DNA of 64,000 nucleotides from IMG/VR virus record IMGVR_UViG_3300012984_000016, positions 1 through 64,000 of that record. The stretch is one strand, 5' to 3'. The translations under genes and the position numbers were made by a program. This DNA is from a virus. Below are positions 1-64,000 of this stretch, one piece after another; position 1 is the stretch's first letter, and every line of letters starts with the position of its first letter. The notes below the pieces were generated by a model. It saw only the letters and a list, made by a program, of their open reading frames with translations. It was not told where the DNA came from and made no database searches.

Positions 1-151
1 ACATCGTCCAGGTCTCGCCCGGGTTGACGTTGCTGTCGATCCACGAGCGAGCGTTGTTGGACGCCTCACTGTTGTCGGAGCCGAACAGGATCTTGGTGTC
101 ACGGACCTCACCCTGCGGGGTCTCGATCGTGACCTTCATTCGTGCACTCAT
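1..151 (-). CDS. hypothetical protein, N-terminal part (runs off the left edge)
   Basis: Fifty codons are visible, beginning MSARMKVTIETPQGEV and still open at the window edge. The ATG is preceded by a clear AGGGAGG ribosome site. The start of the product looks like a small beta-strand-rich protein, but no family can be named. It is transcribed away from the amidoligase operon, from a promoter of the recurrent phage type at 193-220. Function unknown. Confidence 0.7.
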   Translation of the reverse strand, partial: MSARMKVTIETPQGEVRDTKILFGSDNSEASNNARSWIDSNVNPGETWTM

Positions 152-192
152 GACACAGCCTCCCTGCTGCTCGTGCGTACGTTCGTGGAGGC

Positions 193-220
193 ATTGTACC
201 CGGCCCAGCCCGTTGTGAAA
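193..220 (-). promoter_or_regulatory. predicted promoter for the leftward gene at 151
   Basis: On the minus strand a TTTCAC box (215-220) lies 22 bases, start to start, from TACAAT (193-198), with CGGG just before the -10 box. The same CGGGTACAAT core recurs upstream of other early genes in this window, which supports it. The rest of 152-406 holds a weaker TACAAT at 279-284 on the plus strand, probably serving the amidoligase gene; its -35 box is not obvious. Confidence 0.6.
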
Positions 221-406
221 CTGTGGCCCAAGGGTGAAACTTTCCAACATTCACGCATGGGTGTGTATCTCGCCTGCGTACAATAAAGGATGTGCAGGGG
301 ATCCGAACATCACACAACGTTAGGTGTTTGTACGGGCTGCCAGTGCGGCATACTGACAACGTACGACAGCCGGAGCGACCGGCACTCACCTAGCAGGGAG
401 GCTCAG

Positions 407-1294
407 ATGAGGAAGTTCGGCATCGAGGTAGAGTTCGGGGGTGACATCCCGCGCGCTATCAACCAGATCAACCAGGCGGGACTGTCCAACCGGACCGGTC
501 AGGTGGGCTACCTGACCCACGACACTGATGGGTGGGTCGTCAAGACCGATGCGTCAGTGTACAACGGTGGTGAGATGGTCGGGCCCCCGCTCGACTTCGA
601 CAACCCCGACCAGCGGGCACAGGTGACTACTGCCATCGAGGCTCTCGCTGCCTCTGGCGCAACCACCAACGAGTCCGCAGGCATCCACGTCCACATCGAC
701 GCGAGTGACCTGACCCCCGAGCAGATCGCCAACGTTGCTCGATGCTTCGTCAAGTTCGAGGATGTCATCTACCGCGTGGCGTCCTCTGGGTGGCGGAACA
801 TGCGCCCCGAGGCCCGTCGGTACGCGTACCCCTTGACCCACGAGCGGGTCAGCAAGATCGCCAAGGCGAAGGACCTCCCCACCCTTGCGCGAGCCTGGTA
901 CGGTCTCCGTCCCGGACAGGACCACTCGTACTCCGCACGTGACCACGGTCACGGCAGCCGCTACTGCGGTCTCAACCTTCACTCGTACTTCTACCGTCAG
1001 ACCATCGAGTTCCGGATCTTCAACTCGTCTCTCAACCCTGAGCGAGTGCAGGCCTACATCGCGATGTGCGTGGCGATCGTCGAGGATGCGCGACGTGGCA
1101 ACCGTCGCTCGTTCAACAAGCGCTACGCCCTGGGTGGCATGAAGTCGGGTGACACCTCGGACAAGGCAGCGTACCACCGCTTCCTCCAGGTCCTCCGCTA
1201 CAGCGCCGACCTGTCACTCGAAGACATGGGTCGCCTCAACAAGGTCTGGAAGGACTCCGTCCCCCAGGAGTACTTCTCCAGCCCCGCGTACTGA
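407..1294 (+). CDS. amidoligase-family enzyme (COOH-NH2 ligase, glutamine-synthetase-like fold)
   Basis: A 295-residue protein starting MRKFGIEVEFGG, chosen because the ATG follows a GGGAGG site; upstream in-frame codons lack one. It carries the marks of the Amidoligase_2 family: the N-terminal GIEVEF strand, a KTDASVYNGGEMV segment that fits the ATP/metal-binding 'DxS...gxE' element, AGIHVHIDAS, and EFRIFNSSLNPER near the end. Family members form amide bonds at the cost of ATP between a carboxylate and an amine on peptides or small molecules. It is the first gene of an operon with a glutamine amidotransferase, a pairing described for phage and bacterial amidoligases, where the amidotransferase would supply ammonia. 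The substrate, perhaps a cell-wall or tail component, cannot be told. Confidence 0.75.
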   Translation: MRKFGIEVEFGGDIPRAINQINQAGLSNRTGQVGYLTHDTDGWVVKTDASVYNGGEMVGPPLDFDNPDQRAQVTTAIEALAASGATTNESAGIHVHIDASDLTPEQIANVARCFVKFEDVIYRVASSGWRNMRPEARRYAYPLTHERVSKIAKAKDLPTLARAWYGLRPGQDHSYSARDHGHGSRYCGLNLHSYFYRQTIEFRIFNSSLNPERVQAYIAMCVAIVEDARRGNRRSFNKRYALGGMKSGDTSDKAAYHRFLQVLRYSADLSLEDMGRLNKVWKDSVPQEYFSSPAY

Positions 1295-1316
1295 CAAGTC
1301 CACCCAGGCTTGAGCG

Positions 1317-1344
1317 TTTGCACTGGACGCTCGCCGGGTACAAT
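1317..1344 (+). promoter_or_regulatory. predicted promoter upstream of the amidotransferase gene
   Basis: TTTGCA (1317-1322) and TACAAT (1339-1344) are 22 bases apart start to start, with CCGGG abutting the -10 box. It lies in the 81-base gap after the amidoligase gene, so the amidotransferase may be transcribed independently as well as by read-through. Confidence 0.65.
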
Positions 1345-1375
1345 ACATCCAGACCTACTGCAAGGAGACCGTACC

Positions 1376-2512
1376 ATGTGTGGCATCTTCGGTATCGCCT
1401 ACGGCCCCAAGGGGCCCGAGGGTGAGGAGTGGACTCCCGAGGAGTTCGCTCGGCTGATGTTCCCCGCGATCGAGCACCGTGGCCCTCACGCCTGGGGCTA
1501 CATGTACTGCAACTCGGACGCCGACACGATCGAGTGGGTGAAGACCCCTGGGTCGTGCAAGGCCAAGGGTGCCATGGACACCGTCGAGATCCCTGGCGAC
1601 GTGAAGTGGCTCGTGGGTCACGTCCGCTACGCCACGGGTGGCGAGAAGGCTCACCCCCGGTACAACCGGAACAACCACCCGATCCCCCACGGTGACATCG
1701 TCGGCGTCCACAACGGGGTCCTGCGGAACTGGCAGGGCATCCTGGACAAGACGGGCCGAGAGGACATCAAGAGCGGCGTGGACTCCGAGGCCATCTTCGC
1801 AGCGATCAACAAGTGGGGCATCCGCCCTGGGTTGCGCAAGATCGAGGGTGACATGGTCGCGGTGTGGGCCAACGTTGAGGAGCCGGAGGTCCTGCGGATC
1901 GCCCGCCTGGACGGACGACCCCTGGTGTACGCCACCACCGAGGCGGGATCCCTCATCTTCGCATCCGAGCAGGGTGTGATCGACGAGTGCCTCATCAAGC
2001 ACGGGCCGTACCACGACCTGGAGGACAAGACCAACTGGTTGATGACTGTCAAGCAGGGCAAGGTCTCCGAGCGTTCGCAGTACGCAGAGCCGATCAAGTC
2101 CTGGGCAGCCTCCGAGCGGTCCGGTCCGGCCCCGTCCTACTCCGGCGGCAGCCCGTTCCGGTCCTCCGTCCAGGACGCCTGGCCCATCGACAACCCGCTG
2201 TGGGATCCCCGAGGGATCACGGACCGCATGTCCGGGCAGCCTCGTCGGTACGGTCGCACCGGAGCCACTGCACCCAGCAGTGACGCCGTCAGCACATCCC
2301 CCACGCCTCACGGTGTGCCCGATCAGAAGATCAACCAGGTGGACGAGTTTGGTGGTTATTACATCGGGCAGAATACCTGGCAGGTGCCTGGGGGCGCTCT
2401 CCTGAACGCCACCCAGTACGTCAAGTGGGCCGTCCGCCGTGAGGTGAAGGCCCTGATCGAGTCCGGTGACATCGGTCTCGACGAAGCACTGACCCAACTC
2501 GAGATCGACTAG
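1376..2512 (+). CDS. class II glutamine amidotransferase
   Basis: 378 residues starting MCGIFGIAYG after an AAGGAGA ribosome site. Removal of Met would expose Cys2, the N-terminal nucleophile of Ntn-type (GATase_2/6) amidotransferases. Further signature elements are present in order: HRGPHAWG, GHVRYATGG, HNGVLRNW, SGVDSEAIF and EGDMVAVW, matching the loops of GlmS/PurF-like glutaminase domains. No synthetase or isomerase domain follows; residues after about 260 are Ser/Gly/Pro-rich, then a short helical tail with EFGGYYIGQNTW. It probably releases ammonia from glutamine for the amidoligase encoded just upstream. The catalytic set looks intact. Confidence 0.85.
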   Translation: MCGIFGIAYGPKGPEGEEWTPEEFARLMFPAIEHRGPHAWGYMYCNSDADTIEWVKTPGSCKAKGAMDTVEIPGDVKWLVGHVRYATGGEKAHPRYNRNNHPIPHGDIVGVHNGVLRNWQGILDKTGREDIKSGVDSEAIFAAINKWGIRPGLRKIEGDMVAVWANVEEPEVLRIARLDGRPLVYATTEAGSLIFASEQGVIDECLIKHGPYHDLEDKTNWLMTVKQGKVSERSQYAEPIKSWAASERSGPAPSYSGGSPFRSSVQDAWPIDNPLWDPRGITDRMSGQPRRYGRTGATAPSSDAVSTSPTPHGVPDQKINQVDEFGGYYIGQNTWQVPGGALLNATQYVKWAVRREVKALIESGDIGLDEALTQLEID

Positions 2513-2525
2513 GGAGGACAGACCG

Positions 2526-3335
2526 ATGCGTTACCACCTTCACTTCAAGAACCTTCACCCCACGGTCCTGCGGGCCGCTGACGAACTCTTCCTCAGCAAG
2601 CCCTGGACCGGCACGGACGAGGAGCGGTACGTCAAGTTCCGCACGTTCCTGCAGCGGGCCTCGGACGCCTACTCCGTTCCGGCCCCGTCGTTCGAGGTCG
2701 ACACTGCCGGTGTCAACCACGGGCTGGCCCTCCAGCGCATGCAGTACGACCTGGGTCAGATCGACTGCGCTGACTTCTCGGTGATCAGCACCTTCCTGGG
2801 TCTCCGTGCCCACCTGCAGGCGCTGAACGTCGCGAACATCGACGGTCTCTCCGAGGCCGAGGACAACCTCACCGCACAGCGACTGCTGGCCAACGACGCC
2901 GTCGGCTGGGCGTGCTCCCTGTTTTACACGGTGCGCCCGACGCTGTTCCGCAAGGCGGTTCGCTCAGGGGTGATCCAGTTCGTCGCCCCGATCGACCTGC
3001 TCTCGTCCGCCACCCAGGAGCGTTACTGGGCCGGTGAGGTCGACATCAACGGCAAGGAGCGCACGCAGGTCTCGCCCCTGGACGAGGACGGTGTCGCGTA
3101 CATCCCCGAGGACGACGGTGACGAGCCGCCGATGGCAACCACGGGTGCTCTCGACCAGGAGGCAGGCCCCGCTCCGTACACCACCAACGAGGTGATGGAC
3201 ATCCTCGGTCGCTCCCGTTCGTACGTGTGCGCGCACGGCACTGACCTCGGGGGCACGCAGGACGAGGCCGGTCGCTGGACGTTCGCCCGCGCTGCGATCG
3301 ACACCATCGCCCAGGAGCAGGCCCAGCAGGGCTGA
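2526..3335 (+). CDS. hypothetical protein with C-terminal helix-turn-helix (excisionase/MerR-like) motif
   Basis: 269 residues, 13 bases after the amidotransferase stop and preceded by AGGGAGGA, so probably the third gene of the amidoligase operon. Residues 1-200 resemble nothing I recognise. The last 50 residues (YTTNEVMDILGRSRSYV... then GRWTFARAAIDTIA) fit the DNA-binding fold seen in excisionases and MerR-type proteins, with a recognition helix followed by a wing. It may be a regulator, or a protein of the amidoligase pathway with a DNA-binding tail. Confidence 0.6.
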   Translation: MRYHLHFKNLHPTVLRAADELFLSKPWTGTDEERYVKFRTFLQRASDAYSVPAPSFEVDTAGVNHGLALQRMQYDLGQIDCADFSVISTFLGLRAHLQALNVANIDGLSEAEDNLTAQRLLANDAVGWACSLFYTVRPTLFRKAVRSGVIQFVAPIDLLSSATQERYWAGEVDINGKERTQVSPLDEDGVAYIPEDDGDEPPMATTGALDQEAGPAPYTTNEVMDILGRSRSYVCAHGTDLGGTQDEAGRWTFARAAIDTIAQEQAQQG

Positions 3336-3356
3336 CCGCTCAACCCACGTAGAATG

Positions 3357-3390
3357 CTAGAGGGTCTCTGCAGCAGCAGGGGCCCTCTAG
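3357..3390 (+). terminator. stem-loop after the amidoligase operon
   Basis: CTAGAGGG (3357-3364) pairs with CCCTCTAG (3383-3390) around a GC-rich loop. No U-run follows, so it may act as an mRNA end or processing site. A TAGAAT at 3350-3355 overlaps it and could be a weak -10 box for the next gene. Confidence 0.45.
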
Positions 3391-3411
3391 CCGTGCTTGG
3401 AAGGGACGACC

Positions 3412-3666
3412 GTGGATGCAGTAGAGGCCCGAGCGCGTAGGGCAGCCAAAGACGCGCTGGAGGACGCTGCTAGGAAGGTCCTGGAGGCGGCAGAGCGAGC
3501 AGGCAGGGCAGCGGACCGTGCTGACGGCATCCGTGAGGGAACGGTGACGGGTGACATGTTCGCCGCAGCGTCAGCCCACCGTGATGCTGAGCGCGAGGCC
3601 CATGGGGCACTGGACGCGCTGATCAAGAAGCAGCGAGAGACGTACAAGAAGTTCCCCCAACGCTGA
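3412..3666 (+). CDS. small Ala/Arg-rich helical protein
   Basis: 84 residues from GTG at 3412, chosen because GAAGGGA lies the right distance before it; a TTG at 3397 has no such site. The product begins MDAVEARARRAAKD and is nearly all helix, rich in Ala, Arg and Glu, with heptad-like spacing that suggests a coiled coil. It ends basic (KKQRETYKKFPQR). No family recognised. It sits alone between a stem-loop and the promoter at 3671. Confidence 0.6.
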   Translation: MDAVEARARRAAKDALEDAARKVLEAAERAGRAADRADGIREGTVTGDMFAAASAHRDAEREAHGALDALIKKQRETYKKFPQR

Positions 3667-3670
3667 GCGA

Positions 3671-3697
3671 TTTGAACATGTCCTCACCGGGTACAAT
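3671..3697 (+). promoter_or_regulatory. predicted promoter upstream of the 3724 gene
   Basis: TTTGAA (3671-3676) and TACAAT (3692-3697), 21 bases start to start, with ACCGGG before the -10 box. This is the same core as at 1317-1344. The downstream gene has an AAGGGAGG ribosome site at 3711-3718. Confidence 0.65.
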
Positions 3698-3723
3698 CTT
3701 TGTGAGATTCAAGGGAGGACATC

Positions 3724-5052
3724 ATGCCGGTCGATAACTCAGCCCTCGACAGAGCCTGGTACCAGGACAACCGTCCGATGGTACAGTTCCTCGAGATGGT
3801 GGAGGACGAGGGCGTCGGCTCAGCCCCGTGGGAGCGGTCTGCCGCAAGGTGGATCCGTCGCATCAATGAGAACGGTGCGCTGTCCCCGGGGCTGACCAAC
3901 TCTGGGTGGCGGATGATGCTCATCCACCGCTACGACCTGCCGGACCACGGTGCCGCCACCCTACGGTGGGCCCGTGCCAACTTCGATGTCTTCCACTATG
4001 TGTGGCAGAACCGGACGACCTACGCACTCACCTGGCAGGAGATCCTCGACGAGATCTTCCCGGACGCGGATGACCTGGAGGTGCTCCGTGCCAACATGCG
4101 GGTCCGCCAGGGCACGTCCGATCGCATCATCAATCCGGGTGAGCCCATCTACGATGAGGAGACCGGCGACCCTGGCAACCTGACAGCGATCCTCGGGCAG
4201 GCCCTGACGGACGCTGTGCGCAACGCTGAGACGATGGCCTCCGGTCTGGCAGCCGTAGGCAGGGCCGCTGACTTGGCAGCCACGACCGGCAGGCCGGTGA
4301 TCATCGGTGACCAAGGTGCCGCTGCACCCACCAGTGAGGCGCTGTCCACCGGAGCCTCTCGCACAACGGTGACCAACGGTCGTCGTCGGTACGCACCTGC
4401 CAGGTACAACGGTGGCATCGGCTCGCCCAACGGCGTGTACGAGATGGTGCTGTCACGCCAGGACCAGGCCGGTGACCACGAGGTCATCCAGCGGTTCCGG
4501 TACGACCTCTACACCGTGCAGAACGGTCAACTGGCGAACCTTCGCATCGTGCGGTGCGACCAGAACGGTGGCCGAGGGTTCGGTACCGTCCAGGAGGATG
4601 GCAACCTGTGGCTGTGGTCCCGCTTCGGTGACCAGTCCGGCGAGCGATGGATCCTGATGGGTGAGATGCTGCTCCGCGACCTGCAGAGGTCTCACGCAGC
4701 GGGTGACACCTTGTTCCGGGGCACTACCTACACGGTGCCTACCCGGCTCACGCGTGAGTACGGCCTCGGTGACATCGAGGTGTCGGTCAGGTTCGATCCG
4801 CACTGCAACCGCTGTAACACAGGGGCTGGGGTCCAGCACAACGGGGCACTGCAAATCACCCTGTGCGAGGACTGCCACGTGCGCCTCAGCAACCAGGGGA
4901 TCAGGGAGACCGCTGTCGCTGCTCAGCGCACGGCCCCGCGACTCCCTCGCCGGGAGCCTGCCCGCTCTCCCCAGGACGCCCCAGCGGTCGCCAGATCCAC
5001 GACAATGGATCGTCGGCGTCCGTCCCAGATCGATCCCACCAACCTTCAGTGA
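3724..5052 (+). CDS. hypothetical protein with zinc-binding CxxC pair
   Basis: 442 residues. Residues 1-150 are acidic/aromatic and probably helical; the middle (about 215-390) looks beta-rich, with YEMVLSRQD and WLWSRFGDQSGERW. A treble-clef-like pair, HCNRCNTG and CEDCHVRLSNQG near residues 358-385, is typical of a structural zinc site. The last 50 residues are Pro/Arg-rich and probably disordered. No known family recognised. It is the first gene of a short run with the membrane protein at 5060 and the 62-residue protein at 5413. Confidence 0.6.
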   Translation: MPVDNSALDRAWYQDNRPMVQFLEMVEDEGVGSAPWERSAARWIRRINENGALSPGLTNSGWRMMLIHRYDLPDHGAATLRWARANFDVFHYVWQNRTTYALTWQEILDEIFPDADDLEVLRANMRVRQGTSDRIINPGEPIYDEETGDPGNLTAILGQALTDAVRNAETMASGLAAVGRAADLAATTGRPVIIGDQGAAAPTSEALSTGASRTTVTNGRRRYAPARYNGGIGSPNGVYEMVLSRQDQAGDHEVIQRFRYDLYTVQNGQLANLRIVRCDQNGGRGFGTVQEDGNLWLWSRFGDQSGERWILMGEMLLRDLQRSHAAGDTLFRGTTYTVPTRLTREYGLGDIEVSVRFDPHCNRCNTGAGVQHNGALQITLCEDCHVRLSNQGIRETAVAAQRTAPRLPRREPARSPQDAPAVARSTTMDRRRPSQIDPTNLQ

Positions 5053-5059
5053 GGTGCTG

Positions 5060-5416
5060 ATGTTCTCCACACTGCTCGGCATCATCGCCATCCCCGTAGG
5101 GTTGTGCCTGCTGTGGTTCACCTGGCTGTTCCTGCTGGAGTACCCAGTGTGCTGGATCCCCACGGTGATGGTGGCCGCTGCTATCGTCGTTGGGTGCATC
5201 CGCAGCCGACAGAACGATGGACGTAGGGCCCGCCGAGAGCGCCACGCGCTCCAGGTCGCAGCCCTGCAGAAGGCAGCAGAGGACGCCAGGACGGCCCAGT
5301 ACACCGCGTGGAAGCCCGTGGCAGAGCGGATGACCGCCGCGATCGCTGAGGCCCTCCCTGCGCCTGCTCCCAGGACCACCTTCGACCCCGTGATCGACGA
5401 GGAATTCGAGGGATGA
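5060..5416 (+). CDS. small membrane protein, two predicted transmembrane segments
   Basis: 118 residues starting MFSTLLGIIAIPVG at an ATG that follows GAGG. Two hydrophobic stretches fill residues 2-25 and about 30-47, followed by a basic CIRSRQNDGRRARRER segment and an Ala-rich cytoplasmic helix. The positive-inside rule places both ends inside the cell. Its stop overlaps the next start as ATGA, so the two genes are translationally coupled. Function unknown. Confidence 0.65.
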   Translation: MFSTLLGIIAIPVGLCLLWFTWLFLLEYPVCWIPTVMVAAAIVVGCIRSRQNDGRRARRERHALQVAALQKAAEDARTAQYTAWKPVAERMTAAIAEALPAPAPRTTFDPVIDEEFEG

Positions 5417-5601
5417 TGACCCGCCGACGCAGGCTGACACCAGCCAAGGAGCAGGCTCGCGTCGATGAGATCGCCCGCCTGAACGAGTACATGCGAAACC
5501 CGAACAGACCCACCACCATGCAGCCCTTGGTTGAGCCGGTGGATCTGTCCGGGTTCGATGAGCCGTGGTCCGTAGAAGAGTTCTTGGACGGCTTGGTCTA
5601 G
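5413..5601 (+). CDS. small hypothetical protein
   Basis: 62 residues, very basic at the N terminus (MMTRRRRLTPAKEQ) and acidic at the C terminus (DEPWSVEEFLDGLV). The start overlaps the preceding stop by four bases. Its stop codon shares the four bases CTAG with the stop of a convergent minus-strand gene. No family recognised. Confidence 0.6.
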   Translation: MMTRRRRLTPAKEQARVDEIARLNEYMRNPNRPTTMQPLVEPVDLSGFDEPWSVEEFLDGLV

Positions 5602-5687
5602 GACGCTTCCTTGAGGTCCTCGAGACGCTGCTCGACCTTCGTGAGCACGCTCTCCCTCAGGGTGGTCAGGGTGTCAGTGCCGGACAT
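5598..5687 (-). CDS. 29-residue microprotein
   Basis: A short gene reading MSGTDTLTTLRESVLTKVEQ and ending LEDLKEAS. It is preceded by AGGAGGTGA, the strongest ribosome site in this region, which is the main reason to call it. The product would be a single amphipathic helix. It is the last gene of the leftward tail/accessory operon and its TAG overlaps the plus-strand stop within CTAG. Function unknown. Confidence 0.5.
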   Translation of the reverse strand: MSGTDTLTTLRESVLTKVEQRLEDLKEAS

Positions 5688-5752
5688 TGCGTGTCACCTC
5701 CTAGGTCGTGTTGAAGACCATGATGACACATCATTCCCCGAATGTCTACGGG

Positions 5753-6016
5753 TTACGCAGGCGGATCTTGCGGGTCACGCTTGCGAGCGGGAACCCAACG
5801 CTTGCCCTTGCCTACCGTGAAGTGCCACCCAAGCGTGAGCGCAGCGCCGAGCAGGACCGGCCACACCAACCATGGGGACACCTCGTCGTGCACCCACTCA
5901 CTGACCGTTCCGCCGTCTCTACCGTCGGTGACACCACGGTACTCGTAGATGCAGAACGCTACGACCAGCACCGCCAGCAGGATGAAGAACAGCAGCCACC
6001 ACCAGCGAGCACTCAC
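5753..6016 (-). CDS. small membrane protein with two transmembrane segments
   Basis: 87 residues from a GTG that overlaps the previous stop (GTGA). It has a Trp/Leu-rich first segment (ARWWWLLFFILLAVLVV), an acidic loop with EYRGVTDGRDGG, a second segment near residues 48-66 and a basic tail with KRKRD-like charge. Size and topology fit a holin, but it is not next to the endolysin and could equally be an accessory membrane protein of the tail-fibre operon. Confidence 0.55.
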   Translation of the reverse strand: MSARWWWLLFFILLAVLVVAFCIYEYRGVTDGRDGGTVSEWVHDEVSPWLVWPVLLGAALTLGWHFTVGKGKRWVPARKRDPQDPPA

Positions 6017-6999
6017 GCGAACGACTCCGCGAACACGACCGAGCCTTCGCCCTCGCCGGGGAAGGTGCGGTCTCCGTCGATGCCGGTGGCAGTCACCAGC
6101 ACGTCGTGGTCCCCGACGATGTCGGTGTCACCCGAGGCCCAGTTCACACGGACCTGACCCTTGTTCGTGTTCTGGTCGAGGACCGTGGCGTCCTTGACGA
6201 GCACGGTGTCGGTGCCGTCGTACTTGATCCGCACCACGACATCGCCGTAGGAGGACAGGTCCATCGGCTGACCCTTGTCGGTGAGAGTGATGACCAGCGG
6301 GGGCAGCGTGTCTCCGGCTCGGATGGCGTAGGGCATGTCGTACGGTCCCATCTTGAGATCTGCCTGGTTGGGTTCGATGATGATGCCCGGTCGGTCGACC
6401 GTGATGATCGTACCGATGTTCGCCCAAGGAGTACCCCAGGACTCCTGCGAAGGGATGGTGACAGGGGACACCTTGAGTGACAGGACCAGCGTCGGCAGCC
6501 CCCACGACTCGGCCGAGAGGATGGACTGCGGCACGGCCACGAAGTAGTTCGTCGCGGTCGGGACTCCCCACGACTCGGCGGTGGGAATCGAAGTCGGGGA
6601 CAGCGTGCGGGGACCTGGCGTGAAGGTCGGCTGGCCCCAAGCCTCCTGCGAGGCGATGGACGCAGGCGAGCACACCACGCCAAGAGCCGCTGTGGGCGTT
6701 CCCCAGGCCTCCTGAGAGGCGATCGAGGCCGGAGCCACCTGGAGCCCCTGCTGTGCCGTGGGAGAGCCCCAGGACTCCGCTGAGCCGATCGAGGTCGGGG
6801 ACGCCGTGAGCGGGCCCGAGGTCTTGACCGGCGTTCCCCACGATTCTGCAGACGCAATCGAAGTCGGGGTGGCCACAACGTTCGGACCCGTGAGGGTAGC
6901 GGTGGGCGTGCCCCATGACTCAGACGAACCGATCGTGGTCGGGTTGACCGTGATGGCGTTGGTGGTGACACCAACCTCCCAGACCTTGAGAGCACCCAT
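6013..6999 (-). CDS. tail-fibre-type protein with eight ESWG repeats
   Basis: 328 residues starting MGALKVWEVG; the start overlaps the previous stop as TGATG. From about residue 15 to 200 there are eight repeats of roughly 20-24 residues with the core S-I-x-S-x-E-S/A-W-G-x-P-T. Such I-x-S-x-E-x-W/F-G-x-P-T repeats are known from phage and prophage tail proteins and make short beta-elements. The last 110 residues, with AGDTLPPLVITLTDKGQPMD, resemble the beta-sandwich at the start of baseplate upper proteins (BppU_N-like). It probably belongs to the adsorption apparatus. Confidence 0.65.
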   Translation of the reverse strand: MGALKVWEVGVTTNAITVNPTTIGSSESWGTPTATLTGPNVVATPTSIASAESWGTPVKTSGPLTASPTSIGSAESWGSPTAQQGLQVAPASIASQEAWGTPTAALGVVCSPASIASQEAWGQPTFTPGPRTLSPTSIPTAESWGVPTATNYFVAVPQSILSAESWGLPTLVLSLKVSPVTIPSQESWGTPWANIGTIITVDRPGIIIEPNQADLKMGPYDMPYAIRAGDTLPPLVITLTDKGQPMDLSSYGDVVVRIKYDGTDTVLVKDATVLDQNTNKGQVRVNWASGDTDIVGDHDVLVTATGIDGDRTFPGEGEGSVVFAESFA

Positions 7000-7439
7000 C
7001 AGTTGTTCACCGCCGCCTGCACGAGGTCGTAGAACTCCACGGCCCGCGCCTCGGCGTCCTCGTACGAGATGTCGGTGGTCCCACGCAGCGGAGGCGTGAT
7101 GCCGTACTTCCAACGAATGGTCTCGCGGTCACCAGCCGGAGCGAGCGAAGCCTCGTACATCTTGTTGGGCTGCTTCTGCTCCATGACCCACACGTACAGC
7201 GCCTTGAAGATTCCTTCGTCGCGGCGGTTCGGGATGGTCCACAGCATCATCGTGGTGAGGCAGGTCTTCACGCACTCCAGGCACGGGGTGCCCCGCAGTC
7301 CGTGGAAGTAGAAGAACGACACCACGTTGTTGCCGGGGTCGATCGCCACTGCCACCTCAGCCGTGGGGTCGATGGACGTTGAGGTCTGCTTCTCTTCGTA
7401 CGTCAGGAACCGGAACTCGGTACCAGCGTGGCCGCTCAT
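6999..7439 (-). CDS. possible GNAT-fold acyltransferase, coupled to the ANL ligase gene
   Basis: 146 residues; its ATG overlaps the ANL ligase stop (ATGA) and its stop overlaps the next start (TGATG). The central part, RRDEGIFKALYVWVMEQ followed by KMYEASLAPAGDRETIRWKYG, follows the order of the GNAT acetyl-CoA-binding motif (R-x-x-x-G-hydrophobic, helix, strand, then R/N..Y-x-x-G). A CLECVKTC cluster is unusual for that family and might bind metal. If the reading is right, it would move an activated acyl group to an amine. The call is tentative; the coupling to the ligase is certain. Confidence 0.35.
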   Translation of the reverse strand: MSGHAGTEFRFLTYEEKQTSTSIDPTAEVAVAIDPGNNVVSFFYFHGLRGTPCLECVKTCLTTMMLWTIPNRRDEGIFKALYVWVMEQKQPNKMYEASLAPAGDRETIRWKYGITPPLRGTTDISYEDAEARAVEFYDLVQAAVNN

Positions 7440-8758
7440 CGCAGTCCCTTCTTCCTGATCTTCCCGGCTGGGCTCATAGGCAATGATCCCACCTTGGTCA
7501 TGGTCTTGGGCACAGCGTAGTGCGGAACCCAGGACCGCACGTACTCCAGCACCTGCGCCTCGGTGGCGTCTCCTTCGTAGAACCCCTGCACCTGTTGGCC
7601 GGTGCGACGGTCCGACACTCCGATGACTGCGGCGGCTCGCACTCCCGGATGCGTGAGCATGGCTCGCTCGACTGAGGTGGCGTACACCGTGTTGCCGTTC
7701 ACCAGGATCTTGTCCGAGCGCCTTCCTTCGATTACCAGTTCGCCGTCAGTAACACCCACGTAGTCTCCGGGTGCCACCCACTTCGGCATGTCCTGGATGC
7801 CAAGGAAGCCGATCTTCTTGTTCGCCGTCGAGTCCCCTCGCACGGAGATCTCACCGATGCCTGACTCGTCCGAGTCGATGCGCACCTCGATCGCATGGAA
7901 CGCAGCACCCACTGACCGAGTCGGCTCAGTGATCACCTTCGCAGAGATGAGCCCGCACTCAGTGGTCGCGTACAGGTTGACCAGTGCTACGTTCGGGAAC
8001 TGGCGCAGCCACTTCTCCTGCAACTCCATCGGCAGGTCGTTGCTGGACGAGTGGATCATGCGGAGCGACGGGAAGGTGGCCGAGGAGAAGCCCGCCTCGA
8101 TAAGTGAACGAATGATCGTGGGCCCCGCTGCTGCCATGTTACACCCATGGCGGTTGACCACCTCGGCGAACACCTGCGGTGTGACCTTGCGCTGGTCGAT
8201 GACCATGGTTGCTTCGTTCAGTGTGGTAAGCAGACCTACGATCGTCGCTACGCCGACAGCGAACGGAGTGCACACGAACACCCGCTGCCCACGGGAGTAG
8301 CCGTACTCGTACAGGTCGAGGTCGCGGCAGTACCGGGTCATCCTCGTGAGGTTGTGGCTGAAGATCTTCGGCCGACCCTCGGTCCCGGACGACCCGAACA
8401 TCAGCGCGCCGCCGTACTGGGAAGCAGCAGGGGACGATCTGGCGAGGTTCTGGGCGTACTCCGGGGTGCTGGGGTCCAGGCACCCGGTCCCGACGCCCAC
8501 GACCGCCCTGGCACGGGCCGTGCGTTTGATCGCTGAGCGCGCCATGCGAGGCAGGAAGCCGGGGAGCGGGAGGGCTGCGCGACCGGACCGCGCCACGCCC
8601 ATGAACAGTTCGTACGACTCGAGACGGTTGTCTGTTGTGACCGCTACGACCGAGTGGGGCGGAGCGATGTCACCTATGACTGATGACACTGCTCGGATCC
8701 GCTCGTCGAGTTCCGCTGCTGTGAGTGAGCGATCGCCCTCGACGATCGCTGGGGTCAC
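7436..8758 (-). CDS. ANL-superfamily acid:AMP ligase (acyl-CoA-synthetase-like)
   Basis: 440 residues from a GTG overlapping the preceding stop (GTGA). All core motifs of adenylate-forming enzymes are present: the phosphate loop FGSSGTEGRPK (121-131), the aromatic/acid motif YATTE (263-267), the ribose-binding GD (331-332), the hinge GRRSDKILVNG (345-355) and the C-terminal catalytic lysine in SPAGKIRK (Lys433). It is shorter than most acyl-CoA synthetases (about 500-550) but complete, close in size to MenE-like enzymes. It should activate a carboxylic acid as acyl-AMP. Its position inside a tail-gene operon, flanked by overlapping genes, suggests acylation of a virion or envelope component, but the substrate is unknown and no carrier protein is evident nearby. 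Confidence 0.85.
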   Translation of the reverse strand: MTPAIVEGDRSLTAAELDERIRAVSSVIGDIAPPHSVVAVTTDNRLESYELFMGVARSGRAALPLPGFLPRMARSAIKRTARARAVVGVGTGCLDPSTPEYAQNLARSSPAASQYGGALMFGSSGTEGRPKIFSHNLTRMTRYCRDLDLYEYGYSRGQRVFVCTPFAVGVATIVGLLTTLNEATMVIDQRKVTPQVFAEVVNRHGCNMAAAGPTIIRSLIEAGFSSATFPSLRMIHSSSNDLPMELQEKWLRQFPNVALVNLYATTECGLISAKVITEPTRSVGAAFHAIEVRIDSDESGIGEISVRGDSTANKKIGFLGIQDMPKWVAPGDYVGVTDGELVIEGRRSDKILVNGNTVYATSVERAMLTHPGVRAAAVIGVSDRRTGQQVQGFYEGDATEAQVLEYVRSWVPHYAVPKTMTKVGSLPMSPAGKIRKKGLR

Positions 8759-9270
8759 GGGTGCGACTCGCGGTACGTGTTGAACTCGGCTCGGAGGTTC
8801 TGCAGGTCCTGACGGAACGACACCTGCTGGTTGGTCAGCGCAGTGAGACCGGCTGCCGCACGGTTGATCACGTCGAGGAAGGCCTGCATGGTCTGGAAGC
8901 CGATGAGGTCCGCGAGGAAGCCGATCTCATCGTCCGTCTGACCGTAGTCACGGAGCATGATCAGCGTCGGGATGATGGCCGGTGCGACGTTGGCGATCTC
9001 TTCCTTCGACACGTACCCGTCCTGAGTGGCCTCCCGCAGCGAGTTGAGAGCGCCACGCATGGAGGTGACGAGTTGGTCGCGAGTCACCCCTGTGCCGTTC
9101 GGCTGCGTGTCGGTGGCCGGGTAGCGCAGGGCGTCCTCGGCGATCTCAGCCGCGACAGCAGCACGGGGACCGTCGAGCAGTTCGAACCCAGCGGTGAGGA
9201 TGCTCACCAACTTGCTGCCGACCTCGAACCGCGTGACCGTGCCGTCACCGTTCATCCACTCGTGGAACAT
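8755..9270 (-). CDS. hypothetical protein, tail-operon gene before the ANL ligase
   Basis: 171 residues, mostly helical, with DDEIGFLADLIGFQTMQ and a C-terminal coiled-coil-like stretch (QQVSFRQDLQNLRAEFNTY). The stop overlaps the ANL ligase start by four bases. No Asp-Ser-Leu phosphopantetheine site is present, so it is not an acyl carrier protein. It follows the 9272 gene by one base and is probably co-translated with it. Confidence 0.6.
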   Translation of the reverse strand: MFHEWMNGDGTVTRFEVGSKLVSILTAGFELLDGPRAAVAAEIAEDALRYPATDTQPNGTGVTRDQLVTSMRGALNSLREATQDGYVSKEEIANVAPAIIPTLIMLRDYGQTDDEIGFLADLIGFQTMQAFLDVINRAAAGLTALTNQQVSFRQDLQNLRAEFNTYRESHP

Positions 9271-9271
9271 G

Positions 9272-10165
9272 TCAACTCCTGACTACGATGAACGGACCGC
9301 CGTCGACGGCTCCTGAGGTCTGAGCAAGGTTCTTGATTGGTACACCGAAGGGCGAGTAGTTGACACTGGACCCACCGTTGGGGATGAAGAAGGGAGAGAC
9401 GGTGGTGAACGCGATGCCGTCGATGTTGGGGGACAGCCCAGAGTGCGACTGACCGAAGCCGTCGCCCGTGTCGAGGTAGGCCTCGCCACCCAGGTACACC
9501 TCCGCGAGCCGACCGCGCACACCCGAGTTGTCCTCACTGACCACGAAGGGCCAGTAGATGACATTCGACCCGCCGGTCTCCCTCTTGTTGATCAGCGAGC
9601 CGACTACGCCAGGGTTGATCACCGCCTGACGCATGGTCATCAGTTCGGCGGGCTCCCACGCCGCTGCGTTGAGCCCCTTCTTCACGTAGCACTTCTCGGT
9701 GCCCGTGTCGGACGAGGCGGACGTACCGGACATCGCCACGACCTGATCTGCCACCACGTTGTCCGAGAGGTAGTACGGCACCAGCGGGAACATGCCGAAG
9801 AACGATCGGGTGCTGCCCCATGTGGCGTCCTTGGCTCCGGTGCCAGCAGGGGCCGGTCCCTCCAGGCAGATGAACACATGGTTGGGACCGACACTCATCG
9901 TGAGAATGAAGGTGCCGGACAGCGAGGTGGCTCCGGTGTAGATGTACAGCGTCTTGTTCGAGGTGCCGATGGCCGAGCAGGTGATGGCAGCCGCCGCGAC
10001 CGCGTCGATGGTGAACGACACCAGCCGGTCCTGGCCCGAGGCTGAGGAGTTCGAGTAGGTGAACGGGTACGAGGCCCCAGTTTTGGTCCACCCTGCAGTG
10101 GACATCACCGAGTCGATCTGCGCCTGGATGCCCGTACCCACGACGGAGCCTGTGTAGAACGTCAT
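9272..10165 (-). CDS. putative minor tail / tail-fibre protein
   Basis: 297 residues starting MTFYTGSVVGTGIQAQIDS, low in charge and rich in Gly, Ser, Thr and aromatic residues. Its opening (generation of a random-coil-free N terminus with YTGSV, then TAGWTKTG) is typical of phage receptor-binding or structural proteins that describe themselves only by composition. It is two bases from the next upstream gene at 10168, within the tail-fibre operon. Exact role unknown. Confidence 0.55.
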   Translation of the reverse strand: MTFYTGSVVGTGIQAQIDSVMSTAGWTKTGASYPFTYSNSSASGQDRLVSFTIDAVAAAAITCSAIGTSNKTLYIYTGATSLSGTFILTMSVGPNHVFICLEGPAPAGTGAKDATWGSTRSFFGMFPLVPYYLSDNVVADQVVAMSGTSASSDTGTEKCYVKKGLNAAAWEPAELMTMRQAVINPGVVGSLINKRETGGSNVIYWPFVVSEDNSGVRGRLAEVYLGGEAYLDTGDGFGQSHSGLSPNIDGIAFTTVSPFFIPNGGSSVNYSPFGVPIKNLAQTSGAVDGGPFIVVRS

Positions 10166-10167
10166 GA

Positions 10168-11589
10168 CTAGTTGGCCTCCACCAATTGAGAGATCTTGTC
10201 TCGGCCCAGGAACAGGTGACCCACCTGGCCCAGCCCGCTGTACAGCGGACCCTCGGCCACCAGGTAGTCGTAGGGCCAGGCTCCAGCAGCGAAGTCGGTG
10301 CCCGGGGCGCGCTCGAACAACACTTCATCGATCACGGCTGCGTTGTTGGGGGTGCTGTAGCAGATGCTGACACCGCCGAACACTCCCGGACCCGTGGCAC
10401 CGCCTGTGCCGGGTGTCGTGGCCTCCAGCACCTTGGTCCAGGGACCACTGATGGACGTGCCGGTGTACGTCTCGTGCCGCGTGAAGTTCTCGTACGGTGC
10501 GAAGTCCAGCGCGGTGGGGAACTGAGCCGCGTCGTACTTCACGTACGTACGGTGCTGGATGTACTGGCCCGAGGTGATCAGAGTCGCGTAGTTCTGACCC
10601 CAGATGAACCCACCCTTGGTGTCCGAGCCTGCGTACGCCACACCGTACTGAGCACCAGGCTCCGAAGAGTTGATGCCGATCTGCAGAGGTCCACCTACGT
10701 TGAACTGGATCTTGAACGTGCCGCTGACGTACTTGAAGGTGAGGATCGAAGCGATCCCGAGGTCACGGTTGTTGTCCGTCGAGTTCGAGTCTGGGCTGAT
10801 CAACTGAGTCAACACGTTGCTGTTGATGGACAGTTGGTTGCCGACGATGGTCAGGTTGGAGGAAGCACTCACGTTCGACAGCGGAGCCTGCGGAGGGATG
10901 TCGGCTGCCGTGCAGTCCCAGTTACCGTTGGCCCGGGCGAAGATGTCGTAGAAGTAGGAGCCGCGAGCGGTCGGGAACCCACGGTTGGCTGCGGCCTTGA
11001 CTACCAGCCGGTTGCACTTGGCACCAGAGACCGTGGACCAGAACCCTGCGCGGGTGTTGCCACGGGTGGTGGTCACCGGGCTCTGACTGCGGTCCGTGAT
11101 CAGAAGACGCAGGGTCTGCTTGCCGTTGATGCTGACGAACCAGCCGTTGCTGCGTGCACCAAGAATGACGGTGAACTCGGTGCCAGCCGGGATCCAGCAC
11201 CGAGCCTCTTGTCCGTTGTCCATGTACGTGCTGCCGAACGGCTTGCCCGTGGACTGCTGGGACTCGGACCAGAGCCGGAACACGAACCCCTCGCCGCCCG
11301 GGTCAGCGAACACACCGAAGTACACTCCGGCTGCACCGTCAGGAGCGGAGCCCGGAACTCCGATGCACACCCCCGCCTGATCCTGAACCGGCAGATCGGC
11401 CTCGACGATCCCAGCCCAGTTCGGGTTGTTCATCAACATGAACCGCTTGCTGCTGCCACTCATGGTGGTCGACGAGGAGACCGCCTGACCACCCGAGACT
11501 GAGTACCCGTTGTTGACGGACAGCGGGGTGAGATCTGCAGCGCCGACATTGAAGGGGGACGAGAAGACCTGGGTGAGAAGCGTAGTCAT
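10168..11589 (-). CDS. putative minor tail protein with beta-sandwich (lectin/LamG-like) composition
   Basis: 473 residues, almost all predicted beta structure. Segments such as GVYFGVFADPGGEGFVFRLW, NGWFVSINGKQTLRL and GGVSICYSTPNNAAVIDEV look like strands of concanavalin-like domains used for glycan binding. Low charge and many Asn/Ser/Gly/Thr residues agree with a virion surface role. It is the largest product of this tail module and a good candidate for host recognition. Confidence 0.55.
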   Translation of the reverse strand: MTTLLTQVFSSPFNVGAADLTPLSVNNGYSVSGGQAVSSSTTMSGSSKRFMLMNNPNWAGIVEADLPVQDQAGVCIGVPGSAPDGAAGVYFGVFADPGGEGFVFRLWSESQQSTGKPFGSTYMDNGQEARCWIPAGTEFTVILGARSNGWFVSINGKQTLRLLITDRSQSPVTTTRGNTRAGFWSTVSGAKCNRLVVKAAANRGFPTARGSYFYDIFARANGNWDCTAADIPPQAPLSNVSASSNLTIVGNQLSINSNVLTQLISPDSNSTDNNRDLGIASILTFKYVSGTFKIQFNVGGPLQIGINSSEPGAQYGVAYAGSDTKGGFIWGQNYATLITSGQYIQHRTYVKYDAAQFPTALDFAPYENFTRHETYTGTSISGPWTKVLEATTPGTGGATGPGVFGGVSICYSTPNNAAVIDEVLFERAPGTDFAAGAWPYDYLVAEGPLYSGLGQVGHLFLGRDKISQLVEAN

Positions 11590-11630
11590 CGTCCGTCCTT
11601 ACTGGTGTCGGTCAGGTCGCAGCCGGGAGG

Positions 11631-12059
11631 CTACAACTTGAAGATCTTCGTGGCACCGTTGGACCAGGCGATGGTCACGTCACCACCGTTGGGGATGACC
11701 GGGAAGTTGGTGCCCGTGTCGATGTAGCCGATGAGACGCTGCGCGGTCGCAGCCACATCCGCGCCGCCGCCGACCGCCGAGGACTGGAACAGCAGCCCGT
11801 AGTGGTTGGATGCGTTGGTCGGGACCGCTGTGTACACCACGTCGTCAGCGTCGGCGACGCCACCCGTGATGGACTTCGTGGTCAGAGCGCCAGAGGTGAC
11901 GTGGAGCACGCCGCCTGCAGTGGTCAGGTCCGACACGAACTTGTGAGCAGCGTTGAACGTGTAGGCCCGAACGAGGGCCAACTTGATGACAGCGGTGTCC
12001 CAGTCGATCTCACCCGCCAGGAACCCCTCGCGGCCTGGATCGAACAGTGAGTTAGCCAT
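11631..12059 (-). CDS. putative structural (tail) protein
   Basis: 142 residues starting MANSLFDPGREGFLAGEIDW. This opening, a self-described 'FDxGREGFL.GEIDW' element, is one I associate with small structural proteins of actinophages encoded near tail fibres. The rest is beta-rich with VTIAWSNGATKIFKL at the end. RBS CGAGGAG precedes the ATG. Confidence 0.6.
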   Translation of the reverse strand: MANSLFDPGREGFLAGEIDWDTAVIKLALVRAYTFNAAHKFVSDLTTAGGVLHVTSGALTTKSITGGVADADDVVYTAVPTNASNHYGLLFQSSAVGGGADVAATAQRLIGYIDTGTNFPVIPNGGDVTIAWSNGATKIFKL

Positions 12060-12101
12060 GGTCTGTTACTCCTCGCTCGTCTGGTGTGGCACTTGACTGA
12101 A

Positions 12102-12138
12102 GGTGGGGCAAGCACTGGCCACAGGCACTCGCCCCACC
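12102..12138 (-). terminator. stem-loop between tail-module genes
   Basis: GGTGGGGC (12102-12109) is the exact inverse of GCCCCACC (12131-12138), with partial further pairing (ACT/AGT) inside. It lies just downstream of the 12143 gene and before the 12059 start on the minus strand, consistent with a transcription attenuator or RNA processing site. No U-run. Confidence 0.5.
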
Positions 12139-12142
12139 CGTC

Positions 12143-12481
12143 TCAGTTGACCTTGACGACGGCGACCGAGAGGCCGACGACCGACGAGTAGGTCAGGTAC
12201 GCGCGACCGTCGGCCGGGTTGGCGAACGACGAGCCCCGGAGCGGGCCGACGATGCGCTCACCCGTGGCGGGCAGCGTGACCGTGGCGTCCGGGATGGCGA
12301 CACCCGTGCCGGGGTCGACATCCGGGTACGAACCGATGGTGACGACCGCGACCGTGCCGGTGGTCTTGAAGTGGAGGTAGGTGCCGTCGCCGCACGGCAC
12401 CGTGTCGCCACCCGCGTTGCAGGTGTTGTACGTCGGGTTGGTACCGGCGAGGCTCGGAGCCTGTGCGGTCAGGGCTGCCAT
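12143..12481 (-). CDS. small beta-rich protein, possible head/tail decoration
   Basis: 112 residues from the ATG at 12481 (AAGGAG before it). The product begins MAALTAQAPSLAGTNPTYN and reads like a compact beta domain with two Cys (TCNAGGDTVPCG). Proteins opening 'L.AQ.P...GT.PTY....GGD' are common in phage virion modules. It follows the HTH protein gene. Confidence 0.55.
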   Translation of the reverse strand: MAALTAQAPSLAGTNPTYNTCNAGGDTVPCGDGTYLHFKTTGTVAVVTIGSYPDVDPGTGVAIPDATVTLPATGERIVGPLRGSSFANPADGRAYLTYSSVVGLSVAVVKVN

Positions 12482-12533
12482 GACATGTACTCCTTGGGGT
12501 GGGTCGGGGTGTGGCAGGTCTGCAACAAGTGTG

Positions 12534-13076
12534 TCACGTGCGGGAGGGCTCTTCCGTACTCGGCAGCGCAGCCAGTTCCCCAGCGAAGGCCGAAACGATG
12601 TACGACTCGAGAGCGATCCGGTCCTGTGGGCACAGGTGCTCACCCATGAATTCGAGCAACTTGGTCTGCTGTTGGCGGATGGCATCGACGTGCAGGAAGA
12701 ACTCGGCCTTGACGCCGAACAGGCCGAACAGTTTCGCTCGCTGATCCTGGCAGGCGGTGACCCGCGCGAGGCAGGAGATCTTCGTCTGCTCGGAGTTGGT
12801 CTTGTTGAACAACTTCCATGCCTCAGCCTTGACGAGGTCGAGTTCCTCCAGGGCCTTGATCGTGTTGCCGAGCACGTCCCGCAGCAGGTCCGGGTTGTTG
12901 CGGGCCTCGTCCCGGATCTTCTCGATGTACTCCTTGCGGTAGCGGCTGACCGTGCCGGGGCTGACCTCGATGTCCTTGGCGATCTCGATGTTCGAGAGGC
13001 CCTTCTTGATCCCCACGAACGCCTTCTGCTTGCGCTCGCCGATCTTGTACTTGGACTTGGTCTTGCCCTTGGACAC
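12534..13076 (-). CDS. helix-turn-helix protein, candidate small terminase subunit
   Basis: 180 residues from a GTG at 13076 chosen for the GGAGGT site four bases upstream; a GTG at 13088 is the longer alternative. After a Lys-rich start, residues about 20-50 (FVGIKKGLSNIEIAKDIEVS then PGTVSRYRKEY) form a classic HTH like those of small terminases and resolvase-type regulators. The remainder is helical, with LLEFMGEHLCPQDR. Small terminases bind the packaging site; however, portal and the presumed large terminase lie at the other end of the window, so this call needs a circularly permuted or split arrangement. A regulator is the alternative. Confidence 0.5.
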   Translation of the reverse strand: MSKGKTKSKYKIGERKQKAFVGIKKGLSNIEIAKDIEVSPGTVSRYRKEYIEKIRDEARNNPDLLRDVLGNTIKALEELDLVKAEAWKLFNKTNSEQTKISCLARVTACQDQRAKLFGLFGVKAEFFLHVDAIRQQQTKLLEFMGEHLCPQDRIALESYIVSAFAGELAALPSTEEPSRT

Positions 13077-13235
13077 GACTACCTCCACGCTCAGAACGGC
13101 ACGATGCGTACTAGTTTCGTGCTAGTTCAAGCGTGATGGTGAACTGCCAGGCGAGCAAAGTAGTGCCTGACGTCGATGGTTTCTACTCGTTTCGAGTCAG
13201 AAGTAGTACGTAACTGACGATCGAGTAGGACGGAA
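13077..13235. repeat. non-coding region with nested inverted repeats
   Basis: About 160 bases without a gene, lying upstream of the HTH/small-terminase-like gene. CTACTCG (13183-13189) is the inverse of CGAGTAG (13222-13228); inside are ACTCG-TTT-CGAGT and GTCAG (13196-13200)/CTGAC (13214-13218). A second ACTAG...CTAGT pair lies near 13110-13128. Such a symmetric region beside an HTH gene could be its operator or a packaging (pac/cos) site. No convincing promoter boxes seen. Confidence 0.45.
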
Positions 13236-13451
13236 CTAACGCTCGTCGGCTCGGTGCTGGCCGGGGTAGCGCACGTCGCGGGGGTTGTTGCAGCCGGAGC
13301 AGAAGGCCCCGGGGTTGTACCGGGACAGGACCACGCCGCAGTCCTCGGAGGCGCACACGCGGCGCTCTCCGTAGGATCGGGAAGGGGTTCGGCCCGAGGG
13401 CCAGGGGACGGTGCCGAGCCCCACGCGGGAGGCTGGCTTCCCCTCAGTCAC
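13236..13451 (-). CDS. small zinc-ribbon protein
   Basis: 71 residues from a GTG overlapping the upstream stop by eight bases; a GTG at 13478 would add nine residues. The core VCASEDCGVVLSRYNPGAFCSGC holds four Cys in a ribbon, of the type CxxxxCxxxLSRYNPGxxCxxC found in small actinobacterial and actinophage DNA-associated proteins. The flanks are basic. It may bind DNA or another replication protein. Confidence 0.6.
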   Translation of the reverse strand: MTEGKPASRVGLGTVPWPSGRTPSRSYGERRVCASEDCGVVLSRYNPGAFCSGCNNPRDVRYPGQHRADER

Positions 13452-13707
13452 CCGGAGGCACCGACCAGCCGAGAGCACCTTGGCGCTGGACCGCGAGGCG
13501 GTCGGCTGCCGAACGGAGAAGGATCTCCGCGTGCTCCAGGGCCATGGTGGACGACACCGAACCGCGAACGATCCCGGGCATCTCCAACCAGTTCTCGCCT
13601 TGCAAACCTGACACCCTCTGCATCACCACCGCCGCCTGGTTGACCTCGGCGAGTGCGGGGTCGACTGCGATGATGTACTCGGGCTGGGGAAGCGGCTGCA
13701 CAGACAC
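13444..13707 (-). CDS. hypothetical small protein
   Basis: 87 residues from a GTG at 13707 with GGAG six bases upstream. An in-frame GTG at 13803 would add 32 Arg-rich residues but lacks a ribosome site; the reading frame is open there, so the start is uncertain. The product (VSVQPLPQPEYIIAVDP...) has a helix with STMALEHAEILLRSAADRL. Unknown function; lies between the RuvC-like gene and the zinc-ribbon gene. Confidence 0.5.
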   Translation of the reverse strand: MSVQPLPQPEYIIAVDPALAEVNQAAVVMQRVSGLQGENWLEMPGIVRGSVSSTMALEHAEILLRSAADRLAVQRQGALGWSVPPGD

Positions 13708-13824
13708 AGCGGACTCCGATTCTGTTGTAACGTCTGGAGTGCGCCCTCGCGGGTCGGAGTCAAGCCCTCTCGCACAGGGTCGAGTCTTTCGCGCTACGGC
13801 CACGCTTGGCGATATGGGGTAATC

Positions 13825-14289
13825 TTACGCAGCCTGAGCGTGGTCTGCAGCGAGCCGAGCGACCGCCAGAGCGTCCGCCACGTCGTCACTGGTGGTGTCA
13901 ATCCAGGGCTGGGCAGCGGCCACCATCATGGCCTTGTCTGCCTTGCCGGAACCGGTGGCGAACTTCTTCGCTGCGGTACCGATGATCGGGGTCCAGTCCA
14001 CCCCGTACCCGGCTTCCCACATGCGCAACTTGACGATGCCCACGACCTCGCCGAGCCGGGACAGGTTGGTCGGGCGAGAGAAGGCGTACTCCTCGATCGC
14101 CATGATGTCGAACGTGTAGCCCTTGCAGAAGCGGATGAGCCGGTCGGCGATGTAGTCAGCCCGCTGGACGTTGACACCATCCTTGGGTGCGGTCTTGAAG
14201 TTGGCGTGCTTCAGGACCACGTCCTTCTCGGAGTCGTAGATCACTACGCCCGGGGACGTGAGTGAGCAGTCGAGCCCGAGTACGATCAC
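13825..14289 (-). CDS. RuvC-like Holliday junction resolvase
   Basis: 154 residues from a GTG overlapping the previous stop (GTGA). The RNase H-fold acidic residues are in place: LGLDCSLTSPG (first Asp), AIEEYAF (Glu) and TSDDVADALAVARLA (terminal Asp pair), as in RuvC and its phage relatives. It would cut branched DNA during recombination or before packaging. Length is close to E. coli RuvC (173). Part of the long replication operon. Confidence 0.8.
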   Translation of the reverse strand: MIVLGLDCSLTSPGVVIYDSEKDVVLKHANFKTAPKDGVNVQRADYIADRLIRFCKGYTFDIMAIEEYAFSRPTNLSRLGEVVGIVKLRMWEAGYGVDWTPIIGTAAKKFATGSGKADKAMMVAAAQPWIDTTSDDVADALAVARLAADHAQAA

Positions 14290-14612
14290 GCCTCGACCCA
14301 CTTGCCATCTCGGATCCACCCATGCTTACCACAGCAGTCGGAGGCGAGGATCGAAGGCTCGGTGTGCAGCGGGTCTGCGGAGTGGAACTCGTGGGACTGG
14401 ATGCCGGAGGCGACCCACGTCGGGAAGTACCCCGGGTCCACGTCGCCCCGCTGGACGTGCGGCCACAGGTGCCCGTCGCACAGGTGCCACCAGAGGATGT
14501 GCATGATGTCGTAGATCTGCTCAGTCTCGTCGCCACGCTTGTACCAGGTGATCGCGGTGTCGCCGCCGAGGAAGGTGGCTCCGCGCTCCTCAAGTTCTTC
14601 CCTGGTCATCAT
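14286..14612 (-). CDS. hypothetical protein
   Basis: 108 residues starting MMTREELEERG. The tandem ATGATG overlaps the stop of the 49-residue protein upstream. It contains WWHLCDGHLW and SDCCGKHGWIRDGKW, i.e. His/Cys/Trp-rich stretches that may bind metal. The end WVEA overlaps the RuvC-like start. No family recognised. Confidence 0.55.
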   Translation of the reverse strand: MMTREELEERGATFLGGDTAITWYKRGDETEQIYDIMHILWWHLCDGHLWPHVQRGDVDPGYFPTWVASGIQSHEFHSADPLHTEPSILASDCCGKHGWIRDGKWVEA

Positions 14613-14758
14613 CGGTGTGCCGACTTCACGGTTGCGACATTCGCACAGGTGTGCTTCATCTCCACCCCGTTGACCGTGGTCTTGCGCCAGCCGCACGTGG
14701 GGCAAGGCGCACCCATCCAGACCAACGGAGGGATCGTGGCTGTGCCGACTGCTGTCAT
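14609..14758 (-). CDS. 49-residue zinc-finger-like microprotein
   Basis: Reads MTAVGTATIPPLVWMGAPCP and continues with TCGWRKTTVNGVEMKHTC. The CPTCGW...HTC arrangement fits a small zinc ribbon. It is bracketed by overlaps on both sides (TGATG after the whiB stop; ATGATG at its own stop), which makes it a real member of the operon in spite of its size. Confidence 0.55.
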   Translation of the reverse strand: MTAVGTATIPPLVWMGAPCPTCGWRKTTVNGVEMKHTCANVATVKSAHR

Positions 14759-15285
14759 CAGACGCTCACCCCTACCTCGACTGCCTCGCGGAACCTAGTG
14801 GACATCGTGCCGTCGAGGAAGGCGATCAGGGAGGCGACCAGTTCGAGACCGGTCGGCATCTCTCCGTACCCGTAGCCCTCTTCGAGCAGGTGATCGCGGA
14901 AGCACCGCTGGTCGATGGGATCCATAGTGTGAACCATGGCTCCGCAGATTGCCGGCGAAGGCTGCTGCCTGTAGAAACCAATGAGTGATGCCACCAGTTC
15001 GAGTCCTGATGGCACCTCGTGACGGTCGTACCCTTCCTCGATCAGGTAGGTCTTGAACTTCCGCCGCTCCCCTTCTGCCATGCCTCCCCACACGCCGTAC
15101 TCTTCGCGGTGGACCAGCGCACCCTCCAGACACCGAACCCGCTCGACACACGAGAAGCACAATCGCGTGGCCAGGTCCTCGCGGTCGACCCGCCCGTCTT
15201 CCATCCGACCGTCGTCCACGGATGAGAAGAACAACTCAGGGTTGGTCTCGCAGTGGTGTTGTTGTTCCAGGGTGGTTACTGTCAT
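14758..15285 (-). CDS. WhiB-family iron-sulfur transcription regulator with duplicated C-terminal element
   Basis: 175 residues. Four Cys (12, 43, 46, 52; the last three as CxxCx5C) and the turn GVWGG (64-68) followed by EGERR are the WhiB signature: a [4Fe-4S] cluster domain that contacts the principal sigma factor. WhiB proteins are restricted to actinobacteria and their phages, and the phage copy in TM4 blocks superinfection and septation. Unusually, residues 80-104 and 132-156 are near-copies (L-x-EEGY-x4-E-x-P-x-GLELVASLI-x-F), giving a tail about 90 residues longer than the minimal fold. The start codon lies inside a predicted stem (15283-15353). Confidence 0.85.
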   Translation of the reverse strand: MTVTTLEQQHHCETNPELFFSSVDDGRMEDGRVDREDLATRLCFSCVERVRCLEGALVHREEYGVWGGMAEGERRKFKTYLIEEGYDRHEVPSGLELVASLIGFYRQQPSPAICGAMVHTMDPIDQRCFRDHLLEEGYGYGEMPTGLELVASLIAFLDGTMSTRFREAVEVGVSV

Positions 15286-15353
15286 GAGGCCTGTTCCCTA
15301 AAAGATCTTCGGGAGTGGTAGCCGCCACCCCTCAGAGGGAACTATGCCTCATG
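15283..15353 (-). promoter_or_regulatory. stem-loop in the whiB leader that includes the start codon
   Basis: On the transcript, CATGAGGC (from 15353-15346) pairs with GCCTCATG (15290-15283), the latter containing the whiB ATG and the AGG just before it. After a 3/2-base internal loop, GTTCCCT (15342-15336) pairs with AGGGAAC (15299-15293). The apical loop holds a GTGG...CCAC mini-hairpin. The arrangement would hide the ribosome site, implying translational control or an operator at the DNA level. The rest of the gap, 15354-15391, shows nothing clear. Confidence 0.6.
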
Positions 15354-15391
15354 CCCTCACCCAAGCCTGACCGAGGCTCGCGAAATGGGCC

Positions 15392-16651
15392 CTATGGCCT
15401 AGTGCCGCCGTTAATGTTGATCGTGATCGACAGGCTCACGGTCGGCCCACCCTCGACGCTCGCGGGGAGGGTCACGGAGAACGGCTCCAGCGTCGCCTGG
15501 GCGGCTTCTCCCTGCTCGCCAGCCTCGGGGCTAGGCTCCACGGCGGCTTCGGCCTCCTCGTCCGTCTCCAGGTCGCTGAGTGCCTCGGAGGTCTCCTCCG
15601 GCGACGGAGGCTCGGGCGTGAGGCGCGGGCCGTTGATGAACTCGACCTCGCCCACCACGTCGGACTCGCAGTACAGCGCGGGCTCGAGAACCGACCGGCG
15701 TTCGAAGTCGTACTTCCGCACGCCCACGGTCTTGTGCCCCTGCCAGATGCGCGTGTACTTGAAGAACTCGCACAGCGTGGACTGGATGTTGCACAGCGAC
15801 AGGTCCAGCGGCTCCCCGTCATGGTCGAGAGGCCGGACGAAGGGCAGGTCGCGTGCTGCGAACTCCTCCCGTTGGTGCGCGTGCAGCCAGCGCATGACCA
15901 TGAGCAGGTTCCGAGGCTTCACGTCGGGTGCGAGCATCGCCCACATACCGCTGCGTGCGCCGGGTCCTGCTTGGGCCCACTGGTTCTGACCGTACGGGAG
16001 CACGGGGTCCGGTCCGGTGAGCAAGTCCACCACGATCTGGTGGGCCAGGAACTCGCCGAGGCCGGGGATGTCCTTGAAGACCTTGAAGATGGTCTGCACG
16101 TCCGGAGACGCCTCGACCCTTCGGTGGTACTCGGGCATCATGTCCGCGATCTTCACGAACAGGCGACCGACGTTCTCGATCTTGTCCTCGCCGCCCTCGT
16201 CGTTGTACCCCGCCACACGGTAGGCGTCACCGAAGACCTTGAACACGTCGGAGTCCTGCTCGCGGAGGACCTTGATGAACACGTCCACGTCGTAGTCGTC
16301 CACGGTGGATGCGACCAGCCGGTGCGTGGGCGGCTGGGATCCCATGAGACGGTACATCACGACGTTGAACATCTTGTCCAGGTCGGAGTAGTCGGCGTTC
16401 TCCACGATGGATGACACGACGTACTGCGTGCCGGGATCCAACTCGCGGTAGTTGTTGGTGATGAACTCGGCCTGCAGGATCGGGTCCTGAGTCCAGGGCC
16501 ACTCGCGCTGCATGCACACACGCCGGAACCACACGGCTTGACGTTCGGCCACGAACCGCCAGTACAGATCGTACTGGGTGGGGTCGAAGCAGGTGATGTC
16601 GAAGTCCTTCTCGGCGACGTACCGCTTGACCGAGTCCGTGGCCTCTGTCAT
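15392..16651 (-). CDS. aGPT-PPlase / 5-hmdU-kinase-helical-domain family protein (thymine hypermodification)
   Basis: 419 residues. The pattern matches my memory of the phage thymine-hypermodification family (alpha-glutamyl/putrescinyl thymine pyrophosphorylase and the related HMUDK helical domain): YDLYWRFVAERQAVWFRRV (27-45), WPWTQDPILQAEFITNNYRE (51-70), a helix-hairpin-helix-like IPGLGEFLAHQIVVDL (195-210), AGPGARSG (228-235) and NIQSTLCEFFKY (289-300). In studied phages these enzymes replace the pyrophosphate on 5-hydroxymethyluracil in DNA with an amine. No P-loop is fused to it. The last 70 residues are acidic and then beta-like. ATGA-coupled to the next gene. A thymidylate-synthase homologue lies in the same operon region. 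Confidence 0.65.
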   Translation of the reverse strand: MTEATDSVKRYVAEKDFDITCFDPTQYDLYWRFVAERQAVWFRRVCMQREWPWTQDPILQAEFITNNYRELDPGTQYVVSSIVENADYSDLDKMFNVVMYRLMGSQPPTHRLVASTVDDYDVDVFIKVLREQDSDVFKVFGDAYRVAGYNDEGGEDKIENVGRLFVKIADMMPEYHRRVEASPDVQTIFKVFKDIPGLGEFLAHQIVVDLLTGPDPVLPYGQNQWAQAGPGARSGMWAMLAPDVKPRNLLMVMRWLHAHQREEFAARDLPFVRPLDHDGEPLDLSLCNIQSTLCEFFKYTRIWQGHKTVGVRKYDFERRSVLEPALYCESDVVGEVEFINGPRLTPEPPSPEETSEALSDLETDEEAEAAVEPSPEAGEQGEAAQATLEPFSVTLPASVEGGPTVSLSITININGGTRP

Positions 16652-17031
16652 TTCTTGCCCTTCTTCTTCTTACGCCCCTTGCTAGCCTTGGGCGGCTTGG
16701 GCTTCGGAGGGGGCGGTGTCTTCGGAGACGGACCGTGGCCCGCCACTGCTCCCTTTGTGTAGTGCGGCTTCCACTTCTTGACAGAAGCCTCCACCTTGTG
16801 TTCCTTCTCAAGCGCGGACACCTTGCGCTCCTCGCGGGCGACATCGAAGTCCGGGTCCATAGTCTTGCGTGTCTTCTTCCAGGCCTCGTAAATCCTCCCC
16901 ATACCGGTCTGGCGCTTCTCAGGAGACATGGCGTCGTCCTCGTCGAACACCGCGTCAGCCGTGGAGAAGAACTCCAGCAGGGGACCGGTGGCCGCGATGA
17001 GATCGTCGACCCTGCGGTCAGCCTTGGGCAT
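16648..17031 (-). CDS. hypothetical protein with Lys/Pro-rich tail
   Basis: 127 residues starting MPKADRRVDDLIAATG. The first 90 residues are helical; the tail is a run of Pro and Lys (KTPPPPKPKPPKASKGRK and more Lys), likely to bind nucleic acid. The start overlaps the upstream gene by 14 bases, and its stop overlaps the thymine-modification-family gene as ATGA. No family recognised; the tight coupling suggests a partner of that protein. Confidence 0.55.
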   Translation of the reverse strand: MPKADRRVDDLIAATGPLLEFFSTADAVFDEDDAMSPEKRQTGMGRIYEAWKKTRKTMDPDFDVAREERKVSALEKEHKVEASVKKWKPHYTKGAVAGHGPSPKTPPPPKPKPPKASKGRKKKKGKK

Positions 17032-17425
17032 CGAGAGTTCCCTTGAACCGCTCCGCTGCCTGAGCCACGCCCTTGAGCGAAGCCACCATCGCCTGCGATG
17101 CCTCATGCTTGGCAATGTCCTTCCGTGCTGCCTTGCGGATCCGACGCTCCTGCGCCGGAGTCAGCGGACGCCCACCGTTCTGCTCGATGTAGTGAGCGAT
17201 GCGATCCTCAGCGGACAGCGGAGCCGGGGCTGTGCCGCCCGAGCCGTTGATGATGGAACGGAGGTAGCGGTCGTGCGCCTCCTGTCCCTCGAACTCCTTG
17301 CGGTCGAAGCCGACCGGAGTACGGGGCGGGGGTGCGGGCCGGTTCACGGTGGGTCGGGAGTTGCGTGCGTACTCCTCCATGAGCGGCTTGACCTCGTCAG
17401 GCGCGGGCTCGCGGACCTCTGTCAT
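17018..17425 (-). CDS. hypothetical basic helical protein
   Basis: 135 residues starting MTEVREPAPDEVKPLMEEY, Pro-rich near residues 25-45 and then helical and basic (LTPAQERRIRKAARKDIAKH). The start overlaps the nuclease stop (ATGA) and is preceded by GAGG. Function unknown. Confidence 0.55.
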   Translation of the reverse strand: MTEVREPAPDEVKPLMEEYARNSRPTVNRPAPPPRTPVGFDRKEFEGQEAHDRYLRSIINGSGGTAPAPLSAEDRIAHYIEQNGGRPLTPAQERRIRKAARKDIAKHEASQAMVASLKGVAQAAERFKGTLDAQG

Positions 17426-18309
17426 GCTGCCTCCTCGAATGCCTTCATGGCCTCGGCCCACACCTCGTCGATCGAGGTGAAGCCCTTGTACGCCTTGCGC
17501 TGCAACTTCTCATCGGACAACTTCTGGACGTGGCACACCTTGTAGAACTGGCAAGTGTCCGCCATGCTCGAACCCAACTTGCAGTCGGGGTGCATGGGAG
17601 GCATGCGCCGCTTCTTCAGATGCGCGTGCTGTTCCTTGAGCCAGGCGACCGCTGACTTCCAGTGGCCGGTGTCGAAGCCCACCGCGAAGCACTTGGTACG
17701 CTGCGTGTCCTTGCAGTCGTACAGCAGGATGCCGTCCTCGATCCCCTTGGCCTTCATGTAAGCCAAGAGTTGGCGGACCGCGTCGTCCTTCGGTTCGTCC
17801 TCGCGGTTGATCCAGTCGAAGCCGCGACGGTTGATGCCCTTGATGTCGATGACGTACAACTTGCCGTGGATGAGCAAGGTCACGTCGAGGTTGCCAGCGA
17901 CATGCCACTCGTCGAGGTGGACGAAGTACTCGATGTCGATGACCTTGAACTTCTCGGGGTCTCCGAACACCGCCTCCATGTCACGGAACAGTGCCTGCCA
18001 CTTGTGGTGTCTCCAGTTGCCGTCGTCGAACAGCAACTCCTTGTCGGGGTTGACCTTGCGCGAGCCCTTGTACCCCAGGAACTTGAGGATCGCCTGGCGG
18101 TCGCATCGGCCGATGGACGACGGGGAGAAGCGACCACCCGGACGGGCCCGCGCCACCATGGAGATCTCATGCGAGCGCACCCGGCCCTTGGCCTTCGGGG
18201 TGTCGCGGATGATCATGTACTCATCGATCAGTGGGCGCAGCGGATCGAGTTCCTTGCTGTGTAGACGCTTGACCATGTCAGCCAGCATCTTGCTGTCGCC
18301 TGGGGTCAC
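17422..18309 (-). CDS. Cas4/RecB-like PD-(D/E)XK nuclease with Fe-S-type cysteines
   Basis: 295 residues from a GTG overlapping the previous stop. The catalytic core is visible as GNLDV (139-143) and VIDIKG (153-158), the D...D-x-K pattern of RecB-family nucleases. Four Cys placed as one early (C69 in SIGRCDRQ) and three late (C243, C253, C259 in DTCQFYKVC) match the iron-sulfur arrangement of Cas4 and AddB. These enzymes trim DNA ends, in phages usually for recombination together with a RecA-like protein, and one is encoded about 1.4 kb upstream. No CRISPR array is present. Confidence 0.8.
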   Translation of the reverse strand: MTPGDSKMLADMVKRLHSKELDPLRPLIDEYMIIRDTPKAKGRVRSHEISMVARARPGGRFSPSSIGRCDRQAILKFLGYKGSRKVNPDKELLFDDGNWRHHKWQALFRDMEAVFGDPEKFKVIDIEYFVHLDEWHVAGNLDVTLLIHGKLYVIDIKGINRRGFDWINREDEPKDDAVRQLLAYMKAKGIEDGILLYDCKDTQRTKCFAVGFDTGHWKSAVAWLKEQHAHLKKRRMPPMHPDCKLGSSMADTCQFYKVCHVQKLSDEKLQRKAYKGFTSIDEVWAEAMKAFEEAA

Positions 18310-18803
18310 TCAGGATCACCCTTGTAGTCGCGGAGGTTGATGGGGTGGTTCGCTGCGAGGTAATCCTTGAAGTTGATGAAGCCGTCCTCGGTCCAGTAGC
18401 CCCAGGACTTGGTGCGCTTGCCGACGAACACCAGGGTCCAGGTGTCGGGCTTGATGGAGATGATCCGGTGCGCGTCCTGCTTGCTCATCTTGTGGAACGA
18501 CAGCCAGCCGTGAGTCTTCTTCACAGCAGGTCGGAGCGCACCCTCACGGCGCTCGGTGTGCAGGACCTCGTCGTACCCGCCGCGCACCACCAGGGACCAG
18601 AAGTTGAAGGGGTGGTCGTGCGGGTCCGGGTCATGGTCGGGCTGGTGGATGTGGTGAAGGAACAGCGCGAACCAAGGGGTCTGGATGAGACGGTGGCGAC
18701 GGAGGTACAGCACGTCCATCTCGTTCTCATCCCAGCACATGATGTCCTGGACCTTCATGAAGGACCAGCGACCACCGGAGGTCGGGTTGAACTTCTTCGT
18801 CAT
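18306..18803 (-). CDS. cupin-like protein
   Basis: 165 residues. Central metal-binding signature HHIHQPDHDPDPHDHPFNFW followed by SLVVRGGYDEVL, and a second element with WTLVFVGKRTKSWGYW, as in a double-stranded beta-helix (cupin) fold with clustered His. Cupins include dioxygenases, isomerases and simple binding proteins. The gene overlaps both neighbours by four bases in the replication operon, so a role in nucleotide or DNA chemistry is possible but unproven. Confidence 0.6.
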   Translation of the reverse strand: MTKKFNPTSGGRWSFMKVQDIMCWDENEMDVLYLRRHRLIQTPWFALFLHHIHQPDHDPDPHDHPFNFWSLVVRGGYDEVLHTERREGALRPAVKKTHGWLSFHKMSKQDAHRIISIKPDTWTLVFVGKRTKSWGYWTEDGFINFKDYLAANHPINLRDYKGDPE

Positions 18804-19117
18804 GGCGTGTACCTCTCGATCACAACCGTCAGGCCGGTGCCCGCGAACTCAATGATCATACGAGGTTCGCGACCGTGCGTCAGCGCGTCCTTCTCGATGG
18901 CCAGGAACTCCTCGGCGCTGATCCGCCAGGACGCCTTCATCGTGGTCTTGAGTTGGTCCAGGTACTCGGGGCCCTTCACGTCCTGTGGGGCCCGCCTGCT
19001 GCTCCCGGACCCCGGCTGGACCCCGCCGCCTACCTCGCGTGCGTGGCGCTGCTCCTGGGCCTTGCTGCGGGCGTTGTTGTCCTTGCCGGGACGATCCCAC
19101 CACCCGGGCTTGCTCAT
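18800..19117 (-). CDS. hypothetical small protein
   Basis: 105 residues starting MSKPGWWDRPGKDNNARSKA; the first 55 are charged and probably disordered, the rest a compact alpha/beta segment (RMIIEFAGTGLTVVIERY). The start and stop both overlap neighbours as ATGA. No family recognised. Confidence 0.55.
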   Translation of the reverse strand: MSKPGWWDRPGKDNNARSKAQEQRHAREVGGGVQPGSGSSRRAPQDVKGPEYLDQLKTTMKASWRISAEEFLAIEKDALTHGREPRMIIEFAGTGLTVVIERYTP

Positions 19118-19296
19118 GGTCCCTGCACGCTGATCGTGCCGGAGGGGTTCGTCTGGACCCCGTCGACGACGATGGTTCCCTTGACCAGTCGCCACGGCTT
19201 GCGTCCGCCATGCTTACACGGGCACGACGGAGGCGACTCGCAGTAGTGCTTGCGGTCACCCCGGTCCGCAGCGTCAGCACACTTCTGGCAGATCAC
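19114..19296 (-). CDS. small Cys-rich (zinc-finger-like) protein
   Basis: 60 residues from a GTG overlapping the upstream stop. MICQKCADAADRGDRKHYC and SCPCKHGGRKPW provide six Cys and two His in paired CxxC/CPC spacing, followed by a short beta tail. Probably binds zinc; molecular role unknown. Confidence 0.55.
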   Translation of the reverse strand: MICQKCADAADRGDRKHYCESPPSCPCKHGGRKPWRLVKGTIVVDGVQTNPSGTISVQGP

Positions 19297-19694
19297 GCCG
19301 TGCCGCCTGCCGTGTGGTCGTTGACCGCCTGACTCAGGTGGTCAGTCACTGACTTGGTCAGCGAGTCCAGCATCTCCTGCGGGTCCACGCGCGGCTCCGT
19401 GGCGTGGATCGGGCCGACCAGCACACCCAGCGGACCCTGCACCAGCGGCACACCCAGGATGGCAGGGTGCGTGAGTTGGGAGAACGAGAACCCTGGGCGG
19501 TCCATGAAGTGGTTGTCATCCACGATCTTGATCTTGAGCACGTCCATGACATCCTCTGGCACCGACAGCGCCTGGATGGTCCCGATCATGCCCTCACGGA
19601 TGCGCTGCATGATCACGGCGAGTTGACCGATCGCCTGGGCTGCCACCTCCGAGGGGGAGTCCTCGTCACGGTACGGTCGCACGCGGTCAGTCAT
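19293..19694 (-). CDS. hypothetical protein downstream of recA
   Basis: 133 residues starting MTDRVRPYRDEDSPSEV. A long helix (residues 15-45) is followed by a beta-rich part with DDNHFMDRPGFSFSQLTHP. Its start overlaps the recA-like stop by eight bases. No family recognised. Confidence 0.5.
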   Translation of the reverse strand: MTDRVRPYRDEDSPSEVAAQAIGQLAVIMQRIREGMIGTIQALSVPEDVMDVLKIKIVDDNHFMDRPGFSFSQLTHPAILGVPLVQGPLGVLVGPIHATEPRVDPQEMLDSLTKSVTDHLSQAVNDHTAGGTA

Positions 19695-20778
19695 CGTCCT
19701 CGTCCTTGTCCTCGATGATGGTGTCCGGCTCGGCGGTGTTGAAGATGTCAGTCCGCAACTCGTCCGACACCGCTACGTTGCGGAGGAGCCACTTGTGGAA
19801 CTTGTTGCGGGACGACTGCTTCTCTTCTTCGTAGCCGACGACCCACCACTTGCTACCGGACTTCTTGATCAGGCCGGTGCGTCGGCCGAGGTACATCAGG
19901 TCCTCGGTGGCGTCGATGCCACCGTTGATGTAGTCGTACACGAACGTACCCTCGGCCCCGGCGATGGCCGCGCCGGTCTTGTCCTTCTCCACTCGCATGA
20001 GCACGCGGTGCCCCACGGTGGATGCCTTCTTGATCACGTCCCCGGTGTTCGGGTTGATCAACTTGCGCTGGGCCTTGATGTTCTCGGTGCGGTTCAGTTC
20101 GAGCCGGGTGCCTGCGTAGAAGGCCATGGACCGACCACCTGAGGTGGTGGTCTGCTTGGCGAAGGCGGACGCTCCGACGGCCTGTCGCGTCTGGTTGATG
20201 AAGATGATCGCGGAGTCGGTGTTGGCCACCGTCAACTTCCGCAGCGCCTTGCTCATCAACTTCGCCTGCTCCATTCCCATGGAGCGGTCACCCATCGACG
20301 AGTCCACCTCGGAGCGAGGGGACAGGGCTGCGATGGAGTCGATGCCGATCACGTCGTACAGGCCGGAGCGGATCTGGACCTCGGCCATGTCGATGACCTG
20401 CTCAGCATCCTCCTGCTGGATGAGCCGGAGCCGACGCAGGTCGATGCCCGCCTTCTCAGCGAAGCGAGGGTCGAACGTTCCCTCGACATCTGCGAAGCAA
20501 GCCCCGAGCCCGAGCCGCTGGGCGTTGCCCAGGGCGCGGAACGTGAGGTAGGTCTTGCCCACGTTGTAGGAGCCGTACAGTTCGAGGTAGCGGTTGCGCG
20601 CGAGCCCGCCGTCCAGCAGGTAGTCCACTGAGTCGATGCCCGTGGGGATGCGCTGGATCTTGAGGGACGGGTCCGAGCCCAACTTGATTGCACCCGGGAA
20701 CTTCTTGTTGACCTCGTCCATGTGCGCGTCGCGCTTCTGGTCCATGGTCAACTCGGCTGTTGCTGAACGACGGGGCAC
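19687..20778 (-). CDS. recA: RecA-like recombinase
   Basis: 363 residues from GTG. Walker A GSYNVGKT (69-76), a Walker B-type strand YDVIGIDSIAAL, and the ATP-contact motif IIFINQTRQAVG with SGGRSMAFYAG identify the RecA core. It differs from bacterial RecA in the phosphate loop (no GPESSGKT) and has a short acidic tail (IIEDKDEDDD). It would pair and exchange strands, working with the Cas4-like nuclease and RuvC-like resolvase in the same operon. It starts three bases after the DNA polymerase stop. Confidence 0.85.
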   Translation of the reverse strand: MPRRSATAELTMDQKRDAHMDEVNKKFPGAIKLGSDPSLKIQRIPTGIDSVDYLLDGGLARNRYLELYGSYNVGKTYLTFRALGNAQRLGLGACFADVEGTFDPRFAEKAGIDLRRLRLIQQEDAEQVIDMAEVQIRSGLYDVIGIDSIAALSPRSEVDSSMGDRSMGMEQAKLMSKALRKLTVANTDSAIIFINQTRQAVGASAFAKQTTTSGGRSMAFYAGTRLELNRTENIKAQRKLINPNTGDVIKKASTVGHRVLMRVEKDKTGAAIAGAEGTFVYDYINGGIDATEDLMYLGRRTGLIKKSGSKWWVVGYEEEKQSSRNKFHKWLLRNVAVSDELRTDIFNTAEPDTIIEDKDEDDD

Positions 20779-20781
20779 GGC

Positions 20782-23700
20782 TCAGTCCTCCCTGGGTACG
20801 TGCTTGATGACCTTGATGCTGGACGCCTTCCCACACGAGAGGTTGAGCCAGCGCGGCTCCCACTCACCGCGACACTGGACAAGTGATCCTACGCCTGCCG
20901 ACCAGTGCTTGCTGGTCTCCGACCACAGCCGGATGTCGAAGTCCTCGACCGGTGACCACCGGATGTTCCAGGTCAGGTATTTCTTACCGGTCTTGGTCTC
21001 GCCCTCGCGGATCTTGGTGATCACTCCGACCAGGCACACGTCCTCGCCCGTGAGCGACTCCTCGGGCAGGACCACCTCACTCTGGTACTTCTCCCGGTAC
21101 TTCTTCATGCGGTCCTTGAACTGCCACTTGAGCAACTCCTCGGTGCGGTGCGGGTCACCAGGCACACCGATGGACTCGAACACTGAGGCTTCAGTCAGGG
21201 TCTTCATGTAGCCCACGTTGTTGACTTCCAGGGACACGTCCTCGACCGACTGGAACCCCTTCTTCGGGCGGTTGTTCATGAGCCGCTCGCCGACCTTGAT
21301 GCCGATGCCAGCGATGTCGGTGAAGCCGAAGCGGATGATCTTCTTCTTGGCATGAGCCGTGGCCAGCGCGTCCGAGGTGTTGATGTCCGGCGGTGCGATC
21401 TTGCCACCGAACTCCATGGCCTCGCGCATGTAGATGTCGCGGCGCTCCGCGTTGTCCTTGTTGTTCGGCACGGTGCGCAGCAGGGCGGTGATGTACTCGA
21501 TGGGGTACATGCACTTGAGCCGAGCGGTCTGGTAGGTGAGCAGGGTGTAGGCCGCTGCGTGCGAGCGGTTGTAGCCGTACCCGGCGTACCCCTCGATCAT
21601 CTTCCAAATCTCCTCGGCGGTCTCCTTCGGGATGCCCGAGGTCTTCTTGCAGCCCTTGATGAACGCGGGGCGCATGGCCTGCATGTCGTCCGACGACTTG
21701 TCCTTGATCGCTTCCTTGATGTCATCCATGCCCGCGTCGTCGAAGCCCGCCAGGGTGCGTCCGAACTCCATGACCTGCTCCTGGTAGAGCACGACGCCCC
21801 ACGTGTCCTCCAGGATCGGCTTGAGGGCCGGGTGTGCGTACTGGATGCCCGCCTTGCCCAGCCGTCGGTTCTTGTTGAAGATGTCGGGGAAGCCCGCGCT
21901 CATGGCACCCGTGCGGTAGAGGCTCGTGATCGAGATGAGGTCCTCGAAGTTCTTCGGCTTCACGTCGCGGCACCCGCGTCGGTTGGCCGGTCCCTCCATC
22001 TGGAACACGCCCGCTGTCTTGCCCTTCGCCAGCATGGCGTAGACCTTGTCATCGCCAGGCTCGTTGTCGGGATCCCAGAAGTCCGGCTCGATGTCCAGCC
22101 CGCGACGTTCCTTGAGAATCTTCAGGCACTCGTCGATGGTGTCCAGGGTGCGGAGGCCGAGGATGTCTTCCTTGAGGAAGCCCATCGCGTCGACGGCCTT
22201 CTTGTCGTACTGACCGATCATCCGCTTGGACGAAGGGATCCAGGCCTCGGGGATCTGCTTGCGGATGTTGGCCGAAGGGTCGGCGATGATGATGCCCGCA
22301 GGGTGAGCAGCGATCTGCTTCTTCAGCCCGCGCAGTTGCATCAGCATGGCGATGACCTCGGGGTAGTCCGCCATGAGTTGCTCAGGGATGAAGGCCTCGC
22401 CGGTCTCCTTGTCTTCGTAGATGCCCTTGTTCAGGTTGATGGCCTCCTGGCGCGGGATGCCGTTGGCGATGGCCACCGCGTTGAATGCTGACTTTGCACG
22501 GAGGTGACCGAAGGCTGCCACCGACATGGTGTTCTCAACACCGTACTTGTCGATGACGTAGTCGAAGACTTCACCGCGACGGAGTTGCGAGAAGTCCGAG
22601 TCGATGTCGGGCATCTTCGGGCGGGCCGGGTTGAGGAACCGCTCGAACAGCAGGGTGTACTTGATCGGGTCGCAGCGGTGGATGTCCAGCAGGTATCCCA
22701 CAAGGGTGCCAGCCGCCGACCCTCGACCGGGGCCGACCCGGATGCCCACGGACCGTGCGTAGGTGATGATGTCCGCAGTGATCAGCATGAAGTGCGCGAT
22801 CTTCGCCTGCTTGTACACCTTGAGTTCTGACTTGAGCCGGGAGGTGTACCGCTCGTCACCGTCCAACCCGAGTTCCTTGAGCCGCGTCTTGCACATGCGC
22901 TTCATCTCGGCGTCGGCATCTTCCACGCCGGGGAACTTGGGGATCTGGAACGTCTTGGACTCCCACGCCGGGATGCGTGTGTAGGAGTCCTTGGCGATCT
23001 GCAGGTTGGTGGCCACGCCGTTCTTCCAGTGCTTGGCACCGTAGGGCGACATGGTCTGCTTCATCTCGTCGTACGACTTCAGCCAGTAGCCCTCGCCCTC
23101 GAACCGGAACCGGTTGGGGTCCGTCACGTCCGAGGCGGTCTGGATCGCCAGCAGGGTGTCGTGCGCCATGGCGTCGTGCTCGTCCGCGAAGTGCGGGTCG
23201 TTCGTGATGACGTGCTGCAGGTTGTACTTCTTGGCCATGGCGATCAGCGCCGTGTTCAACCGGAGGTCGAAGGGCGTGTCGTGGTGCATGGTCTCGATGT
23301 AGTAGTGGGGGAAGGTCTCGCGCCACCACAGCAACTCGGTGACCGCCCGCTCCTCTGCGTCGTCCTCGTCGCTCAGGAGGGCCTTGGAGAGCGCAGAACC
23401 CGCGCACCCAGACAGGACGGTCAGATGCTTCGCGTCGTCTCCCAGGGCCTCCAGGATGCCTCGGTCGACCAGCGGCTTGAAGTAGAAGTTGCGGTGGCTC
23501 TCGGAGGACAGTTCCGACAGCACCTCGTACCCTCGTGCCCCACGGGCCAGGATGCTGATGTGCCGCTGGTCCTTCTGGCCCTGCGCCTTGTCCGCCCGGT
23601 GGCTCGCCACGTCCGGGACGAAGTAGAACTCCTCGCCGATGATCGGCTCCACGCCTTCCTTGCGGCACGCCTTGTAGAACTCAGGTGCGCCGGGGAGCCA

Positions 23701-23832
23701 GCCGTGGTCGGTCAGTGCCAGTGCAGAGAACCCCAGAGACCCTGCTTTCGCAGCGTACCCGGCGACTGTAGCCGCACCATCCAGCATGCTGTTGTCGCTG
23801 TGGTTATGCAAGTGGATGAAGTCGCTAGGCAC
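20782..23832 (-). CDS. dnaE: DNA polymerase III alpha subunit (DnaE-type replicative polymerase)
   Basis: 1016 residues from a GTG preceded by GAGG. The N-terminal PHP domain shows HLHNHSDNSMLDG, LALTDHG and a GEEFYFVPD stretch. The palm carries PDIDSDF, the catalytic Asp pair of family C polymerases, preceded by GPGRGSAAGTLVGYLL; finger and thumb elements include GVFQMEGPANRRG and ITSLYRTGAMS. A C-terminal OB-like region (GVITKIREGETKTGKKYLTW) is present. It is about 150 residues shorter than E. coli DnaE, having lost the extreme C-terminal tau-binding end. The phage thus brings its own replicase. Neighbours are recA and the thymidylate-synthase homologue. Confidence 0.95.
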   Translation of the reverse strand: MPSDFIHLHNHSDNSMLDGAATVAGYAAKAGSLGFSALALTDHGWLPGAPEFYKACRKEGVEPIIGEEFYFVPDVASHRADKAQGQKDQRHISILARGARGYEVLSELSSESHRNFYFKPLVDRGILEALGDDAKHLTVLSGCAGSALSKALLSDEDDAEERAVTELLWWRETFPHYYIETMHHDTPFDLRLNTALIAMAKKYNLQHVITNDPHFADEHDAMAHDTLLAIQTASDVTDPNRFRFEGEGYWLKSYDEMKQTMSPYGAKHWKNGVATNLQIAKDSYTRIPAWESKTFQIPKFPGVEDADAEMKRMCKTRLKELGLDGDERYTSRLKSELKVYKQAKIAHFMLITADIITYARSVGIRVGPGRGSAAGTLVGYLLDIHRCDPIKYTLLFERFLNPARPKMPDIDSDFSQLRRGEVFDYVIDKYGVENTMSVAAFGHLRAKSAFNAVAIANGIPRQEAINLNKGIYEDKETGEAFIPEQLMADYPEVIAMLMQLRGLKKQIAAHPAGIIIADPSANIRKQIPEAWIPSSKRMIGQYDKKAVDAMGFLKEDILGLRTLDTIDECLKILKERRGLDIEPDFWDPDNEPGDDKVYAMLAKGKTAGVFQMEGPANRRGCRDVKPKNFEDLISITSLYRTGAMSAGFPDIFNKNRRLGKAGIQYAHPALKPILEDTWGVVLYQEQVMEFGRTLAGFDDAGMDDIKEAIKDKSSDDMQAMRPAFIKGCKKTSGIPKETAEEIWKMIEGYAGYGYNRSHAAAYTLLTYQTARLKCMYPIEYITALLRTVPNNKDNAERRDIYMREAMEFGGKIAPPDINTSDALATAHAKKKIIRFGFTDIAGIGIKVGERLMNNRPKKGFQSVEDVSLEVNNVGYMKTLTEASVFESIGVPGDPHRTEELLKWQFKDRMKKYREKYQSEVVLPEESLTGEDVCLVGVITKIREGETKTGKKYLTWNIRWSPVEDFDIRLWSETSKHWSAGVGSLVQCRGEWEPRWLNLSCGKASSIKVIKHVPRED

Positions 23833-23863
23833 GATTCCTCAATCCTCTCTGGGGTTCTCTGGC

Positions 23864-25054
23864 TTACTCGGACGGGACGTGCGATGCGAACATCCAGTCC
23901 AGGACTTCGGTGGGAACCTTCTCACCCGTGATCGGGTGCGGGCCACGGAGATGGTCGACCACGTCCTCGTGCCCCTTCTTGTGCCAGCGGTGGTAGTAGT
24001 AGAACCGGGCCTGAGCGAGGCCGAGCACCGGGTCCATGCAGCCGAGGAGGGTGTGCGCCGCCTTGAGGTCGAACCCCTTCTTGTACAGGGTGTGGGCCGC
24101 GAACGCCTCCAGCAGGCCGATCCAGGACACCGGCACTTCCTGGTGCGCGTTGAACAGCAGGGACTCGACCTGATCCCACTCGCACGTGCGGAGTGCCATC
24201 TCGTACGAGCGGACCGACGCGAGCACCTCGTCCGTGAGGTCGGCGGTCTCCCACGTCCAGTGACCACCGAAGCCCCAGCCGTCCTGCACCGCCTGGTACA
24301 GGTCGAACTCGGCGATGTCCTCGGCCTCCGCGTGGTGGTACTCGTAGGCGTGCAGGGAGTCGGCGACGTGCGTGTACGTGCCGACGGGGATGCCCAGGCG
24401 ACCGGCGATGTACCGCTGCATGGACATCCACTGGATGAAGTTGTAGGGCGTGCCCCACATGACATCGTTGGACCGCAGGATCTGCAGCCAGTCCAGGCGA
24501 CCGTCCCGGATCATCAGGTGCGCCATGAGGTTACAGGCGCGGTCCTTGGTCTCGCGGCGGACCTCCTCGAAGGCGTAGTTGTCAGTGTCCGAGGGGACGC
24601 GCATCGGCTGGTACGCCCGGTCGTGCGACGGCAGCGTGATGGTGAGCACGGCCTGGCGGGTCTCGGGGTCCTCGGTAAGCAGGCGGACCACGTCCTCGAT
24701 CTGGTCGTGACCGTGGGCGTAGCGCAGGCGGTAGCCGTACGCCGCGTTGAAGGTCTCACCGTCGTCGGAGTAGTCACCGATCTTGGAGTTGTAGTGCTTG
24801 AGCATCTCCACGTCGTTCTGCCCACCCAGGATCCACAGGACCTCGGCGAAGGCGAAGGTGACGTTGACCGGTCGGCCGAAGGCGGTGACCACCGGGCGCA
24901 GCGGGTCGTCGATGATGATCGTGGCGGGGTGGATCTCAAGGGTGGGTGCCACCCGAGAGGGGACCTGCTTGCCGCCGCCCATGACCGCCGCTACCGCAGC
25001 GGGGTACACGACGTTGGCGTTCGGCCCCTTGATGATCGCTTCGTTGGTGGTCAC
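23864..25054 (-). CDS. thymidylate synthase homologue (TS or dUMP hydroxymethylase)
   Basis: 396 residues, GTG start overlapping the dTMP-kinase-like stop (GTGA). The ThyA fold is clear from C174 in RACNLMAH (catalytic Cys), RSNDVMWGTPYN (194-205, with the Asn that selects uracil over cytosine) and DSLHAYEYH (232-240). The bacterial Pro-Cys-His context is altered to Ala-Cys-Asn, and a C-terminal extension of some 120 residues follows. Family members methylate dUMP, or in phages with modified thymine hydroxymethylate it. With the thymine-modification-family gene in the same block, hydroxymethylation is a real option that sequence alone cannot settle. Confidence 0.8.
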   Translation of the reverse strand: MTTNEAIIKGPNANVVYPAAVAAVMGGGKQVPSRVAPTLEIHPATIIIDDPLRPVVTAFGRPVNVTFAFAEVLWILGGQNDVEMLKHYNSKIGDYSDDGETFNAAYGYRLRYAHGHDQIEDVVRLLTEDPETRQAVLTITLPSHDRAYQPMRVPSDTDNYAFEEVRRETKDRACNLMAHLMIRDGRLDWLQILRSNDVMWGTPYNFIQWMSMQRYIAGRLGIPVGTYTHVADSLHAYEYHHAEAEDIAEFDLYQAVQDGWGFGGHWTWETADLTDEVLASVRSYEMALRTCEWDQVESLLFNAHQEVPVSWIGLLEAFAAHTLYKKGFDLKAAHTLLGCMDPVLGLAQARFYYYHRWHKKGHEDVVDHLRGPHPITGEKVPTEVLDWMFASHVPSE

Positions 25055-25698
25055 TTGGAACCCTCCGGGTAGGTGAAGCCGCGCCGCGTGAGGTGCTCAG
25101 CGATGAACGCGGTGGTCTCGCCCCGGGGAAGGTGCGGGACCAGGATGGTGATGTCCTCGTGGCGCTGGGCCAGGTACTCGTAGTTCTCCAGCACCTGCTT
25201 GTTGTTGCTCTTGTCCTTGGCGAACGGCTCCAGGAACATGAACACGATGTCGGGCATGCACCCTTGCGTGGGCAGCCGAGCGAGGTCGATGAACTCGTCC
25301 GCTGTCATCTGGGTTCGCATGTCCTTGACCCACCCGTAGGCGAAGGTCGAGAACCAGTTGCGATCCAGGAACACCGACTCGGCGTCGGAGTGGAGCCGGG
25401 GTACGATGACGTTCTCGTACATCTCACAGTGTGCCGCAAGGTGCAGGAACTGCCGGGTGAGCGGGAGGTGCTTCTTCCAGTTCACGTCCTCGGTGAGGCC
25501 GTAGATCTTGGCACCGAGTTCCGAGCCGCCGCTGGGCGAGTGCGTGAACACCGGCTTGCCGGAGTACAGGGGCTCGCCCTGCTCGGGCGCGTACACGGCC
25601 CGCTCGAAGCGGTCCATCTGGGTTGACTTGCCTGTGGCGTCCAGCCCCTCGAACACGATGAAGGAGGAGGGCTTGAGGATCAGCGGCAACTTGAACAC
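25051..25698 (-). CDS. thymidylate-kinase-like deoxynucleoside monophosphate kinase
   Basis: 215 residues from GTG. P-loop EGLDATGKSTQ (17-27) and the DRNWFSTFAYGW helix (about 110-121) are hallmarks of dTMP kinases; the lid-like region holds EPFAKDKSNNK. It should phosphorylate dTMP, or 5-hydroxymethyl-dUMP if the upstream synthase makes that product, supplying triphosphates for the phage polymerase. Coupled by GTGA to the synthase gene. Confidence 0.8.
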   Translation of the reverse strand: MFKLPLILKPSSFIVFEGLDATGKSTQMDRFERAVYAPEQGEPLYSGKPVFTHSPSGGSELGAKIYGLTEDVNWKKHLPLTRQFLHLAAHCEMYENVIVPRLHSDAESVFLDRNWFSTFAYGWVKDMRTQMTADEFIDLARLPTQGCMPDIVFMFLEPFAKDKSNNKQVLENYEYLAQRHEDITILVPHLPRGETTAFIAEHLTRRGFTYPEGSK

Positions 25699-25723
25699 GT
25701 GGGTGACTCCAGGGTGAGGATGG

Positions 25724-25764
25724 CGTGACCCCCGCGTCCGATGGTTCTGAACACGAGGGTCACG
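25724..25764 (-). terminator. stem-loop between the ssDNA-binding and kinase genes
   Basis: CGTGACCC (25724-25731) is the inverse of GGGTCACG (25757-25764), in the 78-base gap after the ssDNA-binding-like gene. It could reduce read-through so that the abundant binding protein is made in excess over the nucleotide enzymes. No U-run, so confidence is moderate. Confidence 0.5.
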
Positions 25765-25776
25765 ACCGATGGTCCG

Positions 25777-26463
25777 TCAGGCTGCCTTCTTCTTCTTGCC
25801 CTTCTTCTTCTTGGACTTCTCGAGCCCGGTGGCCTGCTCGTCGATGTCGTCCTTGGCGTCGAGCGCCGAGGTGTCGGGCATCTCCGAGCCGAAGTAGCGA
25901 CGGGCCTCCTCGTCGACGTACTTCTGCAGGTCGATCGGCTTCTTGTCACCGATGTCCTTGATCGGCTTGAGGTCCGAGGAGGACACGTCGTACGAGACCG
26001 GCTGCGTGGGGTACTTGGCCACGTCGTAGGCCTTCTTGACGAACTTCTCGGGAGCCGCCGAGTAGCGGTAGAACAGGCGCGTGGAGAGGTCCTTCGGACC
26101 CTCCAGGATCATGACCTTCTTCTCCTTGAAGTTCCACACGTTGGCGGCGAACCGGTAGGAGGTCTTGCTGATGTTCTGGTCCTCGTCGAGGCAGAGCGGG
26201 CAGTTGTCACCGAGGCACGGCACGTAGTGCCACTTGGTGTCCTTCCACACGTGCTGCTCGAACTCCAGGAACCCCTGGGGGTTGTCCGGGTTCATCAGGC
26301 ACTGGATCGACACGGAGTCGCCCTGGCGCATGCGGATCGCGAGGCCGAAGTTGGACGAGCCCTTCGACTCCATGCGGTTCTTGTTCAGGCCGCTGAACGT
26401 CTTGACGGACAGCCCACCCTTGGCCTTGGCCTGGACGGTGGTCCCGCCCTTGTTCTTTGCCAT
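25777..26463 (-). CDS. zinc-containing ssDNA-binding-like protein
   Basis: 228 residues starting MAKNKGGTTVQAKAKGG. Cys83, Cys88 and Cys91 in VPCLGDNCPLCLDED, with a nearby His, form a zinc knuckle as in phage single-stranded DNA-binding proteins related in plan to T4 gp32. The surrounding domain is beta-rich (QHVWKDTKWHYV, YRFAANVWNFKEKKVMI). The C terminus is strongly basic (ten Lys among the last 14 residues) instead of the acidic tail usual for SSBs, which argues for some caution. Located between the primase/sigma genes and the nucleotide enzymes. Confidence 0.6.
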   Translation of the reverse strand: MAKNKGGTTVQAKAKGGLSVKTFSGLNKNRMESKGSSNFGLAIRMRQGDSVSIQCLMNPDNPQGFLEFEQHVWKDTKWHYVPCLGDNCPLCLDEDQNISKTSYRFAANVWNFKEKKVMILEGPKDLSTRLFYRYSAAPEKFVKKAYDVAKYPTQPVSYDVSSSDLKPIKDIGDKKPIDLQKYVDEEARRYFGSEMPDTSALDAKDDIDEQATGLEKSKKKKGKKKKAA

Positions 26464-26497
26464 GCGTCTCCTCGGTTCCTGGCCCTTGTGTGGCCGG

Positions 26498-26701
26498 TCA
26501 GGTCTTGTTGGCTTGGAGGTCCTTGACCAGGTCCTCGACCGCTTCCATGTCCTCAGCGTCGAGGCCCGCACCGTAGATGCGCAGGTCGCCGTCCTTGAAC
26601 ACGAACGCTACGAATGGCGCTTCCTGCATGTCCGTCAGCAACCGCTTCGCACGCTCGATGGAGAGGCGCGACACGGGGGAGACAGTCTCAGTAGTAGCCA
26701 C
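26498..26701 (-). CDS. small hypothetical protein
   Basis: 67 residues from GTG, beginning MATTETVSPVSRLS. A compact alpha/beta order is suggested by RAKRLLTDMQEAPFVAFVF and LRIYGAGLDAEDMEAVEDLV. It lies between the sigma-like and ssDNA-binding genes on the same strand. No family recognised. Confidence 0.5.
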   Translation of the reverse strand: MATTETVSPVSRLSIERAKRLLTDMQEAPFVAFVFKDGDLRIYGAGLDAEDMEAVEDLVKDLQANKT

Positions 26702-26720
26702 ACCTTCATGTTACGCGAAC

Positions 26721-27149
26721 TCACGCGTAACGGCGGTCGGCCTTCTCCTGCTCTTCCAGGAACCGGGTGCCGTGCTCCGCGACCGCGATGTACCAGTCCT
26801 CAGCGGAGGCCTCGGAGGGGAGGAGGGCGGCGACTGCTGCGGCCACGTCCTCGTTGTCCATGTGGATCAGTCCGTGCTTCGGCTGGCGCATCCCGGTCCG
26901 GTAGTGACGGATGAGGGAGATGACCTTGTTCTTCGCCGAGCCCTGGAACAGGGTGTTGAACGATGCGCCCTTCTCGGGGTCGTACCCCTCGACGCACTTC
27001 CACAGGATGATGTACAACTCCTGCTCGATGTCTTCCTGGTCCATCTGCGGGAGCGCCGAGCGGGCGTTCCTCGCGAAGGTGGAGATCGTGCCCCGGTAGC
27101 GCTCGATCGCGCGGTCGAGGTTTGTGCATGATTCGAGGGGAGCGTGCAT
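26721..27149 (-). CDS. sigma-70-like protein (region 2 only)
   Basis: 142 residues. The stretch QEDIEQELYIILWKCVEGYD followed by PEKGASFNTLFQGSAKNKVI and SLIRHYRTG matches sigma region 2, which binds the core RNA polymerase and the -10 box. No region 4 is visible in the remaining 60 residues, so a -35 contact would be absent or supplied by a co-factor, as with T4 gp55. It may direct late transcription of the structural genes. The gap 27150-27240 upstream holds a short GGTCC/GGACC hairpin and a possible GGTTGT...CAGAAT promoter. Confidence 0.6.
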   Translation of the reverse strand: MHAPLESCTNLDRAIERYRGTISTFARNARSALPQMDQEDIEQELYIILWKCVEGYDPEKGASFNTLFQGSAKNKVISLIRHYRTGMRQPKHGLIHMDNEDVAAAVAALLPSEASAEDWYIAVAEHGTRFLEEQEKADRRYA

Positions 27150-27240
27150 CGTGTCGTCCGTTCGCCTGGGTCCGAGGACCGGGGGCCAACCCGATCCGCT
27201 CTGAGGCCATTCTGCCCTACCGGCTCATGACAACCGGGAA

Positions 27241-28290
27241 CTAGGTTGGGTGAACTTGGTCGAGTTCCTTCCGCCACCTGAGGTAGGGGACGCGCCGAGC
27301 CATCATGACCTCAACGTCTACTGGGAATAGGTCTTCCGGGTCCGAGGCCCTCAGCCGGGTGCCGTCCTTCTCCAGCCGCTTCTTCATCATCCACGGGGAG
27401 TACTGCCCGATGTACACCGGCATGCGAGTGCAAAGGGCATCACCGACCCGGCGCGACCAGATCAGCCCTGCGGCATCCCGGTCGGGGAGCAGGGTCACCG
27501 AGTTGTACTGTCCGAGCCAGCGGACCTTGATGTCACCCATGCGCGAGCCGAGCAGGCCCAGCGCCGGGTAGCCGCACTGGTCGATCCACTGCGTGTCCAG
27601 CCCGCCCTCGACGATGGCGATGTCCCGGGCCGAGCCGTGGAGGTCCACGCCGTACCACAGTTCAGACAACTCGACGCCCGGGGTGTACAGGTACTTCGGC
27701 TGCCACGACAGGGAGTCCGGGGTGGCCATGTAGCACCACGCCTCGATCTTCCCCTTCGCATTCTTGACCGGCATGGCGATCACGGACTCGAGAGTGAACT
27801 CACCCTTGTTGCCCAGCAGTGTGACCTTGTCCACCCAGCGCAGATCCCACCGCTCGAACGTGGCAGGCGTGAACCACCGCTCCAGTAGCGGAGTCGCTTG
27901 CCGTTTCCGAAGACGGTCGGGGTGGTCGGGCAGGTCCACCTTGCGCTTGCCCTTGGGTGGCTTGGCGTTGGTGGCAGCCCGCGCCAACTTGCGACGGAGC
28001 GCCGACATCATGGCGTCCGGTGTGCGGGGCTTGAGCATGCGCTCGACCTCGGGCCGAGGCAGGCCCAGCACCAGCGCGCCTAGAGCCACCAGATCGCCGC
28101 CAGCGCCGCAGGAGAAGCAGTTCCAGTAGCCGGTGCCGACGTTGACCGCGCACGACGGGCGGGAGTCGACATGCTTGGGGTCCGGGCACAGCATGTCCAG
28201 TTCCGGACCGCGCTCGGTTACCTCCAGGTGGAAGATGTCCTCCACCACAGCCTTGACATCGTCGACCCCGTAGTCTATTGCGCTAGGCAC
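27241..28290 (-). CDS. dnaG: CHC2 zinc-finger DNA primase (DnaG-type)
   Basis: 349 residues from a GTG that overlaps the upstream stop by eight bases. Zinc finger: Cys35-x4-His40, Cys58-x2-Cys61 (with MLCPDPKH and WNCFSCGAGGD), the template-recognising domain of DnaG. The TOPRIM catalytic part is shown by IVEGGLDTQ and TLLPDRDAAG. The DnaB-interacting C-terminal domain of bacterial primases is missing or reduced. It makes RNA primers for the phage DnaE and probably acts with the DnaB helicase two genes upstream. Confidence 0.9.
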   Translation of the reverse strand: MPSAIDYGVDDVKAVVEDIFHLEVTERGPELDMLCPDPKHVDSRPSCAVNVGTGYWNCFSCGAGGDLVALGALVLGLPRPEVERMLKPRTPDAMMSALRRKLARAATNAKPPKGKRKVDLPDHPDRLRKRQATPLLERWFTPATFERWDLRWVDKVTLLGNKGEFTLESVIAMPVKNAKGKIEAWCYMATPDSLSWQPKYLYTPGVELSELWYGVDLHGSARDIAIVEGGLDTQWIDQCGYPALGLLGSRMGDIKVRWLGQYNSVTLLPDRDAAGLIWSRRVGDALCTRMPVYIGQYSPWMMKKRLEKDGTRLRASDPEDLFPVDVEVMMARRVPYLRWRKELDQVHPT

Positions 28291-28582
28291 GACCGAACTG
28301 CCCGTCTCTGTAGTTGGTGCGTGGACCACGAGTGGACCAGCCACCCTTGGGGATCTTGACTCCAGCGCGCTCGCACTCGCCAGGTCCGGGTACGGTGCAG
28401 AACGCATCGTGGTGGTGGTGCCGCCAGGTCGGGCACTCTTCGGTGCCGGTGCCGTGGTGGCTTCCTGAGTGGCCCCACTGGTCGCGCCCTGCCTTGAGAG
28501 CAGCCTGACGGCACGCGCGGTACTCGTCGATCCTGCCAGCGTTGACAGCCTCGTCGAAGGTCAGCGACTCGATGGGAGTCAT
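28283..28582 (-). CDS. hypothetical His/Cys-rich protein
   Basis: 99 residues starting MTPIESLTFDEAVNAGRIDE, ATGA-coupled to the NADAR gene. The centre, GTEECPTWRHHHHDAFCTVP, has four consecutive His flanked by Cys and may bind metal. Ends in a Gly/Arg-rich segment. No family recognised; its placement between NADAR and primase genes suggests the replication operon only. Confidence 0.55.
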   Translation of the reverse strand: MTPIESLTFDEAVNAGRIDEYRACRQAALKAGRDQWGHSGSHHGTGTEECPTWRHHHHDAFCTVPGPGECERAGVKIPKGGWSTRGPRTNYRDGQFGRA

Positions 28583-29043
28583 CGCCACTCCAGGTCGGTG
28601 AGTTCTGCACGGCGGGCCATGAGCAAGGTGCCGAGCCAGTTCAGGCCCTCCCAGCGCATCTTGGTGTTGTTCCAGGTCATGCCCCAGAACTTGTCGCCCC
28701 AGGTGTTGCCTTCGATCAGCCCGTAGTCCAAGGTGTTCAGGACCAACTTGGTGCTGAGGTCGTGAGGCTTCTCCGACATGCCAGGGAACTTGTGGTCCAG
28801 CGCAGTGCGCATCACTTCGAGCCGGTAGTAGTTCCAGTCCCCGCGCATGGTGCACCGGGCCCCGAGACGCTTCGCTTCCTTGGGGGTAGCCGCCTTCCGA
28901 ATCTCCTTGGCCTGCTGCTTCTTCTTCGCCTTCATCGACTGGAAGTAGTGCTCGACCGTGGGGTAGTGCAGCCCGTCGATCTTCATCGGGCTCGGGTGGA
29001 AGTTGCTGAGGAAGGCGTACTCCCCGGTGAAGCGCGTGATCAT
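28579..29043 (-). CDS. NADAR (YbiA-like) family protein
   Basis: 154 residues with the family marks FTGEYAFLSNFHPSPM, YPTVEHYFQSMKAKK and IEGNTWGDKFWG. NADAR proteins cleave N-glycosidic bonds of ADP-ribose conjugates; members act on guanine ADP-ribosylation made in DNA by DarT1 toxins, and YbiA works in riboflavin-intermediate clearance. In a phage replication operon the likely use is removal of ADP-ribose from phage DNA or other host-imposed marks. Overlaps the DnaB stop and the next start by four bases each. Confidence 0.85.
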   Translation of the reverse strand: MITRFTGEYAFLSNFHPSPMKIDGLHYPTVEHYFQSMKAKKKQQAKEIRKAATPKEAKRLGARCTMRGDWNYYRLEVMRTALDHKFPGMSEKPHDLSTKLVLNTLDYGLIEGNTWGDKFWGMTWNNTKMRWEGLNWLGTLLMARRAELTDLEWR

Positions 29044-30329
29044 CCTTCGTCCTCCACGTACTCCTCGCGGACCTCCGTCAGGATGCCGGAGTTGACATCG
29101 AAGCGGACCTTGGTCTTGCCGAACTCGGGACCGCCACGGTTCTTGACCAGGGAGTAGTACATGAGTCCCTCGTCCTTCTTCCGGCCGATGGAGATGACCA
29201 CGTCGGAGTCCTGACCGATGGAGTCGCCGTACGCGATGTGCTCCAGCCGAGGGAGGAAGCCCGCGCCTGCCTTGATGGACTCGCGGTTGACCTGAGCGGA
29301 GCAGCCCGCGATGACGTTGTGTCGCTTGCCGATCGACGCGGTGGCCGACGAGAGTTTGCGGATGGACACGTGGTCCGACTCGTTGCGGCCCGCCTCCGGG
29401 GGCTTGACCAGCGTGAGGTAGTCCAGCCAGAACATGTCCGGCTTGTACACCTCGACCTCAGCCTCGACGCGCTCCATAGTGTAGGGGTCCGACAGGTGCT
29501 GGATGTCGGCGACCACCAGCGACCCGGGCAGCCGCTCCTCGCACGCCTGCAGGAACTTGCGCATGTTGCGGTCGGACACGCGCCCCTGGTTCAGGTCGTG
29601 GTTCTTGAGCACCTTGTCCAGCGACCCGCCGCCTCCGTACATCTTCTGTGAGAAGATCGTGTACATGCGCGTGGCGACTTCGAACAGCGACATCTCCAGC
29701 GGGTACAGGATCACGTTCTGACCCTGCAGGACTGCCGAGGCAACGAAGCACAGGTCCACCCAGGACTTGCCCATGCCCGAGCGCCCGATGATGGTGTACA
29801 TGCGCTGCTTCTGCAGTCCGCCGGTCACGGCGTCGAACCGGTCGAACCCGGTGGGGATGCCAGCGATCTGACCGTTGCGTCGCTTGGCTACCTCGCCGCG
29901 CATGGCCTTGCTGACCTCAGGCGCGAACAGGTTGACGAGGTGGCTCTGCTCCTTGGAGGAGAAGGCCAGCGCGTTCAACTTGGACTGCATGGTCTGGATC
30001 GCGTCGTCCACCGACTCGTAGGAGTCCGCCTCGTCCGCAGCCGCGTTCAGGCTCTCCATGAACAGGACGTACTTGCGACGCTGCCGAGCCTGTGACACCA
30101 GCAGGGGCAACTCGGACTTCTTGACCTTCGGCAACTCCAGGTCCGGGAACCGTGCCCGAAGGGTGTCCTCAGAAGGGATGGTGAAGTGTTCCTTGTTGGT
30201 CTTGACGATGTAGCGCCAGATGGTCTGGTTCTCGTCCAGGAAGTGATCCCGGTCGATGCCGAGGGACTGAAGGTCCCGCAGCCCGTCGTACTTGACCACG
30301 TACGAGAGAAGAGCGGTGTCGATCGACAC
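29040..30329 (-). CDS. dnaB: DnaB-type replicative helicase
   Basis: 429 residues from GTG, preceded by GGGAGG. Walker A is GRSGMGKS (182-189); DMFWLDYLTLV fits Walker B; the loop with RLEHIAYGDSIGQDSDVVI and NRGGPEFGKTKVRFD corresponds to the RecA-like core of DnaB-family helicases. The N-terminal 150 residues are helical and resemble the DnaB N-domain region. First gene of the leftward replication operon, transcribed from the 30.3-30.8 kb control region. Confidence 0.85.
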   Translation of the reverse strand: MSIDTALLSYVVKYDGLRDLQSLGIDRDHFLDENQTIWRYIVKTNKEHFTIPSEDTLRARFPDLELPKVKKSELPLLVSQARQRRKYVLFMESLNAAADEADSYESVDDAIQTMQSKLNALAFSSKEQSHLVNLFAPEVSKAMRGEVAKRRNGQIAGIPTGFDRFDAVTGGLQKQRMYTIIGRSGMGKSWVDLCFVASAVLQGQNVILYPLEMSLFEVATRMYTIFSQKMYGGGGSLDKVLKNHDLNQGRVSDRNMRKFLQACEERLPGSLVVADIQHLSDPYTMERVEAEVEVYKPDMFWLDYLTLVKPPEAGRNESDHVSIRKLSSATASIGKRHNVIAGCSAQVNRESIKAGAGFLPRLEHIAYGDSIGQDSDVVISIGRKKDEGLMYYSLVKNRGGPEFGKTKVRFDVNSGILTEVREEYVEDEG

Positions 30330-30431
30330 GGGTGGAGCCTCCCTGGATGCGAGCGTGAATGCTCTATCCTACGTGGCCAAAGTGCGGAGGCCGGATCCGG
30401 GCATAGGACTGGCCGTAGAAAGGTGACACTT

Positions 30432-30487
30432 GGTTTGCCCAGGAATTCTCATTGGTGTTACACCGTATTTGAATTCCTCGGCAAACC
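30432..30487. repeat. long near-perfect palindrome in the divergent region (candidate origin/operator)
   Basis: GGTTTGCCCAGGAATTC (30432-30448) and GAATTCCTCGGCAAACC (30471-30487) are inverse copies with one mismatch in 17 bases. The 22-base spacer itself holds GGTGT-T-ACACC (30454-30464). It lies between the leftward DnaB-led and rightward helicase-led operons. The rest of 30330-30790 contains no credible gene; it also has CCTCG/CGAGG near 30510 and the stem at 30601. A replication origin or a repressor-type binding site are the two options. Confidence 0.65.
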
Positions 30488-30600
30488 GATAGGTCTGTGA
30501 CCCTGCGGCGAGTGCGCCGCCTCGCCCCCGAGGAGTCGAGGGGTATCGTACGCAATCACAATTTCTGCCATGGGTGACGCCCGAATCAGGGCATGCAGAA

Positions 30601-30641
30601 GCCCGGGTAGAGGCTCCTGCGAGGGGGCGATCTACCCGGGC
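30601..30641. terminator. perfect 11-bp stem-loop
   Basis: GCCCGGGTAGA (30601-30611) is exactly inverse to TCTACCCGGGC (30631-30641), with a 19-base G-rich loop. It lies within the divergent control region, upstream of the rightward promoter; it could end stray transcripts or form part of the origin. Confidence 0.55.
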
Positions 30642-30712
30642 TCCTGTGTACTGGACCGAGGCGACGGGGGAGGCACCCCGGCCCAGCGAAAGCATCATAC
30701 GCGATCCAGATG

Positions 30713-30739
30713 TTTGCACTCGGGAGAGTGGGGTAGAAT
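30713..30739 (+). promoter_or_regulatory. predicted promoter of the rightward operon
   Basis: TTTGCA (30713-30718) and TAGAAT (30734-30739), 21 bases start to start, with GGGG next to the -10 box. Same design as at 1317 and 3671. Confidence 0.65.
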
Positions 30740-30790
30740 GCTATCACGACTCTTCACCGGGATGCGGTGGACTCACAAACGGAGCGTGAC

Positions 30791-31030
30791 ATGAAGTTCC
30801 TGATGATCGACGACCTGATGGTGGAAGGCGAGACCTACACCGATGTCGTCGCGGCGATGGCCCGCTCCAAGATGCGCCGCCCGCGCTCGCTGGAGCAGTA
30901 CCGCCAGTCGACCGCCGACCGGATCCTTGAGGTGTACCAACTCAAGATCGATCCGTCCACCGACGAGACCTTCGTGAAGTCGATGATCGTCGCTGGCCTC
31001 ATGCGCAAGACCCGCGCCAAGAGCCGATGA
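30791..31030 (+). CDS. small hypothetical protein, first gene of the rightward operon
   Basis: 79 residues starting MKFLMIDDLMVEGETYTD at an ATG with GGAG before it; an in-frame GTG at 30767 would add eight residues. It is helical and basic toward the end (LMRKTRAKSR). Its stop overlaps the helicase start (ATGA). Short proteins here often regulate or partner the helicase, but no family can be named. Confidence 0.6.
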   Translation: MKFLMIDDLMVEGETYTDVVAAMARSKMRRPRSLEQYRQSTADRILEVYQLKIDPSTDETFVKSMIVAGLMRKTRAKSR

Positions 31031-32859
31031 AACTCGGCATCGCCAAGGCGTCCGACGCCTACCCTCAGACGCACCTTGTGCTCGTGGTGCAGATGAAGGA
31101 GGCCTCGGGCGTCGGGTACACCATCCGTGAGATCCTGCCGAAGGGCATCGAGCCGATCCGGGGTCGCAACCGTACCACGGGCGACTGGATCTACCGCTTC
31201 GACATCTCCTATCTCGAGATGCTGATGCTGGCGTTCCCCACGGCTGACCTCAGCGAGGGCCTGCACAAGCGGCTCATCAAGTTGACGCAGCGTGAGATCG
31301 ACAACATGCCGGTGCCGAAGTTGAAGGTCCCCGGCCTGATCAAGGTGTGGCCCGCTGGCACTCCGCTGGCTGGCGAGCCGTTCAGGCTGTTCAACTTCCA
31401 GAAGGTCGCGATCGAGATGATCGTGCGCTACCTCAAGGGTGAGATCTCCTACAAGGACTTCGAGCCCTTCCTGGCCTTTCTGCAGAACGATGAGATGGGT
31501 CTTGGCAAGACGCTCATGGCGCTGTGCGCGCTCCGGCTCGCCGAGGCCTACCCGGCTCTGATCATCGCACCGAAGAACGGCCTCACGGTGTGGGAGCGCG
31601 AGGCGATGCAGAAGTTGGGCCTGTGCGTGACGGTGGTGTCCGCCGACCGCATGAACATGGCGCAGCGCCGCGCTGCCATCGACGCCCGCGACGACATGAC
31701 GGTGATCATCCCCGAGACCACCCGTGGTCGATTCAACTGGACCTACGAGGACAACGGCAAGCGGGCGGATCGCATCTGGGCTGGCAACATCCCCGAGTTG
31801 TACGACTACGAGTACGACACCCTGGTCGTGGACGAGTACCACCGCTACGGCAACCTCGACGCTCAGCAAACCCAGGGCTACCTGCAGATCCAGTCCAAGC
31901 GGCTGCTGCCGATGTCGGGCACCCCGTTCATGAACACGCCCCTTGAGTTGTTCCCCACGCTGCACAAGATGGCACCGGACCTGTACCCGGACTACGAGAC
32001 GTACCGCCTGTCCATCGGCATCTACGAGCAGGGCAAGCCGCGCCCCGTGGGCTACAAGCCCAAGCAGATGAAGAAGTTGAAGAAGTTCATCGACGCCAAC
32101 TCCATCCGTCGCCGCCGCGACCACGTCATCAAGGATCTGCCGAAGGAACACATCGTCACGGTCCCGATCCAACTGACGAAGGAACAGCGCAAGATCTACA
32201 ACGTCGTGCGTGACGAGTTCAAGTTGGTGCTGGAGTCCGGCGAGAAGGTCCCCATGACCTCCGTCCGCTCGCACATCATGCGACTCAAGCAGGCGTGCTT
32301 CTCCCCCGAACTGTTCGGCGGTTCGAAGCACTCCGCCAAGATCGACGAGTTGCAGGAGCGGTTGGACGAACTGGTCGCCTCCGGTGAGAAGGCCCTGCTG
32401 GGCTCCGAGTGGGCCAAGGCGGCTCGCATCATGGAGCGCGAGTTCGCACGGTTCAACCCCGCGTACGTGGACGGCACAATCGCCTCGGTGGACAAGCGCC
32501 AGGCTCAGGCCGACAAGTTCAACACGGACGAGGACTGCAAGTTGTTCATCGGCACCATCAAGGCCAACCGTGAGGCCATCTCACTTCCGGCTGCTTCGTA
32601 CGTCGGCTTCTCTGACGAGGAGTGGAGCCCGCAGGTCAACGCTCAGTTCATCGCCCGCTCGGCGGTCGGTGGACTGCGAGGCCTGGACGCCAAGGTGGAG
32701 CAGGTCATCATCCTCAAGTTCCGCGCCGAGGACACGGTGGAGGAGCGGCTCGAAGAGTACCTCCGCGAGAAGGCCAACCTGTTCTCCTCCGTGGTGGACA
32801 AGGACGGTGGCGGGTTCAAGAACCGGACCGAGGCCAAGTCGCTGCTCGACATCCTGTAG
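31027..32859 (+). CDS. SNF2-type DNA helicase/translocase
   Basis: 610 residues. Motif I DEMGLGKT (155-162), motif II DEYH (269-272) and motif III MSGTP (296-300) mark the first RecA lobe of the Swi2/Snf2 group. The second lobe includes LKQACFSPELFGG and TVEERLEEYLREK, the usual end of such helicases. Motif VI, normally Q-x3-R-x2-R, reads QFIARSAVGGLRG, so one arginine is displaced and ATPase coupling may differ. The first 120 residues are unlike known domains. Its role may be in replication, recombination or protein displacement. Confidence 0.8.
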   Translation: MKLGIAKASDAYPQTHLVLVVQMKEASGVGYTIREILPKGIEPIRGRNRTTGDWIYRFDISYLEMLMLAFPTADLSEGLHKRLIKLTQREIDNMPVPKLKVPGLIKVWPAGTPLAGEPFRLFNFQKVAIEMIVRYLKGEISYKDFEPFLAFLQNDEMGLGKTLMALCALRLAEAYPALIIAPKNGLTVWEREAMQKLGLCVTVVSADRMNMAQRRAAIDARDDMTVIIPETTRGRFNWTYEDNGKRADRIWAGNIPELYDYEYDTLVVDEYHRYGNLDAQQTQGYLQIQSKRLLPMSGTPFMNTPLELFPTLHKMAPDLYPDYETYRLSIGIYEQGKPRPVGYKPKQMKKLKKFIDANSIRRRRDHVIKDLPKEHIVTVPIQLTKEQRKIYNVVRDEFKLVLESGEKVPMTSVRSHIMRLKQACFSPELFGGSKHSAKIDELQERLDELVASGEKALLGSEWAKAARIMEREFARFNPAYVDGTIASVDKRQAQADKFNTDEDCKLFIGTIKANREAISLPAASYVGFSDEEWSPQVNAQFIARSAVGGLRGLDAKVEQVIILKFRAEDTVEERLEEYLREKANLFSSVVDKDGGGFKNRTEAKSLLDIL

Positions 32860-32866
32860 CAGCGCG

Positions 32867-32872
32867 TACAAT
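32867..32872 (+). promoter_or_regulatory. possible -10 box
   Basis: TACAAT preceded by GCG in the 36-base gap after the helicase gene; the next gene has AGAAGGAG and ATG 24 bases on. No clear -35 box, hence low confidence. Confidence 0.35.
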
Positions 32873-32895
32873 ACTTGCAACGAGAAGGAGTTGTC

Positions 32896-33267
32896 ATGAA
32901 GGACAAGAAACTGCGCGAACTGATCGACGAGCGCGAGGTCATGAAGAAGAACGAGGACGCGGTCATCGCGGCCCGCAAGGCTGTGGACGCGAAGATCATC
33001 AAGGAACTCGACGAGCGCAAGACCAAGTCCCTCACGATGGACGACGGTCTCAAGGTGACCCGCGCCACCCAGAAGCGCACCACGTACTCCTTCGAGAAGT
33101 TGGTCGGTCTCATCGGCGCGACCAAGGCGAAGAAGTACCAGGCCCAGGCTGTCGACAAGGAAGCCCTCGCGGCTGGCATCGGCGAGGGCAAGGTGGCCCC
33201 CGACGTGCTGTCCGGCATCGCTGAGGTCACCGAGTCGGCTCCGTGGATCCAGGTCAGCGGCACCTGA
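32896..33267 (+). CDS. hypothetical coiled-coil protein
   Basis: 123 residues from the ATG after AGAAGGAG. Starts MKDKKLRELIDEREVMKK and forms a long charged helix to about residue 45, followed by a smaller folded part with YSFEKLVGLIGATKAKKY. Shape resembles small phage proteins that load or protect nucleases, but no family is recognised. Its stop overlaps the next start (TGATG). Confidence 0.55.
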   Translation: MKDKKLRELIDEREVMKKNEDAVIAARKAVDAKIIKELDERKTKSLTMDDGLKVTRATQKRTTYSFEKLVGLIGATKAKKYQAQAVDKEALAAGIGEGKVAPDVLSGIAEVTESAPWIQVSGT

Positions 33268-33860
33268 TGTACATCCGGAACCTCACCCGGATCACGAGCC
33301 GGTCGACGGTCAAGCCAGGTGTGACCATCGTCGCCCTGCCGAAGGGTACTGAGGACGGACTGGACCTCGACCTCGAGAAGTACCCGATGGGTGTCCTGGT
33401 GAACGTCGGCTTCTCGTCGTACACCATCCGTGCCGCTGACGGTCATCGCCGGTCGCTGCTGTGGGCCGAGCACGACATGTACCTCGTGCAGGTCACGGAG
33501 ACCACGCCCGACGTGGCTCCGGCGTTCCCGATGCCCGGGGAGGACGAGGCCTTCGATGCCACAGACATGGATCTGGGCGTCAAGGCGGGCCGAGCAGCCG
33601 TCATGGGCATGCCTGGCCACCCCGGCATGCGTTCGCCCGCTGAGATCGCCGACACAGCCGCCAAGGCCGCTGTGGTGATCGAGCGGAAGCGGCTTGCCGA
33701 GCGGCTCCGCGACCGAGCCCTGTGGGTGCAACCGAACGAAGAGAATCTGCCCGCCGAGTTGCAGCCCGCTGCTCAGCGTTGGATGTTCTCCATCGCCACC
33801 CAGATCGAGCAGGGACTGCCGGTCAAGACCCAACAGGAACTTGACCCTGACGATGCGTAG
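33267..33860 (+). CDS. hypothetical protein
   Basis: 197 residues starting MYIRNLTRITSRSTVKPG. An N-terminal small beta-domain (to about 75) is followed by a Gly/Pro/Met linker and a helical C-terminal half with AAVVIERKRLAERLRDRALW. Overlaps the upstream stop. Unknown function. Confidence 0.5.
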   Translation: MYIRNLTRITSRSTVKPGVTIVALPKGTEDGLDLDLEKYPMGVLVNVGFSSYTIRAADGHRRSLLWAEHDMYLVQVTETTPDVAPAFPMPGEDEAFDATDMDLGVKAGRAAVMGMPGHPGMRSPAEIADTAAKAAVVIERKRLAERLRDRALWVQPNEENLPAELQPAAQRWMFSIATQIEQGLPVKTQQELDPDDA

Positions 33861-33872
33861 CGAGTGCGTAAC

Positions 33873-34109
33873 ATGACCACTGGAAGATCGTTGAAGCAGT
33901 GGATCGCCGAGGAGAAGGGTCCGTACCAGGACCACATGACCTCCGGGGAACTCTGCATCTACCTCAACATCAACCCGCGCACCCTGCGTGAGTGGAAGAA
34001 GAAGCCGTGGTTCCCACCACCCGAGGTCATCACAGCCAAGGGTTGGGGACTGTGGTCACCCGATCAACAAACGGCTCTGCTGCGCAGGCGGCTCGGAGAG
34101 GACAGGTAG
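33873..34109 (+). CDS. winged-helix (excisionase/MerR-type) DNA-binding protein
   Basis: 78 residues from ATG at 33873; a GTG at 33864 is an alternative start. MTSGELCIYLNINPRTLREW then KKKPWFPPPEV is the standard helix-turn-helix plus wing of excisionase-like proteins, where the conserved Pro-Arg-Thr/Leu-x-x-Trp lies in the recognition helix. No integrase is visible, so it is more likely a transcription regulator than an excisionase. Stop and next start overlap as TAGTG. Confidence 0.65.
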   Translation: MTTGRSLKQWIAEEKGPYQDHMTSGELCIYLNINPRTLREWKKKPWFPPPEVITAKGWGLWSPDQQTALLRRRLGEDR

Positions 34110-34831
34110 TGGCGAAGAAGAAGTACGAAGCCAAGGACATCAGGAAGCCCCTGATCTTCAAGGTCCGCAAGGGCACCTCGGACGAGAAGTCCATCGCCGA
34201 GGTCGTGACCCGCAGGGGTTACGGTCGCTACAACTTCACGCCGCGCCCCGGTGAGCAGTGGATCGACCTCGGTGCGAACATCGGCGCGTTCGCAGTGTGG
34301 GCAGCCGCTCACGGTGCCAACGTCGCTGCGTACGAGCCCGAGCCCGGGTGCTACGAGCGCCTGGTGATCAACGCCGGTCTCAACGGCAAGACGATCCAGG
34401 ACCGCATCACTCCGATCCAGTCCGGCGTTGCTGCTGACGCTCGCAAGAAGAAGATGCACATGTCCGTGAACTCCGCTCGCGGCAACGTGTGGCGGTCGTC
34501 CATGTTCAAGGACTGGCAGGGCGGCGAGTCCATCGACGTTCCGGTCACCACCGTCGAGGGTCTCTGGACCCCTGACAACTGCATCAAGATGGACATCGAG
34601 GGCATGGAGATGCCGATCCTCGAACGGTTCGCTGACAAGCCCGTCAAGCGGCTGGTGTTCGAGTGGTCGTTCGACATCGACCCGTCGCTCGACCGCTTCC
34701 GCCAGGTCATCAAGACCCTGCAGGAGACCTACCCCAACGTCAAGGGCGGCAACGTCCCGGACGACGCGCCTGAGGACAAGTGGCAGCCCCAGTGGTTCCC
34801 GCCGTGCCGACTGGTGTACTGCTGGTCATGA
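34109..34831 (+). CDS. FkbM-family methyltransferase
   Basis: 240 residues from GTG (GGAGAGGA upstream). SAM-binding motif IDLGANIGAFAVW and the following AYEPEPGCYERL, plus IKMDIEGMEMPIL, are diagnostic of FkbM-type O-methyltransferases with a Rossmann fold. These usually methylate sugar hydroxyls in polysaccharides or natural products. In a phage it could alter host glycans, a glycosylated phage part, or modified DNA bases; the neighbours do not decide. Confidence 0.8.
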   Translation: MAKKKYEAKDIRKPLIFKVRKGTSDEKSIAEVVTRRGYGRYNFTPRPGEQWIDLGANIGAFAVWAAAHGANVAAYEPEPGCYERLVINAGLNGKTIQDRITPIQSGVAADARKKKMHMSVNSARGNVWRSSMFKDWQGGESIDVPVTTVEGLWTPDNCIKMDIEGMEMPILERFADKPVKRLVFEWSFDIDPSLDRFRQVIKTLQETYPNVKGGNVPDDAPEDKWQPQWFPPCRLVYCWS

Positions 34832-35118
34832 TGGTCATCGTGTTCGTCCTCATCGCCTGGATCATCGGCATGACAGCCATGGCTTGCCTGCTGTTCCTGT
34901 CGTACGCCCAGGACACGGGCGAGGACCCCGAGGTGGCGGTCATGGGTGCTGGCATGGTGCTGTTCTGGCCTGCTGTGCTCGCGGTGGCCGGGTACGTTGC
35001 CGCTCGCACACGCTGGATCCAGCACCGTCAGCAAACATCACCCAGGCCCCCGTGTGTAACGTGTGCACTGAACGGGGTAACATGTACTCAGGGAACGCAG
35101 CGCGACTGCGAGTCTTGA
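34828..35118 (+). CDS. membrane protein with Cys-rich tail
   Basis: 96 residues starting MMVIVFVLIAWIIGMTAMAC, overlapping the methyltransferase stop (ATGA). Two transmembrane segments (residues 2-26 and about 38-58) are followed by a cytoplasmic or periplasmic tail CVTCALNGVTC that may bind metal. Function unknown. Confidence 0.55.
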   Translation: MMVIVFVLIAWIIGMTAMACLLFLSYAQDTGEDPEVAVMGAGMVLFWPAVLAVAGYVAARTRWIQHRQQTSPRPPCVTCALNGVTCTQGTQRDCES

Positions 35119-35144
35119 GTTAAACTTCCACCCGAGAGGTTGCA

Positions 35145-35405
35145 GTGGCCACCAAAGCAAGCACATCAGGCGCGGAGCCCGGTCCCCCGGGACTCGCCCG
35201 TGCCTGGTCCCAGACCACCATCAAGATCGGTCTCGGCAACTTCTCGTCGATCGAGACCTCGTTCGGTGCTACTCGCGACTGCGAGGACGACCCGGACGCG
35301 ATCAAGAAGGCTCAGGACGACCTGCACAAGATGAACGAGAAGCAGATCGAACGGGCCATGAAGAAGTACAAGGCGCTGGAAGGCGAGGTGGGTTACGGTG
35401 GGTAA
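35145..35405 (+). CDS. small hypothetical protein
   Basis: 86 residues from a GTG with GAGAGG upstream, starting MATKASTSGAEPGPPG. Its middle is helical and acidic (DDPDAIKKAQDDLHKMNE), then basic. The stop overlaps the next start (GTG inside the last codons). No family recognised. Confidence 0.5.
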   Translation: MATKASTSGAEPGPPGLARAWSQTTIKIGLGNFSSIETSFGATRDCEDDPDAIKKAQDDLHKMNEKQIERAMKKYKALEGEVGYGG

Positions 35406-36219
35406 GAAGGACAAGAAGGACAAGAAGCCCGCTCCGCTCGAAGGCTCCAAGATCTACTTCAAGCCGAAGGACGGCACGAAGTCCCGACGCGGAGGCATCT
35501 TCCTCCGTGCCATCGACAAGAAGACCTACGAGGTTCAACTCGACGGTGACCCGTTCACCGTATCCGTCAAGGCGGAACAGGTCACCACTTCGAGTAAGAA
35601 CGAGACCCAGGAGGTCCCCGAGATGAGCACCACCACCGCTGACAAGAGCACCACGAAGACCCTCCGCAAGGAGGCCAAGGCGCTCAAGATCGAGGGCTGG
35701 GAGGAGATGTCGCTCGCCGACCTCACCGCCGCAGTCGAGACCGCCCGAGGCAGCAACGGCAAGGCTGACAAGCCCGCCAAGGCCACCAAGGGTGCGGCCA
35801 AGAAGACCACGGCCAAGAAGGCCGCTCCGGCTGCCAAGAAGGCCGCTGCTCCGGCTGCGAAGAAGGCCGCTGCCAAGAAGACCGCTCCGGCCAAGAAGGC
35901 GGCTCCGGCGAAGAAGGCGGCTGCGGCTCCGGTCGAGCCCGCCGCGAACGGCAACCCGTTCAAGCCGGGTACCAACTTCGCGTACATCGCGGACGAGGTC
36001 ATCGCGGGCGGCAAGCGCAGCAAGATGGTCAAGGCGCTCAAGAAGAAGATCGAACTGGCCCCGCGCACGCGAGCCGGTTCGGACTACGACGTGGACGCCG
36101 AACTCGACCGTCGCATCCTGATCGTCGGCCAGACCCTGAAGAACGAGCACAACTTCACGGTCGAGCGCGAGGGTCGCGGCGCGGACGCGACCATCGTCGC
36201 CACCCCTCCGGCTTCCTGA
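35398..36219 (+). CDS. histone-H1-like Ala/Lys-rich protein with SAP-like segment
   Basis: 273 residues. An N-terminal beta-barrel-like part (residues 10-65) precedes LRKEAKALKIEGWEEMSLAD, which resembles the two-helix SAP/Rho-N DNA-binding element. Residues about 125-180 are repeats of AAKK, PAKK and AAPAKK, as in eukaryotic H1 tails and the tail of mycobacterial HU. A folded C-terminal domain of about 90 residues ends the protein. It probably coats or bends DNA. The repeats are also repetitive at DNA level. Confidence 0.65.
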   Translation: MGKKDKKDKKPAPLEGSKIYFKPKDGTKSRRGGIFLRAIDKKTYEVQLDGDPFTVSVKAEQVTTSSKNETQEVPEMSTTTADKSTTKTLRKEAKALKIEGWEEMSLADLTAAVETARGSNGKADKPAKATKGAAKKTTAKKAAPAAKKAAAPAAKKAAAKKTAPAKKAAPAKKAAAAPVEPAANGNPFKPGTNFAYIADEVIAGGKRSKMVKALKKKIELAPRTRAGSDYDVDAELDRRILIVGQTLKNEHNFTVEREGRGADATIVATPPAS

Positions 36220-36234
36220 GCCGGTCGCGAACGT

Positions 36235-36313
36235 CCCTGCTCCACCCGTGAGGATCCCCCGGGATCTTCCCAGCAGCGGTGCCGATACAGCGCTGGTGTG
36301 TGGTGGAGCAGGG
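36235..36313. ncRNA. possible structured RNA or regulatory element
   Basis: CCCTGCTCCACC (36235-36246) is exactly inverse to GGTGGAGCAGGG (36302-36313), enclosing GATCCC-CC-GGGATC and an AGCGCT palindrome. The 79-base element lies just before the tRNA region, after the H1-like gene, with no room for a gene. The closed outer stem with internal hairpins suggests a small RNA or a processing signal. Confidence 0.4.
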
Positions 36314-36320
36314 GCCCTGC

Positions 36321-36377
36321 AAGAGCCCCAGAGCAAGGCGGTCTAACGTTCCGTCCACAAACCGCTCTGGGGCTCTT
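36321..36377 (+). terminator. strong stem-loop terminator before tRNA-Gln
   Basis: AAGAGCCCCAGAGC (36321-36334) is perfectly inverse to GCTCTGGGGCTCTT (36364-36377), with additional CGGT/ACCG pairing inside. TTGTT follows. This 14-bp stem most likely ends transcription of the 30.8-36.2 kb operon. Confidence 0.7.
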
Positions 36378-36382
36378 GTTCG

Positions 36383-36453
36383 TCCGGGATCGTCTAATGG
36401 CAGGACACCGGGTTTTGGTCCCGGCTACGCGGGTTCGACCCCTGCTCCCGGAG
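36383..36453 (+). tRNA. tRNA-Gln (anticodon TTG)
   Basis: Acceptor TCCGGGA (36383-36389) pairs with TCCCGGA (36446-36452). The D-arm shows GTC...GAC, the anticodon arm is CCGGG-TTTTGGT-CCCGG giving anticodon TTG (reads CAA), and the T-arm is GCGGG-TTCGACC-CCTGC. CCA is not encoded. CAA is a rare codon in high-GC hosts, so the tRNA may supplement the host pool. Confidence 0.85.
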
Positions 36454-36475
36454 CAAGTGCAGTCATCGGTGAGAG

Positions 36476-36503
36476 TTTGTTACTTGTGACGATCGGGTAT
36501 AAT
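36476..36503 (+). promoter_or_regulatory. predicted promoter after the tRNA
   Basis: TTTGTT (36476-36481) and TATAAT (36498-36503), 22 bases start to start, with CGGG before the consensus -10. Drives the 36534 gene, which has GAGGGAGAAGG upstream of its ATG. Confidence 0.65.
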
Positions 36504-36533
36504 CACAAGTACAGACGACTGAGGGAGAAGGCC

Positions 36534-37121
36534 ATGAGCCTCGCGAAGATCTACACGGTGGCCAAGTGCCAGAAGGACCAGGGCGAGTGTGAGAAGTGCC
36601 ACACGCCGCTGCCGAAGGGTTCGGCCTACCGCTGGTTCAAGGTCGGGTTCCGGTCCCGCTACAAGCACAAGCGGTGCATGAAGACGGAGTGCAGCCCGCG
36701 CGAGTCCGAGCGCGAGTCGTCGCTGGTCGCTGGCATCTACGCCGCTCAGGAGGGCTTCAAGCCCGACGACGCCGGGTCCGTGGACGAACTCAAGGACATG
36801 CTCAACGACGTGGCCGAGCAGGTCCGTGAGGTCGCCTCGGCCTACTCCGAAGCCGCTGACGCCATGGGCGAGGCTGGCGAGGAGCAGCGCGAGCGCGCCG
36901 AGCACTACGAGTCGCAGGCTGACGACGTGGAGAACACCGACCTCTCGGCCTACGAGGACGACGAGTGCGAGACCTGCAACGCCACCGGCCTGGTGGACGG
37001 CAAGACGCCTGAGGAGCCCGCTCCCTGCCCCGAGTGCGACGGCACGGGGAAGAACCCCGACGCGCTGGACCTGGCCCGCCAGACCGCCCAGGAGGGCGTC
37101 GACGCGATCGAGATGCTGTGA
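36534..37121 (+). CDS. hypothetical zinc-binding protein with DnaJ-type CxxCxGxG motifs
   Basis: 195 residues starting MSLAKIYTVAKCQKDQGEC. The first 60 residues have CEKCHTPLPKG and RCMKTEC (a treble-clef-like site). A helical, acidic middle follows, and then CETCNATGLVDG with CPECDGTGKN, a degenerate DnaJ zinc-repeat pair. No J-domain is present. It may hold nucleic acid or another protein; function unknown. Overlaps the next GTG. Confidence 0.6.
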   Translation: MSLAKIYTVAKCQKDQGECEKCHTPLPKGSAYRWFKVGFRSRYKHKRCMKTECSPRESERESSLVAGIYAAQEGFKPDDAGSVDELKDMLNDVAEQVREVASAYSEAADAMGEAGEEQRERAEHYESQADDVENTDLSAYEDDECETCNATGLVDGKTPEEPAPCPECDGTGKNPDALDLARQTAQEGVDAIEML

Positions 37122-38143
37122 AGCGCAAGGGTCAGCGTCCGGGCATCGTCAAGGACCTCCTGACGTTCAAAGCGAACCTCGCTGTGGAGTTGAAGGACGA
37201 CCCCGGCGACCGCTATGCTCGGTGGTTGAACAACCCCGACAACGCCGGAGCCACCGGCACCATCGTCAACCACTACAAGTCGGGGCCCCTCGGTCTCCCG
37301 ATGGACGATGCCAAGCGCCTCATGGCCAAGTGGGCCCTGTCGCTGGAGGTCAGTGAGAACATCGCGGTCAGCCGCGACCTGTGCGACCTGATCGGCGCGG
37401 CGGGTGAGGACCTGCCGGACGACATGGTCACTCACCACCACCACCTGTTCGCAGAGCATGGGTTCGTGTGGATGGAGAAGCCGATCCAGGACGAGGTCGG
37501 CGAGCACCCCATCGTCGCGCTGTCATGGCACAACGGGATCGGCTGGAGCAACCGTACCGCTACCCGTGGCAACGGTGGAGGCATGCTGCCGGGGATCGAG
37601 ATCAACCTGTGGACGATGGCTGAGGACATCCCCGTCCTGCTCCCGGGCGGTGCCGACTTCCTTCCGTACGGCCTGCCTTCGTTCGGTTGGATCGTGGACG
37701 GAGAGCACCGCGTTCCCAACCCTGAGTGGGACATGGACCTGCCCGCCTCGTCGCTGTCCAGGGTGTCCCGCTTCGTCATCACTATGCAGGCGTTCCTGAG
37801 GGACGAGTTGCCTGCCGTTGCGCGGTTCCCGGCCCCGAGGTCTAGCGCTGCGCTGATGCGCCGCCTGGACTGGCCTGAGCCGTCTGTGACGGTCATCGAC
37901 CTCCGGAAGAGGGCCAAGCGACCGACCTTCGCCAACGACGCGGAGGAAGCCGCCTGGCACCTCCAGAACCGCCACATCGTGCGCGGCCACTGGGCCAAGC
38001 GACACGTCGGTCCCACGCACCCCTCGCACTCCGGCGACGGGGATCAGAAGGAGACCATCTACGTGTACATCAACCCGTACATCAAGGGACCCGAGGACGC
38101 GCCGTTCATCATGTCCGAGAAGGTCAACGCTCTACGGAGGTAG
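37118..38143 (+). CDS. hypothetical protein, actinobacterial/phage family
   Basis: 341 residues from a GTG overlapping the stop before it, starting MKRKGQRPGIVKDLLTF. The end, RHIVRGHWAKRHVGPTHPSH and IYVYINPYIKGPEDAPF, is a pattern I associate with conserved proteins of unknown function on actinobacterial plasmids and phages. An N-terminal helical part and a central part with ALSWHNGIGWSN precede it. No catalytic motif can be named. Confidence 0.55.
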   Translation: MKRKGQRPGIVKDLLTFKANLAVELKDDPGDRYARWLNNPDNAGATGTIVNHYKSGPLGLPMDDAKRLMAKWALSLEVSENIAVSRDLCDLIGAAGEDLPDDMVTHHHHLFAEHGFVWMEKPIQDEVGEHPIVALSWHNGIGWSNRTATRGNGGGMLPGIEINLWTMAEDIPVLLPGGADFLPYGLPSFGWIVDGEHRVPNPEWDMDLPASSLSRVSRFVITMQAFLRDELPAVARFPAPRSSAALMRRLDWPEPSVTVIDLRKRAKRPTFANDAEEAAWHLQNRHIVRGHWAKRHVGPTHPSHSGDGDQKETIYVYINPYIKGPEDAPFIMSEKVNALRR

Positions 38144-38145
38144 TC

Positions 38146-38463
38146 ATGGACATCGGGACCCCGCACCCGCTGACCGCTGCACAGACCGGCACCTCGGCTC
38201 AGGTGATCGCCGAACGGTGGCGCATCCTGGAAGCGATGGACGAGGGCGAACGCATCCGCTTCGAGCCCAACAAGCGAGGCCACGTGTGGGTGAAGAACTT
38301 CCCACACCCGCTGTACCCGTGGTCTCAGTACGTCCCCGGCGACACTCCCGGATCGGGCGTGTACACCAAGGTCGGTGACATGTGGACCTCGGCACGCATC
38401 GTCGAGGAGTGCGACAACCGTCAACTCGTCAGTGCGATGGACATGCCCTTCTCGACCTGGTGA
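38146..38463 (+). CDS. hypothetical protein
   Basis: 105 residues, two bases after the previous stop, with GGAGG in front. Starts MDIGTPHPLTAAQTGTSAQV; alpha/beta order with RWRILEAMDEGERIRF and WTSARIVEECDNRQLV. Last gene of the rightward operon, before a bidirectional terminator. No family recognised. Confidence 0.5.
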   Translation: MDIGTPHPLTAAQTGTSAQVIAERWRILEAMDEGERIRFEPNKRGHVWVKNFPHPLYPWSQYVPGDTPGSGVYTKVGDMWTSARIVEECDNRQLVSAMDMPFSTW

Positions 38464-38467
38464 CAGC

Positions 38468-38515
38468 AGAGAGCCCGCTCCATGTTGCGCTGGCGAGGCG
38501 CGGAGCGGGCTCTCT
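38468..38515. terminator. bidirectional terminator between convergent operons
   Basis: AGAGAGCCCGCTCC (38468-38481) is perfectly inverse to GGAGCGGGCTCTCT (38502-38515), a 14-bp stem with a 20-base loop. It lies just after the last rightward gene and before the end of the leftward lysis cassette. The remaining gap to 38575 holds no gene. Confidence 0.75.
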
Positions 38516-38575
38516 CATGCTTGGGACCTCCAGGCGATGCTTAGTTTACCTCATCGCCGAAGGGTCACGCAGTAC

Positions 38576-39013
38576 TCAGAAGATCCAGAGGAGCAGCAGG
38601 ACGACGACGATGACGACGACGACCGTGCCGAGGATGCCGAGGTTGACCGCACCCTTGTCCTCGACGTACCACTCGTTCGGGGTCTCCGGGTCCTTGGGGT
38701 CAGGCACCACGATGACCTGGGTGTCGGACGGCTTGGTACCGACGACAACCTTGGTCTCCTCCTGCTGGTACACGGGAGTCCTGGCGAAGCCGAGAAGGAT
38801 GCCGAACCACGGGCCGACCTTGCGCTCGGCGATCTGAGCGATGAGGTAGTACACCGCCGTCAGCAGCGCGCCGACGAACAGGATCAGGCCGTTGGCGGCG
38901 TTCTCGTCGATGACGATGTTGAAGTGCGCGGCGAGGTACGCGAGGAGCACGCCCACCACTGCGGGGACCGTGGTGCGGATCTGAGCCACCACCGCGTCGT
39001 TGAACTGGTTCAT
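38576..39013 (-). CDS. holin-like membrane protein
   Basis: 145 residues. Three hydrophobic segments: about 18-30, 42-62 and a C-terminal LGILGTVVVVIVVVLLLLWI. The order (MNQFNDAVVAQIRTTVPAVV, then AAHFNIVIDENAANGLILF) is typical of the actinophage holin family that follows the endolysin. It would make the membrane lesion that lets the lysin out. Confidence 0.65.
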   Translation of the reverse strand: MNQFNDAVVAQIRTTVPAVVGVLLAYLAAHFNIVIDENAANGLILFVGALLTAVYYLIAQIAERKVGPWFGILLGFARTPVYQQEETKVVVGTKPSDTQVIVVPDPKDPETPNEWYVEDKGAVNLGILGTVVVVIVVVLLLLWIF

Positions 39014-39073
39014 GTGCCTCTCCTTCAGATGGGGTTCTGCGTCCCTGTGCGCCGTTTTGGCGGCCGAACAGGC

Positions 39074-39460
39074 TTAGGTTGAGCCCGGAGGCTCGGGAGA
39101 GTCCCCGGGGAGGACCTCGAGATCCTTGGGGACCGTTCCACCCTGGATCTTGATGGCTGCCCGCAGGCGTGCGGCAACAACGATGGCGTTGTTGACAATG
39201 TCACGCAGGCGCTCGTTCTCCGACAGCACCCGGGCGAGTTCCTCGCGGCAGTCTTGGAGCAGGGACTTCTGCCGCTTGATCTCTTCGTCCTGGTCCTCGA
39301 CGATCTGACGGTTGATCTCCTGGGCGCGCGTGTAGGCCCCGGCCTCGACCGAGTCCTCGTTCTGCTTGCGCGACTGGTACGCAGTGAAAACCACACCTGC
39401 CGTGACGACAACAGCCGACACGACAGACGCAGCCCACGGCGTCACATCCCCAGAACTCAT
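39074..39460 (-). CDS. membrane-anchored coiled-coil protein, possible spanin or second holin
   Basis: 128 residues with one N-terminal transmembrane segment (WAASVVSAVVVTAGVVFTAY) followed by a long charged coiled coil (residues 40-95). The TM-plus-coil design resembles inner-membrane spanins or LysZ-type proteins of actinophages. The start overlaps the upstream stop as TAATG. Confidence 0.5.
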   Translation of the reverse strand: MSSGDVTPWAASVVSAVVVTAGVVFTAYQSRKQNEDSVEAGAYTRAQEINRQIVEDQDEEIKRQKSLLQDCREELARVLSENERLRDIVNNAIVVAARLRAAIKIQGGTVPKDLEVLPGDSPEPPGST

Positions 39461-39867
39461 TAGCGTCCCTCAGCCTCCGGCCATCCTGCAACGATCGTGA
39501 GAAGAATCGCACTGAAGAACCACTGCAGCGCCGAAGTCCAGGCGCGGTCGACATCGAACGTGACCCATCCGAAGAAGTACACGCACGACCACCACAGCGA
39601 CATGCCCACCATCAGGGCGAAGCCCCAGGTGTCGCGGCCTGGGGGGATTCGAGCAGAGATGATGCCGCACACCCCCACAGCGACGAAGACCACGCCCCAG
39701 AAGACCAGCGGGGCCCACCCTTCGGCGAGTTGTAGAGCGGGCACCGACTTGGTGGGAGTGAGGATGTTGCCGATGCCGGTGACGATGTACATGATGCCGA
39801 GGAGCAGGAGTACGGTCCCGCGTCGGCCCAGACCCCGTGTAATCCAGTGACTCGCTGCCGTGATCAT
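39460..39867 (-). CDS. four-helix membrane protein
   Basis: 135 residues starting MITAASHWITRGLGRRG, overlapping the previous stop (ATGA). Four hydrophobic segments alternate with short loops (VLLLLGIMYIVTGIGNI; PLVFWGVVFVAVGVCGI; GFALMVGMSLWWSCVYFFGW; near-terminal FSAILLTIVAGW). It is similar in plan to the neighbouring 147-residue protein. Possibly part of lysis timing or superinfection control. Confidence 0.6.
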   Translation of the reverse strand: MITAASHWITRGLGRRGTVLLLLGIMYIVTGIGNILTPTKSVPALQLAEGWAPLVFWGVVFVAVGVCGIISARIPPGRDTWGFALMVGMSLWWSCVYFFGWVTFDVDRAWTSALQWFFSAILLTIVAGWPEAEGR

Positions 39868-40307
39868 GGTCGAGTTCCTCTCGCCAACGACTGAGCCGAA
39901 GCGAAGTGCGACCACGCTACAAAGCAGTAGATCGCCACAGCGGTGGGCGCAGGTGCTGGGGTATGTTGAGCGGAGGATTGGATCCAGGCGAACAAGAACA
40001 TGAACGCCCAGAACAGGTAGAACCCGCTGTTGAGAGCCAGCATGGTTCCGAGGAACATGCGCTTGGCGCGTGAGACCATCAGCCCTGTTCCGAGACAGAT
40101 GATCAGAATCCCCCAGTAGCGGATCGGCATCCAGTCCCTCGCGGCGTCGTATGCAGGTGACACGAACCGCGAGGGACTGAACAGTGCGTACGCGAGCCCG
40201 ATGGCCCACGACAGTGCGATCAGCCCGTTGATGTTCAACCACAGACCGACCGACACGATCTTGTCATTGTGTCGGTCGTTCTGCCACAGCGTTCTGAGAC
40301 TGAGCAC
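39864..40307 (-). CDS. four-helix membrane protein
   Basis: 147 residues, four transmembrane segments (NINGLIALSWAIGLAYALF; WGILIICLGTGLMV; FLGTMLALNSGFYLFWAFM; TAVAIYCFVAWSHFA). Stop and next start overlap. The pair 39460/39864 looks like an ancient duplication by topology, though identity is low. Role in the lysis cassette inferred from position only. Confidence 0.6.
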   Translation of the reverse strand: MLSLRTLWQNDRHNDKIVSVGLWLNINGLIALSWAIGLAYALFSPSRFVSPAYDAARDWMPIRYWGILIICLGTGLMVSRAKRMFLGTMLALNSGFYLFWAFMFLFAWIQSSAQHTPAPAPTAVAIYCFVAWSHFASAQSLARGTRP

Positions 40308-40323
40308 TGGTGTGACCCTTCCG

Positions 40324-41280
40324 TCAGCCGTAGATCCAGGTCATCGGGTTACGGAGACTTCCCCCGTTGTTCCACCCGGGAACCAGGTCACGACGGTCGA
40401 CGTGGGCCACGCGGCCCGTGGATCGCATGTAGCCGATGCCGCCGAAGCGGTGCATGGCCGCGACCCGCTGGTGAGAGATCTCCTGCGGGGTGTCGCAAGC
40501 CGCGCCGATCCGGTGGAGCGAACCGCGTGCCCCGCCGATGCGCGCGTTGTACGAGTCGCACCGGTAGCCGGAGACCGGGACGAACCCGCCCACCGTCTTG
40601 CGGTACACCTCCAGGGAGGAGACCAGGGCGCGACCCACGTGCTTGCCGGAGCCCTTGACGCCCTCGCCAGCGATGCGACGGCACGAGCCGTACACGCCGC
40701 CGCACTTGCAGCGGAACTCGCTGAACGAGAAGTTGGTGCTGAGGGTGCCGCGACCGGCCTTGCGGTTGCGCTCGGACCACAGGAGGGCCTGAGCGGTGAG
40801 CGGGCCGACGAGGCCGTCCACCTTGAGCGCGGTGCCCAGGGCCCAGAAGCCCTGGAAGTCACGAACGGACTGCTTGTAGCGCGCCGCCGTGTTGGTGCGG
40901 AAGCCCAGCCGGTTGAGGATGGTCTTCGCCTGCGAGGCGTTGATGGCAGGCTTGACACCCTTCATCGGGCCGTCGCCGCGCGGCTCCTCAGCGGCCTCAG
41001 CCAGGAAGGACGCGATGTCCTCCAGGCCCTTGGCAGCCTCGGCCTCGTAGTCGATGTCGTCCGGGGCGTCGGCCTCGTGCTCACCGGCCACCTCGACATC
41101 GGCGGTCAGGTCGTCGACGGAGGTGTCCTCCGGCTCGTCCTCGGGCTCCGACGCGGTGCTGCCGTCCTCGTTGAGAACGACCTCAGGGTCGTCGAACTCG
41201 GGCAGGTCGAGCACCCGATCGTTGTCACCGTTGTCAGGTGCTTCGAGCACCTCGACCTCCGGCTCCGGGGTGTCACTCAT
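40324..41280 (-). CDS. endolysin: peptidoglycan-binding plus M15-type peptidase
   Basis: 318 residues. Residues 1-100 are highly acidic and probably disordered. About 112-168 (ASQAKTILNRLGFRTNTAA ... KVDGLVGPLTAQALL) fits a PG_binding_1 fold. The C-terminal half is a Peptidase_M15 domain: FSFSEFRCKCGG, VSGYRCDSYNARIGG, the zinc ligands in SLHRIGAACD and VAHVDRRD. Such enzymes cut peptide cross-links in the wall. The acidic N-terminal extension is unusual for lysins and may regulate activity or export. Confidence 0.8.
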   Translation of the reverse strand: MSDTPEPEVEVLEAPDNGDNDRVLDLPEFDDPEVVLNEDGSTASEPEDEPEDTSVDDLTADVEVAGEHEADAPDDIDYEAEAAKGLEDIASFLAEAAEEPRGDGPMKGVKPAINASQAKTILNRLGFRTNTAARYKQSVRDFQGFWALGTALKVDGLVGPLTAQALLWSERNRKAGRGTLSTNFSFSEFRCKCGGVYGSCRRIAGEGVKGSGKHVGRALVSSLEVYRKTVGGFVPVSGYRCDSYNARIGGARGSLHRIGAACDTPQEISHQRVAAMHRFGGIGYMRSTGRVAHVDRRDLVPGWNNGGSLRNPMTWIYG

Positions 41281-41340
41281 TTGGTACCTCCTGGGGGTTG
41301 TGGCCTTACCTCAAGCATGACTCACGCTTGGGTCAGAACG

Positions 41341-41631
41341 TCACTTCTTCTTAGCAGCAGCCGGTGCGTCGGGCTCAGCAACCAGTTCGAGACCGGGAGC
41401 CTCACCAGGAGCCTCAGGGGCCGGGACAACGACCGGGGGGACCGCAGCCACGCCCACACCGCCCAACTTCTCCTGCATGTCCTGGATGGTCTGCTGCTGC
41501 TGCTTGATGATGTCGTGCGCTTCTTCCATGTTCGCGTCGGCCTGTGCCTTGTCGATGATGAGTTGCGTTTCCAACTCACCGATCCGGGTCTTGAATCGCT
41601 CGACCAACGAGTTGATGTTCAGTTCAGCCAT
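41341..41631 (-). CDS. small coiled-coil protein
   Basis: 96 residues from ATG at 41631, starting MAELNINSLVERFKTRIGEL. A coiled coil to about residue 55 is followed by an Ala/Pro/Val-rich tail ending in AAAKKK. It sits between fibre and lysin genes, a place where small trimerising or chaperone proteins are common. The gap 41281-41340 has a CAAGC/GCTTG stem only. Confidence 0.5.
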   Translation of the reverse strand: MAELNINSLVERFKTRIGELETQLIIDKAQADANMEEAHDIIKQQQQTIQDMQEKLGGVGVAAVPPVVVPAPEAPGEAPGLELVAEPDAPAAAKKK

Positions 41632-41644
41632 GGTGCTCGGACTC

Positions 41645-42265
41645 CTAGGTCTCTGGCGTGGTGTCGGCGAGGAACCTCGCAATTTTCTCGTTCAGCATGA
41701 CGGCCTCACGAATCTCTCGTGAAGTCTCGTTGATGCTGGCCTTCATCGTGGCGTCCTCTGCAGTGATGCCACCCTGGCGGGTGAAGGCAGCGGCCTGGTG
41801 GAGGACCTGATTGGACAAGGTGGGATCGGTGTCAGCGCGAGCAGCAGCCGATGCCGCCTTCCTGAACTCGTACTCGTCAGAATTCGCCAGGTGGTTGTTG
41901 GCCACCTCTTCGGCGAACCCTTCGATGGACTGACCAGGAGCGAACGTGAGCGGCTCCCGGGTCGCGAGCCACTCGGCGTACAGCGCGTTGGCCTCGTCCA
42001 CCTCGAAGTCGTACGGGTGGATGTCGTCACCGACGATGCCTCCCGTGGGTCCTCCGACAGTCTCCTCGAACTCATGGAGGACGATCTCGAGGAGGATGGC
42101 AATCTCCTCGACATCGATCCCGTACTCCAGCGCACGCCACTCCAGGGTGCCGTAGGAGATCAGGTATTGGAACTCGAACCCGTCCTCATCCCGGACACAT
42201 GTGGCATGCCAGGCCAGAGGGTTTTCAACGTCATCGACCATTGAGGTCCAAGTGAAGGTTGTCAT
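41645..42265 (-). CDS. hypothetical protein, tail-fibre neighbour
   Basis: 206 residues starting MTTFTWTSMVDDVENPLAW; the start overlaps the tail-fibre stop (TGATG). Acidic, with EIAILLEIVLHEFEETVGG and a helical Ala-rich C-terminal half. It could be a fibre-assembly protein by location. No family recognised. Confidence 0.5.
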   Translation of the reverse strand: MTTFTWTSMVDDVENPLAWHATCVRDEDGFEFQYLISYGTLEWRALEYGIDVEEIAILLEIVLHEFEETVGGPTGGIVGDDIHPYDFEVDEANALYAEWLATREPLTFAPGQSIEGFAEEVANNHLANSDEYEFRKAASAAARADTDPTLSNQVLHQAAAFTRQGGITAEDATMKASINETSREIREAVMLNEKIARFLADTTPET

Positions 42266-45200
42266 CAGATCTGCCACATCCAAATGATGCTGGTGGGAGA
42301 AGCGGAACCGGTGTCGATGTTCTTCACGCGATGCTGGATCTGGGTGGTGGAGGTGGCAGGTATCCCGCTGATCACATCCTGACCGGTACGGACCGAGCAC
42401 ACAGCCTTCGGGACGGCAGGGAGCGTCGGACCGTAGGTGTACAGCACTGCATTGCTAGCACCAGACGACAGGCTGGCGAAGTTGTACTCGAACCACAGGA
42501 ACAGAGAACGCTGACCGAAGGAGGAAGGCAGTTGGCCGTAGAAGTACATGATCGGCGAGGAGGCGTAGTACCCGATGTCCATCTGCTTGATGGCGTGGAG
42601 GTTGGTGTACTGGCTCTCGATCTGGATGAAGCCGCCGTTGTTGACGTTGCTCCGCTCCGTGGATGACATCCAGATCTGCGGCTGACCCGTGCCGGAAGTG
42701 TTGGTGCGAGCGGGCTCGATGAGCAGGTCGCCGACGCCCGTGGTGCCCGGGCCGGTGGTGCCGGAGATGTAGCCGTCCAACTGGGCCGCGTTGTAGCCAC
42801 GGAACCAGATGGTGTTGACGTACCCGCCTGTGCCGTCGATGAGCACTGCCGCACCAGACGCTGCGGTGCGGAGCATACCGCCTGTGATGACAGCACCGTC
42901 GATGCTGCCGCCAGTGATGTACGAAGCATCCATGCCGGAGGCTGTGATGGTGCCGCTCAACTGGACGTTACCGTACAGGTCGATGTCAAGGCCAGTGATG
43001 CCGCTGTAGTTGTTGTGAGCGTGGATGCCGTTGGCGTCAATAGTAGTGCCACCGTAAACACCGTCACCGACGAAGATGGAACCGGTAGCACCAACGGTGA
43101 TGGTGGCGGCGTTCAGGGTGCCGGTCTTGATTGCTCCGGCGCTGAGGGTGTTGGTGGTGATCCGGTCGCCCGACATCGTGCCGAACTTGATCACGCTGGC
43201 GTCGATGCCGGTGGCGATGATCTTGGCGGTGGTGACTGCACCGTCGGTGAGCATCAGGGACGTGGTGCGCAACTTCACCAGGCAGTCGTCGAAGTACACG
43301 ATGGTGCCCGCTGCGTTGCTGTTCAGCCCCAGGCCGACGCGCAGGTAGCCGACACCCGCAGGGACCGTGGCGTTCCAGTCGACGGACTGGTACGACGTGG
43401 TGGGAGCGAACCAGCCGACCATGCCTGCGTTGATGACCCCGGCGTCTCCCGGATTGAAGTTCGGAGTCGTGCCCCAGTAGGCGAAGATCGCAGCATAGCC
43501 GCTCGCCGCTGAAGCCTTGTGGTAGGTCGAGACTCGCCACTCTTGCCCAGGGGACACCGGGATGGCGTCGGAGTAGATGACCGGGTCGCCAGACGTGCCG
43601 CGAGTGATCTTCAGACAGTTGCCACCACCGTTGCCGTTGGTGGTGTCCAGTGCCCAGGCTCCACCAGTACCGAGGACGATCCAACCAGCAGAGGAGCCCC
43701 AGTTGGCAGGCTTAGTGGGGTCCGCTGCCTGTGCATCTTCGAAGGAGCCGTTAACCAGCGCGCTGTCGGACCAGTTGGCGATGGTCAACTTCTCAGTCGT
43801 GATGGACTTCGAAGCGATGCGACCGGCTGCCAGGGTGCCGGTGGTGATGACCGCCGCGTCCAGGGAGCCGATGATGCCCGACGCAGCGGTGATGGTGCCG
43901 GTGGCCATCTGCGTGGCGGTGATCGTACCCGCTACGATCTTGGCTGCCGTGATGCTGAGTGCAGCGATCTCGTTCGCAGTGACTGCACCAGCGGCGATCT
44001 TCGCAGTGGTGATGGCCCCGGCGATCAACTTCGGAGTCGTGATCGCGTTGTCAGCGATCTCAGTCACGGTGATCGTGTTCGGGAGGATCTCGTCGGGGCG
44101 CGGCGCGTAGGCCGTGACCATGTCGCCGAGTTCGGCCTGGATGTCCGTGACGTTGAACGTGGTGCCGATCGCCGGGTAGGACAGGGCTCCAGACCGGTTC
44201 GTGGTGAGGATCTGGACACCGACGCGGAAGGGGGAGGCGTGGCCGGTGTAGGTGTACACCAGACGGTCCCAGCCGCCCGTACAGGTGATCTCAGAGGCGT
44301 CCACGGTGGGTTCCGCCACCGAGGTGCCCGTACCCGGCGTGAGGCACCGCAGGCCGATCTTCAGGAGCAGTCCAGCCGTGCCCTTGACGTAGGCCGACAC
44401 CGTCACCTTGCTGGACCCCGGCACAGACTCGTTCAGCGGTGCGTAGGCGATGACGCCCTGAGGCACCGTGTTGCTGTTGGTGGTGACCAGGTACGAGTTG
44501 TTGGTCTGGCGACCGGTGGTAGTGTCGTACGTCACGACGCCACCGAAGTACGGAGAGTACGACAGCAGGCCAGCCTTGACGTTCGAGTTGACGACCATGT
44601 TGCCGCCACCGATGGCGACGTTCAGACCAGACGAGCCGACCAGTTGGGTCACCCATGCGCTACCCGACCAGCGGCTCGCACGGTTACCGTTGGCGGTGTC
44701 GTACCACATGTCACCGATGTGGAGGTTGTTCGTGGCAGCCGGAGCGGTGGACTGGTAGTACGTACTGACCGTACCGTTGTCCGTGAGGGCTTCGACCACC
44801 ACGAGGTCGACCTGACAGGTGCCGTCACCTGAGGCGTTGTTCAGGTACATGACCGGCGAGATGAACTTCGTGGAGGAGTGCATCTTGGCCGGGGTCTGGG
44901 CGCTGTTGCCCGTGGGGGTCGCAGTTCCGTTCGGCGAGCCCAGACCCTTGACGTAGGCGGTGAACGTGGTCCACACACCGGTAACCAGCGGGACTGCCGC
45001 CGCTGCGATGTAGTGCTGCGAGGAGATGGTGTTCGAGCCCGTGGCGTTGACGCGGGTGGTCTGGTCAGACCAGCCAGTGAGACCGAGGTACACGTTCTGC
45101 CGAGTACCGAGCGAGTCCGCGACCGTCTGGCGCACACGGAACTTGATCCGGTACAACGTCTCCGGGTCATAGGGGACCAGGTCCTTGCGGTCACCGATGA

Positions 45201-46464
45201 ACGAGTTCGTTGCACTGTGAACGGTGTTGCCGGACAGAGCGTCGGTGACCGTGACGTTGGTCAGGGTGCCAGAGGCGAAGTTCCACCGAGTCGCGTCCTG
45301 ACCCGTGTCGTACAACTTCTGGTTGAGAGAGCCGACGAGGTCAAGCCCGATGTCAGCGAAGGCCGTCTTCGTCATCGAGCCCGACACCTGAGTGGAAGGG
45401 GCTGCAGAGCCGTCCACGTCGCGGGCGATGACCTTGATGTAGTACACCGTGTCGTAGGACAGCGCAGTGGCCGACCCCGGCAGAGTCTTGAGAAGATACG
45501 ACGTGCCGTCGGTGACCGTGCCAACCAGGGTGGCACCGCTGGGAGTGAACCCGGAGGTGGTGGACAGGTGCACGTCGTAGGACACGATGTCAGTAGAGAC
45601 GACCTCGGCCCACTTGATGTAGATGGCACCGATCAGCGACGTGACCGTGACGCCACCTACAGCCGGAGGAGCAGACCCGTCTGAAGCGAAGGTTCCGACA
45701 GCGGTGGACACCGTCGGCGTCGAGGACACCGAGGCGTTCCCCGAGGAGTCGATCGCCCGCACCCGGAAGTACCACGTCGGACCTGCTGCCAGCCCGGTGA
45801 TCGAGGTGATGGTGGCGTTGACCCGCTCGGTGGTCACGCCCGAGGCGAACGTCGACGAGGTGGAGTAGTCGTACTCGTACAGACCCTTGCCGCCGACCAC
45901 GTCGGGCTCGGTGTTCTCGTTCCAACTCAGGGTGATGGAGCCGATGCCCTGCGTCACAGCCACACCCGTGGGTGCTGCCGGGATGGTGGTGTCCGTGGTG
46001 GTGGTGAAGTCCTGCCAGCCCGAGGACGGGAGCGGCGCAGACAGCCTGTTCACGTTGTTGAGGGAGAACACGATGACACCGTAGGTGGCCAGCGGGTCCA
46101 GGCCCTCCACCCGGAGCGTCGTGCTCTGCTGACGGTAAATCTTCGGAGGTTGGTACACACCCGAGATCTTCTTCGCCACGCGAATCTCGTACTGCGAGGC
46201 GGAAGCGTCAGCCGGAGCGGTCCAGGTGATGGTGGCCCACAGGTTGTTCAGGTACGCGCCCGTGGTGATGCCCATCCCTGTGGGCGGGGACACCGGGGCA
46301 GCCAGTACCTGGACCGCGCCAGTGCCGGAGTCGATGGTGACAGTGGTGAAGGTGGCGTTGGCAGGAGTAGAACCGATCACTGCAGGGTTGGAGATGGCCT
46401 GTTCGAGCAGAGCGATGCGTCGCCCTTGCTCGGCGATGTCGTCCATGAACGTCGTGGCAGGCAT
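42265..46464 (-). CDS. tail fibre / central tail protein with fibronectin type III domains
   Basis: 1399 residues from the ATG at 46464 (TAATG overlap). Roughly residues 60-360 hold three FN3-like domains (e.g. SITLSWNENTEPDV, TWYFRVRAIDSSGNAS, YIKVIARDVDGSAAPST). From about 800, short repeats of the form G-x-I-T-A/T-x-K-I-x-A-G (ITTPKLIAGAITTAKIAAG) form a fibre shaft like those of siphophage tip proteins. Carbohydrate-binding-like beta domains lie on either side (NWGSSAGWIVLGTGGAW). The C-terminal part (about 250 residues) may contact the receptor. Confidence 0.75.
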   Translation of the reverse strand: MPATTFMDDIAEQGRRIALLEQAISNPAVIGSTPANATFTTVTIDSGTGAVQVLAAPVSPPTGMGITTGAYLNNLWATITWTAPADASASQYEIRVAKKISGVYQPPKIYRQQSTTLRVEGLDPLATYGVIVFSLNNVNRLSAPLPSSGWQDFTTTTDTTIPAAPTGVAVTQGIGSITLSWNENTEPDVVGGKGLYEYDYSTSSTFASGVTTERVNATITSITGLAAGPTWYFRVRAIDSSGNASVSSTPTVSTAVGTFASDGSAPPAVGGVTVTSLIGAIYIKWAEVVSTDIVSYDVHLSTTSGFTPSGATLVGTVTDGTSYLLKTLPGSATALSYDTVYYIKVIARDVDGSAAPSTQVSGSMTKTAFADIGLDLVGSLNQKLYDTGQDATRWNFASGTLTNVTVTDALSGNTVHSATNSFIGDRKDLVPYDPETLYRIKFRVRQTVADSLGTRQNVYLGLTGWSDQTTRVNATGSNTISSQHYIAAAAVPLVTGVWTTFTAYVKGLGSPNGTATPTGNSAQTPAKMHSSTKFISPVMYLNNASGDGTCQVDLVVVEALTDNGTVSTYYQSTAPAATNNLHIGDMWYDTANGNRASRWSGSAWVTQLVGSSGLNVAIGGGNMVVNSNVKAGLLSYSPYFGGVVTYDTTTGRQTNNSYLVTTNSNTVPQGVIAYAPLNESVPGSSKVTVSAYVKGTAGLLLKIGLRCLTPGTGTSVAEPTVDASEITCTGGWDRLVYTYTGHASPFRVGVQILTTNRSGALSYPAIGTTFNVTDIQAELGDMVTAYAPRPDEILPNTITVTEIADNAITTPKLIAGAITTAKIAAGAVTANEIAALSITAAKIVAGTITATQMATGTITAASGIIGSLDAAVITTGTLAAGRIASKSITTEKLTIANWSDSALVNGSFEDAQAADPTKPANWGSSAGWIVLGTGGAWALDTTNGNGGGNCLKITRGTSGDPVIYSDAIPVSPGQEWRVSTYHKASAASGYAAIFAYWGTTPNFNPGDAGVINAGMVGWFAPTTSYQSVDWNATVPAGVGYLRVGLGLNSNAAGTIVYFDDCLVKLRTTSLMLTDGAVTTAKIIATGIDASVIKFGTMSGDRITTNTLSAGAIKTGTLNAATITVGATGSIFVGDGVYGGTTIDANGIHAHNNYSGITGLDIDLYGNVQLSGTITASGMDASYITGGSIDGAVITGGMLRTAASGAAVLIDGTGGYVNTIWFRGYNAAQLDGYISGTTGPGTTGVGDLLIEPARTNTSGTGQPQIWMSSTERSNVNNGGFIQIESQYTNLHAIKQMDIGYYASSPIMYFYGQLPSSFGQRSLFLWFEYNFASLSSGASNAVLYTYGPTLPAVPKAVCSVRTGQDVISGIPATSTTQIQHRVKNIDTGSASPTSIIWMWQI

Positions 46465-47510
46465 TACACGAACTCCAACTTCATGTTGCCGGGACCGGGC
46501 AGCCACTCCACGGCCTTGATCCGGTAGTTGCCCTCGAACTGGTCACGACCGTTGTGGATGCTCACAGGAAGAGTGTCCCCCGGCTGGACCACCCCGAGCA
46601 GAAGACGGTCGGGCACCTCGATTGCAGTAAGGGTCACGTCCTTCTTGACAGTGCCGCGCTCCGAGGTCTCCTTCTGAGCCCGCTGGAGCAGCATGTTCAC
46701 GTCGTTCTCACCGGAGATGGAGACGATGTCCTCCCACTGTCCGAACTCCGCGACCGATGCCGAGTTGGTGGCGTTGTTCTCGAACTTGATGTCACCGTTC
46801 GCGCCGCCCGTGGCGTACACCCGGTTGGCCATGTCCCCGGCATCCTCGGTGGTGCCGTAGTCCGTGACGTTGACACCGTACTCCATGAGGAGGTTCGAGC
46901 GGGTGGTGCCCCTGCGGGGGTAGTACATCTTGAACTGGCGGAGCCCGGTGCCGTCGAAGATGACATCGATGTCGAAGCCGGTGGGGTTGCCAGCCGCGTC
47001 GGCCACCGTCTGGAACTCCTGGAGGATCTCGAGCACGTTCTTGTGCTCGTCCCTCTTGTACTCTCGGGAGCGGATGACTCCAGACGGAGTGTAGGACCCC
47101 AGGACGATGCCCCAGTCCCGCGCCACCGGAGTCTGAGCCGCTTGCACCACGGCTCCGGCGATCTGCATCTGCTCGATTGAGGTGTACGTCTGCGTGGCGT
47201 TGAGGATGAACCGTGCGTTGAAGTACTCCAGCAGCCCGGGGCACTCGAAGTCCACCGTGCGCGGATTGTTCTTCGTGGAGCGGTGGAAGGCCCAGTGCAT
47301 GAGCGAGTTGTTCACCCACAGTTGCACCTCGTTCTTGTGCATCAGCGGGGCGACCACCTGCGGGTCGTTCTGGTTCATGGTGTACGAGATGGACCCAGGG
47401 TTGTTGAGTTCCCACCGGGCCTTCTTCAGTACAGCGTTCTTGAGGGTGTCAGCCTGTGACACTCCAGTCCGACTGACGACCTCAAGCCGGTACTCGATGG
47501 GCGTAGGCAT
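46464..47510 (-). CDS. minor tail protein, siphovirus Gp37-like (tail hub)
   Basis: 348 residues starting MPTPIEYRLEVVSRTGVSQ. The segments ARWELNNPGSISYTMNQNDP, NEVQLWVNNSLMHWAFHR and VDFECPGLLEYFNARFI match the Sipho_Gp37 family of actinophages, thought to be baseplate-hub proteins (gp27/Tal-like). Its place between the distal tail and fibre genes agrees. Confidence 0.75.
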   Translation of the reverse strand: MPTPIEYRLEVVSRTGVSQADTLKNAVLKKARWELNNPGSISYTMNQNDPQVVAPLMHKNEVQLWVNNSLMHWAFHRSTKNNPRTVDFECPGLLEYFNARFILNATQTYTSIEQMQIAGAVVQAAQTPVARDWGIVLGSYTPSGVIRSREYKRDEHKNVLEILQEFQTVADAAGNPTGFDIDVIFDGTGLRQFKMYYPRRGTTRSNLLMEYGVNVTDYGTTEDAGDMANRVYATGGANGDIKFENNATNSASVAEFGQWEDIVSISGENDVNMLLQRAQKETSERGTVKKDVTLTAIEVPDRLLLGVVQPGDTLPVSIHNGRDQFEGNYRIKAVEWLPGPGNMKLEFV

Positions 47511-48421
47511 TAGTGGATCCAGGCGGCGCGGTGCGTGATGGAGTAGAGAGCAGCCGAGCCGACCGCTCCGGCGTCACGGGTGAACTGCACCGTGTTCGAC
47601 CCAGGGGTCAGCGACCACCACTGGCTGTCAGAGCGGCGGTAGGAGTAGATGGGAGCACCGTTGAGCAGCATGGTGCGCAGGCCGAAGTCGATGACCAGGG
47701 TCTGAGCCGCTGACACGTTGCCGGTCAGACGGATCGCTCGGCCCGCCATGACGGTGTCGTCGAGGTTGGGTGCCGACACCAAGGTGATGATGCCGTTGTT
47801 GAACGGGCCGGTGATGGAGATGAGCGGCTCGGTCAGGAAGTCACCACCGACAGTGAAGGTTGATCCGCCTGTGGTGGCTGAGGTCGCGATGGACCCGTTG
47901 GTGACCGTCGGGGTGAAGGTGTAGTGGCGGGGGTCCGCAGCGACGAACTGGACCGATGCCTGACCCAGACCGTGAGCCAGTTCGTAGTTCGTCGGCAGGA
48001 CCAACTTGCGCGGGCGGCAGTAGATATACTTCTTGATGGAGCCGCCCGTACGCGGGCGCTGCCACACCATCGGCACCTCGGCCTGACGAGGACGGAACAC
48101 CGGGGCGAGGTCGTGGATCGCGGTCTCGGCTGCTGCAAAGCCAGCGGTGTCGATCTTGATGGTGGCGTTCATGACGCGCGGGCCCATCAGGTCGATGCCG
48201 GGGACGACGCCGTGCCGGTCCTGGCGGTCCAGGTCGTTGGCCCGGATGTCAGGGATGCCGTACAGGCCGTCCCACTGCTCGACGATGTACTTCGTGCCCG
48301 AGCCCAGCAGCAGCGCGCTGTACTCGTACATGTAGTCACCAGTGACGAGATCACCAGCAGCCATGTCAACCACCAACCCTGCTGTTGCGTGTGACAGCCA
48401 GCGCCACCCTGTGATCGGCAT
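47510..48421 (-). CDS. distal tail protein (Dit-like)
   Basis: 303 residues directly after the tape-measure gene, as Dit proteins nearly always are. YEYSALLLGSGTKYIVEQW and the C-terminal galectin-like region (STFTVGGDFLTEPLISITG, WWSLTPGSNTVQFTRD) fit the family. The ATG at 48421 is used here; an internal ATG at residue 20 (MAAGDLVTG) is an alternative. Forms the ring that links tail tube to hub. Confidence 0.75.
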   Translation of the reverse strand: MPITGWRWLSHATAGLVVDMAAGDLVTGDYMYEYSALLLGSGTKYIVEQWDGLYGIPDIRANDLDRQDRHGVVPGIDLMGPRVMNATIKIDTAGFAAAETAIHDLAPVFRPRQAEVPMVWQRPRTGGSIKKYIYCRPRKLVLPTNYELAHGLGQASVQFVAADPRHYTFTPTVTNGSIATSATTGGSTFTVGGDFLTEPLISITGPFNNGIITLVSAPNLDDTVMAGRAIRLTGNVSAAQTLVIDFGLRTMLLNGAPIYSYRRSDSQWWSLTPGSNTVQFTRDAGAVGSAALYSITHRAAWIH

Positions 48422-48424
48422 TCA

Positions 48425-51400
48425 TCAACGCCCCCGTCCGCGCTGGAGGAAGGAGATCTCTGCGATCAACTCGTTCGGATCAGCATCCTGGTGAACGTCG
48501 ATGTCGTAGGTGTCACCTTCGTTGGTGATGTACTGGACGCCACCCACGCCGGAGGACTGCGAGGCCAGCGCCGTGAGTGCCGACTGCTGCGCCTGCAGAG
48601 ACGCAGCGATGGCGTGCATCGGCTCGAACATGGAGTACAGCCGCTCCAGCGGGATGATCGCCTCAGGACCGGCCTCGCCCGCACCGAAGATCGCCTGACG
48701 GGTGATGCCACCCTTGGCGTTCCACACGATGGTCGGGATCTCAGGGATGTCAGGGAACCCGATGCTGCCCGGGAACCAGTCCATCCCCGGCAACTTCTTG
48801 ACCTTGTCAGCCAGCGGGATGTTGAAGGACTTGCCGTCGACCGTGTCGAACACCGCGTTGATGGCACCGATGAGCCCGTTGATGGGAGCCGTCAGTGCCT
48901 TGGCGATCGTGGTGCCGATCGAGCCGAAGTTGATGCCACCGAAGAAGTTCTGGATCTTGGTACGCAGCCCCGGGAACAGTTCGTCGATCTTCTCAGTGAG
49001 TCCGTTCCACAGGTTGCGAGCGAGGTTGCCGCCGAAGGTCTTGATGGACTCCAGCGCGCCGGAGGCAGCGCCGGTCACCATGGAGCGGATCGTGCCGAGG
49101 AGGTTCCAGGCCGCATTGGCAGCAGTGGTGAAGCCGGTCCACATCCGGCCAGGCAGCGAGGTCATGAAGGTGACGACCGTGCCGATGATGCCCGGAGCCC
49201 TGTTGGTGATCCAGCGCGAGAACACTCCACCCAGGTCGAACTTGCTGAAGAGGTTGTCCTTGACACCCTCCCACACAGCATCCCACATGCCGCCGAACCA
49301 GCCCTTGACCCGCTCGATGACGCGGTCCTTCTCGTCCATGAGCCAACCCCAGATGGCCCCGGCGATGTCCCAGTCAGGTCCGAACGCCTGGTTCGAACCC
49401 GACACCCAGGCCCACGCCTGGTCCCACATGTCACCGAACCAAGTGGAGATGCCGTCGATGACGCCCTGCGCCTCGTCGCTCAGCCACTTGCCCATCGGGT
49501 CAGCGATGTTCCAACCCTCGCCGAAGTGGTCACTGGTGAACCAGTCCCACGCGCCGTTCCACGTGTCTACGAACCAACCACCGATGGAGTCGATGACCTC
49601 TCGAGTCTTCTCACCCAACTTCGCCGCGATGTCACCGCCAGTCAAGGTGCCGAACATGGCCCAGAAGGACGGGACGATGTTGAGGAGATTGCCGAGGGAG
49701 TCCAGCCACCGACCGTCGTTGATGGCGTCCAGCATGCCAGTGACACTGCCGCTGATGCTTCCCCAGGCAGTCTTGATGTGATCGATCCAGGTGTCGATGT
49801 GACCGGGCTTGTCCTCCTTGAGGGAGGCGTTGATCTCACCGGCACCAGCCAGAGCGCCGCGCACGTCCTTGCCCAACTTCTGAGCATCGGCGACAGTCTT
49901 CTTCGTACCAGTCATCCCGGTCTTGGTCTTCGCCTCGGGAGGAATCTCCTCCTTCAACTTGCGACCGTACTCCTTGATCTGGTCCCCGACGGGACCACCC
50001 ATCTTGTCGCCCATCTTGATGAGTTCGTCGGCGAGGTGGATCGCCTCATCGCGGGCGGTGACGGTGTGACCGTTGGCCTCCTCCTGCGCCTTCCAGGCGG
50101 CGGTGTTCGCCTTGGCCTGGTCGTAGTAGGCCGACTCCAGATCCAGGGCCGCGTTCCGCAGGTCCTCGGACGCCGTCTTGCCTGACTTGACATCGTTCAG
50201 GTTCTTGCGGGACTCGAGAACGGCATCCTGGGCCTCCACCAGCGCGAGTTGCGCGGCGGTGAGTTCCATCTGCGCTTCCTTGTACGCAGTGTCGTTCTTC
50301 AGATCCGCACGGGCCTGCTTCAGCGCCTCGGTCTTGTCGATGACAGCCTGGGCCGCGTCCACCACGGCCTGCTGGGCGTCAGCGAGTTCGCGCTCTGCAG
50401 CGGCAAGTTCCTCGGCGGTCGGGCCCGCCTTCAACTTGTCGAGTTCCTTCTGAGCATCGCTCTGGTCGGCGGTGGCCTCGGCCACGTCCAACTTCGCATC
50501 AGCCAGGATCGCGTTGGCATCCTGGATGTCGCGGTCGCTGGCACCCTCTTGCATGAGGTAGTTCAGGTACCACTGAGCATCCGAGGCCTTGACGTTGGCC
50601 TTGTTGAGGTTCAGGATCGAGCGAGCCAACTTGTTGGTCGCGTCGCGGAGTTCGTCGGCCGAGGGACCTGCCTGGAGGTCCGACAGTTCCTTCTGCTTGT
50701 CCTTCGCGTTCTGGACCGCGTCCGCGTAGTCCCGCTGCGACGAAGCCAGGTCGGCCTCAGCGTCCTTGACATCCTGCTGGGCCTTCGCGCGGGCGTGCGC
50801 GAGGTTGTACTCAGCCTTGGCCACGTCCAGAGTGGCACGCTTGACATCGTTTCGGGCCTGAGCCAACTCCAACTCGGCCTTGCGGATGGCCTTGGTCCGG
50901 TTCTTGGTGGCCTCCAGAGCCTCTGCGTAGGCCTTCTCGGCCGCTTCGACGCTCTGGTTAGCCCTCTTGACCCCCAGCATGGTGTCGATCAGCGAGAGAG
51001 CCGCCTGCGCCCTCTTCTCCAGGGCGTCAGCGGCCTTGTTCTCGGCGTCAGCCAGGGCGTTGGCCTTGTCGGTGGCTGCCTGGTCGACTCCACCGAGCGC
51101 CTTGTTGGCCGCAGCGGCGTTCCGGGCCTGTGCGACGGAGGCGACGAACCCACCGTTGAGCATGAGCAACTTGTCGAGCAGATCACCAGCAGCAGTGTCA
51201 CCGGCTTCCATGCGAGCCTGCAGATCGGCGACCGCCTGCTGGGCTCCTTCGGTGTTCGCGCCGGTCATCAGGTCGAACAGGGTCTGGATGGAGATGCCGT
51301 AGTTGCGAGCGGTGTCGATCGCACCAGACTGTACCAGTTGGTTGATGACGACAGCCCGGGTGTTCTCGCCGAGTGCGTAGTTGTCCTTGCGCAGGGCGTC

Positions 51401-53785
51401 GACGATCTCCTGCTGAGCCTTGGCGTACTCCTTGGACTTGTCCGCCGCGTCCTTGGCCTGCGTGCCGTAGTGGTGGAACAGGTACGTGAGCACTCCAGCA
51501 GCGGCGATGAGCCAGCCGACCGGGCCCAGCGCTGTCTTGACAGCGAAGCCGAGACCGGTGACCGCACCAGACATGACACCGATGCCACGAGCGGACATGA
51601 CAGCCTGAGCCTCGGCTGCCTTGGCACCGACGACGACCTGCTCCTGAGCGATCGCCTGCTGCACCATGGCGGCGATCTCGAGTTCGCGCGCCTGGATCGC
51701 TGCTGCCTCGGACGAGATGATGCCCGCCGCTGCTTCTTGGGCGGCAGCGATGCGCGCCGTCTCCATGACGATCTGCTGCTGGATGACCCGGACTTCGAGT
51801 TCACGAGCAGCGATCTCTTCAGCGGTGGCCCCAGCGATGCCAGCAGCAGCAGCCTCGGCCTCGACCACCCGTGCGGCTTCGAGTTGCATCTGGGCGAGCA
51901 GTTGACGGATCTGCAGGTCGCGAGCAGCGATCTCAGAGGCCGACGAGCGAGCACCGACCCCGGCTGCCTCCTGTCGAGCAGCAGCCTGCAGAGCCTCCAA
52001 CTTGATAGCGGTCTGCTGGACCTGCAGAGCCGCCAGTCGGGCCTGGGCGTTGGCTGCGATCTGACGACGCTCTTCGGAAGCAGCAGCCGCAGCGATCAGA
52101 GCGTTCTGCTGAGCGATCTTGCCTTCGAGTTCCATGATGCGCAGCGAGCCGGTACGCTGAGCATCCATGGCCGCGCGAGCGGCGTTGATCTTGGCGAGGT
52201 TGGCCTGCTGCAGAGCGGCGTTCGCCTGGTCGATCTGACCGTAGATCTGCTCCAGCCGGATGGTCTGAGTCAGGACCGCGTTGTGGGCTTCCTCGATCAG
52301 GACCAACTTGGCACGCTCGGCAGCGGCCTGCGCGTTGGCCTTGGCATTGAACCCGGCAGCGAAGGCTCCACGCAGGGTGACCTTCTCACCGACGGTCAGC
52401 GAGCCGTTGAGAGCCTGCTGCATGGCGATGGTCGAACCGATGACCTCGCGCAACTTGCGGAAGGCGTCGGCGGCGAGGACGATGCGCGGGCCGATGAGCA
52501 GAGCCCCGGCTGCCAGGAAGGCGATCGAGGCGGCAGCAGCCGTGCCGTAGGCGATGACCTGCTTCATCGGCTCCGGGAGAGCCTGGAACGCCGCCACGAA
52601 CTCCTCGGTGAGGTCGATCGCCTGCTTCGCGACCGGCAGGTAGATCTCACCGAACGAGATTGCCACATCGTTGATGTTGTTCTTGAGGATGGCCAACTGG
52701 TTGGTGAACGTGGCGTACTGCGCTTCGGCTGCGCGGGCCAGAGCCGTACCGTCGTTGTACGCCTTGTTCGACACACCCAGGATCGCGTTGAGGTCGGTCT
52801 GCTCGTTGCCGACCTGCTGCGTGCCCTTGGCCAGCGCCTCCAGGGCCTGCACCTGGCGGACCTCGGTGATGCCGAGGGAGTCCAGGATCTTGGTGGCAGT
52901 GAGCGAGCCGCCGCCCAACTTGCCGAGCCCGGTGACGAAGGCAGCCAGGGCCTGCGCCGGGTCCTCCTTGGCCAGCGCCTGGAACTTCTCTTGCGTGGTG
53001 CCCGCCACCGTGGCAAACAGTTCCAACTTCTGCGGGTCCAGACCAGCAGCGGCACGAGAGATGTCACCGATGGTCTTCTGGACCGAGGACGCTCCTGCCT
53101 CAGCACGGGAGCCGAGAGACAGGACCGCAGCAGACACACCGAGGACTTGGTCGGCGGTGTAGCCCGCGACCGCCGCAGCACCCGACAGGCGCTTCGACAT
53201 GTTCAGGATGTCGGTCTCGGTGGCAGCCGTCGAGCGACCGGTCTCGAGCAGGGCCGAGCCGAGTTGACGGTACTGGTCCGCAGACAGCCCGAACACGTTC
53301 GCAATGTTGGCGAGTTGCGGAACGCTGGCAGCCGTGAGGTTGGTAGTGGCGATCAGGTCGACCAGGGTGGTGGTGAACGTTGCCACGTCCTCCGAGGCAA
53401 CACCCAGAGCACCGGCCTGCTCAGCCAGGTCGGTGATGGTCTTCAGATCCACCGGGCGGGTCTTGGCCACCTCGCGGAGCGCCTTGCCGAGGGTCTCGGC
53501 GGCTGCCGTGTTCTCCTCGATCGACTTGGCATTGTCGTAGGTGGTGCGAGCCACACCAGCCATGCCCTGCTCGAACGAGGCGGCTGCGTTGAGAGCCACC
53601 GCCATGCCCGCCGCCATGGCAGTACCAGCAGCACCGAAGGCGAGGCCGACGTTCCGGATGCCCCACCAGTTGTCACGGACGACAGAGTAGAGCGAGCCGA
53701 GGGACTGCTCAGCGTTCCGGACGCCTTGCCGCAGAGCGGAGGCGTCGAGGATTAGCCTAGCAGTAGCAACGGCATCGTCTGCCAC
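48425..53785 (-). CDS. tape measure protein
   Basis: 1786 residues, the longest gene. The N-terminal part carries the TP901-type core: ASFEQGMAGVARTTYDNAK, TRPVDLKTITDLAEQAGALG and AAVAGYTADQVLGVSAAVLS. Hydrophobic stretches near residues 410-440 and 740-770 may enter the membrane. Residues about 960-1250 are coiled coil with repeats of QKEL-D/S-x-L-x-A-G-P. Its C-terminal part (TIVWNAKGGITRQAIFGAGE) is typical of the family. By the usual scale its length predicts a tail about 260-270 nm long. Confidence 0.95.
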   Translation of the reverse strand: MADDAVATARLILDASALRQGVRNAEQSLGSLYSVVRDNWWGIRNVGLAFGAAGTAMAAGMAVALNAAASFEQGMAGVARTTYDNAKSIEENTAAAETLGKALREVAKTRPVDLKTITDLAEQAGALGVASEDVATFTTTLVDLIATTNLTAASVPQLANIANVFGLSADQYRQLGSALLETGRSTAATETDILNMSKRLSGAAAVAGYTADQVLGVSAAVLSLGSRAEAGASSVQKTIGDISRAAAGLDPQKLELFATVAGTTQEKFQALAKEDPAQALAAFVTGLGKLGGGSLTATKILDSLGITEVRQVQALEALAKGTQQVGNEQTDLNAILGVSNKAYNDGTALARAAEAQYATFTNQLAILKNNINDVAISFGEIYLPVAKQAIDLTEEFVAAFQALPEPMKQVIAYGTAAAASIAFLAAGALLIGPRIVLAADAFRKLREVIGSTIAMQQALNGSLTVGEKVTLRGAFAAGFNAKANAQAAAERAKLVLIEEAHNAVLTQTIRLEQIYGQIDQANAALQQANLAKINAARAAMDAQRTGSLRIMELEGKIAQQNALIAAAAASEERRQIAANAQARLAALQVQQTAIKLEALQAAARQEAAGVGARSSASEIAARDLQIRQLLAQMQLEAARVVEAEAAAAGIAGATAEEIAARELEVRVIQQQIVMETARIAAAQEAAAGIISSEAAAIQARELEIAAMVQQAIAQEQVVVGAKAAEAQAVMSARGIGVMSGAVTGLGFAVKTALGPVGWLIAAAGVLTYLFHHYGTQAKDAADKSKEYAKAQQEIVDALRKDNYALGENTRAVVINQLVQSGAIDTARNYGISIQTLFDLMTGANTEGAQQAVADLQARMEAGDTAAGDLLDKLLMLNGGFVASVAQARNAAAANKALGGVDQAATDKANALADAENKAADALEKRAQAALSLIDTMLGVKRANQSVEAAEKAYAEALEATKNRTKAIRKAELELAQARNDVKRATLDVAKAEYNLAHARAKAQQDVKDAEADLASSQRDYADAVQNAKDKQKELSDLQAGPSADELRDATNKLARSILNLNKANVKASDAQWYLNYLMQEGASDRDIQDANAILADAKLDVAEATADQSDAQKELDKLKAGPTAEELAAAERELADAQQAVVDAAQAVIDKTEALKQARADLKNDTAYKEAQMELTAAQLALVEAQDAVLESRKNLNDVKSGKTASEDLRNAALDLESAYYDQAKANTAAWKAQEEANGHTVTARDEAIHLADELIKMGDKMGGPVGDQIKEYGRKLKEEIPPEAKTKTGMTGTKKTVADAQKLGKDVRGALAGAGEINASLKEDKPGHIDTWIDHIKTAWGSISGSVTGMLDAINDGRWLDSLGNLLNIVPSFWAMFGTLTGGDIAAKLGEKTREVIDSIGGWFVDTWNGAWDWFTSDHFGEGWNIADPMGKWLSDEAQGVIDGISTWFGDMWDQAWAWVSGSNQAFGPDWDIAGAIWGWLMDEKDRVIERVKGWFGGMWDAVWEGVKDNLFSKFDLGGVFSRWITNRAPGIIGTVVTFMTSLPGRMWTGFTTAANAAWNLLGTIRSMVTGAASGALESIKTFGGNLARNLWNGLTEKIDELFPGLRTKIQNFFGGINFGSIGTTIAKALTAPINGLIGAINAVFDTVDGKSFNIPLADKVKKLPGMDWFPGSIGFPDIPEIPTIVWNAKGGITRQAIFGAGEAGPEAIIPLERLYSMFEPMHAIAASLQAQQSALTALASQSSGVGGVQYITNEGDTYDIDVHQDADPNELIAEISFLQRGRGR

Positions 53786-53787
53786 TG

Positions 53788-54108
53788 TCAGCCACCTCCT
53801 CCTGCCGCGACCCTGGAAGCCGGGTCCATGAACTTGCCGGGTGCACTCGTCTTCTTCGTGTCGAACGAGCCGTCAGGCTTCAGTGCCATCATCTGCTCGA
53901 AGGCTCCCTGGCGTGCCCGGTTGATCTGGTCACTGGAAGCCTCCTTCTTCGTCCGCGATGCGCTGGCTCGCACTGCCTGCTCTGCCTGATCCATCTCGTT
54001 GTTGACTTTCATCTGCCACAGGTACACGGCCTCGTCGAAGCACCACGCGGCGTAGGGGTCATCCACCCCCACCAGGAGTGACGGGCGCGTCTTGTACTGC
54101 TGCGCCAT
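53788..54108 (-). CDS. tail assembly chaperone, downstream (T) frame
   Basis: Reads in a second frame from MAQQYKTRPSLLVGVDDP to the stop before the tape-measure gene; the frame is open upstream to 54204, so it overlaps the end of the first chaperone. The ATG at 54108 lacks a good ribosome site, so this part is more likely made by frameshift as the C-terminal half of a G-T-type fusion. Basic, helical and Ala-rich. Confidence 0.6.
   Translation of the reverse strand: MAQQYKTRPSLLVGVDDPYAAWCFDEAVYLWQMKVNNEMDQAEQAVRASASRTKKEASSDQINRARQGAFEQMMALKPDGSFDTKKTSAPGKFMDPASRVAAGGGG
54059..54073 (-). other. probable programmed frameshift site
   Basis: The first chaperone ends GGT GGG GGT GGA TGA. The downstream chaperone frame is reached by a +1 (or equivalently -2) slip. 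A run of five G (54070-54066) just before the TGA lets tRNA-Gly re-pair with GGG after a +1 slip, or GGT move back two bases onto GGG. The usual -1 heptamer is absent. Confidence 0.5.
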
Positions 54109-54646
54109 CTGCCCCACCTGCCATGTACGCGGCCCGTTGGTCGCGAAACGTGGCGAGGTCAGCACTGGCCCCCTGCGCGAATGCGAAGGCGAACATCTGG
54201 TCATCGAAGTCGATGTCGAGGACGGACAGCGTGGCCTCGTCCTCGGGCTCCCAGGCGTTGGGGTCGTAGTTGGCCTTGTGCTCGTCGGTCCAGTCCGCGC
54301 ACCGGGGGTCTTCGTCCAGGTGGTCGATGTCCGGCGGGACCTCCACGGCGGGCTCGACGAAGATCCGAGCGCACTGGGCGTTGATGAACTGGATCATCGA
54401 GATGAGCAGTTCGGGGTCGGAGGTGTCGATCTTGGTGGGCTTGCCACCGGCCTCCAGCATCTTGTTCATGGTCTCGGTGAGGGGGTTGGGGATCTTCCCC
54501 TCCTTGATCATCTCGGCGAGGTCCAGCGTCCGCTTGAGGGACGCCGTGTTACCACTCGGCAAGGTGACGAGGATGCCCTGCTTACGGGCTGATCGCCATT
54601 CGGTCTTCTCGGTCGCTGCACGCACTGCAGGGTTTCCGCTCGGCAT
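54059..54646 (-). CDS. tail assembly chaperone, upstream (G) frame
   Basis: 195 residues starting MPSGNPAVRAATEKTEWRS (AAGGAG upstream). Acidic, helical, lying between the tail-tube and tape-measure genes, which is the conserved position of the G/T chaperones. The C terminus ends in PVTPGGGG right at a slippery run. It would bind the tape measure during tail assembly. Confidence 0.75.
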   Translation of the reverse strand: MPSGNPAVRAATEKTEWRSARKQGILVTLPSGNTASLKRTLDLAEMIKEGKIPNPLTETMNKMLEAGGKPTKIDTSDPELLISMIQFINAQCARIFVEPAVEVPPDIDHLDEDPRCADWTDEHKANYDPNAWEPEDEATLSVLDIDFDDQMFAFAFAQGASADLATFRDQRAAYMAGGADGAAVQDAPVTPGGGG

Positions 54647-54665
54647 CGAGTGCTCCTTAAACGGT

Positions 54666-54710
54666 ATGTCCGGACAACCACAAGTTTGGGGCTTGGATGA
54701 GCCCGGACAT
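54666..54710 (-). terminator. stem-loop between tail-tube and chaperone genes
   Basis: ATGTCCGG (54666-54673) is inverse to CCGGACAT (54703-54710) in the 118-base gap after the tail-tube gene. It could attenuate transcription so that tube protein exceeds chaperones. Rest of the gap empty. Confidence 0.45.
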
Positions 54711-54764
54711 GGAACTGGCCCCCACCCCGAAGGATGAGGACCAGCCCATGTCAGGGACTTGCGA

Positions 54765-55307
54765 TCACGGGATCGCGGTCGCCGTCTCGTTCTGGACGAA
54801 CTTGTACAGGAGACCCTGCGAGTTCGTCTTGGGGAGTGCGCGACCGCTGGCACCCGTGAGCCAGAAGTTGCCGTCGCTCATCTCGCCAGCGAGTTCTCCC
54901 GTGCAGCGCGCCTTGAAGAGCACGCAGTGGAAGTCACCGCCGGAGTCGGAGATGGACTGACCCTCGACCTGGAAGTACGGACGGATGTCCGCACCGGTCT
55001 TCTGGAAGGTCTTGATCTGGTTCGGCGTGGTGCCGGTCTCGGTGATGGTGCCACCGAACATGGCGCGCACCGCCTCGTAGGAGATGCCACCACCTTCGAG
55101 GGACCAGTCGACAGCCGGACCCTGGCCGTGGATGGCGACGAGACCGTCGTCACCACGGAGTTCGGCGAAGTCCTCGGCCTCCGAGAACGAGAACGTCCGG
55201 GCGTTGGGCAGGTCCACTGCCGTCCCGAGCGTCTCGCTTCCCGGAATCATCGGGGTGATCCGCACGTCGCGGAGCCCGTAGGGGAGCGGGATGAATGCGA
55301 TGGGCAT
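54765..55307 (-). CDS. major tail (tube) protein
   Basis: 180 residues starting MPIAFIPLPYGLRDVRITP. Position upstream of the chaperones, size and beta-rich makeup (EDFAELRGDDGLVAIHGQG, WSLEGGGISYEAV) match the tail-tube subunit of long-tailed phages. It polymerises round the tape measure. Confidence 0.75.
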   Translation of the reverse strand: MPIAFIPLPYGLRDVRITPMIPGSETLGTAVDLPNARTFSFSEAEDFAELRGDDGLVAIHGQGPAVDWSLEGGGISYEAVRAMFGGTITETGTTPNQIKTFQKTGADIRPYFQVEGQSISDSGGDFHCVLFKARCTGELAGEMSDGNFWLTGASGRALPKTNSQGLLYKFVQNETATAIP

Positions 55308-55309
55308 GT

Positions 55310-55513
55310 CTACGTGTCCTTCCTCATGAGTCGCTCGGGATCCTGGTACCTCTTAGTATCGACCATCTCACCTGACTGTAGGTCGAAGTAATGCAGTACC
55401 ACGATCCCTTTGGCAGCCCCACAGCGTGGAGACTTGCATTTGATCTCCAACCGCCCGCTCTCTACGACAACGCCGTGGAGTCTGGAACTGCAGCGGAGGA
55501 ACTTTGTGGCCAT
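55310..55513 (-). CDS. Com-like zinc finger protein
   Basis: 67 residues starting MATKFLRCSSRLHGVVVES and continuing with RLEIKCKSPRCG. Cys pairs spaced like the Mu Com zinc finger (R-C-x-x-x-L...L-E-I-K-C-x-x-C), though here the first pair is CSSRLHG with one Cys. Mu Com lets translation of the mom DNA-modification gene start; in phages of this type homologues sit among head-tail genes and their job is unknown. Confidence 0.55.
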   Translation of the reverse strand: MATKFLRCSSRLHGVVVESGRLEIKCKSPRCGAAKGIVVLHYFDLQSGEMVDTKRYQDPERLMRKDT

Positions 55514-55523
55514 GGTGTAGTTG

Positions 55524-56036
55524 TCAGGACTTGGAGCCGCGACGACCGCCGCCAGCGTCGTTGCCGGAGCCGCCCGTCGAACCCGACTCGCTGACGGACG
55601 AGCCCGGAGGCGTGGTGGCCGAAGCAGCCGACGAGGTCTCGCCGACAGCAGGGACAGCGCCTTCGGTGGCCGGGGCGTCACCCTCGGGGGCCGGGGCGTT
55701 GCGAGCGATCTGCGCGTTGAGACGCTCCTGCTCGGCTGCCTCGGTGTCGACGGTGCCCGCACGGGACTCGACGCCCTCGGGGTCCGACATGCCGATGAAG
55801 TGCTGGGCCTCGTTGACCGGCACGATGGCCTCCTCCGTCACGTCGACGAAGGACTCGTCGGCGAGCAGAAGAGTGATGACTGCCTCGGGCACCTCGGTGA
55901 CCTCGGTGTCCAGGATCCAGTTGGTGGAGCGGTCCCACCGGAGTTCGTTCTCCAGCGGCTCGGCGAGGAGGCCGTTCCAGTTCTCGCCCGCCGAGATGAC
56001 ACGCACGTCGGCGCGTCCGTAGTACTTGATCTTCAT
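55524..56036 (-). CDS. hypothetical virion-module protein
   Basis: 170 residues starting MKIKYYGRADVRVISAGEN. Residues 1-85 look folded and acidic; the C-terminal half is Ala/Glu/Pro/Ser/Gly-rich and probably disordered (APATEGAVPAVGETSSAAS). It lies between connector genes and the tail tube. In siphophages this position often holds a head-tail or tail completion protein, but no family fits with certainty. Confidence 0.5.
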   Translation of the reverse strand: MKIKYYGRADVRVISAGENWNGLLAEPLENELRWDRSTNWILDTEVTEVPEAVITLLLADESFVDVTEEAIVPVNEAQHFIGMSDPEGVESRAGTVDTEAAEQERLNAQIARNAPAPEGDAPATEGAVPAVGETSSAASATTPPGSSVSESGSTGGSGNDAGGGRRGSKS

Positions 56037-56045
56037 CTTCCCTCC

Positions 56046-56462
56046 TCAGGGAATGGCCCGAGTGAAGTTCACCCGGTAGGTAGCGGTCTTGACACCTTCT
56101 TTGCGGACGGTGTCAACACCGTCTCGGCTTGAGCGATCGAACAGGACTTCGAGCACTCGGACTCCATCCAAGGTGACTTGCTGGATCGACTCCAGTGCCT
56201 CTTGAATGATGTCGTGGATCTCCTTGATCCGCACAACACTGCCCGGCTCATCGTAGACGTACACCGTCCACCATGTGCGCTTGGATCCCGGCGAGGTCTC
56301 GCGGACATCCCGGTTGGGGTAGGCCTCGTCCTCGCCGATCATCACGTAGGGCAGTTCAGGTTGAGCAGGCACGCCGTTGACACCGAGCGTACCTCGCTGG
56401 TAGATCCGGTCCCCGACGATGTCCGTCAAGGCTGAGGTCTCCACCAGAGTCTTGTTAAGCAC
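56046..56462 (-). CDS. tail terminator-like protein
   Basis: 138 residues from GTG (MLNKTLVETSALTDIVGDR). The TALTDIVGDRIYQRG opening, PELPYVMIGEDEAYPNRD, and the strand WWTVYVYDEPGS are typical of the tail terminator / DUF3168-type ring protein that closes the tail tube at the head end. Two bases from the stop of the HK97 gp10-like gene. Confidence 0.65.
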   Translation of the reverse strand: MLNKTLVETSALTDIVGDRIYQRGTLGVNGVPAQPELPYVMIGEDEAYPNRDVRETSPGSKRTWWTVYVYDEPGSVVRIKEIHDIIQEALESIQQVTLDGVRVLEVLFDRSSRDGVDTVRKEGVKTATYRVNFTRAIP

Positions 56463-56463
56463 C

Positions 56464-56973
56464 TTACCCGACAGCGAACTCACCTCCCGAGATGGGAGCG
56501 AGCAGCGCAGATGAGTACTTGCGCAGGGTCGGCTCGATGATGGCGAAGTTACCGCCGTTGGCATATTCCAGGAACACGCCGTACGCGACGGAGTGTCCCA
56601 GGAAGATCGTGTAGGTGCCCTCGCGGTCGTTGATGACCAGCGCGGCCTTGAGACCGTTGCGCGCGTCGTGAGAGCGGTCCTCCCACGGGGCGTTGGCCTT
56701 CGCATCCTCCTCGACCATCTCACGGATGCGTTCCATGTTGGCCTTGAGTTCCTCAGTGAGGTTGTCAGCCAACTTGGAAGGCATGCCGAACACGCCGTCC
56801 AGTCCTGTCCACACGAAGCCGAAGCCGCCCTTGAGGAACTTGCCCTGGGCGTCACGGAGTTGGAACGAGGACGGCGAGCCGAAGTCGCCGAAGGTAGGCA
56901 TGCGCCCCGGCGACGGGAGACGACCGCTACCGGGGATCTTGGCACTGACGTGGGGGAAGCCGCCGCTGGCCAT
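56464..56973 (-). CDS. HK97 gp10-like head-tail protein
   Basis: 169 residues. The helical ADNLTEELKANMERIREMVE followed by DAKANAPWEDRSHDARNGL and GVFLEYANGGNFAIIEP is the HK97-gp10 family pattern (the A-P-W/V-x-T/D-G/R-x-L region, and F-L/V-E-x-G-T/A). These proteins join head and tail. N-terminal Gly/Pro-rich extension. Confidence 0.75.
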   Translation of the reverse strand: MASGGFPHVSAKIPGSGRLPSPGRMPTFGDFGSPSSFQLRDAQGKFLKGGFGFVWTGLDGVFGMPSKLADNLTEELKANMERIREMVEEDAKANAPWEDRSHDARNGLKAALVINDREGTYTIFLGHSVAYGVFLEYANGGNFAIIEPTLRKYSSALLAPISGGEFAVG

Positions 56974-57347
56974 CAGATCAGCACCGTCCCCTCACCCTTG
57001 ACTTGGTAGGACTTGTCCGGGTGGATGAGTTCGACCTTGAACGTTCGCCCCTGGTGCTCGAACGTGTCGCCCTCGGACATGTCGTCCCCCGGCATCCCCA
57101 CCAGCACGAACCGGAGCGGCATGTACTCGCCCTGCTCGATCAGGGACTCGTTCAGGTCGGGCGTCGGGTAGCCCAGGAAGCGCTGAACGGCGTTTTGCGG
57201 CGTTGGGGTGTCGTTCCGGGTGAATCCGCCCGCCCCGTCCGGTTCTGGGGCGCTGGGGCGGCTCAGGGCGACGGGGATGCCCTCTTCCGCGATCATCGAC
57301 CGCGTGACGGCGATCCGCTCCCTCAGGGTGACGTGGTCGACGGTCAT
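56973..57347 (-). CDS. head closure (stopper)-like protein
   Basis: 124 residues starting MTVDHVTLRERIAVTRSMI. Beta-barrel-like second half with DTFEHQGRTFKVELIHPDK. Position between adaptor and gp10-like genes matches SPP1 gp16-type head-closure proteins. Its start overlaps the adaptor stop (ATGA region). Identification rests mainly on gene order. Confidence 0.6.
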   Translation of the reverse strand: MTVDHVTLRERIAVTRSMIAEEGIPVALSRPSAPEPDGAGGFTRNDTPTPQNAVQRFLGYPTPDLNESLIEQGEYMPLRFVLVGMPGDDMSEGDTFEHQGRTFKVELIHPDKSYQVKGEGTVLI

Positions 57348-57751
57348 CCGGTGCTCGCATCAGACGGCGGCGTGAACAGCACCCTCGGGAACTCGTCGGT
57401 CCACGGGCGGGCCCACGGCACGGACTTGCCCACCACGCGCGCCGAGGTCATGATCTGAGCGGCGGTGGCGTCGGCCTGCGCCTGGAAGTACTCAGCCTGC
57501 TGCTTCGCGTTGATGTACTTCTGGCGGTACTTGCGGTCGGAGCCGGACTCGTTGACATCGATGAGCCGAGCGAACTCAGCCATCTTCCAAGTCCAGCCCA
57601 CAGCCGCTGCGAAGGTCAACCCTCGGCTACCGGCCTCGTCGATCAGGTCGTTGATCTCGGTGTCACTGAAGAACGTGTCCGAGGCGTCGAGCCCGTTGGG
57701 GATGCGCTCGCCGAGGAGAGCACGCAGACGTGTTGCGGCTGTCAGAGCCAT
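57344..57751 (-). CDS. head-tail adaptor-like protein
   Basis: 135 residues starting MALTAATRLRALLGERIPN. Helical, with FSDTEINDLIDEAGSRG and YRQKYINAKQQAEYF, matching the SPP1 gp15 / HK97 gp6 adaptor type that binds beneath the portal. The gene is directly after the small capsid-region genes. Confidence 0.65.
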   Translation of the reverse strand: MALTAATRLRALLGERIPNGLDASDTFFSDTEINDLIDEAGSRGLTFAAAVGWTWKMAEFARLIDVNESGSDRKYRQKYINAKQQAEYFQAQADATAAQIMTSARVVGKSVPWARPWTDEFPRVLFTPPSDASTG

Positions 57752-57770
57752 GACGTGCCCTCCTCAACGA

Positions 57771-58004
57771 TCAGAACTTGTCGGTGACCAGTGCGAGCGG
57801 GTACTCCGGCAGGCCCGACGGGTCCGGGGTGCCGGGGATGGTGAGGTTGAAGCGCGAGGCGATCTCAGCGACGACGCGCTGGAGAGCCGCGCTCTCCCAG
57901 GCGAGAGTTGCCTGGTCCTCGCTGACAGCGGCCTGCAGGGCGTCCTTGGCGGACTGCAACTCCTCCAGGGTCATCGCGTCCGGGGTGATGGTGTCCCAAG
58001 CCAT
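57771..58004 (-). CDS. small hypothetical virion-module protein
   Basis: 77 residues starting MAWDTITPDAMTLEELQS, an all-helical segment followed by FNLTIPGTPDPSG. Unknown role between capsid-associated and connector genes. Confidence 0.5.
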   Translation of the reverse strand: MAWDTITPDAMTLEELQSAKDALQAAVSEDQATLAWESAALQRVVAEIASRFNLTIPGTPDPSGLPEYPLALVTDKF

Positions 58005-58024
58005 GATCTTCCTTCCTTGACACT

Positions 58025-58059
58025 GAGGAGGGCGAAGGCGATGTGCCCTCGCCCTCCTC
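58025..58059 (-). terminator. perfect 11-bp stem-loop
   Basis: GAGGAGGGCGA (58025-58035) is exactly inverse to TCGCCCTCCTC (58049-58059), in the gap after the 58083 gene. A likely transcription attenuator that lowers expression of connector genes relative to capsid. Confidence 0.6.
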
Positions 58060-58082
58060 GGGGTGTGTGAACCGACCGGTGA

Positions 58083-58616
58083 CTACTTCTTGGCGTCGGC
58101 TGCCTTCGCAGCAGCCTCGGCCTCGGCAGCAGCGTCGTCCGCCGCCTTCTCGGCCTTCTTGGCACCCTTGCCCGTCTCCTCGGCCACCGACGCCTCGTGA
58201 GCAGCGATGTTGGCCTCCTTGCGGGCGCGGTCAGCCTCGTAGTCGAGACGGCCGAGACCGTCACCGATGCCGCGCTGTGCCTCGATGCGAAGGCGGTCGT
58301 TCTCGGCCTCGCCGACCACCGCCTCCTCCGAGTAGTAGCCCTGGACCTTGTTCGGGATGACCTCGACGCCGGTCGCCTCGAACAGGTCGGACGACGCAGC
58401 CTGCACGGCCTCGTAGTCCTCCTCGGTCGCGGGCTCGAGAACGCCTCGGTTGAGACCGCCACGCACGAAGTTCTGCGAGAGCGGGTAGTCGTCCGAGGGG
58501 AACTCCTTGACATCCAGGCCGCTGATGCTCCAGCCCGTACCACCGTCGATGTCGGCGACGATCTGGCGAACCAGACGGTCGGCCAACTTGACGTACTGCG
58601 GGTCGTTCTTCGCCAT
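58083..58616 (-). CDS. hypothetical capsid-region protein
   Basis: 177 residues starting MAKNDPQYVKLADRLVRQIV. A folded N-terminal 110 residues and a long Ala/Glu/Lys helix (AAEAEAAAKAADAKK). It immediately follows the major capsid gene, as head decoration or completion proteins often do, but no family is recognised. Confidence 0.5.
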   Translation of the reverse strand: MAKNDPQYVKLADRLVRQIVADIDGGTGWSISGLDVKEFPSDDYPLSQNFVRGGLNRGVLEPATEEDYEAVQAASSDLFEATGVEVIPNKVQGYYSEEAVVGEAENDRLRIEAQRGIGDGLGRLDYEADRARKEANIAAHEASVAEETGKGAKKAEKAADDAAAEAEAAAKAADAKK

Positions 58617-58670
58617 GATGACTGTCCTGCCTTCCTGTGGCCTTGAGACTTCTGCTCAGGAGAGCAGGGG

Positions 58671-59789
58671 TCAGCGGATCGGGACCGTCGGGCCCGGGTT
58701 GGTACCGATGGTCGTCGAGTAGTCCAGGACGAGGCGACCGTCCTTGAACAGGTTGGCGAACCCGGTGATGATGGAGGCGAACTCGGCCGTCAGTTGACGG
58801 CTGACGATCTTCTCCGACTCCAGGAGGAGCGGCATGGCCGTGAGTTGCACCATGGCCTTGGCGCGGTCGACGAACAGGATCTTCTTCGCGGGCACGTTGG
58901 GGTGCGTGAAGATGTCCTGGCTGGTCGGCAGCGGGTTGCTGAGGTTCAGCGTGACGCCCGACGGCGTGACACCGTTGGGGATCTGCGTCTTCTGGAACTC
59001 CGGCATGGCGAGGATCGACATCGCGTCGTTCTCGTTGACCACCATGACGGTCGAGATGCGACCGATCTGGCGGAAGCGGATCCAGGCCCGCACGATGTCC
59101 TGGTAGGTCAGCGTGTTGGCCGTGGTCGCGCCGATGACGGGAGCCGCCTCGGAACCGTCCGCCTGGTCGCCGTTGATCAGGATGTTGATCGCGTCGACAT
59201 CGAGGTCCCAGCCGAGTTGCTGGCCCAACTCCTCGAAGTAGATCGCGGCGAGGTCGAGCGGGGTGAACATGATCGACTCGTAGGTCTGCTTGAGACCGCG
59301 AGCCTTCTTCTTGATCGTGACCTGCTTCTCGGCCCAGGTGATGATCTGGCCCTCGGGGATGGTCGCGCCCTCGTTCACGTCGCGAAGTTGGACCTCGCTC
59401 TTGAACGACGAGACCGTCGAGAAGTCCATCTTCGGCATCGTGAGGCCGGTGGACTCGATGCTCTCCTCCGCAGCGATCAGCGAGCCGTAGAACGGCGCGT
59501 AGTCGAGGCCGCGAAGCACGGCGTCACGGAAGACCTCCGGGAACAGCCACCGGTTGAGTTCGGTGGTGTTGAGCATCTTGTTGACGGTCATGCCGTTCAT
59601 GTCGACGCCGAGTTGGCGGTAGAACGCCTCCGGCGTCATGTCCGCACCGAACGAGTCCGCGAGGTAGGACTTCAGCGTGATGCCTCCGTCGACCTCCTTG
59701 CGGATGCGCTGCAGTTCGTCGTGCAGAGCCTTGGTGTTGAAGTCGGCGTTGACGCCGACCCCCTTGAACTTACCTGCGATGGCAGTCAT
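58671..59789 (-). CDS. major capsid protein (HK97 fold)
   Basis: 372 residues from ATG at 59789, starting MTAIAGKFKGVGVNADFNT. The E-loop region (TVSSFKSEVQLRDVNEGAT), backbone helix with FEELGQQLGWDLDVDAINIL, and P-domain/A-domain strands (RISTVMVVNENDAMSILA, PAKKILFVDRAKAM) match HK97-type capsid proteins. It follows a decoration-like gene and a protease-scaffold gene, the standard order. Confidence 0.8.
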   Translation of the reverse strand: MTAIAGKFKGVGVNADFNTKALHDELQRIRKEVDGGITLKSYLADSFGADMTPEAFYRQLGVDMNGMTVNKMLNTTELNRWLFPEVFRDAVLRGLDYAPFYGSLIAAEESIESTGLTMPKMDFSTVSSFKSEVQLRDVNEGATIPEGQIITWAEKQVTIKKKARGLKQTYESIMFTPLDLAAIYFEELGQQLGWDLDVDAINILINGDQADGSEAAPVIGATTANTLTYQDIVRAWIRFRQIGRISTVMVVNENDAMSILAMPEFQKTQIPNGVTPSGVTLNLSNPLPTSQDIFTHPNVPAKKILFVDRAKAMVQLTAMPLLLESEKIVSRQLTAEFASIITGFANLFKDGRLVLDYSTTIGTNPGPTVPIR

Positions 59790-59811
59790 GTCTGTGGATC
59801 CTCCTCTCGGA

Positions 59812-60246
59812 TCAGCGGTGGAGCAGGTCGAAGGAGTTGGTCGCGGTGGCACCCGTGAGGGCGATGCCGATGACCTTCTCCGTGGCGGACGGGACGACGC
59901 CCGTGGTGATGGGACGGACGGTGCCCGCCGCGCCGATGACGACGATGTCGCCCGCGACGATGGTGGCGTCCGCAGTCACCTGGTGGACGGCGAAGCCAGG
60001 CACCTCGACGGTGACCTGTCCGCCCGGGTTGCCCACCGGGTAGGTGGTGGAGGTGGCCGAACTGGTCCGCTTGACGTTCTTGACGGACACGCGACCCAGC
60101 ACCTGCTTGGTGCCGGTCGCCTGAACCACCGTGTAGTCAGCGGAGAGTTCGACCCAGTCACCGACATTGGCCGAGTAAGCGACACCCGTGTCCAGCGTCA
60201 GCGCGAGAAGGCCGGTGATCTTGCCACCGGGAGTCTTCGTGGTCAC
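59812..60246 (-). CDS. capsid decoration / head fibre-like protein
   Basis: 144 residues from GTG. Beta-rich with GLLALTLDTGVAYSANVGD and IVAGDIVVIGAAGTVRP, resembling the small DUF2190-type and other capsid-accessory proteins that stabilise phage heads. Lies directly upstream of the capsid gene. Confidence 0.55.
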   Translation of the reverse strand: MTTKTPGGKITGLLALTLDTGVAYSANVGDWVELSADYTVVQATGTKQVLGRVSVKNVKRTSSATSTTYPVGNPGGQVTVEVPGFAVHQVTADATIVAGDIVVIGAAGTVRPITTGVVPSATEKVIGIALTGATATNSFDLLHR

Positions 60247-60291
60247 TGTGCTTTCACATCCTTTCCTTCTAGCACTTAGGTTGAAACGGGG

Positions 60292-62181
60292 TCAGCCGTG
60301 GAGGCGACGGACGCGAGTGTCCGAGGCCTTGGTGTGCTGCTCGACGCCGTCCGGGATGGTCCCCACGGTCTTCTCGTGCGGGTCCGACTGAGCGGACGAC
60401 CGACGGACGGCGCGGGGGAACTTGGCGCGAGCCAGGTTCTTGTTCTCGTCGATCAGGGTCTTGACCAGTTCGACGTTGTCACCGCAGGCTTCGAGGATCT
60501 TCTGGAACGAGTCCACGGGGACACCCTTGTCGGTGCCGTCGGTGTGTGACTTGACGTACCAGTCGATCGCCTCGGCCTGCAGCGACTTGATGTACTCGTC
60601 GCCCATCTCGGCCTTGGGAGTCAGGTCGGAGACCTGCTTCGCCAGGGTCGAGTTGGACTCGGAGGCGGCGGTCAGGATGGCGAGAAGGCCGTTGTCACCG
60701 TCCTCACCACCCGCCGCTGCTGCGATCCACTCAGCGGGAACCTTGGCTGCGGTTGCGGCAGCCAGAACGGTCTTGCGACTCACGGTCTTCACTCCCTCCT
60801 GTGCATCGGGCTTGTCGGTGGTGTCCTCGTCCTCGTCCGAGGGCTCGTCACCCTCGGTTGAAGCGTCCTCAGCCGCGTCAGCGGCGTCGGTCACTTCCGA
60901 GTCGGGGCCACCGTCGACGGCAGGGTCTTCTCCGTCGGAGTCGTCCCCTGCGCCACCGACTGCGTCGTCTTCCGACCCCCCTTGCTCGTCGGCACCGAGT
61001 GATTCGCTGCCCCCGTCTTCTGGGCCCCCACGCTGCGCTTCGCCATCTGCATCCACCTCCTCTGTGGCTTCGAGAGCCTCGTTGTCGAGGTCCTCGTCGT
61101 CTTCGTCACTGGCCTCCTTGCCGAGGCACAGCGGCTCGTTGTCGCCCGGTGCGAACCGCCACACGAGCGAACGGTCGTCGACCCACTTGAGGGCACCGTC
61201 CTCCTCGCGGGTGGCACCCTTGGCGAGGGCTGCACGGACCTCGTCCGGCGTGTGCGGCATCTTGAAGGCCGAGGCCTCCTGGGACGACAGGCCGAGGAGC
61301 GGGGCCTTGGAGGCACTCGCTGCCTTGATCACGCCGTCGATGCCCGCACCCTTGTCGAGCGAGGCGTAGAACTGAGCCCCGAGGAACACCTGGCTCAGTT
61401 CGTAGAAGTCCTTGGCACCTTCCATCTTGCCCATGGCCTTGACGACGCCCTTGTCGGACGGCTGGCGCTCCATGGGGTAGCCGTACGAGTCGGTCTCGTC
61501 GGAGTTGGGGTCGTAGTACGAACCCTTGACGTGGCCCTCGTCGCACACGGACCAGCCCCACATGGTGTGCATGGTCTTCGAGCAGATGGAGCAGTTCATC
61601 GCGTCGAGCATGACGCCGACCGACACGGCCCAGTTGATGCCGAAGTCGATCGAGTTGATGAGCGCCTCGTTCTCCGGCGTGCGAGGGATGTACACCTCGT
61701 TCGTCAGGAAGGTGGCGTCGATCGCCTTGCCCTCGGCGTCGGTCACGTCGTCGCGGACCCCGGTGCCGAAGATGCGAGCGACCGGCATGCCCGAGTAGTC
61801 GTGGCCGGTCATGTACGACTTGCCGGTGGGACCGTAGGGCTCGGGCAGCGCCGCGAACTCCCTGATGGTCTCCTCGGTGAAGAAGTCGTCGTCACGGTCG
61901 GGGAGGGTGTTCGCCGACAGGGTCTCGAACACCGCGACCTGGTCCGCCGTCTTCGGCGAGAGGGTGAAGGTGTTGATGCGAGCGAGTTGCTCGTCCGTGG
62001 GGGTCTTGAGACCGCCGATCGCTCCGACCGACGAACCCGACCCGCCGCCCTCGGCGTCCTTCGCGTGGAACAGCGTGACGCGCTTGTCGACGGCCTTCTG
62101 GCCAGCGGTGACGGCGCGGGCTTCTGCGAGGGTGTCAGCAAGGGGCTGCGACTTGGCCTGCTTGAGAGTCTTGTGCTTCAC
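60292..62181 (-). CDS. prohead protease-scaffold fusion with zinc-finger insert
   Basis: 629 residues. The protease part has H127 in MTGHDYSGMPVARI and a serine in NWAVSVGVML (S187), the usual H...S pair of capsid maturation proteases (catalytic serine in the V-S-V-G strand). Directly after it, Cys197-x2-Cys200, Cys213 and His217 form a zinc site not typical of the family. Residues about 350-470 are extremely acidic (long Asp/Glu/Gly runs), like a scaffold, followed by a helical tail. The enzyme would trim the scaffold inside the prohead. Confidence 0.7.
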   Translation of the reverse strand: MKHKTLKQAKSQPLADTLAEARAVTAGQKAVDKRVTLFHAKDAEGGGSGSSVGAIGGLKTPTDEQLARINTFTLSPKTADQVAVFETLSANTLPDRDDDFFTEETIREFAALPEPYGPTGKSYMTGHDYSGMPVARIFGTGVRDDVTDAEGKAIDATFLTNEVYIPRTPENEALINSIDFGINWAVSVGVMLDAMNCSICSKTMHTMWGWSVCDEGHVKGSYYDPNSDETDSYGYPMERQPSDKGVVKAMGKMEGAKDFYELSQVFLGAQFYASLDKGAGIDGVIKAASASKAPLLGLSSQEASAFKMPHTPDEVRAALAKGATREEDGALKWVDDRSLVWRFAPGDNEPLCLGKEASDEDDEDLDNEALEATEEVDADGEAQRGGPEDGGSESLGADEQGGSEDDAVGGAGDDSDGEDPAVDGGPDSEVTDAADAAEDASTEGDEPSDEDEDTTDKPDAQEGVKTVSRKTVLAAATAAKVPAEWIAAAAGGEDGDNGLLAILTAASESNSTLAKQVSDLTPKAEMGDEYIKSLQAEAIDWYVKSHTDGTDKGVPVDSFQKILEACGDNVELVKTLIDENKNLARAKFPRAVRRSSAQSDPHEKTVGTIPDGVEQHTKASDTRVRRLHG

Positions 62182-62186
62182 CTCGA

Positions 62187-62315
62187 TCAGCCCTTCTTCT
62201 CGACGCCGCGTCCGCCGAACTGCTTACCGGGCGGTGCGGGCTTGACAGCGGTGGACCCCGAGTCGTCACTCTTGGGTGACTGCTCCTCGGGGGTGTCCTT
62301 CTTGTCCTCAGCCAT
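62187..62315 (-). CDS. 42-residue hypothetical protein
   Basis: ATG at 62315 after AGGAGC; the product starts MAEDKKDTPEEQSPKSDDS and is charged and Gly/Pro/Lys-rich. It fits exactly between the portal and protease-scaffold genes. Unknown function; may be a small head protein. Confidence 0.5.
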   Translation of the reverse strand: MAEDKKDTPEEQSPKSDDSGSTAVKPAPPGKQFGGRGVEKKG

Positions 62316-62361
62316 GTTCACTGCTCCTATCATGAGACACAACGCCGCGCTAACAGTGAAC

Positions 62362-63867
62362 CTAGGAGTTGTCGGGCGGGTCTTCGAGGTCTGTGATTGT
62401 ACGGTCGAGGCTGGCACTGCGGTTGTTCTGGTTGTCCGCCTTGCCTCCACCGTCGTCGCCCAGGGCGTCGTTGGTGTTGGAGTTGCCACCGTTCTCGAGC
62501 AGCGGTGACTCGGGAGGCTCGGTGTACTCGGTCTTCACGTCCGCGAAGCCGAGACGCTGAGCCATGTCCTGCTGGTTCGTGATGCCCGAGGCCCACAGCG
62601 TGAGTTCGTTCTTGATTTCCATCGCCAGGGACTGAGCCATCTGCAGGCGGTTCAGGGTCTTGTTCTCGTTGAACTGGATCTTGACCGAGTCCACTCGCAG
62701 GCCCTGCAGATCCAGCGCCAGGCGGTAGCCCGCCTCGATCATGCGCTTGACCGCCTGCTGGTACTTCTTCGTGTTGCGGATGATGATGTCGTACGCCACC
62801 CCGGCGTAGGTCTCAGTCGTGGAGTACGACCGGCCCTGCACCGACGGCATGGACTTCAGGCCCGAGAAGATCAACTCCTCGTTCTGCTTGAAGATGTTGG
62901 TGGCTCCGGCAGCGTTGCCAGCCATGGACTGCGTCTTGACTTCCACGTCGTTGTAGTGGACCAGACCGCCGTCCCGCACCATGTCCTCGGTCGCGTCGAC
63001 GTAGGACTCCAGGAAGGCGCTCGCACGCGCTGCGAAGTCCTCGTCGGACTCGCCGGGGAGGGGCTGGAGTTGCTCGACCGACACGTCGATCATGGCCAAC
63101 AGGCCGATCTTCTTGACGATCTGGGACATGTTGGCGATCATGTCCTTCTGGATGCCGATGTTCATCAGGGCCGCGACGAACGGCGGGGTGCCGTACGGTG
63201 ACTCCGGCTCGGCGTCGAATGCGAAGTAGTGGAAGGTGATCGGGTTCAGCCGGATGCAGCCGTTGCGGACCTCCTGGCCCGCGCGCTTCCTGGCGTCCGC
63301 GACCGACAGCGCGACCTTCTGGTACGGCGCGTACTGCTGGATGTCCTCGTCCCAGAAGAACCGGATCGTCTTCGGGTTGATGTCTGCGAAGTCCAGCACC
63401 GTGGTCAGGTCGTCGTCCAGGACCCACTCGCCACACATGGCTCCGTACGTGGCTGCCTGGTCGAGCAACTTGTTGATCAGACCGTCGATGCCGCCGTGCG
63501 AGGCCTGCACTGTCTGGGCCAGGGTTTCGAGGTACTCCTTGGCCTTGCGCTTCTGCAGGTCCGAGCCCGCGTCCACCATGAGTTCGTGGCCGGAGTTGGC
63601 CAGGGTCCGCACGTTGTCCACGGCCTGGCTGTAGTCCGGGTTGTACGTGGCGAGCAACTCGATGTAGTCGAGGATGTCCCACGGCATGAAGTAGCCGAGC
63701 GGAGCGTACGAGTCGAACAGGCCCTTGACCTGGCCGTAAGCGCCGGTCTGGGGACCCAGGACCGCCGAGGTGATGGGCGACTTGGCCCCGCGAGCGCCGC
63801 TCTGGGCACGCTTGCCGGTGGGCGCTTCCCCGGGGTGAATCGGGTGCACCTGCCCATTACCAGCCAT
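62362..63867 (-). CDS. portal protein
   Basis: 501 residues starting MAGNGQVHPIHPGEAPTGK. The pattern of helical wing, stem (YLETLAQTVQASHGGIDG; LLDQAATYGAMCGEWVL) and crown with KYQQAVKRMIEAGYRLALD is consistent with siphophage portals; HYFAFDAEPESPYGTPPF is the characteristic 'L..F....p.spYG.pl' portal motif. It lies just after the presumed large terminase and before the protease-scaffold. Confidence 0.85.
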   Translation of the reverse strand: MAGNGQVHPIHPGEAPTGKRAQSGARGAKSPITSAVLGPQTGAYGQVKGLFDSYAPLGYFMPWDILDYIELLATYNPDYSQAVDNVRTLANSGHELMVDAGSDLQKRKAKEYLETLAQTVQASHGGIDGLINKLLDQAATYGAMCGEWVLDDDLTTVLDFADINPKTIRFFWDEDIQQYAPYQKVALSVADARKRAGQEVRNGCIRLNPITFHYFAFDAEPESPYGTPPFVAALMNIGIQKDMIANMSQIVKKIGLLAMIDVSVEQLQPLPGESDEDFAARASAFLESYVDATEDMVRDGGLVHYNDVEVKTQSMAGNAAGATNIFKQNEELIFSGLKSMPSVQGRSYSTTETYAGVAYDIIIRNTKKYQQAVKRMIEAGYRLALDLQGLRVDSVKIQFNENKTLNRLQMAQSLAMEIKNELTLWASGITNQQDMAQRLGFADVKTEYTEPPESPLLENGGNSNTNDALGDDGGGKADNQNNRSASLDRTITDLEDPPDNS

Positions 63868-63879
63868 GCGGCGCGCTCC

Positions 63880-64000
63880 TCAGGATTTGACGGGTGTCAT
63901 GCCATTATCTCTTGCGCTTGGACCCAAGAGTCCGAATGACTGCAACTCGGGCTCCGGCGATGGCTGCGACGCCCGCAACTTTACCGGCTCCCAGTTGAGT
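63880..64000 (-). CDS. C-terminal end of a gene off the right edge, probably large terminase
   Basis: 40 codons in one frame are open to the edge and end at TGA, 12 bases before the portal start. The tail (LNWEPVKLRASQPSPEPEL ... MTPVKS) has no motif. The identity as large terminase is inferred only from conserved order (terminase-portal-protease-capsid). Confidence 0.5.
   Translation of the reverse strand, partial: LNWEPVKLRASQPSPEPELQSFGLLGPSARDNGMTPVKS

Follow-up and report, generated by a model that had tools for sequence, protein, structure and literature searches.

The closest described counterparts of the phage enzyme discussed here are the class I ANL acyl- and aryl-CoA ligases, such as FadD13 (PDB 3R44), MenE (5X8F) and the 4-coumarate and benzoate CoA ligases. 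The phage protein has both domains, the core motifs and the A10 lysine in common with them, yet it is at most 29% identical to the bacterial relatives aligned, has an N-terminus about 30 residues shorter ahead of the first conserved block, and is encoded in a phage tail cassette. The amide bond synthetase McbA is an ANL enzyme that forms amides without CoA. McbA (6SQ8, 6H1B) is the second-best sequence relative in the PDB (2.6e-16), next to FadD13 (1.6e-16). Since these relatives comprise CoA ligases as well as an amide bond synthetase, direct amide formation is chemically open to the phage enzyme.

Other systems resemble the locus in its gene company or its possible purpose. Control of AMP-forming ligases by GNAT enzymes through lysine acetylation is established (PMC11255334, PMC11619455). 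The AcuA-AcsA pair (PMC11255334) resembles our locus in that a ligase gene lies beside a possible GNAT gene and a P-X4-G-K motif is present; in the phage, however, the GNAT identity of the partner is unproven and the setting is a tail cassette. In phages for which virion glycosylation genes have been proposed, mycobacteriophage Maravista among them (PMC11256854), the phage's own enzymes are proposed to decorate virion proteins, although these are glycosyltransferases with the capsid as proposed target and without acid activation. Finally, the virus contig 3300012943_000386 of IMG/VR (L048) carries two intact ANL genes, 20-25% identical to our ligase. Methyltransferases, an MFS transporter and genes of NAD/purine metabolism are their neighbours, where our ligase has tail genes.

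The window analysed here comprises 64,000 nucleotides (positions 1 to 64,000 of IMG/VR record IMGVR_UViG_3300012984_000016) of a phage known solely from environmental DNA, whose hosts are probably actinobacteria. There is good support for an apparently intact ANL ligase in it, arranged as though it were transcribed together with tail genes.

The ligase and its tail cassette

Four open reading frames of 171, 440, 146 and 328 codons, all on the minus strand, occupy positions 6013-9270, just where the first-pass annotation had placed them. The ligase (7436..8758, 440 residues) is assigned to the ANL superfamily by Pfam and motifs. The gene caller began it at 8602, an ATG inside the frame; we use the GTG at 8758 instead, with which the first conserved block is complete again. 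Pfam AMP-binding matches residues 3-312 (4.2e-33, 115 bits against a curated cut-off of 29.9) and AMP-binding_C residues 363-433 (4.9e-12, 47 bits against 24.5). Every residue invariant across seven bacterial ANL relatives in our alignment, at the P-loop, A5, A7, A8 and A10 positions, is kept: G125, G128 and K131 in the P-loop (A3), Y263 and E267 in A5, D332 in A7, then from the hinge onward R346 and D349 (A8), G355 and the A10 lysine K433. The full set of adenylate-forming motifs claimed at first, including the terminal lysine as Lys433 and the phosphate-loop residues, is thus present. This domain and motif match far exceeds chance, and as all invariant residues are retained, we reject a pseudogene. 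We take the protein to be an ANL enzyme, predicted to be catalytically intact and hence to form acyl-AMP. A structure model of low confidence (pLDDT 55) gave ANL enzymes as the top listed Foldseek matches in the PDB, with E-values down to 1e-21 and low TM-scores; the ANL fold is supported more strongly by the Pfam match. Among sequence relatives, the nearest to the ligase are generic CoA ligases (FadD, MenE, 4-coumarate and benzoate) along with AMP-binding proteins that carry no assignment. A specific named enzyme such as FadD3 or MenE was not identified, as the best NCBIfam score is 136.7 bits against a cut-off of 476 and none of the 25 models listed reaches its cut-off.

The gene overlaps both neighbours, as had been described. 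Read directly in the sequence, it shares CCCGTGACC (GTGA) with the 171-residue gene and GCGATGAGC (ATGA) with the 146-residue gene, which in turn overlaps the 328-residue tail gene by one base in AACTGATGGG (TGATG). These exact start/stop junctions on both sides, with phage sequence all around, lead us to reject an assembly artefact or bacterial contamination and also argue against a pseudogene. Such overlaps are nonetheless ordinary in this window: among 64 pairs of neighbours on the same strand, 15 share 1 or 4 bases. The ligase starts with GTG, no clear ribosome-binding site precedes it, and its codon adaptation is 2.1 SD lower than the mean of the genes (z -2.1); the 146-residue gene is preceded by AGGAAGAAGG. 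Given how common the overlaps are, together with the ligase's start, missing ribosome site and atypical codons, they suggest co-expression and not fixed stoichiometry, and the first-pass statement that they mean stoichiometric co-translation went too far.

Downstream of the 146-residue gene lies a minor tail protein with ESWG-type repeats (6013..6999, 328 residues), which matches the minor tail families phrog_13352 (4.2e-16) and phrog_8501 (6.3e-9) and, by tblastn, minor tail proteins of Mycobacterium prophages. Its C-terminal stretch weakly resembles the baseplate domain BppU_N (Pfam E 0.044, under the cut-off). Directly upstream of the ligase, a helical orphan protein of 171 residues (8755..9270) contains one EF-hand-like loop (QDGYVSKEEI; EF-hand_5 E 0.014, under the Pfam cut-off), and no homologue was found in phages or, by an exact-pattern scan that sees close relatives, in IMG/VR. 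The same operon continues with two putative virion proteins, so typed from their sequence, of 297 (9272..10165) and 473 residues (10168..11589). Both gave no Pfam or PHROG match and no close relatives in the same type of scan. A conserved phage protein of 142 residues (11631..12059; phrog_644, 8.9e-25) anchors the cassette. It occurs at 35 IMG/VR loci, 34 of them at 56-80% identity, and in 141 phage records. A further member is a phrog_16194 tail protein (12143..12685, 6.1e-15), which the gene caller placed at 12143-12481, a shorter start at 12481 being also possible. All these genes lie on the minus strand.

The main tail operon, with tape measure, Dit and an endopeptidase/Tal-type protein, is located at 42-54 kb, about 30 kb from the ligase, and therefore the genes around the ligase are a separate accessory tail cassette. 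The initial description of a tail module holds for the PHROG matches around the ligase, but not for membership of the main operon. Elsewhere in the genome, a protein of the terminase region had no match in annotated phages.

The 146-residue partner

The protein encoded directly downstream of the ligase (6999..7439, minus strand) is an orphan that is possibly GNAT-like at the level of motifs. It contains the motif string TIPNRRDEGIFKAL...KYGITPP and, along the GNAT core, can be aligned with 2OZH (XCC2953; E 1.8). At GNAT motif A (R/Q-x-x-G-x-G/A, after strand 4) it reads RDEGIF, in which R and G are kept and the last position is Phe. When a mini-profile was tested against shuffled sequences, 59 of 2000 shuffles scored as high if 2OZH was left out (p ~0.03) and 1 of 2000 if it was included. 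Profile searches found no Pfam, NCBIfam or PHROG match for the protein, and the GNAT profiles PF13508 and PF00583 had no match anywhere in the genome up to E 10. The profile PF11090 of the T7 gp13 family, which we take to be GNAT-related, gave its sole weak match at 30177-30251, away from this gene. A single-sequence AlphaFold2 model, built with no homologues, reached pLDDT 52, and Foldseek returned nothing significant from it, with a few weak matches to SpeG N-acetyltransferases. No relatives were found in a phage search or in an exact-pattern scan of IMG/VR for close relatives. The earlier label of a GNAT-like protein is accordingly reduced to a resemblance of motifs.

Recurrence and base-modification genes

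The first-pass annotation had counted a neighbourhood found only once as grounds against its reading, and at present that is the situation: a second case of the ligase-partner-tail neighbourhood was not found in IMG/VR, INPHARED phages or GTDB contigs within the sensitivity of these searches. All 35 IMG/VR contigs with the phrog_644 gene lack the ligase, and close relatives of it were found neither by exact-pattern scans of IMG/VR nor in the GTDB scan. Matches by tblastn in annotated phages (filed under Listeria, Staphylococcus, Acinetobacter and others) were set aside as apparently bacterial DNA filed as phage; the records are fragments without annotation or contain acs, fadD and entE genes of the usual bacterial kind, a judgement made from the records and not by a formal test. 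The ligase was probably gained by horizontal transfer, and its atypical codons together with its absence from the tail cassettes of the 35 related contigs point to a fairly recent acquisition.

The window also encodes two proteins of the thymidine hypermodification pathway known from phage M6. A 419-residue protein of the 5-hmdU DNA kinase helical-domain family (15392..16651, minus strand) matches PF18723 HMUDK_hel (4.4e-54) and M6 gp055 (4.9e-12); no close relatives of it were found in IMG/VR by exact-pattern scan. A thymidylate-synthase-like protein, likely a dUMP hydroxymethylase (23864..25054, minus strand), matches PF00303 (1.6e-20), phrog_5131 (6.4e-67) and M6 gp058 (1.5e-31). A thymidylate-kinase-like protein is present as well. 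M6, in contrast, has no ANL match, and among the window genes no homologues of its gp051, gp052, gp053 or gp054 were found (phmmer at chance level, in a comparison that stops 10 kb before the end of the record), so any downstream base chemistry must come from other genes. These hydroxymethyl-dU enzymes offer an alternative home for the ligase pathway that the first-pass annotation left unweighed.

Possible roles of the ligase

As a whole, the acylation of an amine on the virion or the host surface is our leading guess, with a probability of roughly 0.35. On this view the ligase gene probably came from a bacterium, reached a late accessory tail cassette by horizontal transfer and would be expressed together with minor tail proteins; with minor-tail PHROGs flanking it, the simplest assumption is that it is expressed along with virion proteins. 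The enzyme would convert a carboxylic acid to acyl-AMP at the expense of ATP; the acyl group would then pass, in the second step usual for such enzymes, to CoA or directly to an amine. The final acceptor would be an amine, either of a virion protein or of a host-surface molecule, with the 146-residue protein as acyl transferase or accessory. We infer the catalysis, the horizontal origin and the operon expression; which substrate and acceptor are used and what the partner does are guesses. The proposal that an acid is activated and placed on an amine thus keeps its intact ligase and its tail-gene company, but not a significant acyltransferase by profile or fold, and its acceptor is conjectural. 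Against acylation stand the single occurrence of the neighbourhood, the non-significant GNAT identity of the partner and the Phe that ends RDEGIF. Moreover, late co-expression with tail genes does not imply modification of the virion, as auxiliary metabolic genes are also found among late genes. The fuller version, a two-enzyme system expressed within the tail cassette that activates a carboxylic acid and acylates an amine on the phage tail itself or, where the phage attaches, on the host surface, is doubtful. If real, it would be a previously undescribed chemical decoration of the adhesion apparatus; a literature search found no paper on phage tail acylation.

An ordinary acyl- or aryl-CoA ligase that supplies an acyl-CoA for lipid, envelope or catabolic metabolism of the host during infection, in the tail cassette as incidental late-operon cargo and unrelated to the 146-residue protein, is somewhat unlikely. 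Its generic CoA ligase relatives, at up to 29% identity, agree with such an auxiliary metabolic gene, as do its atypical codons and lack of conservation with the tail module, which fit recent cargo, and the ANL genes amid clear metabolic cargo on L048. The tight overlaps on both sides, however, suggest integration and not loose cargo, and the genes nearby showed no further member of a matching pathway. Phage tail cassettes often contain small orphan genes. The 146- and 171-residue proteins, both without significant family match or relatives, could accordingly be small structural or chaperone proteins with no enzymatic link, leaving the ligase as a moron-like insertion; the GNAT-like motif string of the 146-residue protein and its adjacency to the ligase speak against this, which we consider distinctly unlikely. 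About as unlikely is a branch of thymidine hypermodification in which the ligase and its neighbour would build or cap a base of 5-hydroxymethyl-dU DNA, for example by N-acylating its amine. It would draw on the three base-modification proteins above, but these genes begin about 6.6 kb from the ligase, which sits with tail genes, and while 331 annotated phage records carry the kinase-family protein, the ligase matches only bacterial-looking records in that collection. Least probable is an off-switch in which the 146-residue protein acetylates Lys433, as AcuA does on AcsA in Bacillus. The ligase sequence P427-MSPA-G432-K433 fits P-X4-G-K, the genes are adjacent and overlapping, and the precedent cited above exists; yet this motif is near the generic A10 motif of all ANL enzymes and hence weak evidence, the GNAT identity of the partner is unproven and a short infection cycle seems an odd setting for such control.

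Even as plain cargo, the ligase would be an intact ANL enzyme encoded within the tail cassette of a phage, a second example of which was not found in our searches of IMG/VR, INPHARED and GTDB. If the ligase acylates amines of the virion or the envelope, phages would modify their adhesion machinery through acid activation as well as by glycosylation, with possible consequences for attachment and virion stability.

A predicted adenylate-forming ligase

The 440-residue ligase (7436-8758, minus strand) matches Pfam AMP-binding and AMP-binding_C, both above their cut-offs. Alignment with seven bacterial ANLs located on plasmids bears out the full adenylate-forming motif set reported by the first-pass annotation, with all invariant residues kept: P-loop SSGTEGRPK (G125, G128, K131), YATTE (Y263, E267), GD (D332), the hinge region (R346/D349) and K433. 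The protein is 26-29% identical to these seven and 19-25% identical to other viral ANLs, and its N-terminal end falls about 30 residues short of those of its relatives. None of the 25 NCBIfam models listed attains its own cut-off, giving no substrate assignment. An AlphaFold2 model from the seven-row alignment had low confidence in the N-terminal domain and more in the C-terminal one; ANL enzymes head the Foldseek list obtained with this low-confidence model. The economical reading is a ligase predicted to be catalytically competent.

Exact-pattern scans of IMG/VR and GTDB revealed no relative; since such scans detect close relatives only, this absence is provisional. A looser alignment-motif scan brought up ten viral ANL loci; all are distant, and none of the nine with gene lists has the ligase-tail arrangement. 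Annotated-phage matches were records resembling bacterial DNA filed as phage (many, such as the Listeria, Staphylococcus, Acinetobacter MD-2021a and Salmonella 'phage' records, look like pieces of bacterial genomes). The ligase-GNAT-tail neighbourhood, which the first-pass annotation proposed to seek in other actinophages, was thus found in neither IMG/VR, GTDB nor annotated phages within scan sensitivity, and is a singleton within the collections searched. Among the ten loci, IMG/VR contig 3300012943_000386 carries (3357-18248) two ANL ligases, two methyltransferases, an MFS transporter, a PF02458 Transferase-family protein and NAD/purine genes, with an adenylosuccinate-synthetase-like gene, NAMPT and a nucleotidyltransferase-NUDIX protein, possibly a phage-borne biosynthetic cluster beside NAD-recycling genes.

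Gene neighbourhood and host

An operon-like run on the minus strand descends from 12.7 to 6.0 kb: a phrog_16194 tail protein (12143-12685), a phrog_644 protein (11631-12059), proteins of 473 (10168-11589), 297 (9272-10165) and 171 residues (8755-9270; a single EF-hand-like loop QDGYVSKEEI, EF-hand_5 E 0.014), the ligase, a 146-residue protein (6999-7439) and a 328-residue ESWG-repeat minor tail protein (6013-6999). Read directly, the last four genes overlap by 4, 4 and 1 bases (GTGA, ATGA, TGATG). As 15 of 64 same-strand neighbour pairs in the window overlap by 1 or 4 bases, this is ordinary compaction; the overlaps indicate co-transcription, and translational coupling is probable. The stoichiometric co-translation once read from them is not borne out: a GTG start, no clear Shine-Dalgarno sequence and a codon index 2.1 SD under the mean rather suggest lower ligase expression, or a foreign character.

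The phrog_644 and ESWG proteins form a recurrent pair, about half of 35 IMG/VR contigs chosen for a phrog_644 relative having an ESWG match, mostly 1-5 kb downstream. The ligase and the 146-, 171-, 297- and 473-residue proteins matched in 0/35 at E 1e-4. Because the pair recurs while the ligase cassette is missing from all 35 contigs at this threshold, the cassette looks as if it had been inserted into a tail module that is common in other respects, rather than belonging to its conserved portion. The main structural operon (tape measure, Dit and Tal-like proteins) lies apart at 42-54 kb, so the embedding of the ligase in a tail-gene operon holds for an accessory cassette.

Elsewhere on the plus strand, domain matches identify Amidoligase_2 (407-1294, 1e-34) adjoining a class II glutamine amidotransferase (1376-2512, GATase_6 5e-15), a possible amide-forming pair that is probably not new, since phage papers already name both proteins, and an FkbM-type methyltransferase (34109-34831, 1e-11). 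The minus strand encodes a NADAR domain protein (28579-29043, 2e-26), of a family linked to the chemistry of ADP-ribose and to either defence or counter-defence. The full record has 74,305 bases; past the window end (L002 coordinates) are minus-strand papain-family (3547-4404, 1.6e-4) and PF06737 transglycosylase-like (5026-5529, 3e-15) proteins. PF06737 is known chiefly in Actinobacteria and their phages. Together with tail protein relatives among Mycobacterium phages and 64% G+C, this domain suggests an actinobacterial host.

Possible chemistry and alternatives

The motifs support a first step in which the ligase would convert acid and ATP to acyl-AMP. The acyl group would then pass to CoA or an amine, neither preferred because CoA ligases and McbA rank alike among the ligase's relatives. 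That the 146-residue protein would place it on a virion or host amine is a guess, and both pathway and partner role are putative. The string TIPNRRDEGIFKALYVWVMEQ...IRWKYGITPPL aligns to 2OZH (XCC2953), a protein of GNAT fold, over both the core that binds acyl-CoA and the 'YGF' motif (E 1.8). This motif-level likeness is what stands of the GNAT-like assignment; no match came from Pfam, NCBIfam or PHROGs, nor from PF13508 and PF00583, both GNAT families. Against a six-GNAT profile the protein outscores 97% of shuffles (59/2000 equally good), and 1/2000 match its score after the partly circular addition of 2OZH; structure prediction and Foldseek gave no usable fold. We therefore treat 'acyltransferase' as a putative label and a lead.

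Alternatively, the ligase could be metabolic cargo, or a GNAT might control its Lys433, by analogy with AcuA-AcsA. It could also serve thymidine hypermodification. The phage encodes homologues of gp055 and gp058 of phage M6, which has such a system, and none of gp051-gp054 among the window genes, which leaves space for other enzymes; yet 331 phage records have the kinase-family protein and the same collection shows no credible phage ANL. Family matches on the minus strand comprise this 5-hmdU kinase helical-domain protein (15392-16651) and TS-like (23864-25054) and thymidylate-kinase-like (25051-25698) proteins; a phrog_4786 'cysteine dioxygenase' match (18306-18803, minus strand, 1e-30) lies in an overlapping cluster near the kinase-family gene. 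From the kinase-family, TS-like and thymidylate-kinase-like proteins, 5-hydroxymethyl-dU, or something derived from it, may be present in the phage DNA, with no M6-type gp051-gp054 among the window genes. The ligase itself, judged from its sequence, is a real, intact-looking and unusual enzyme at an unusual location.
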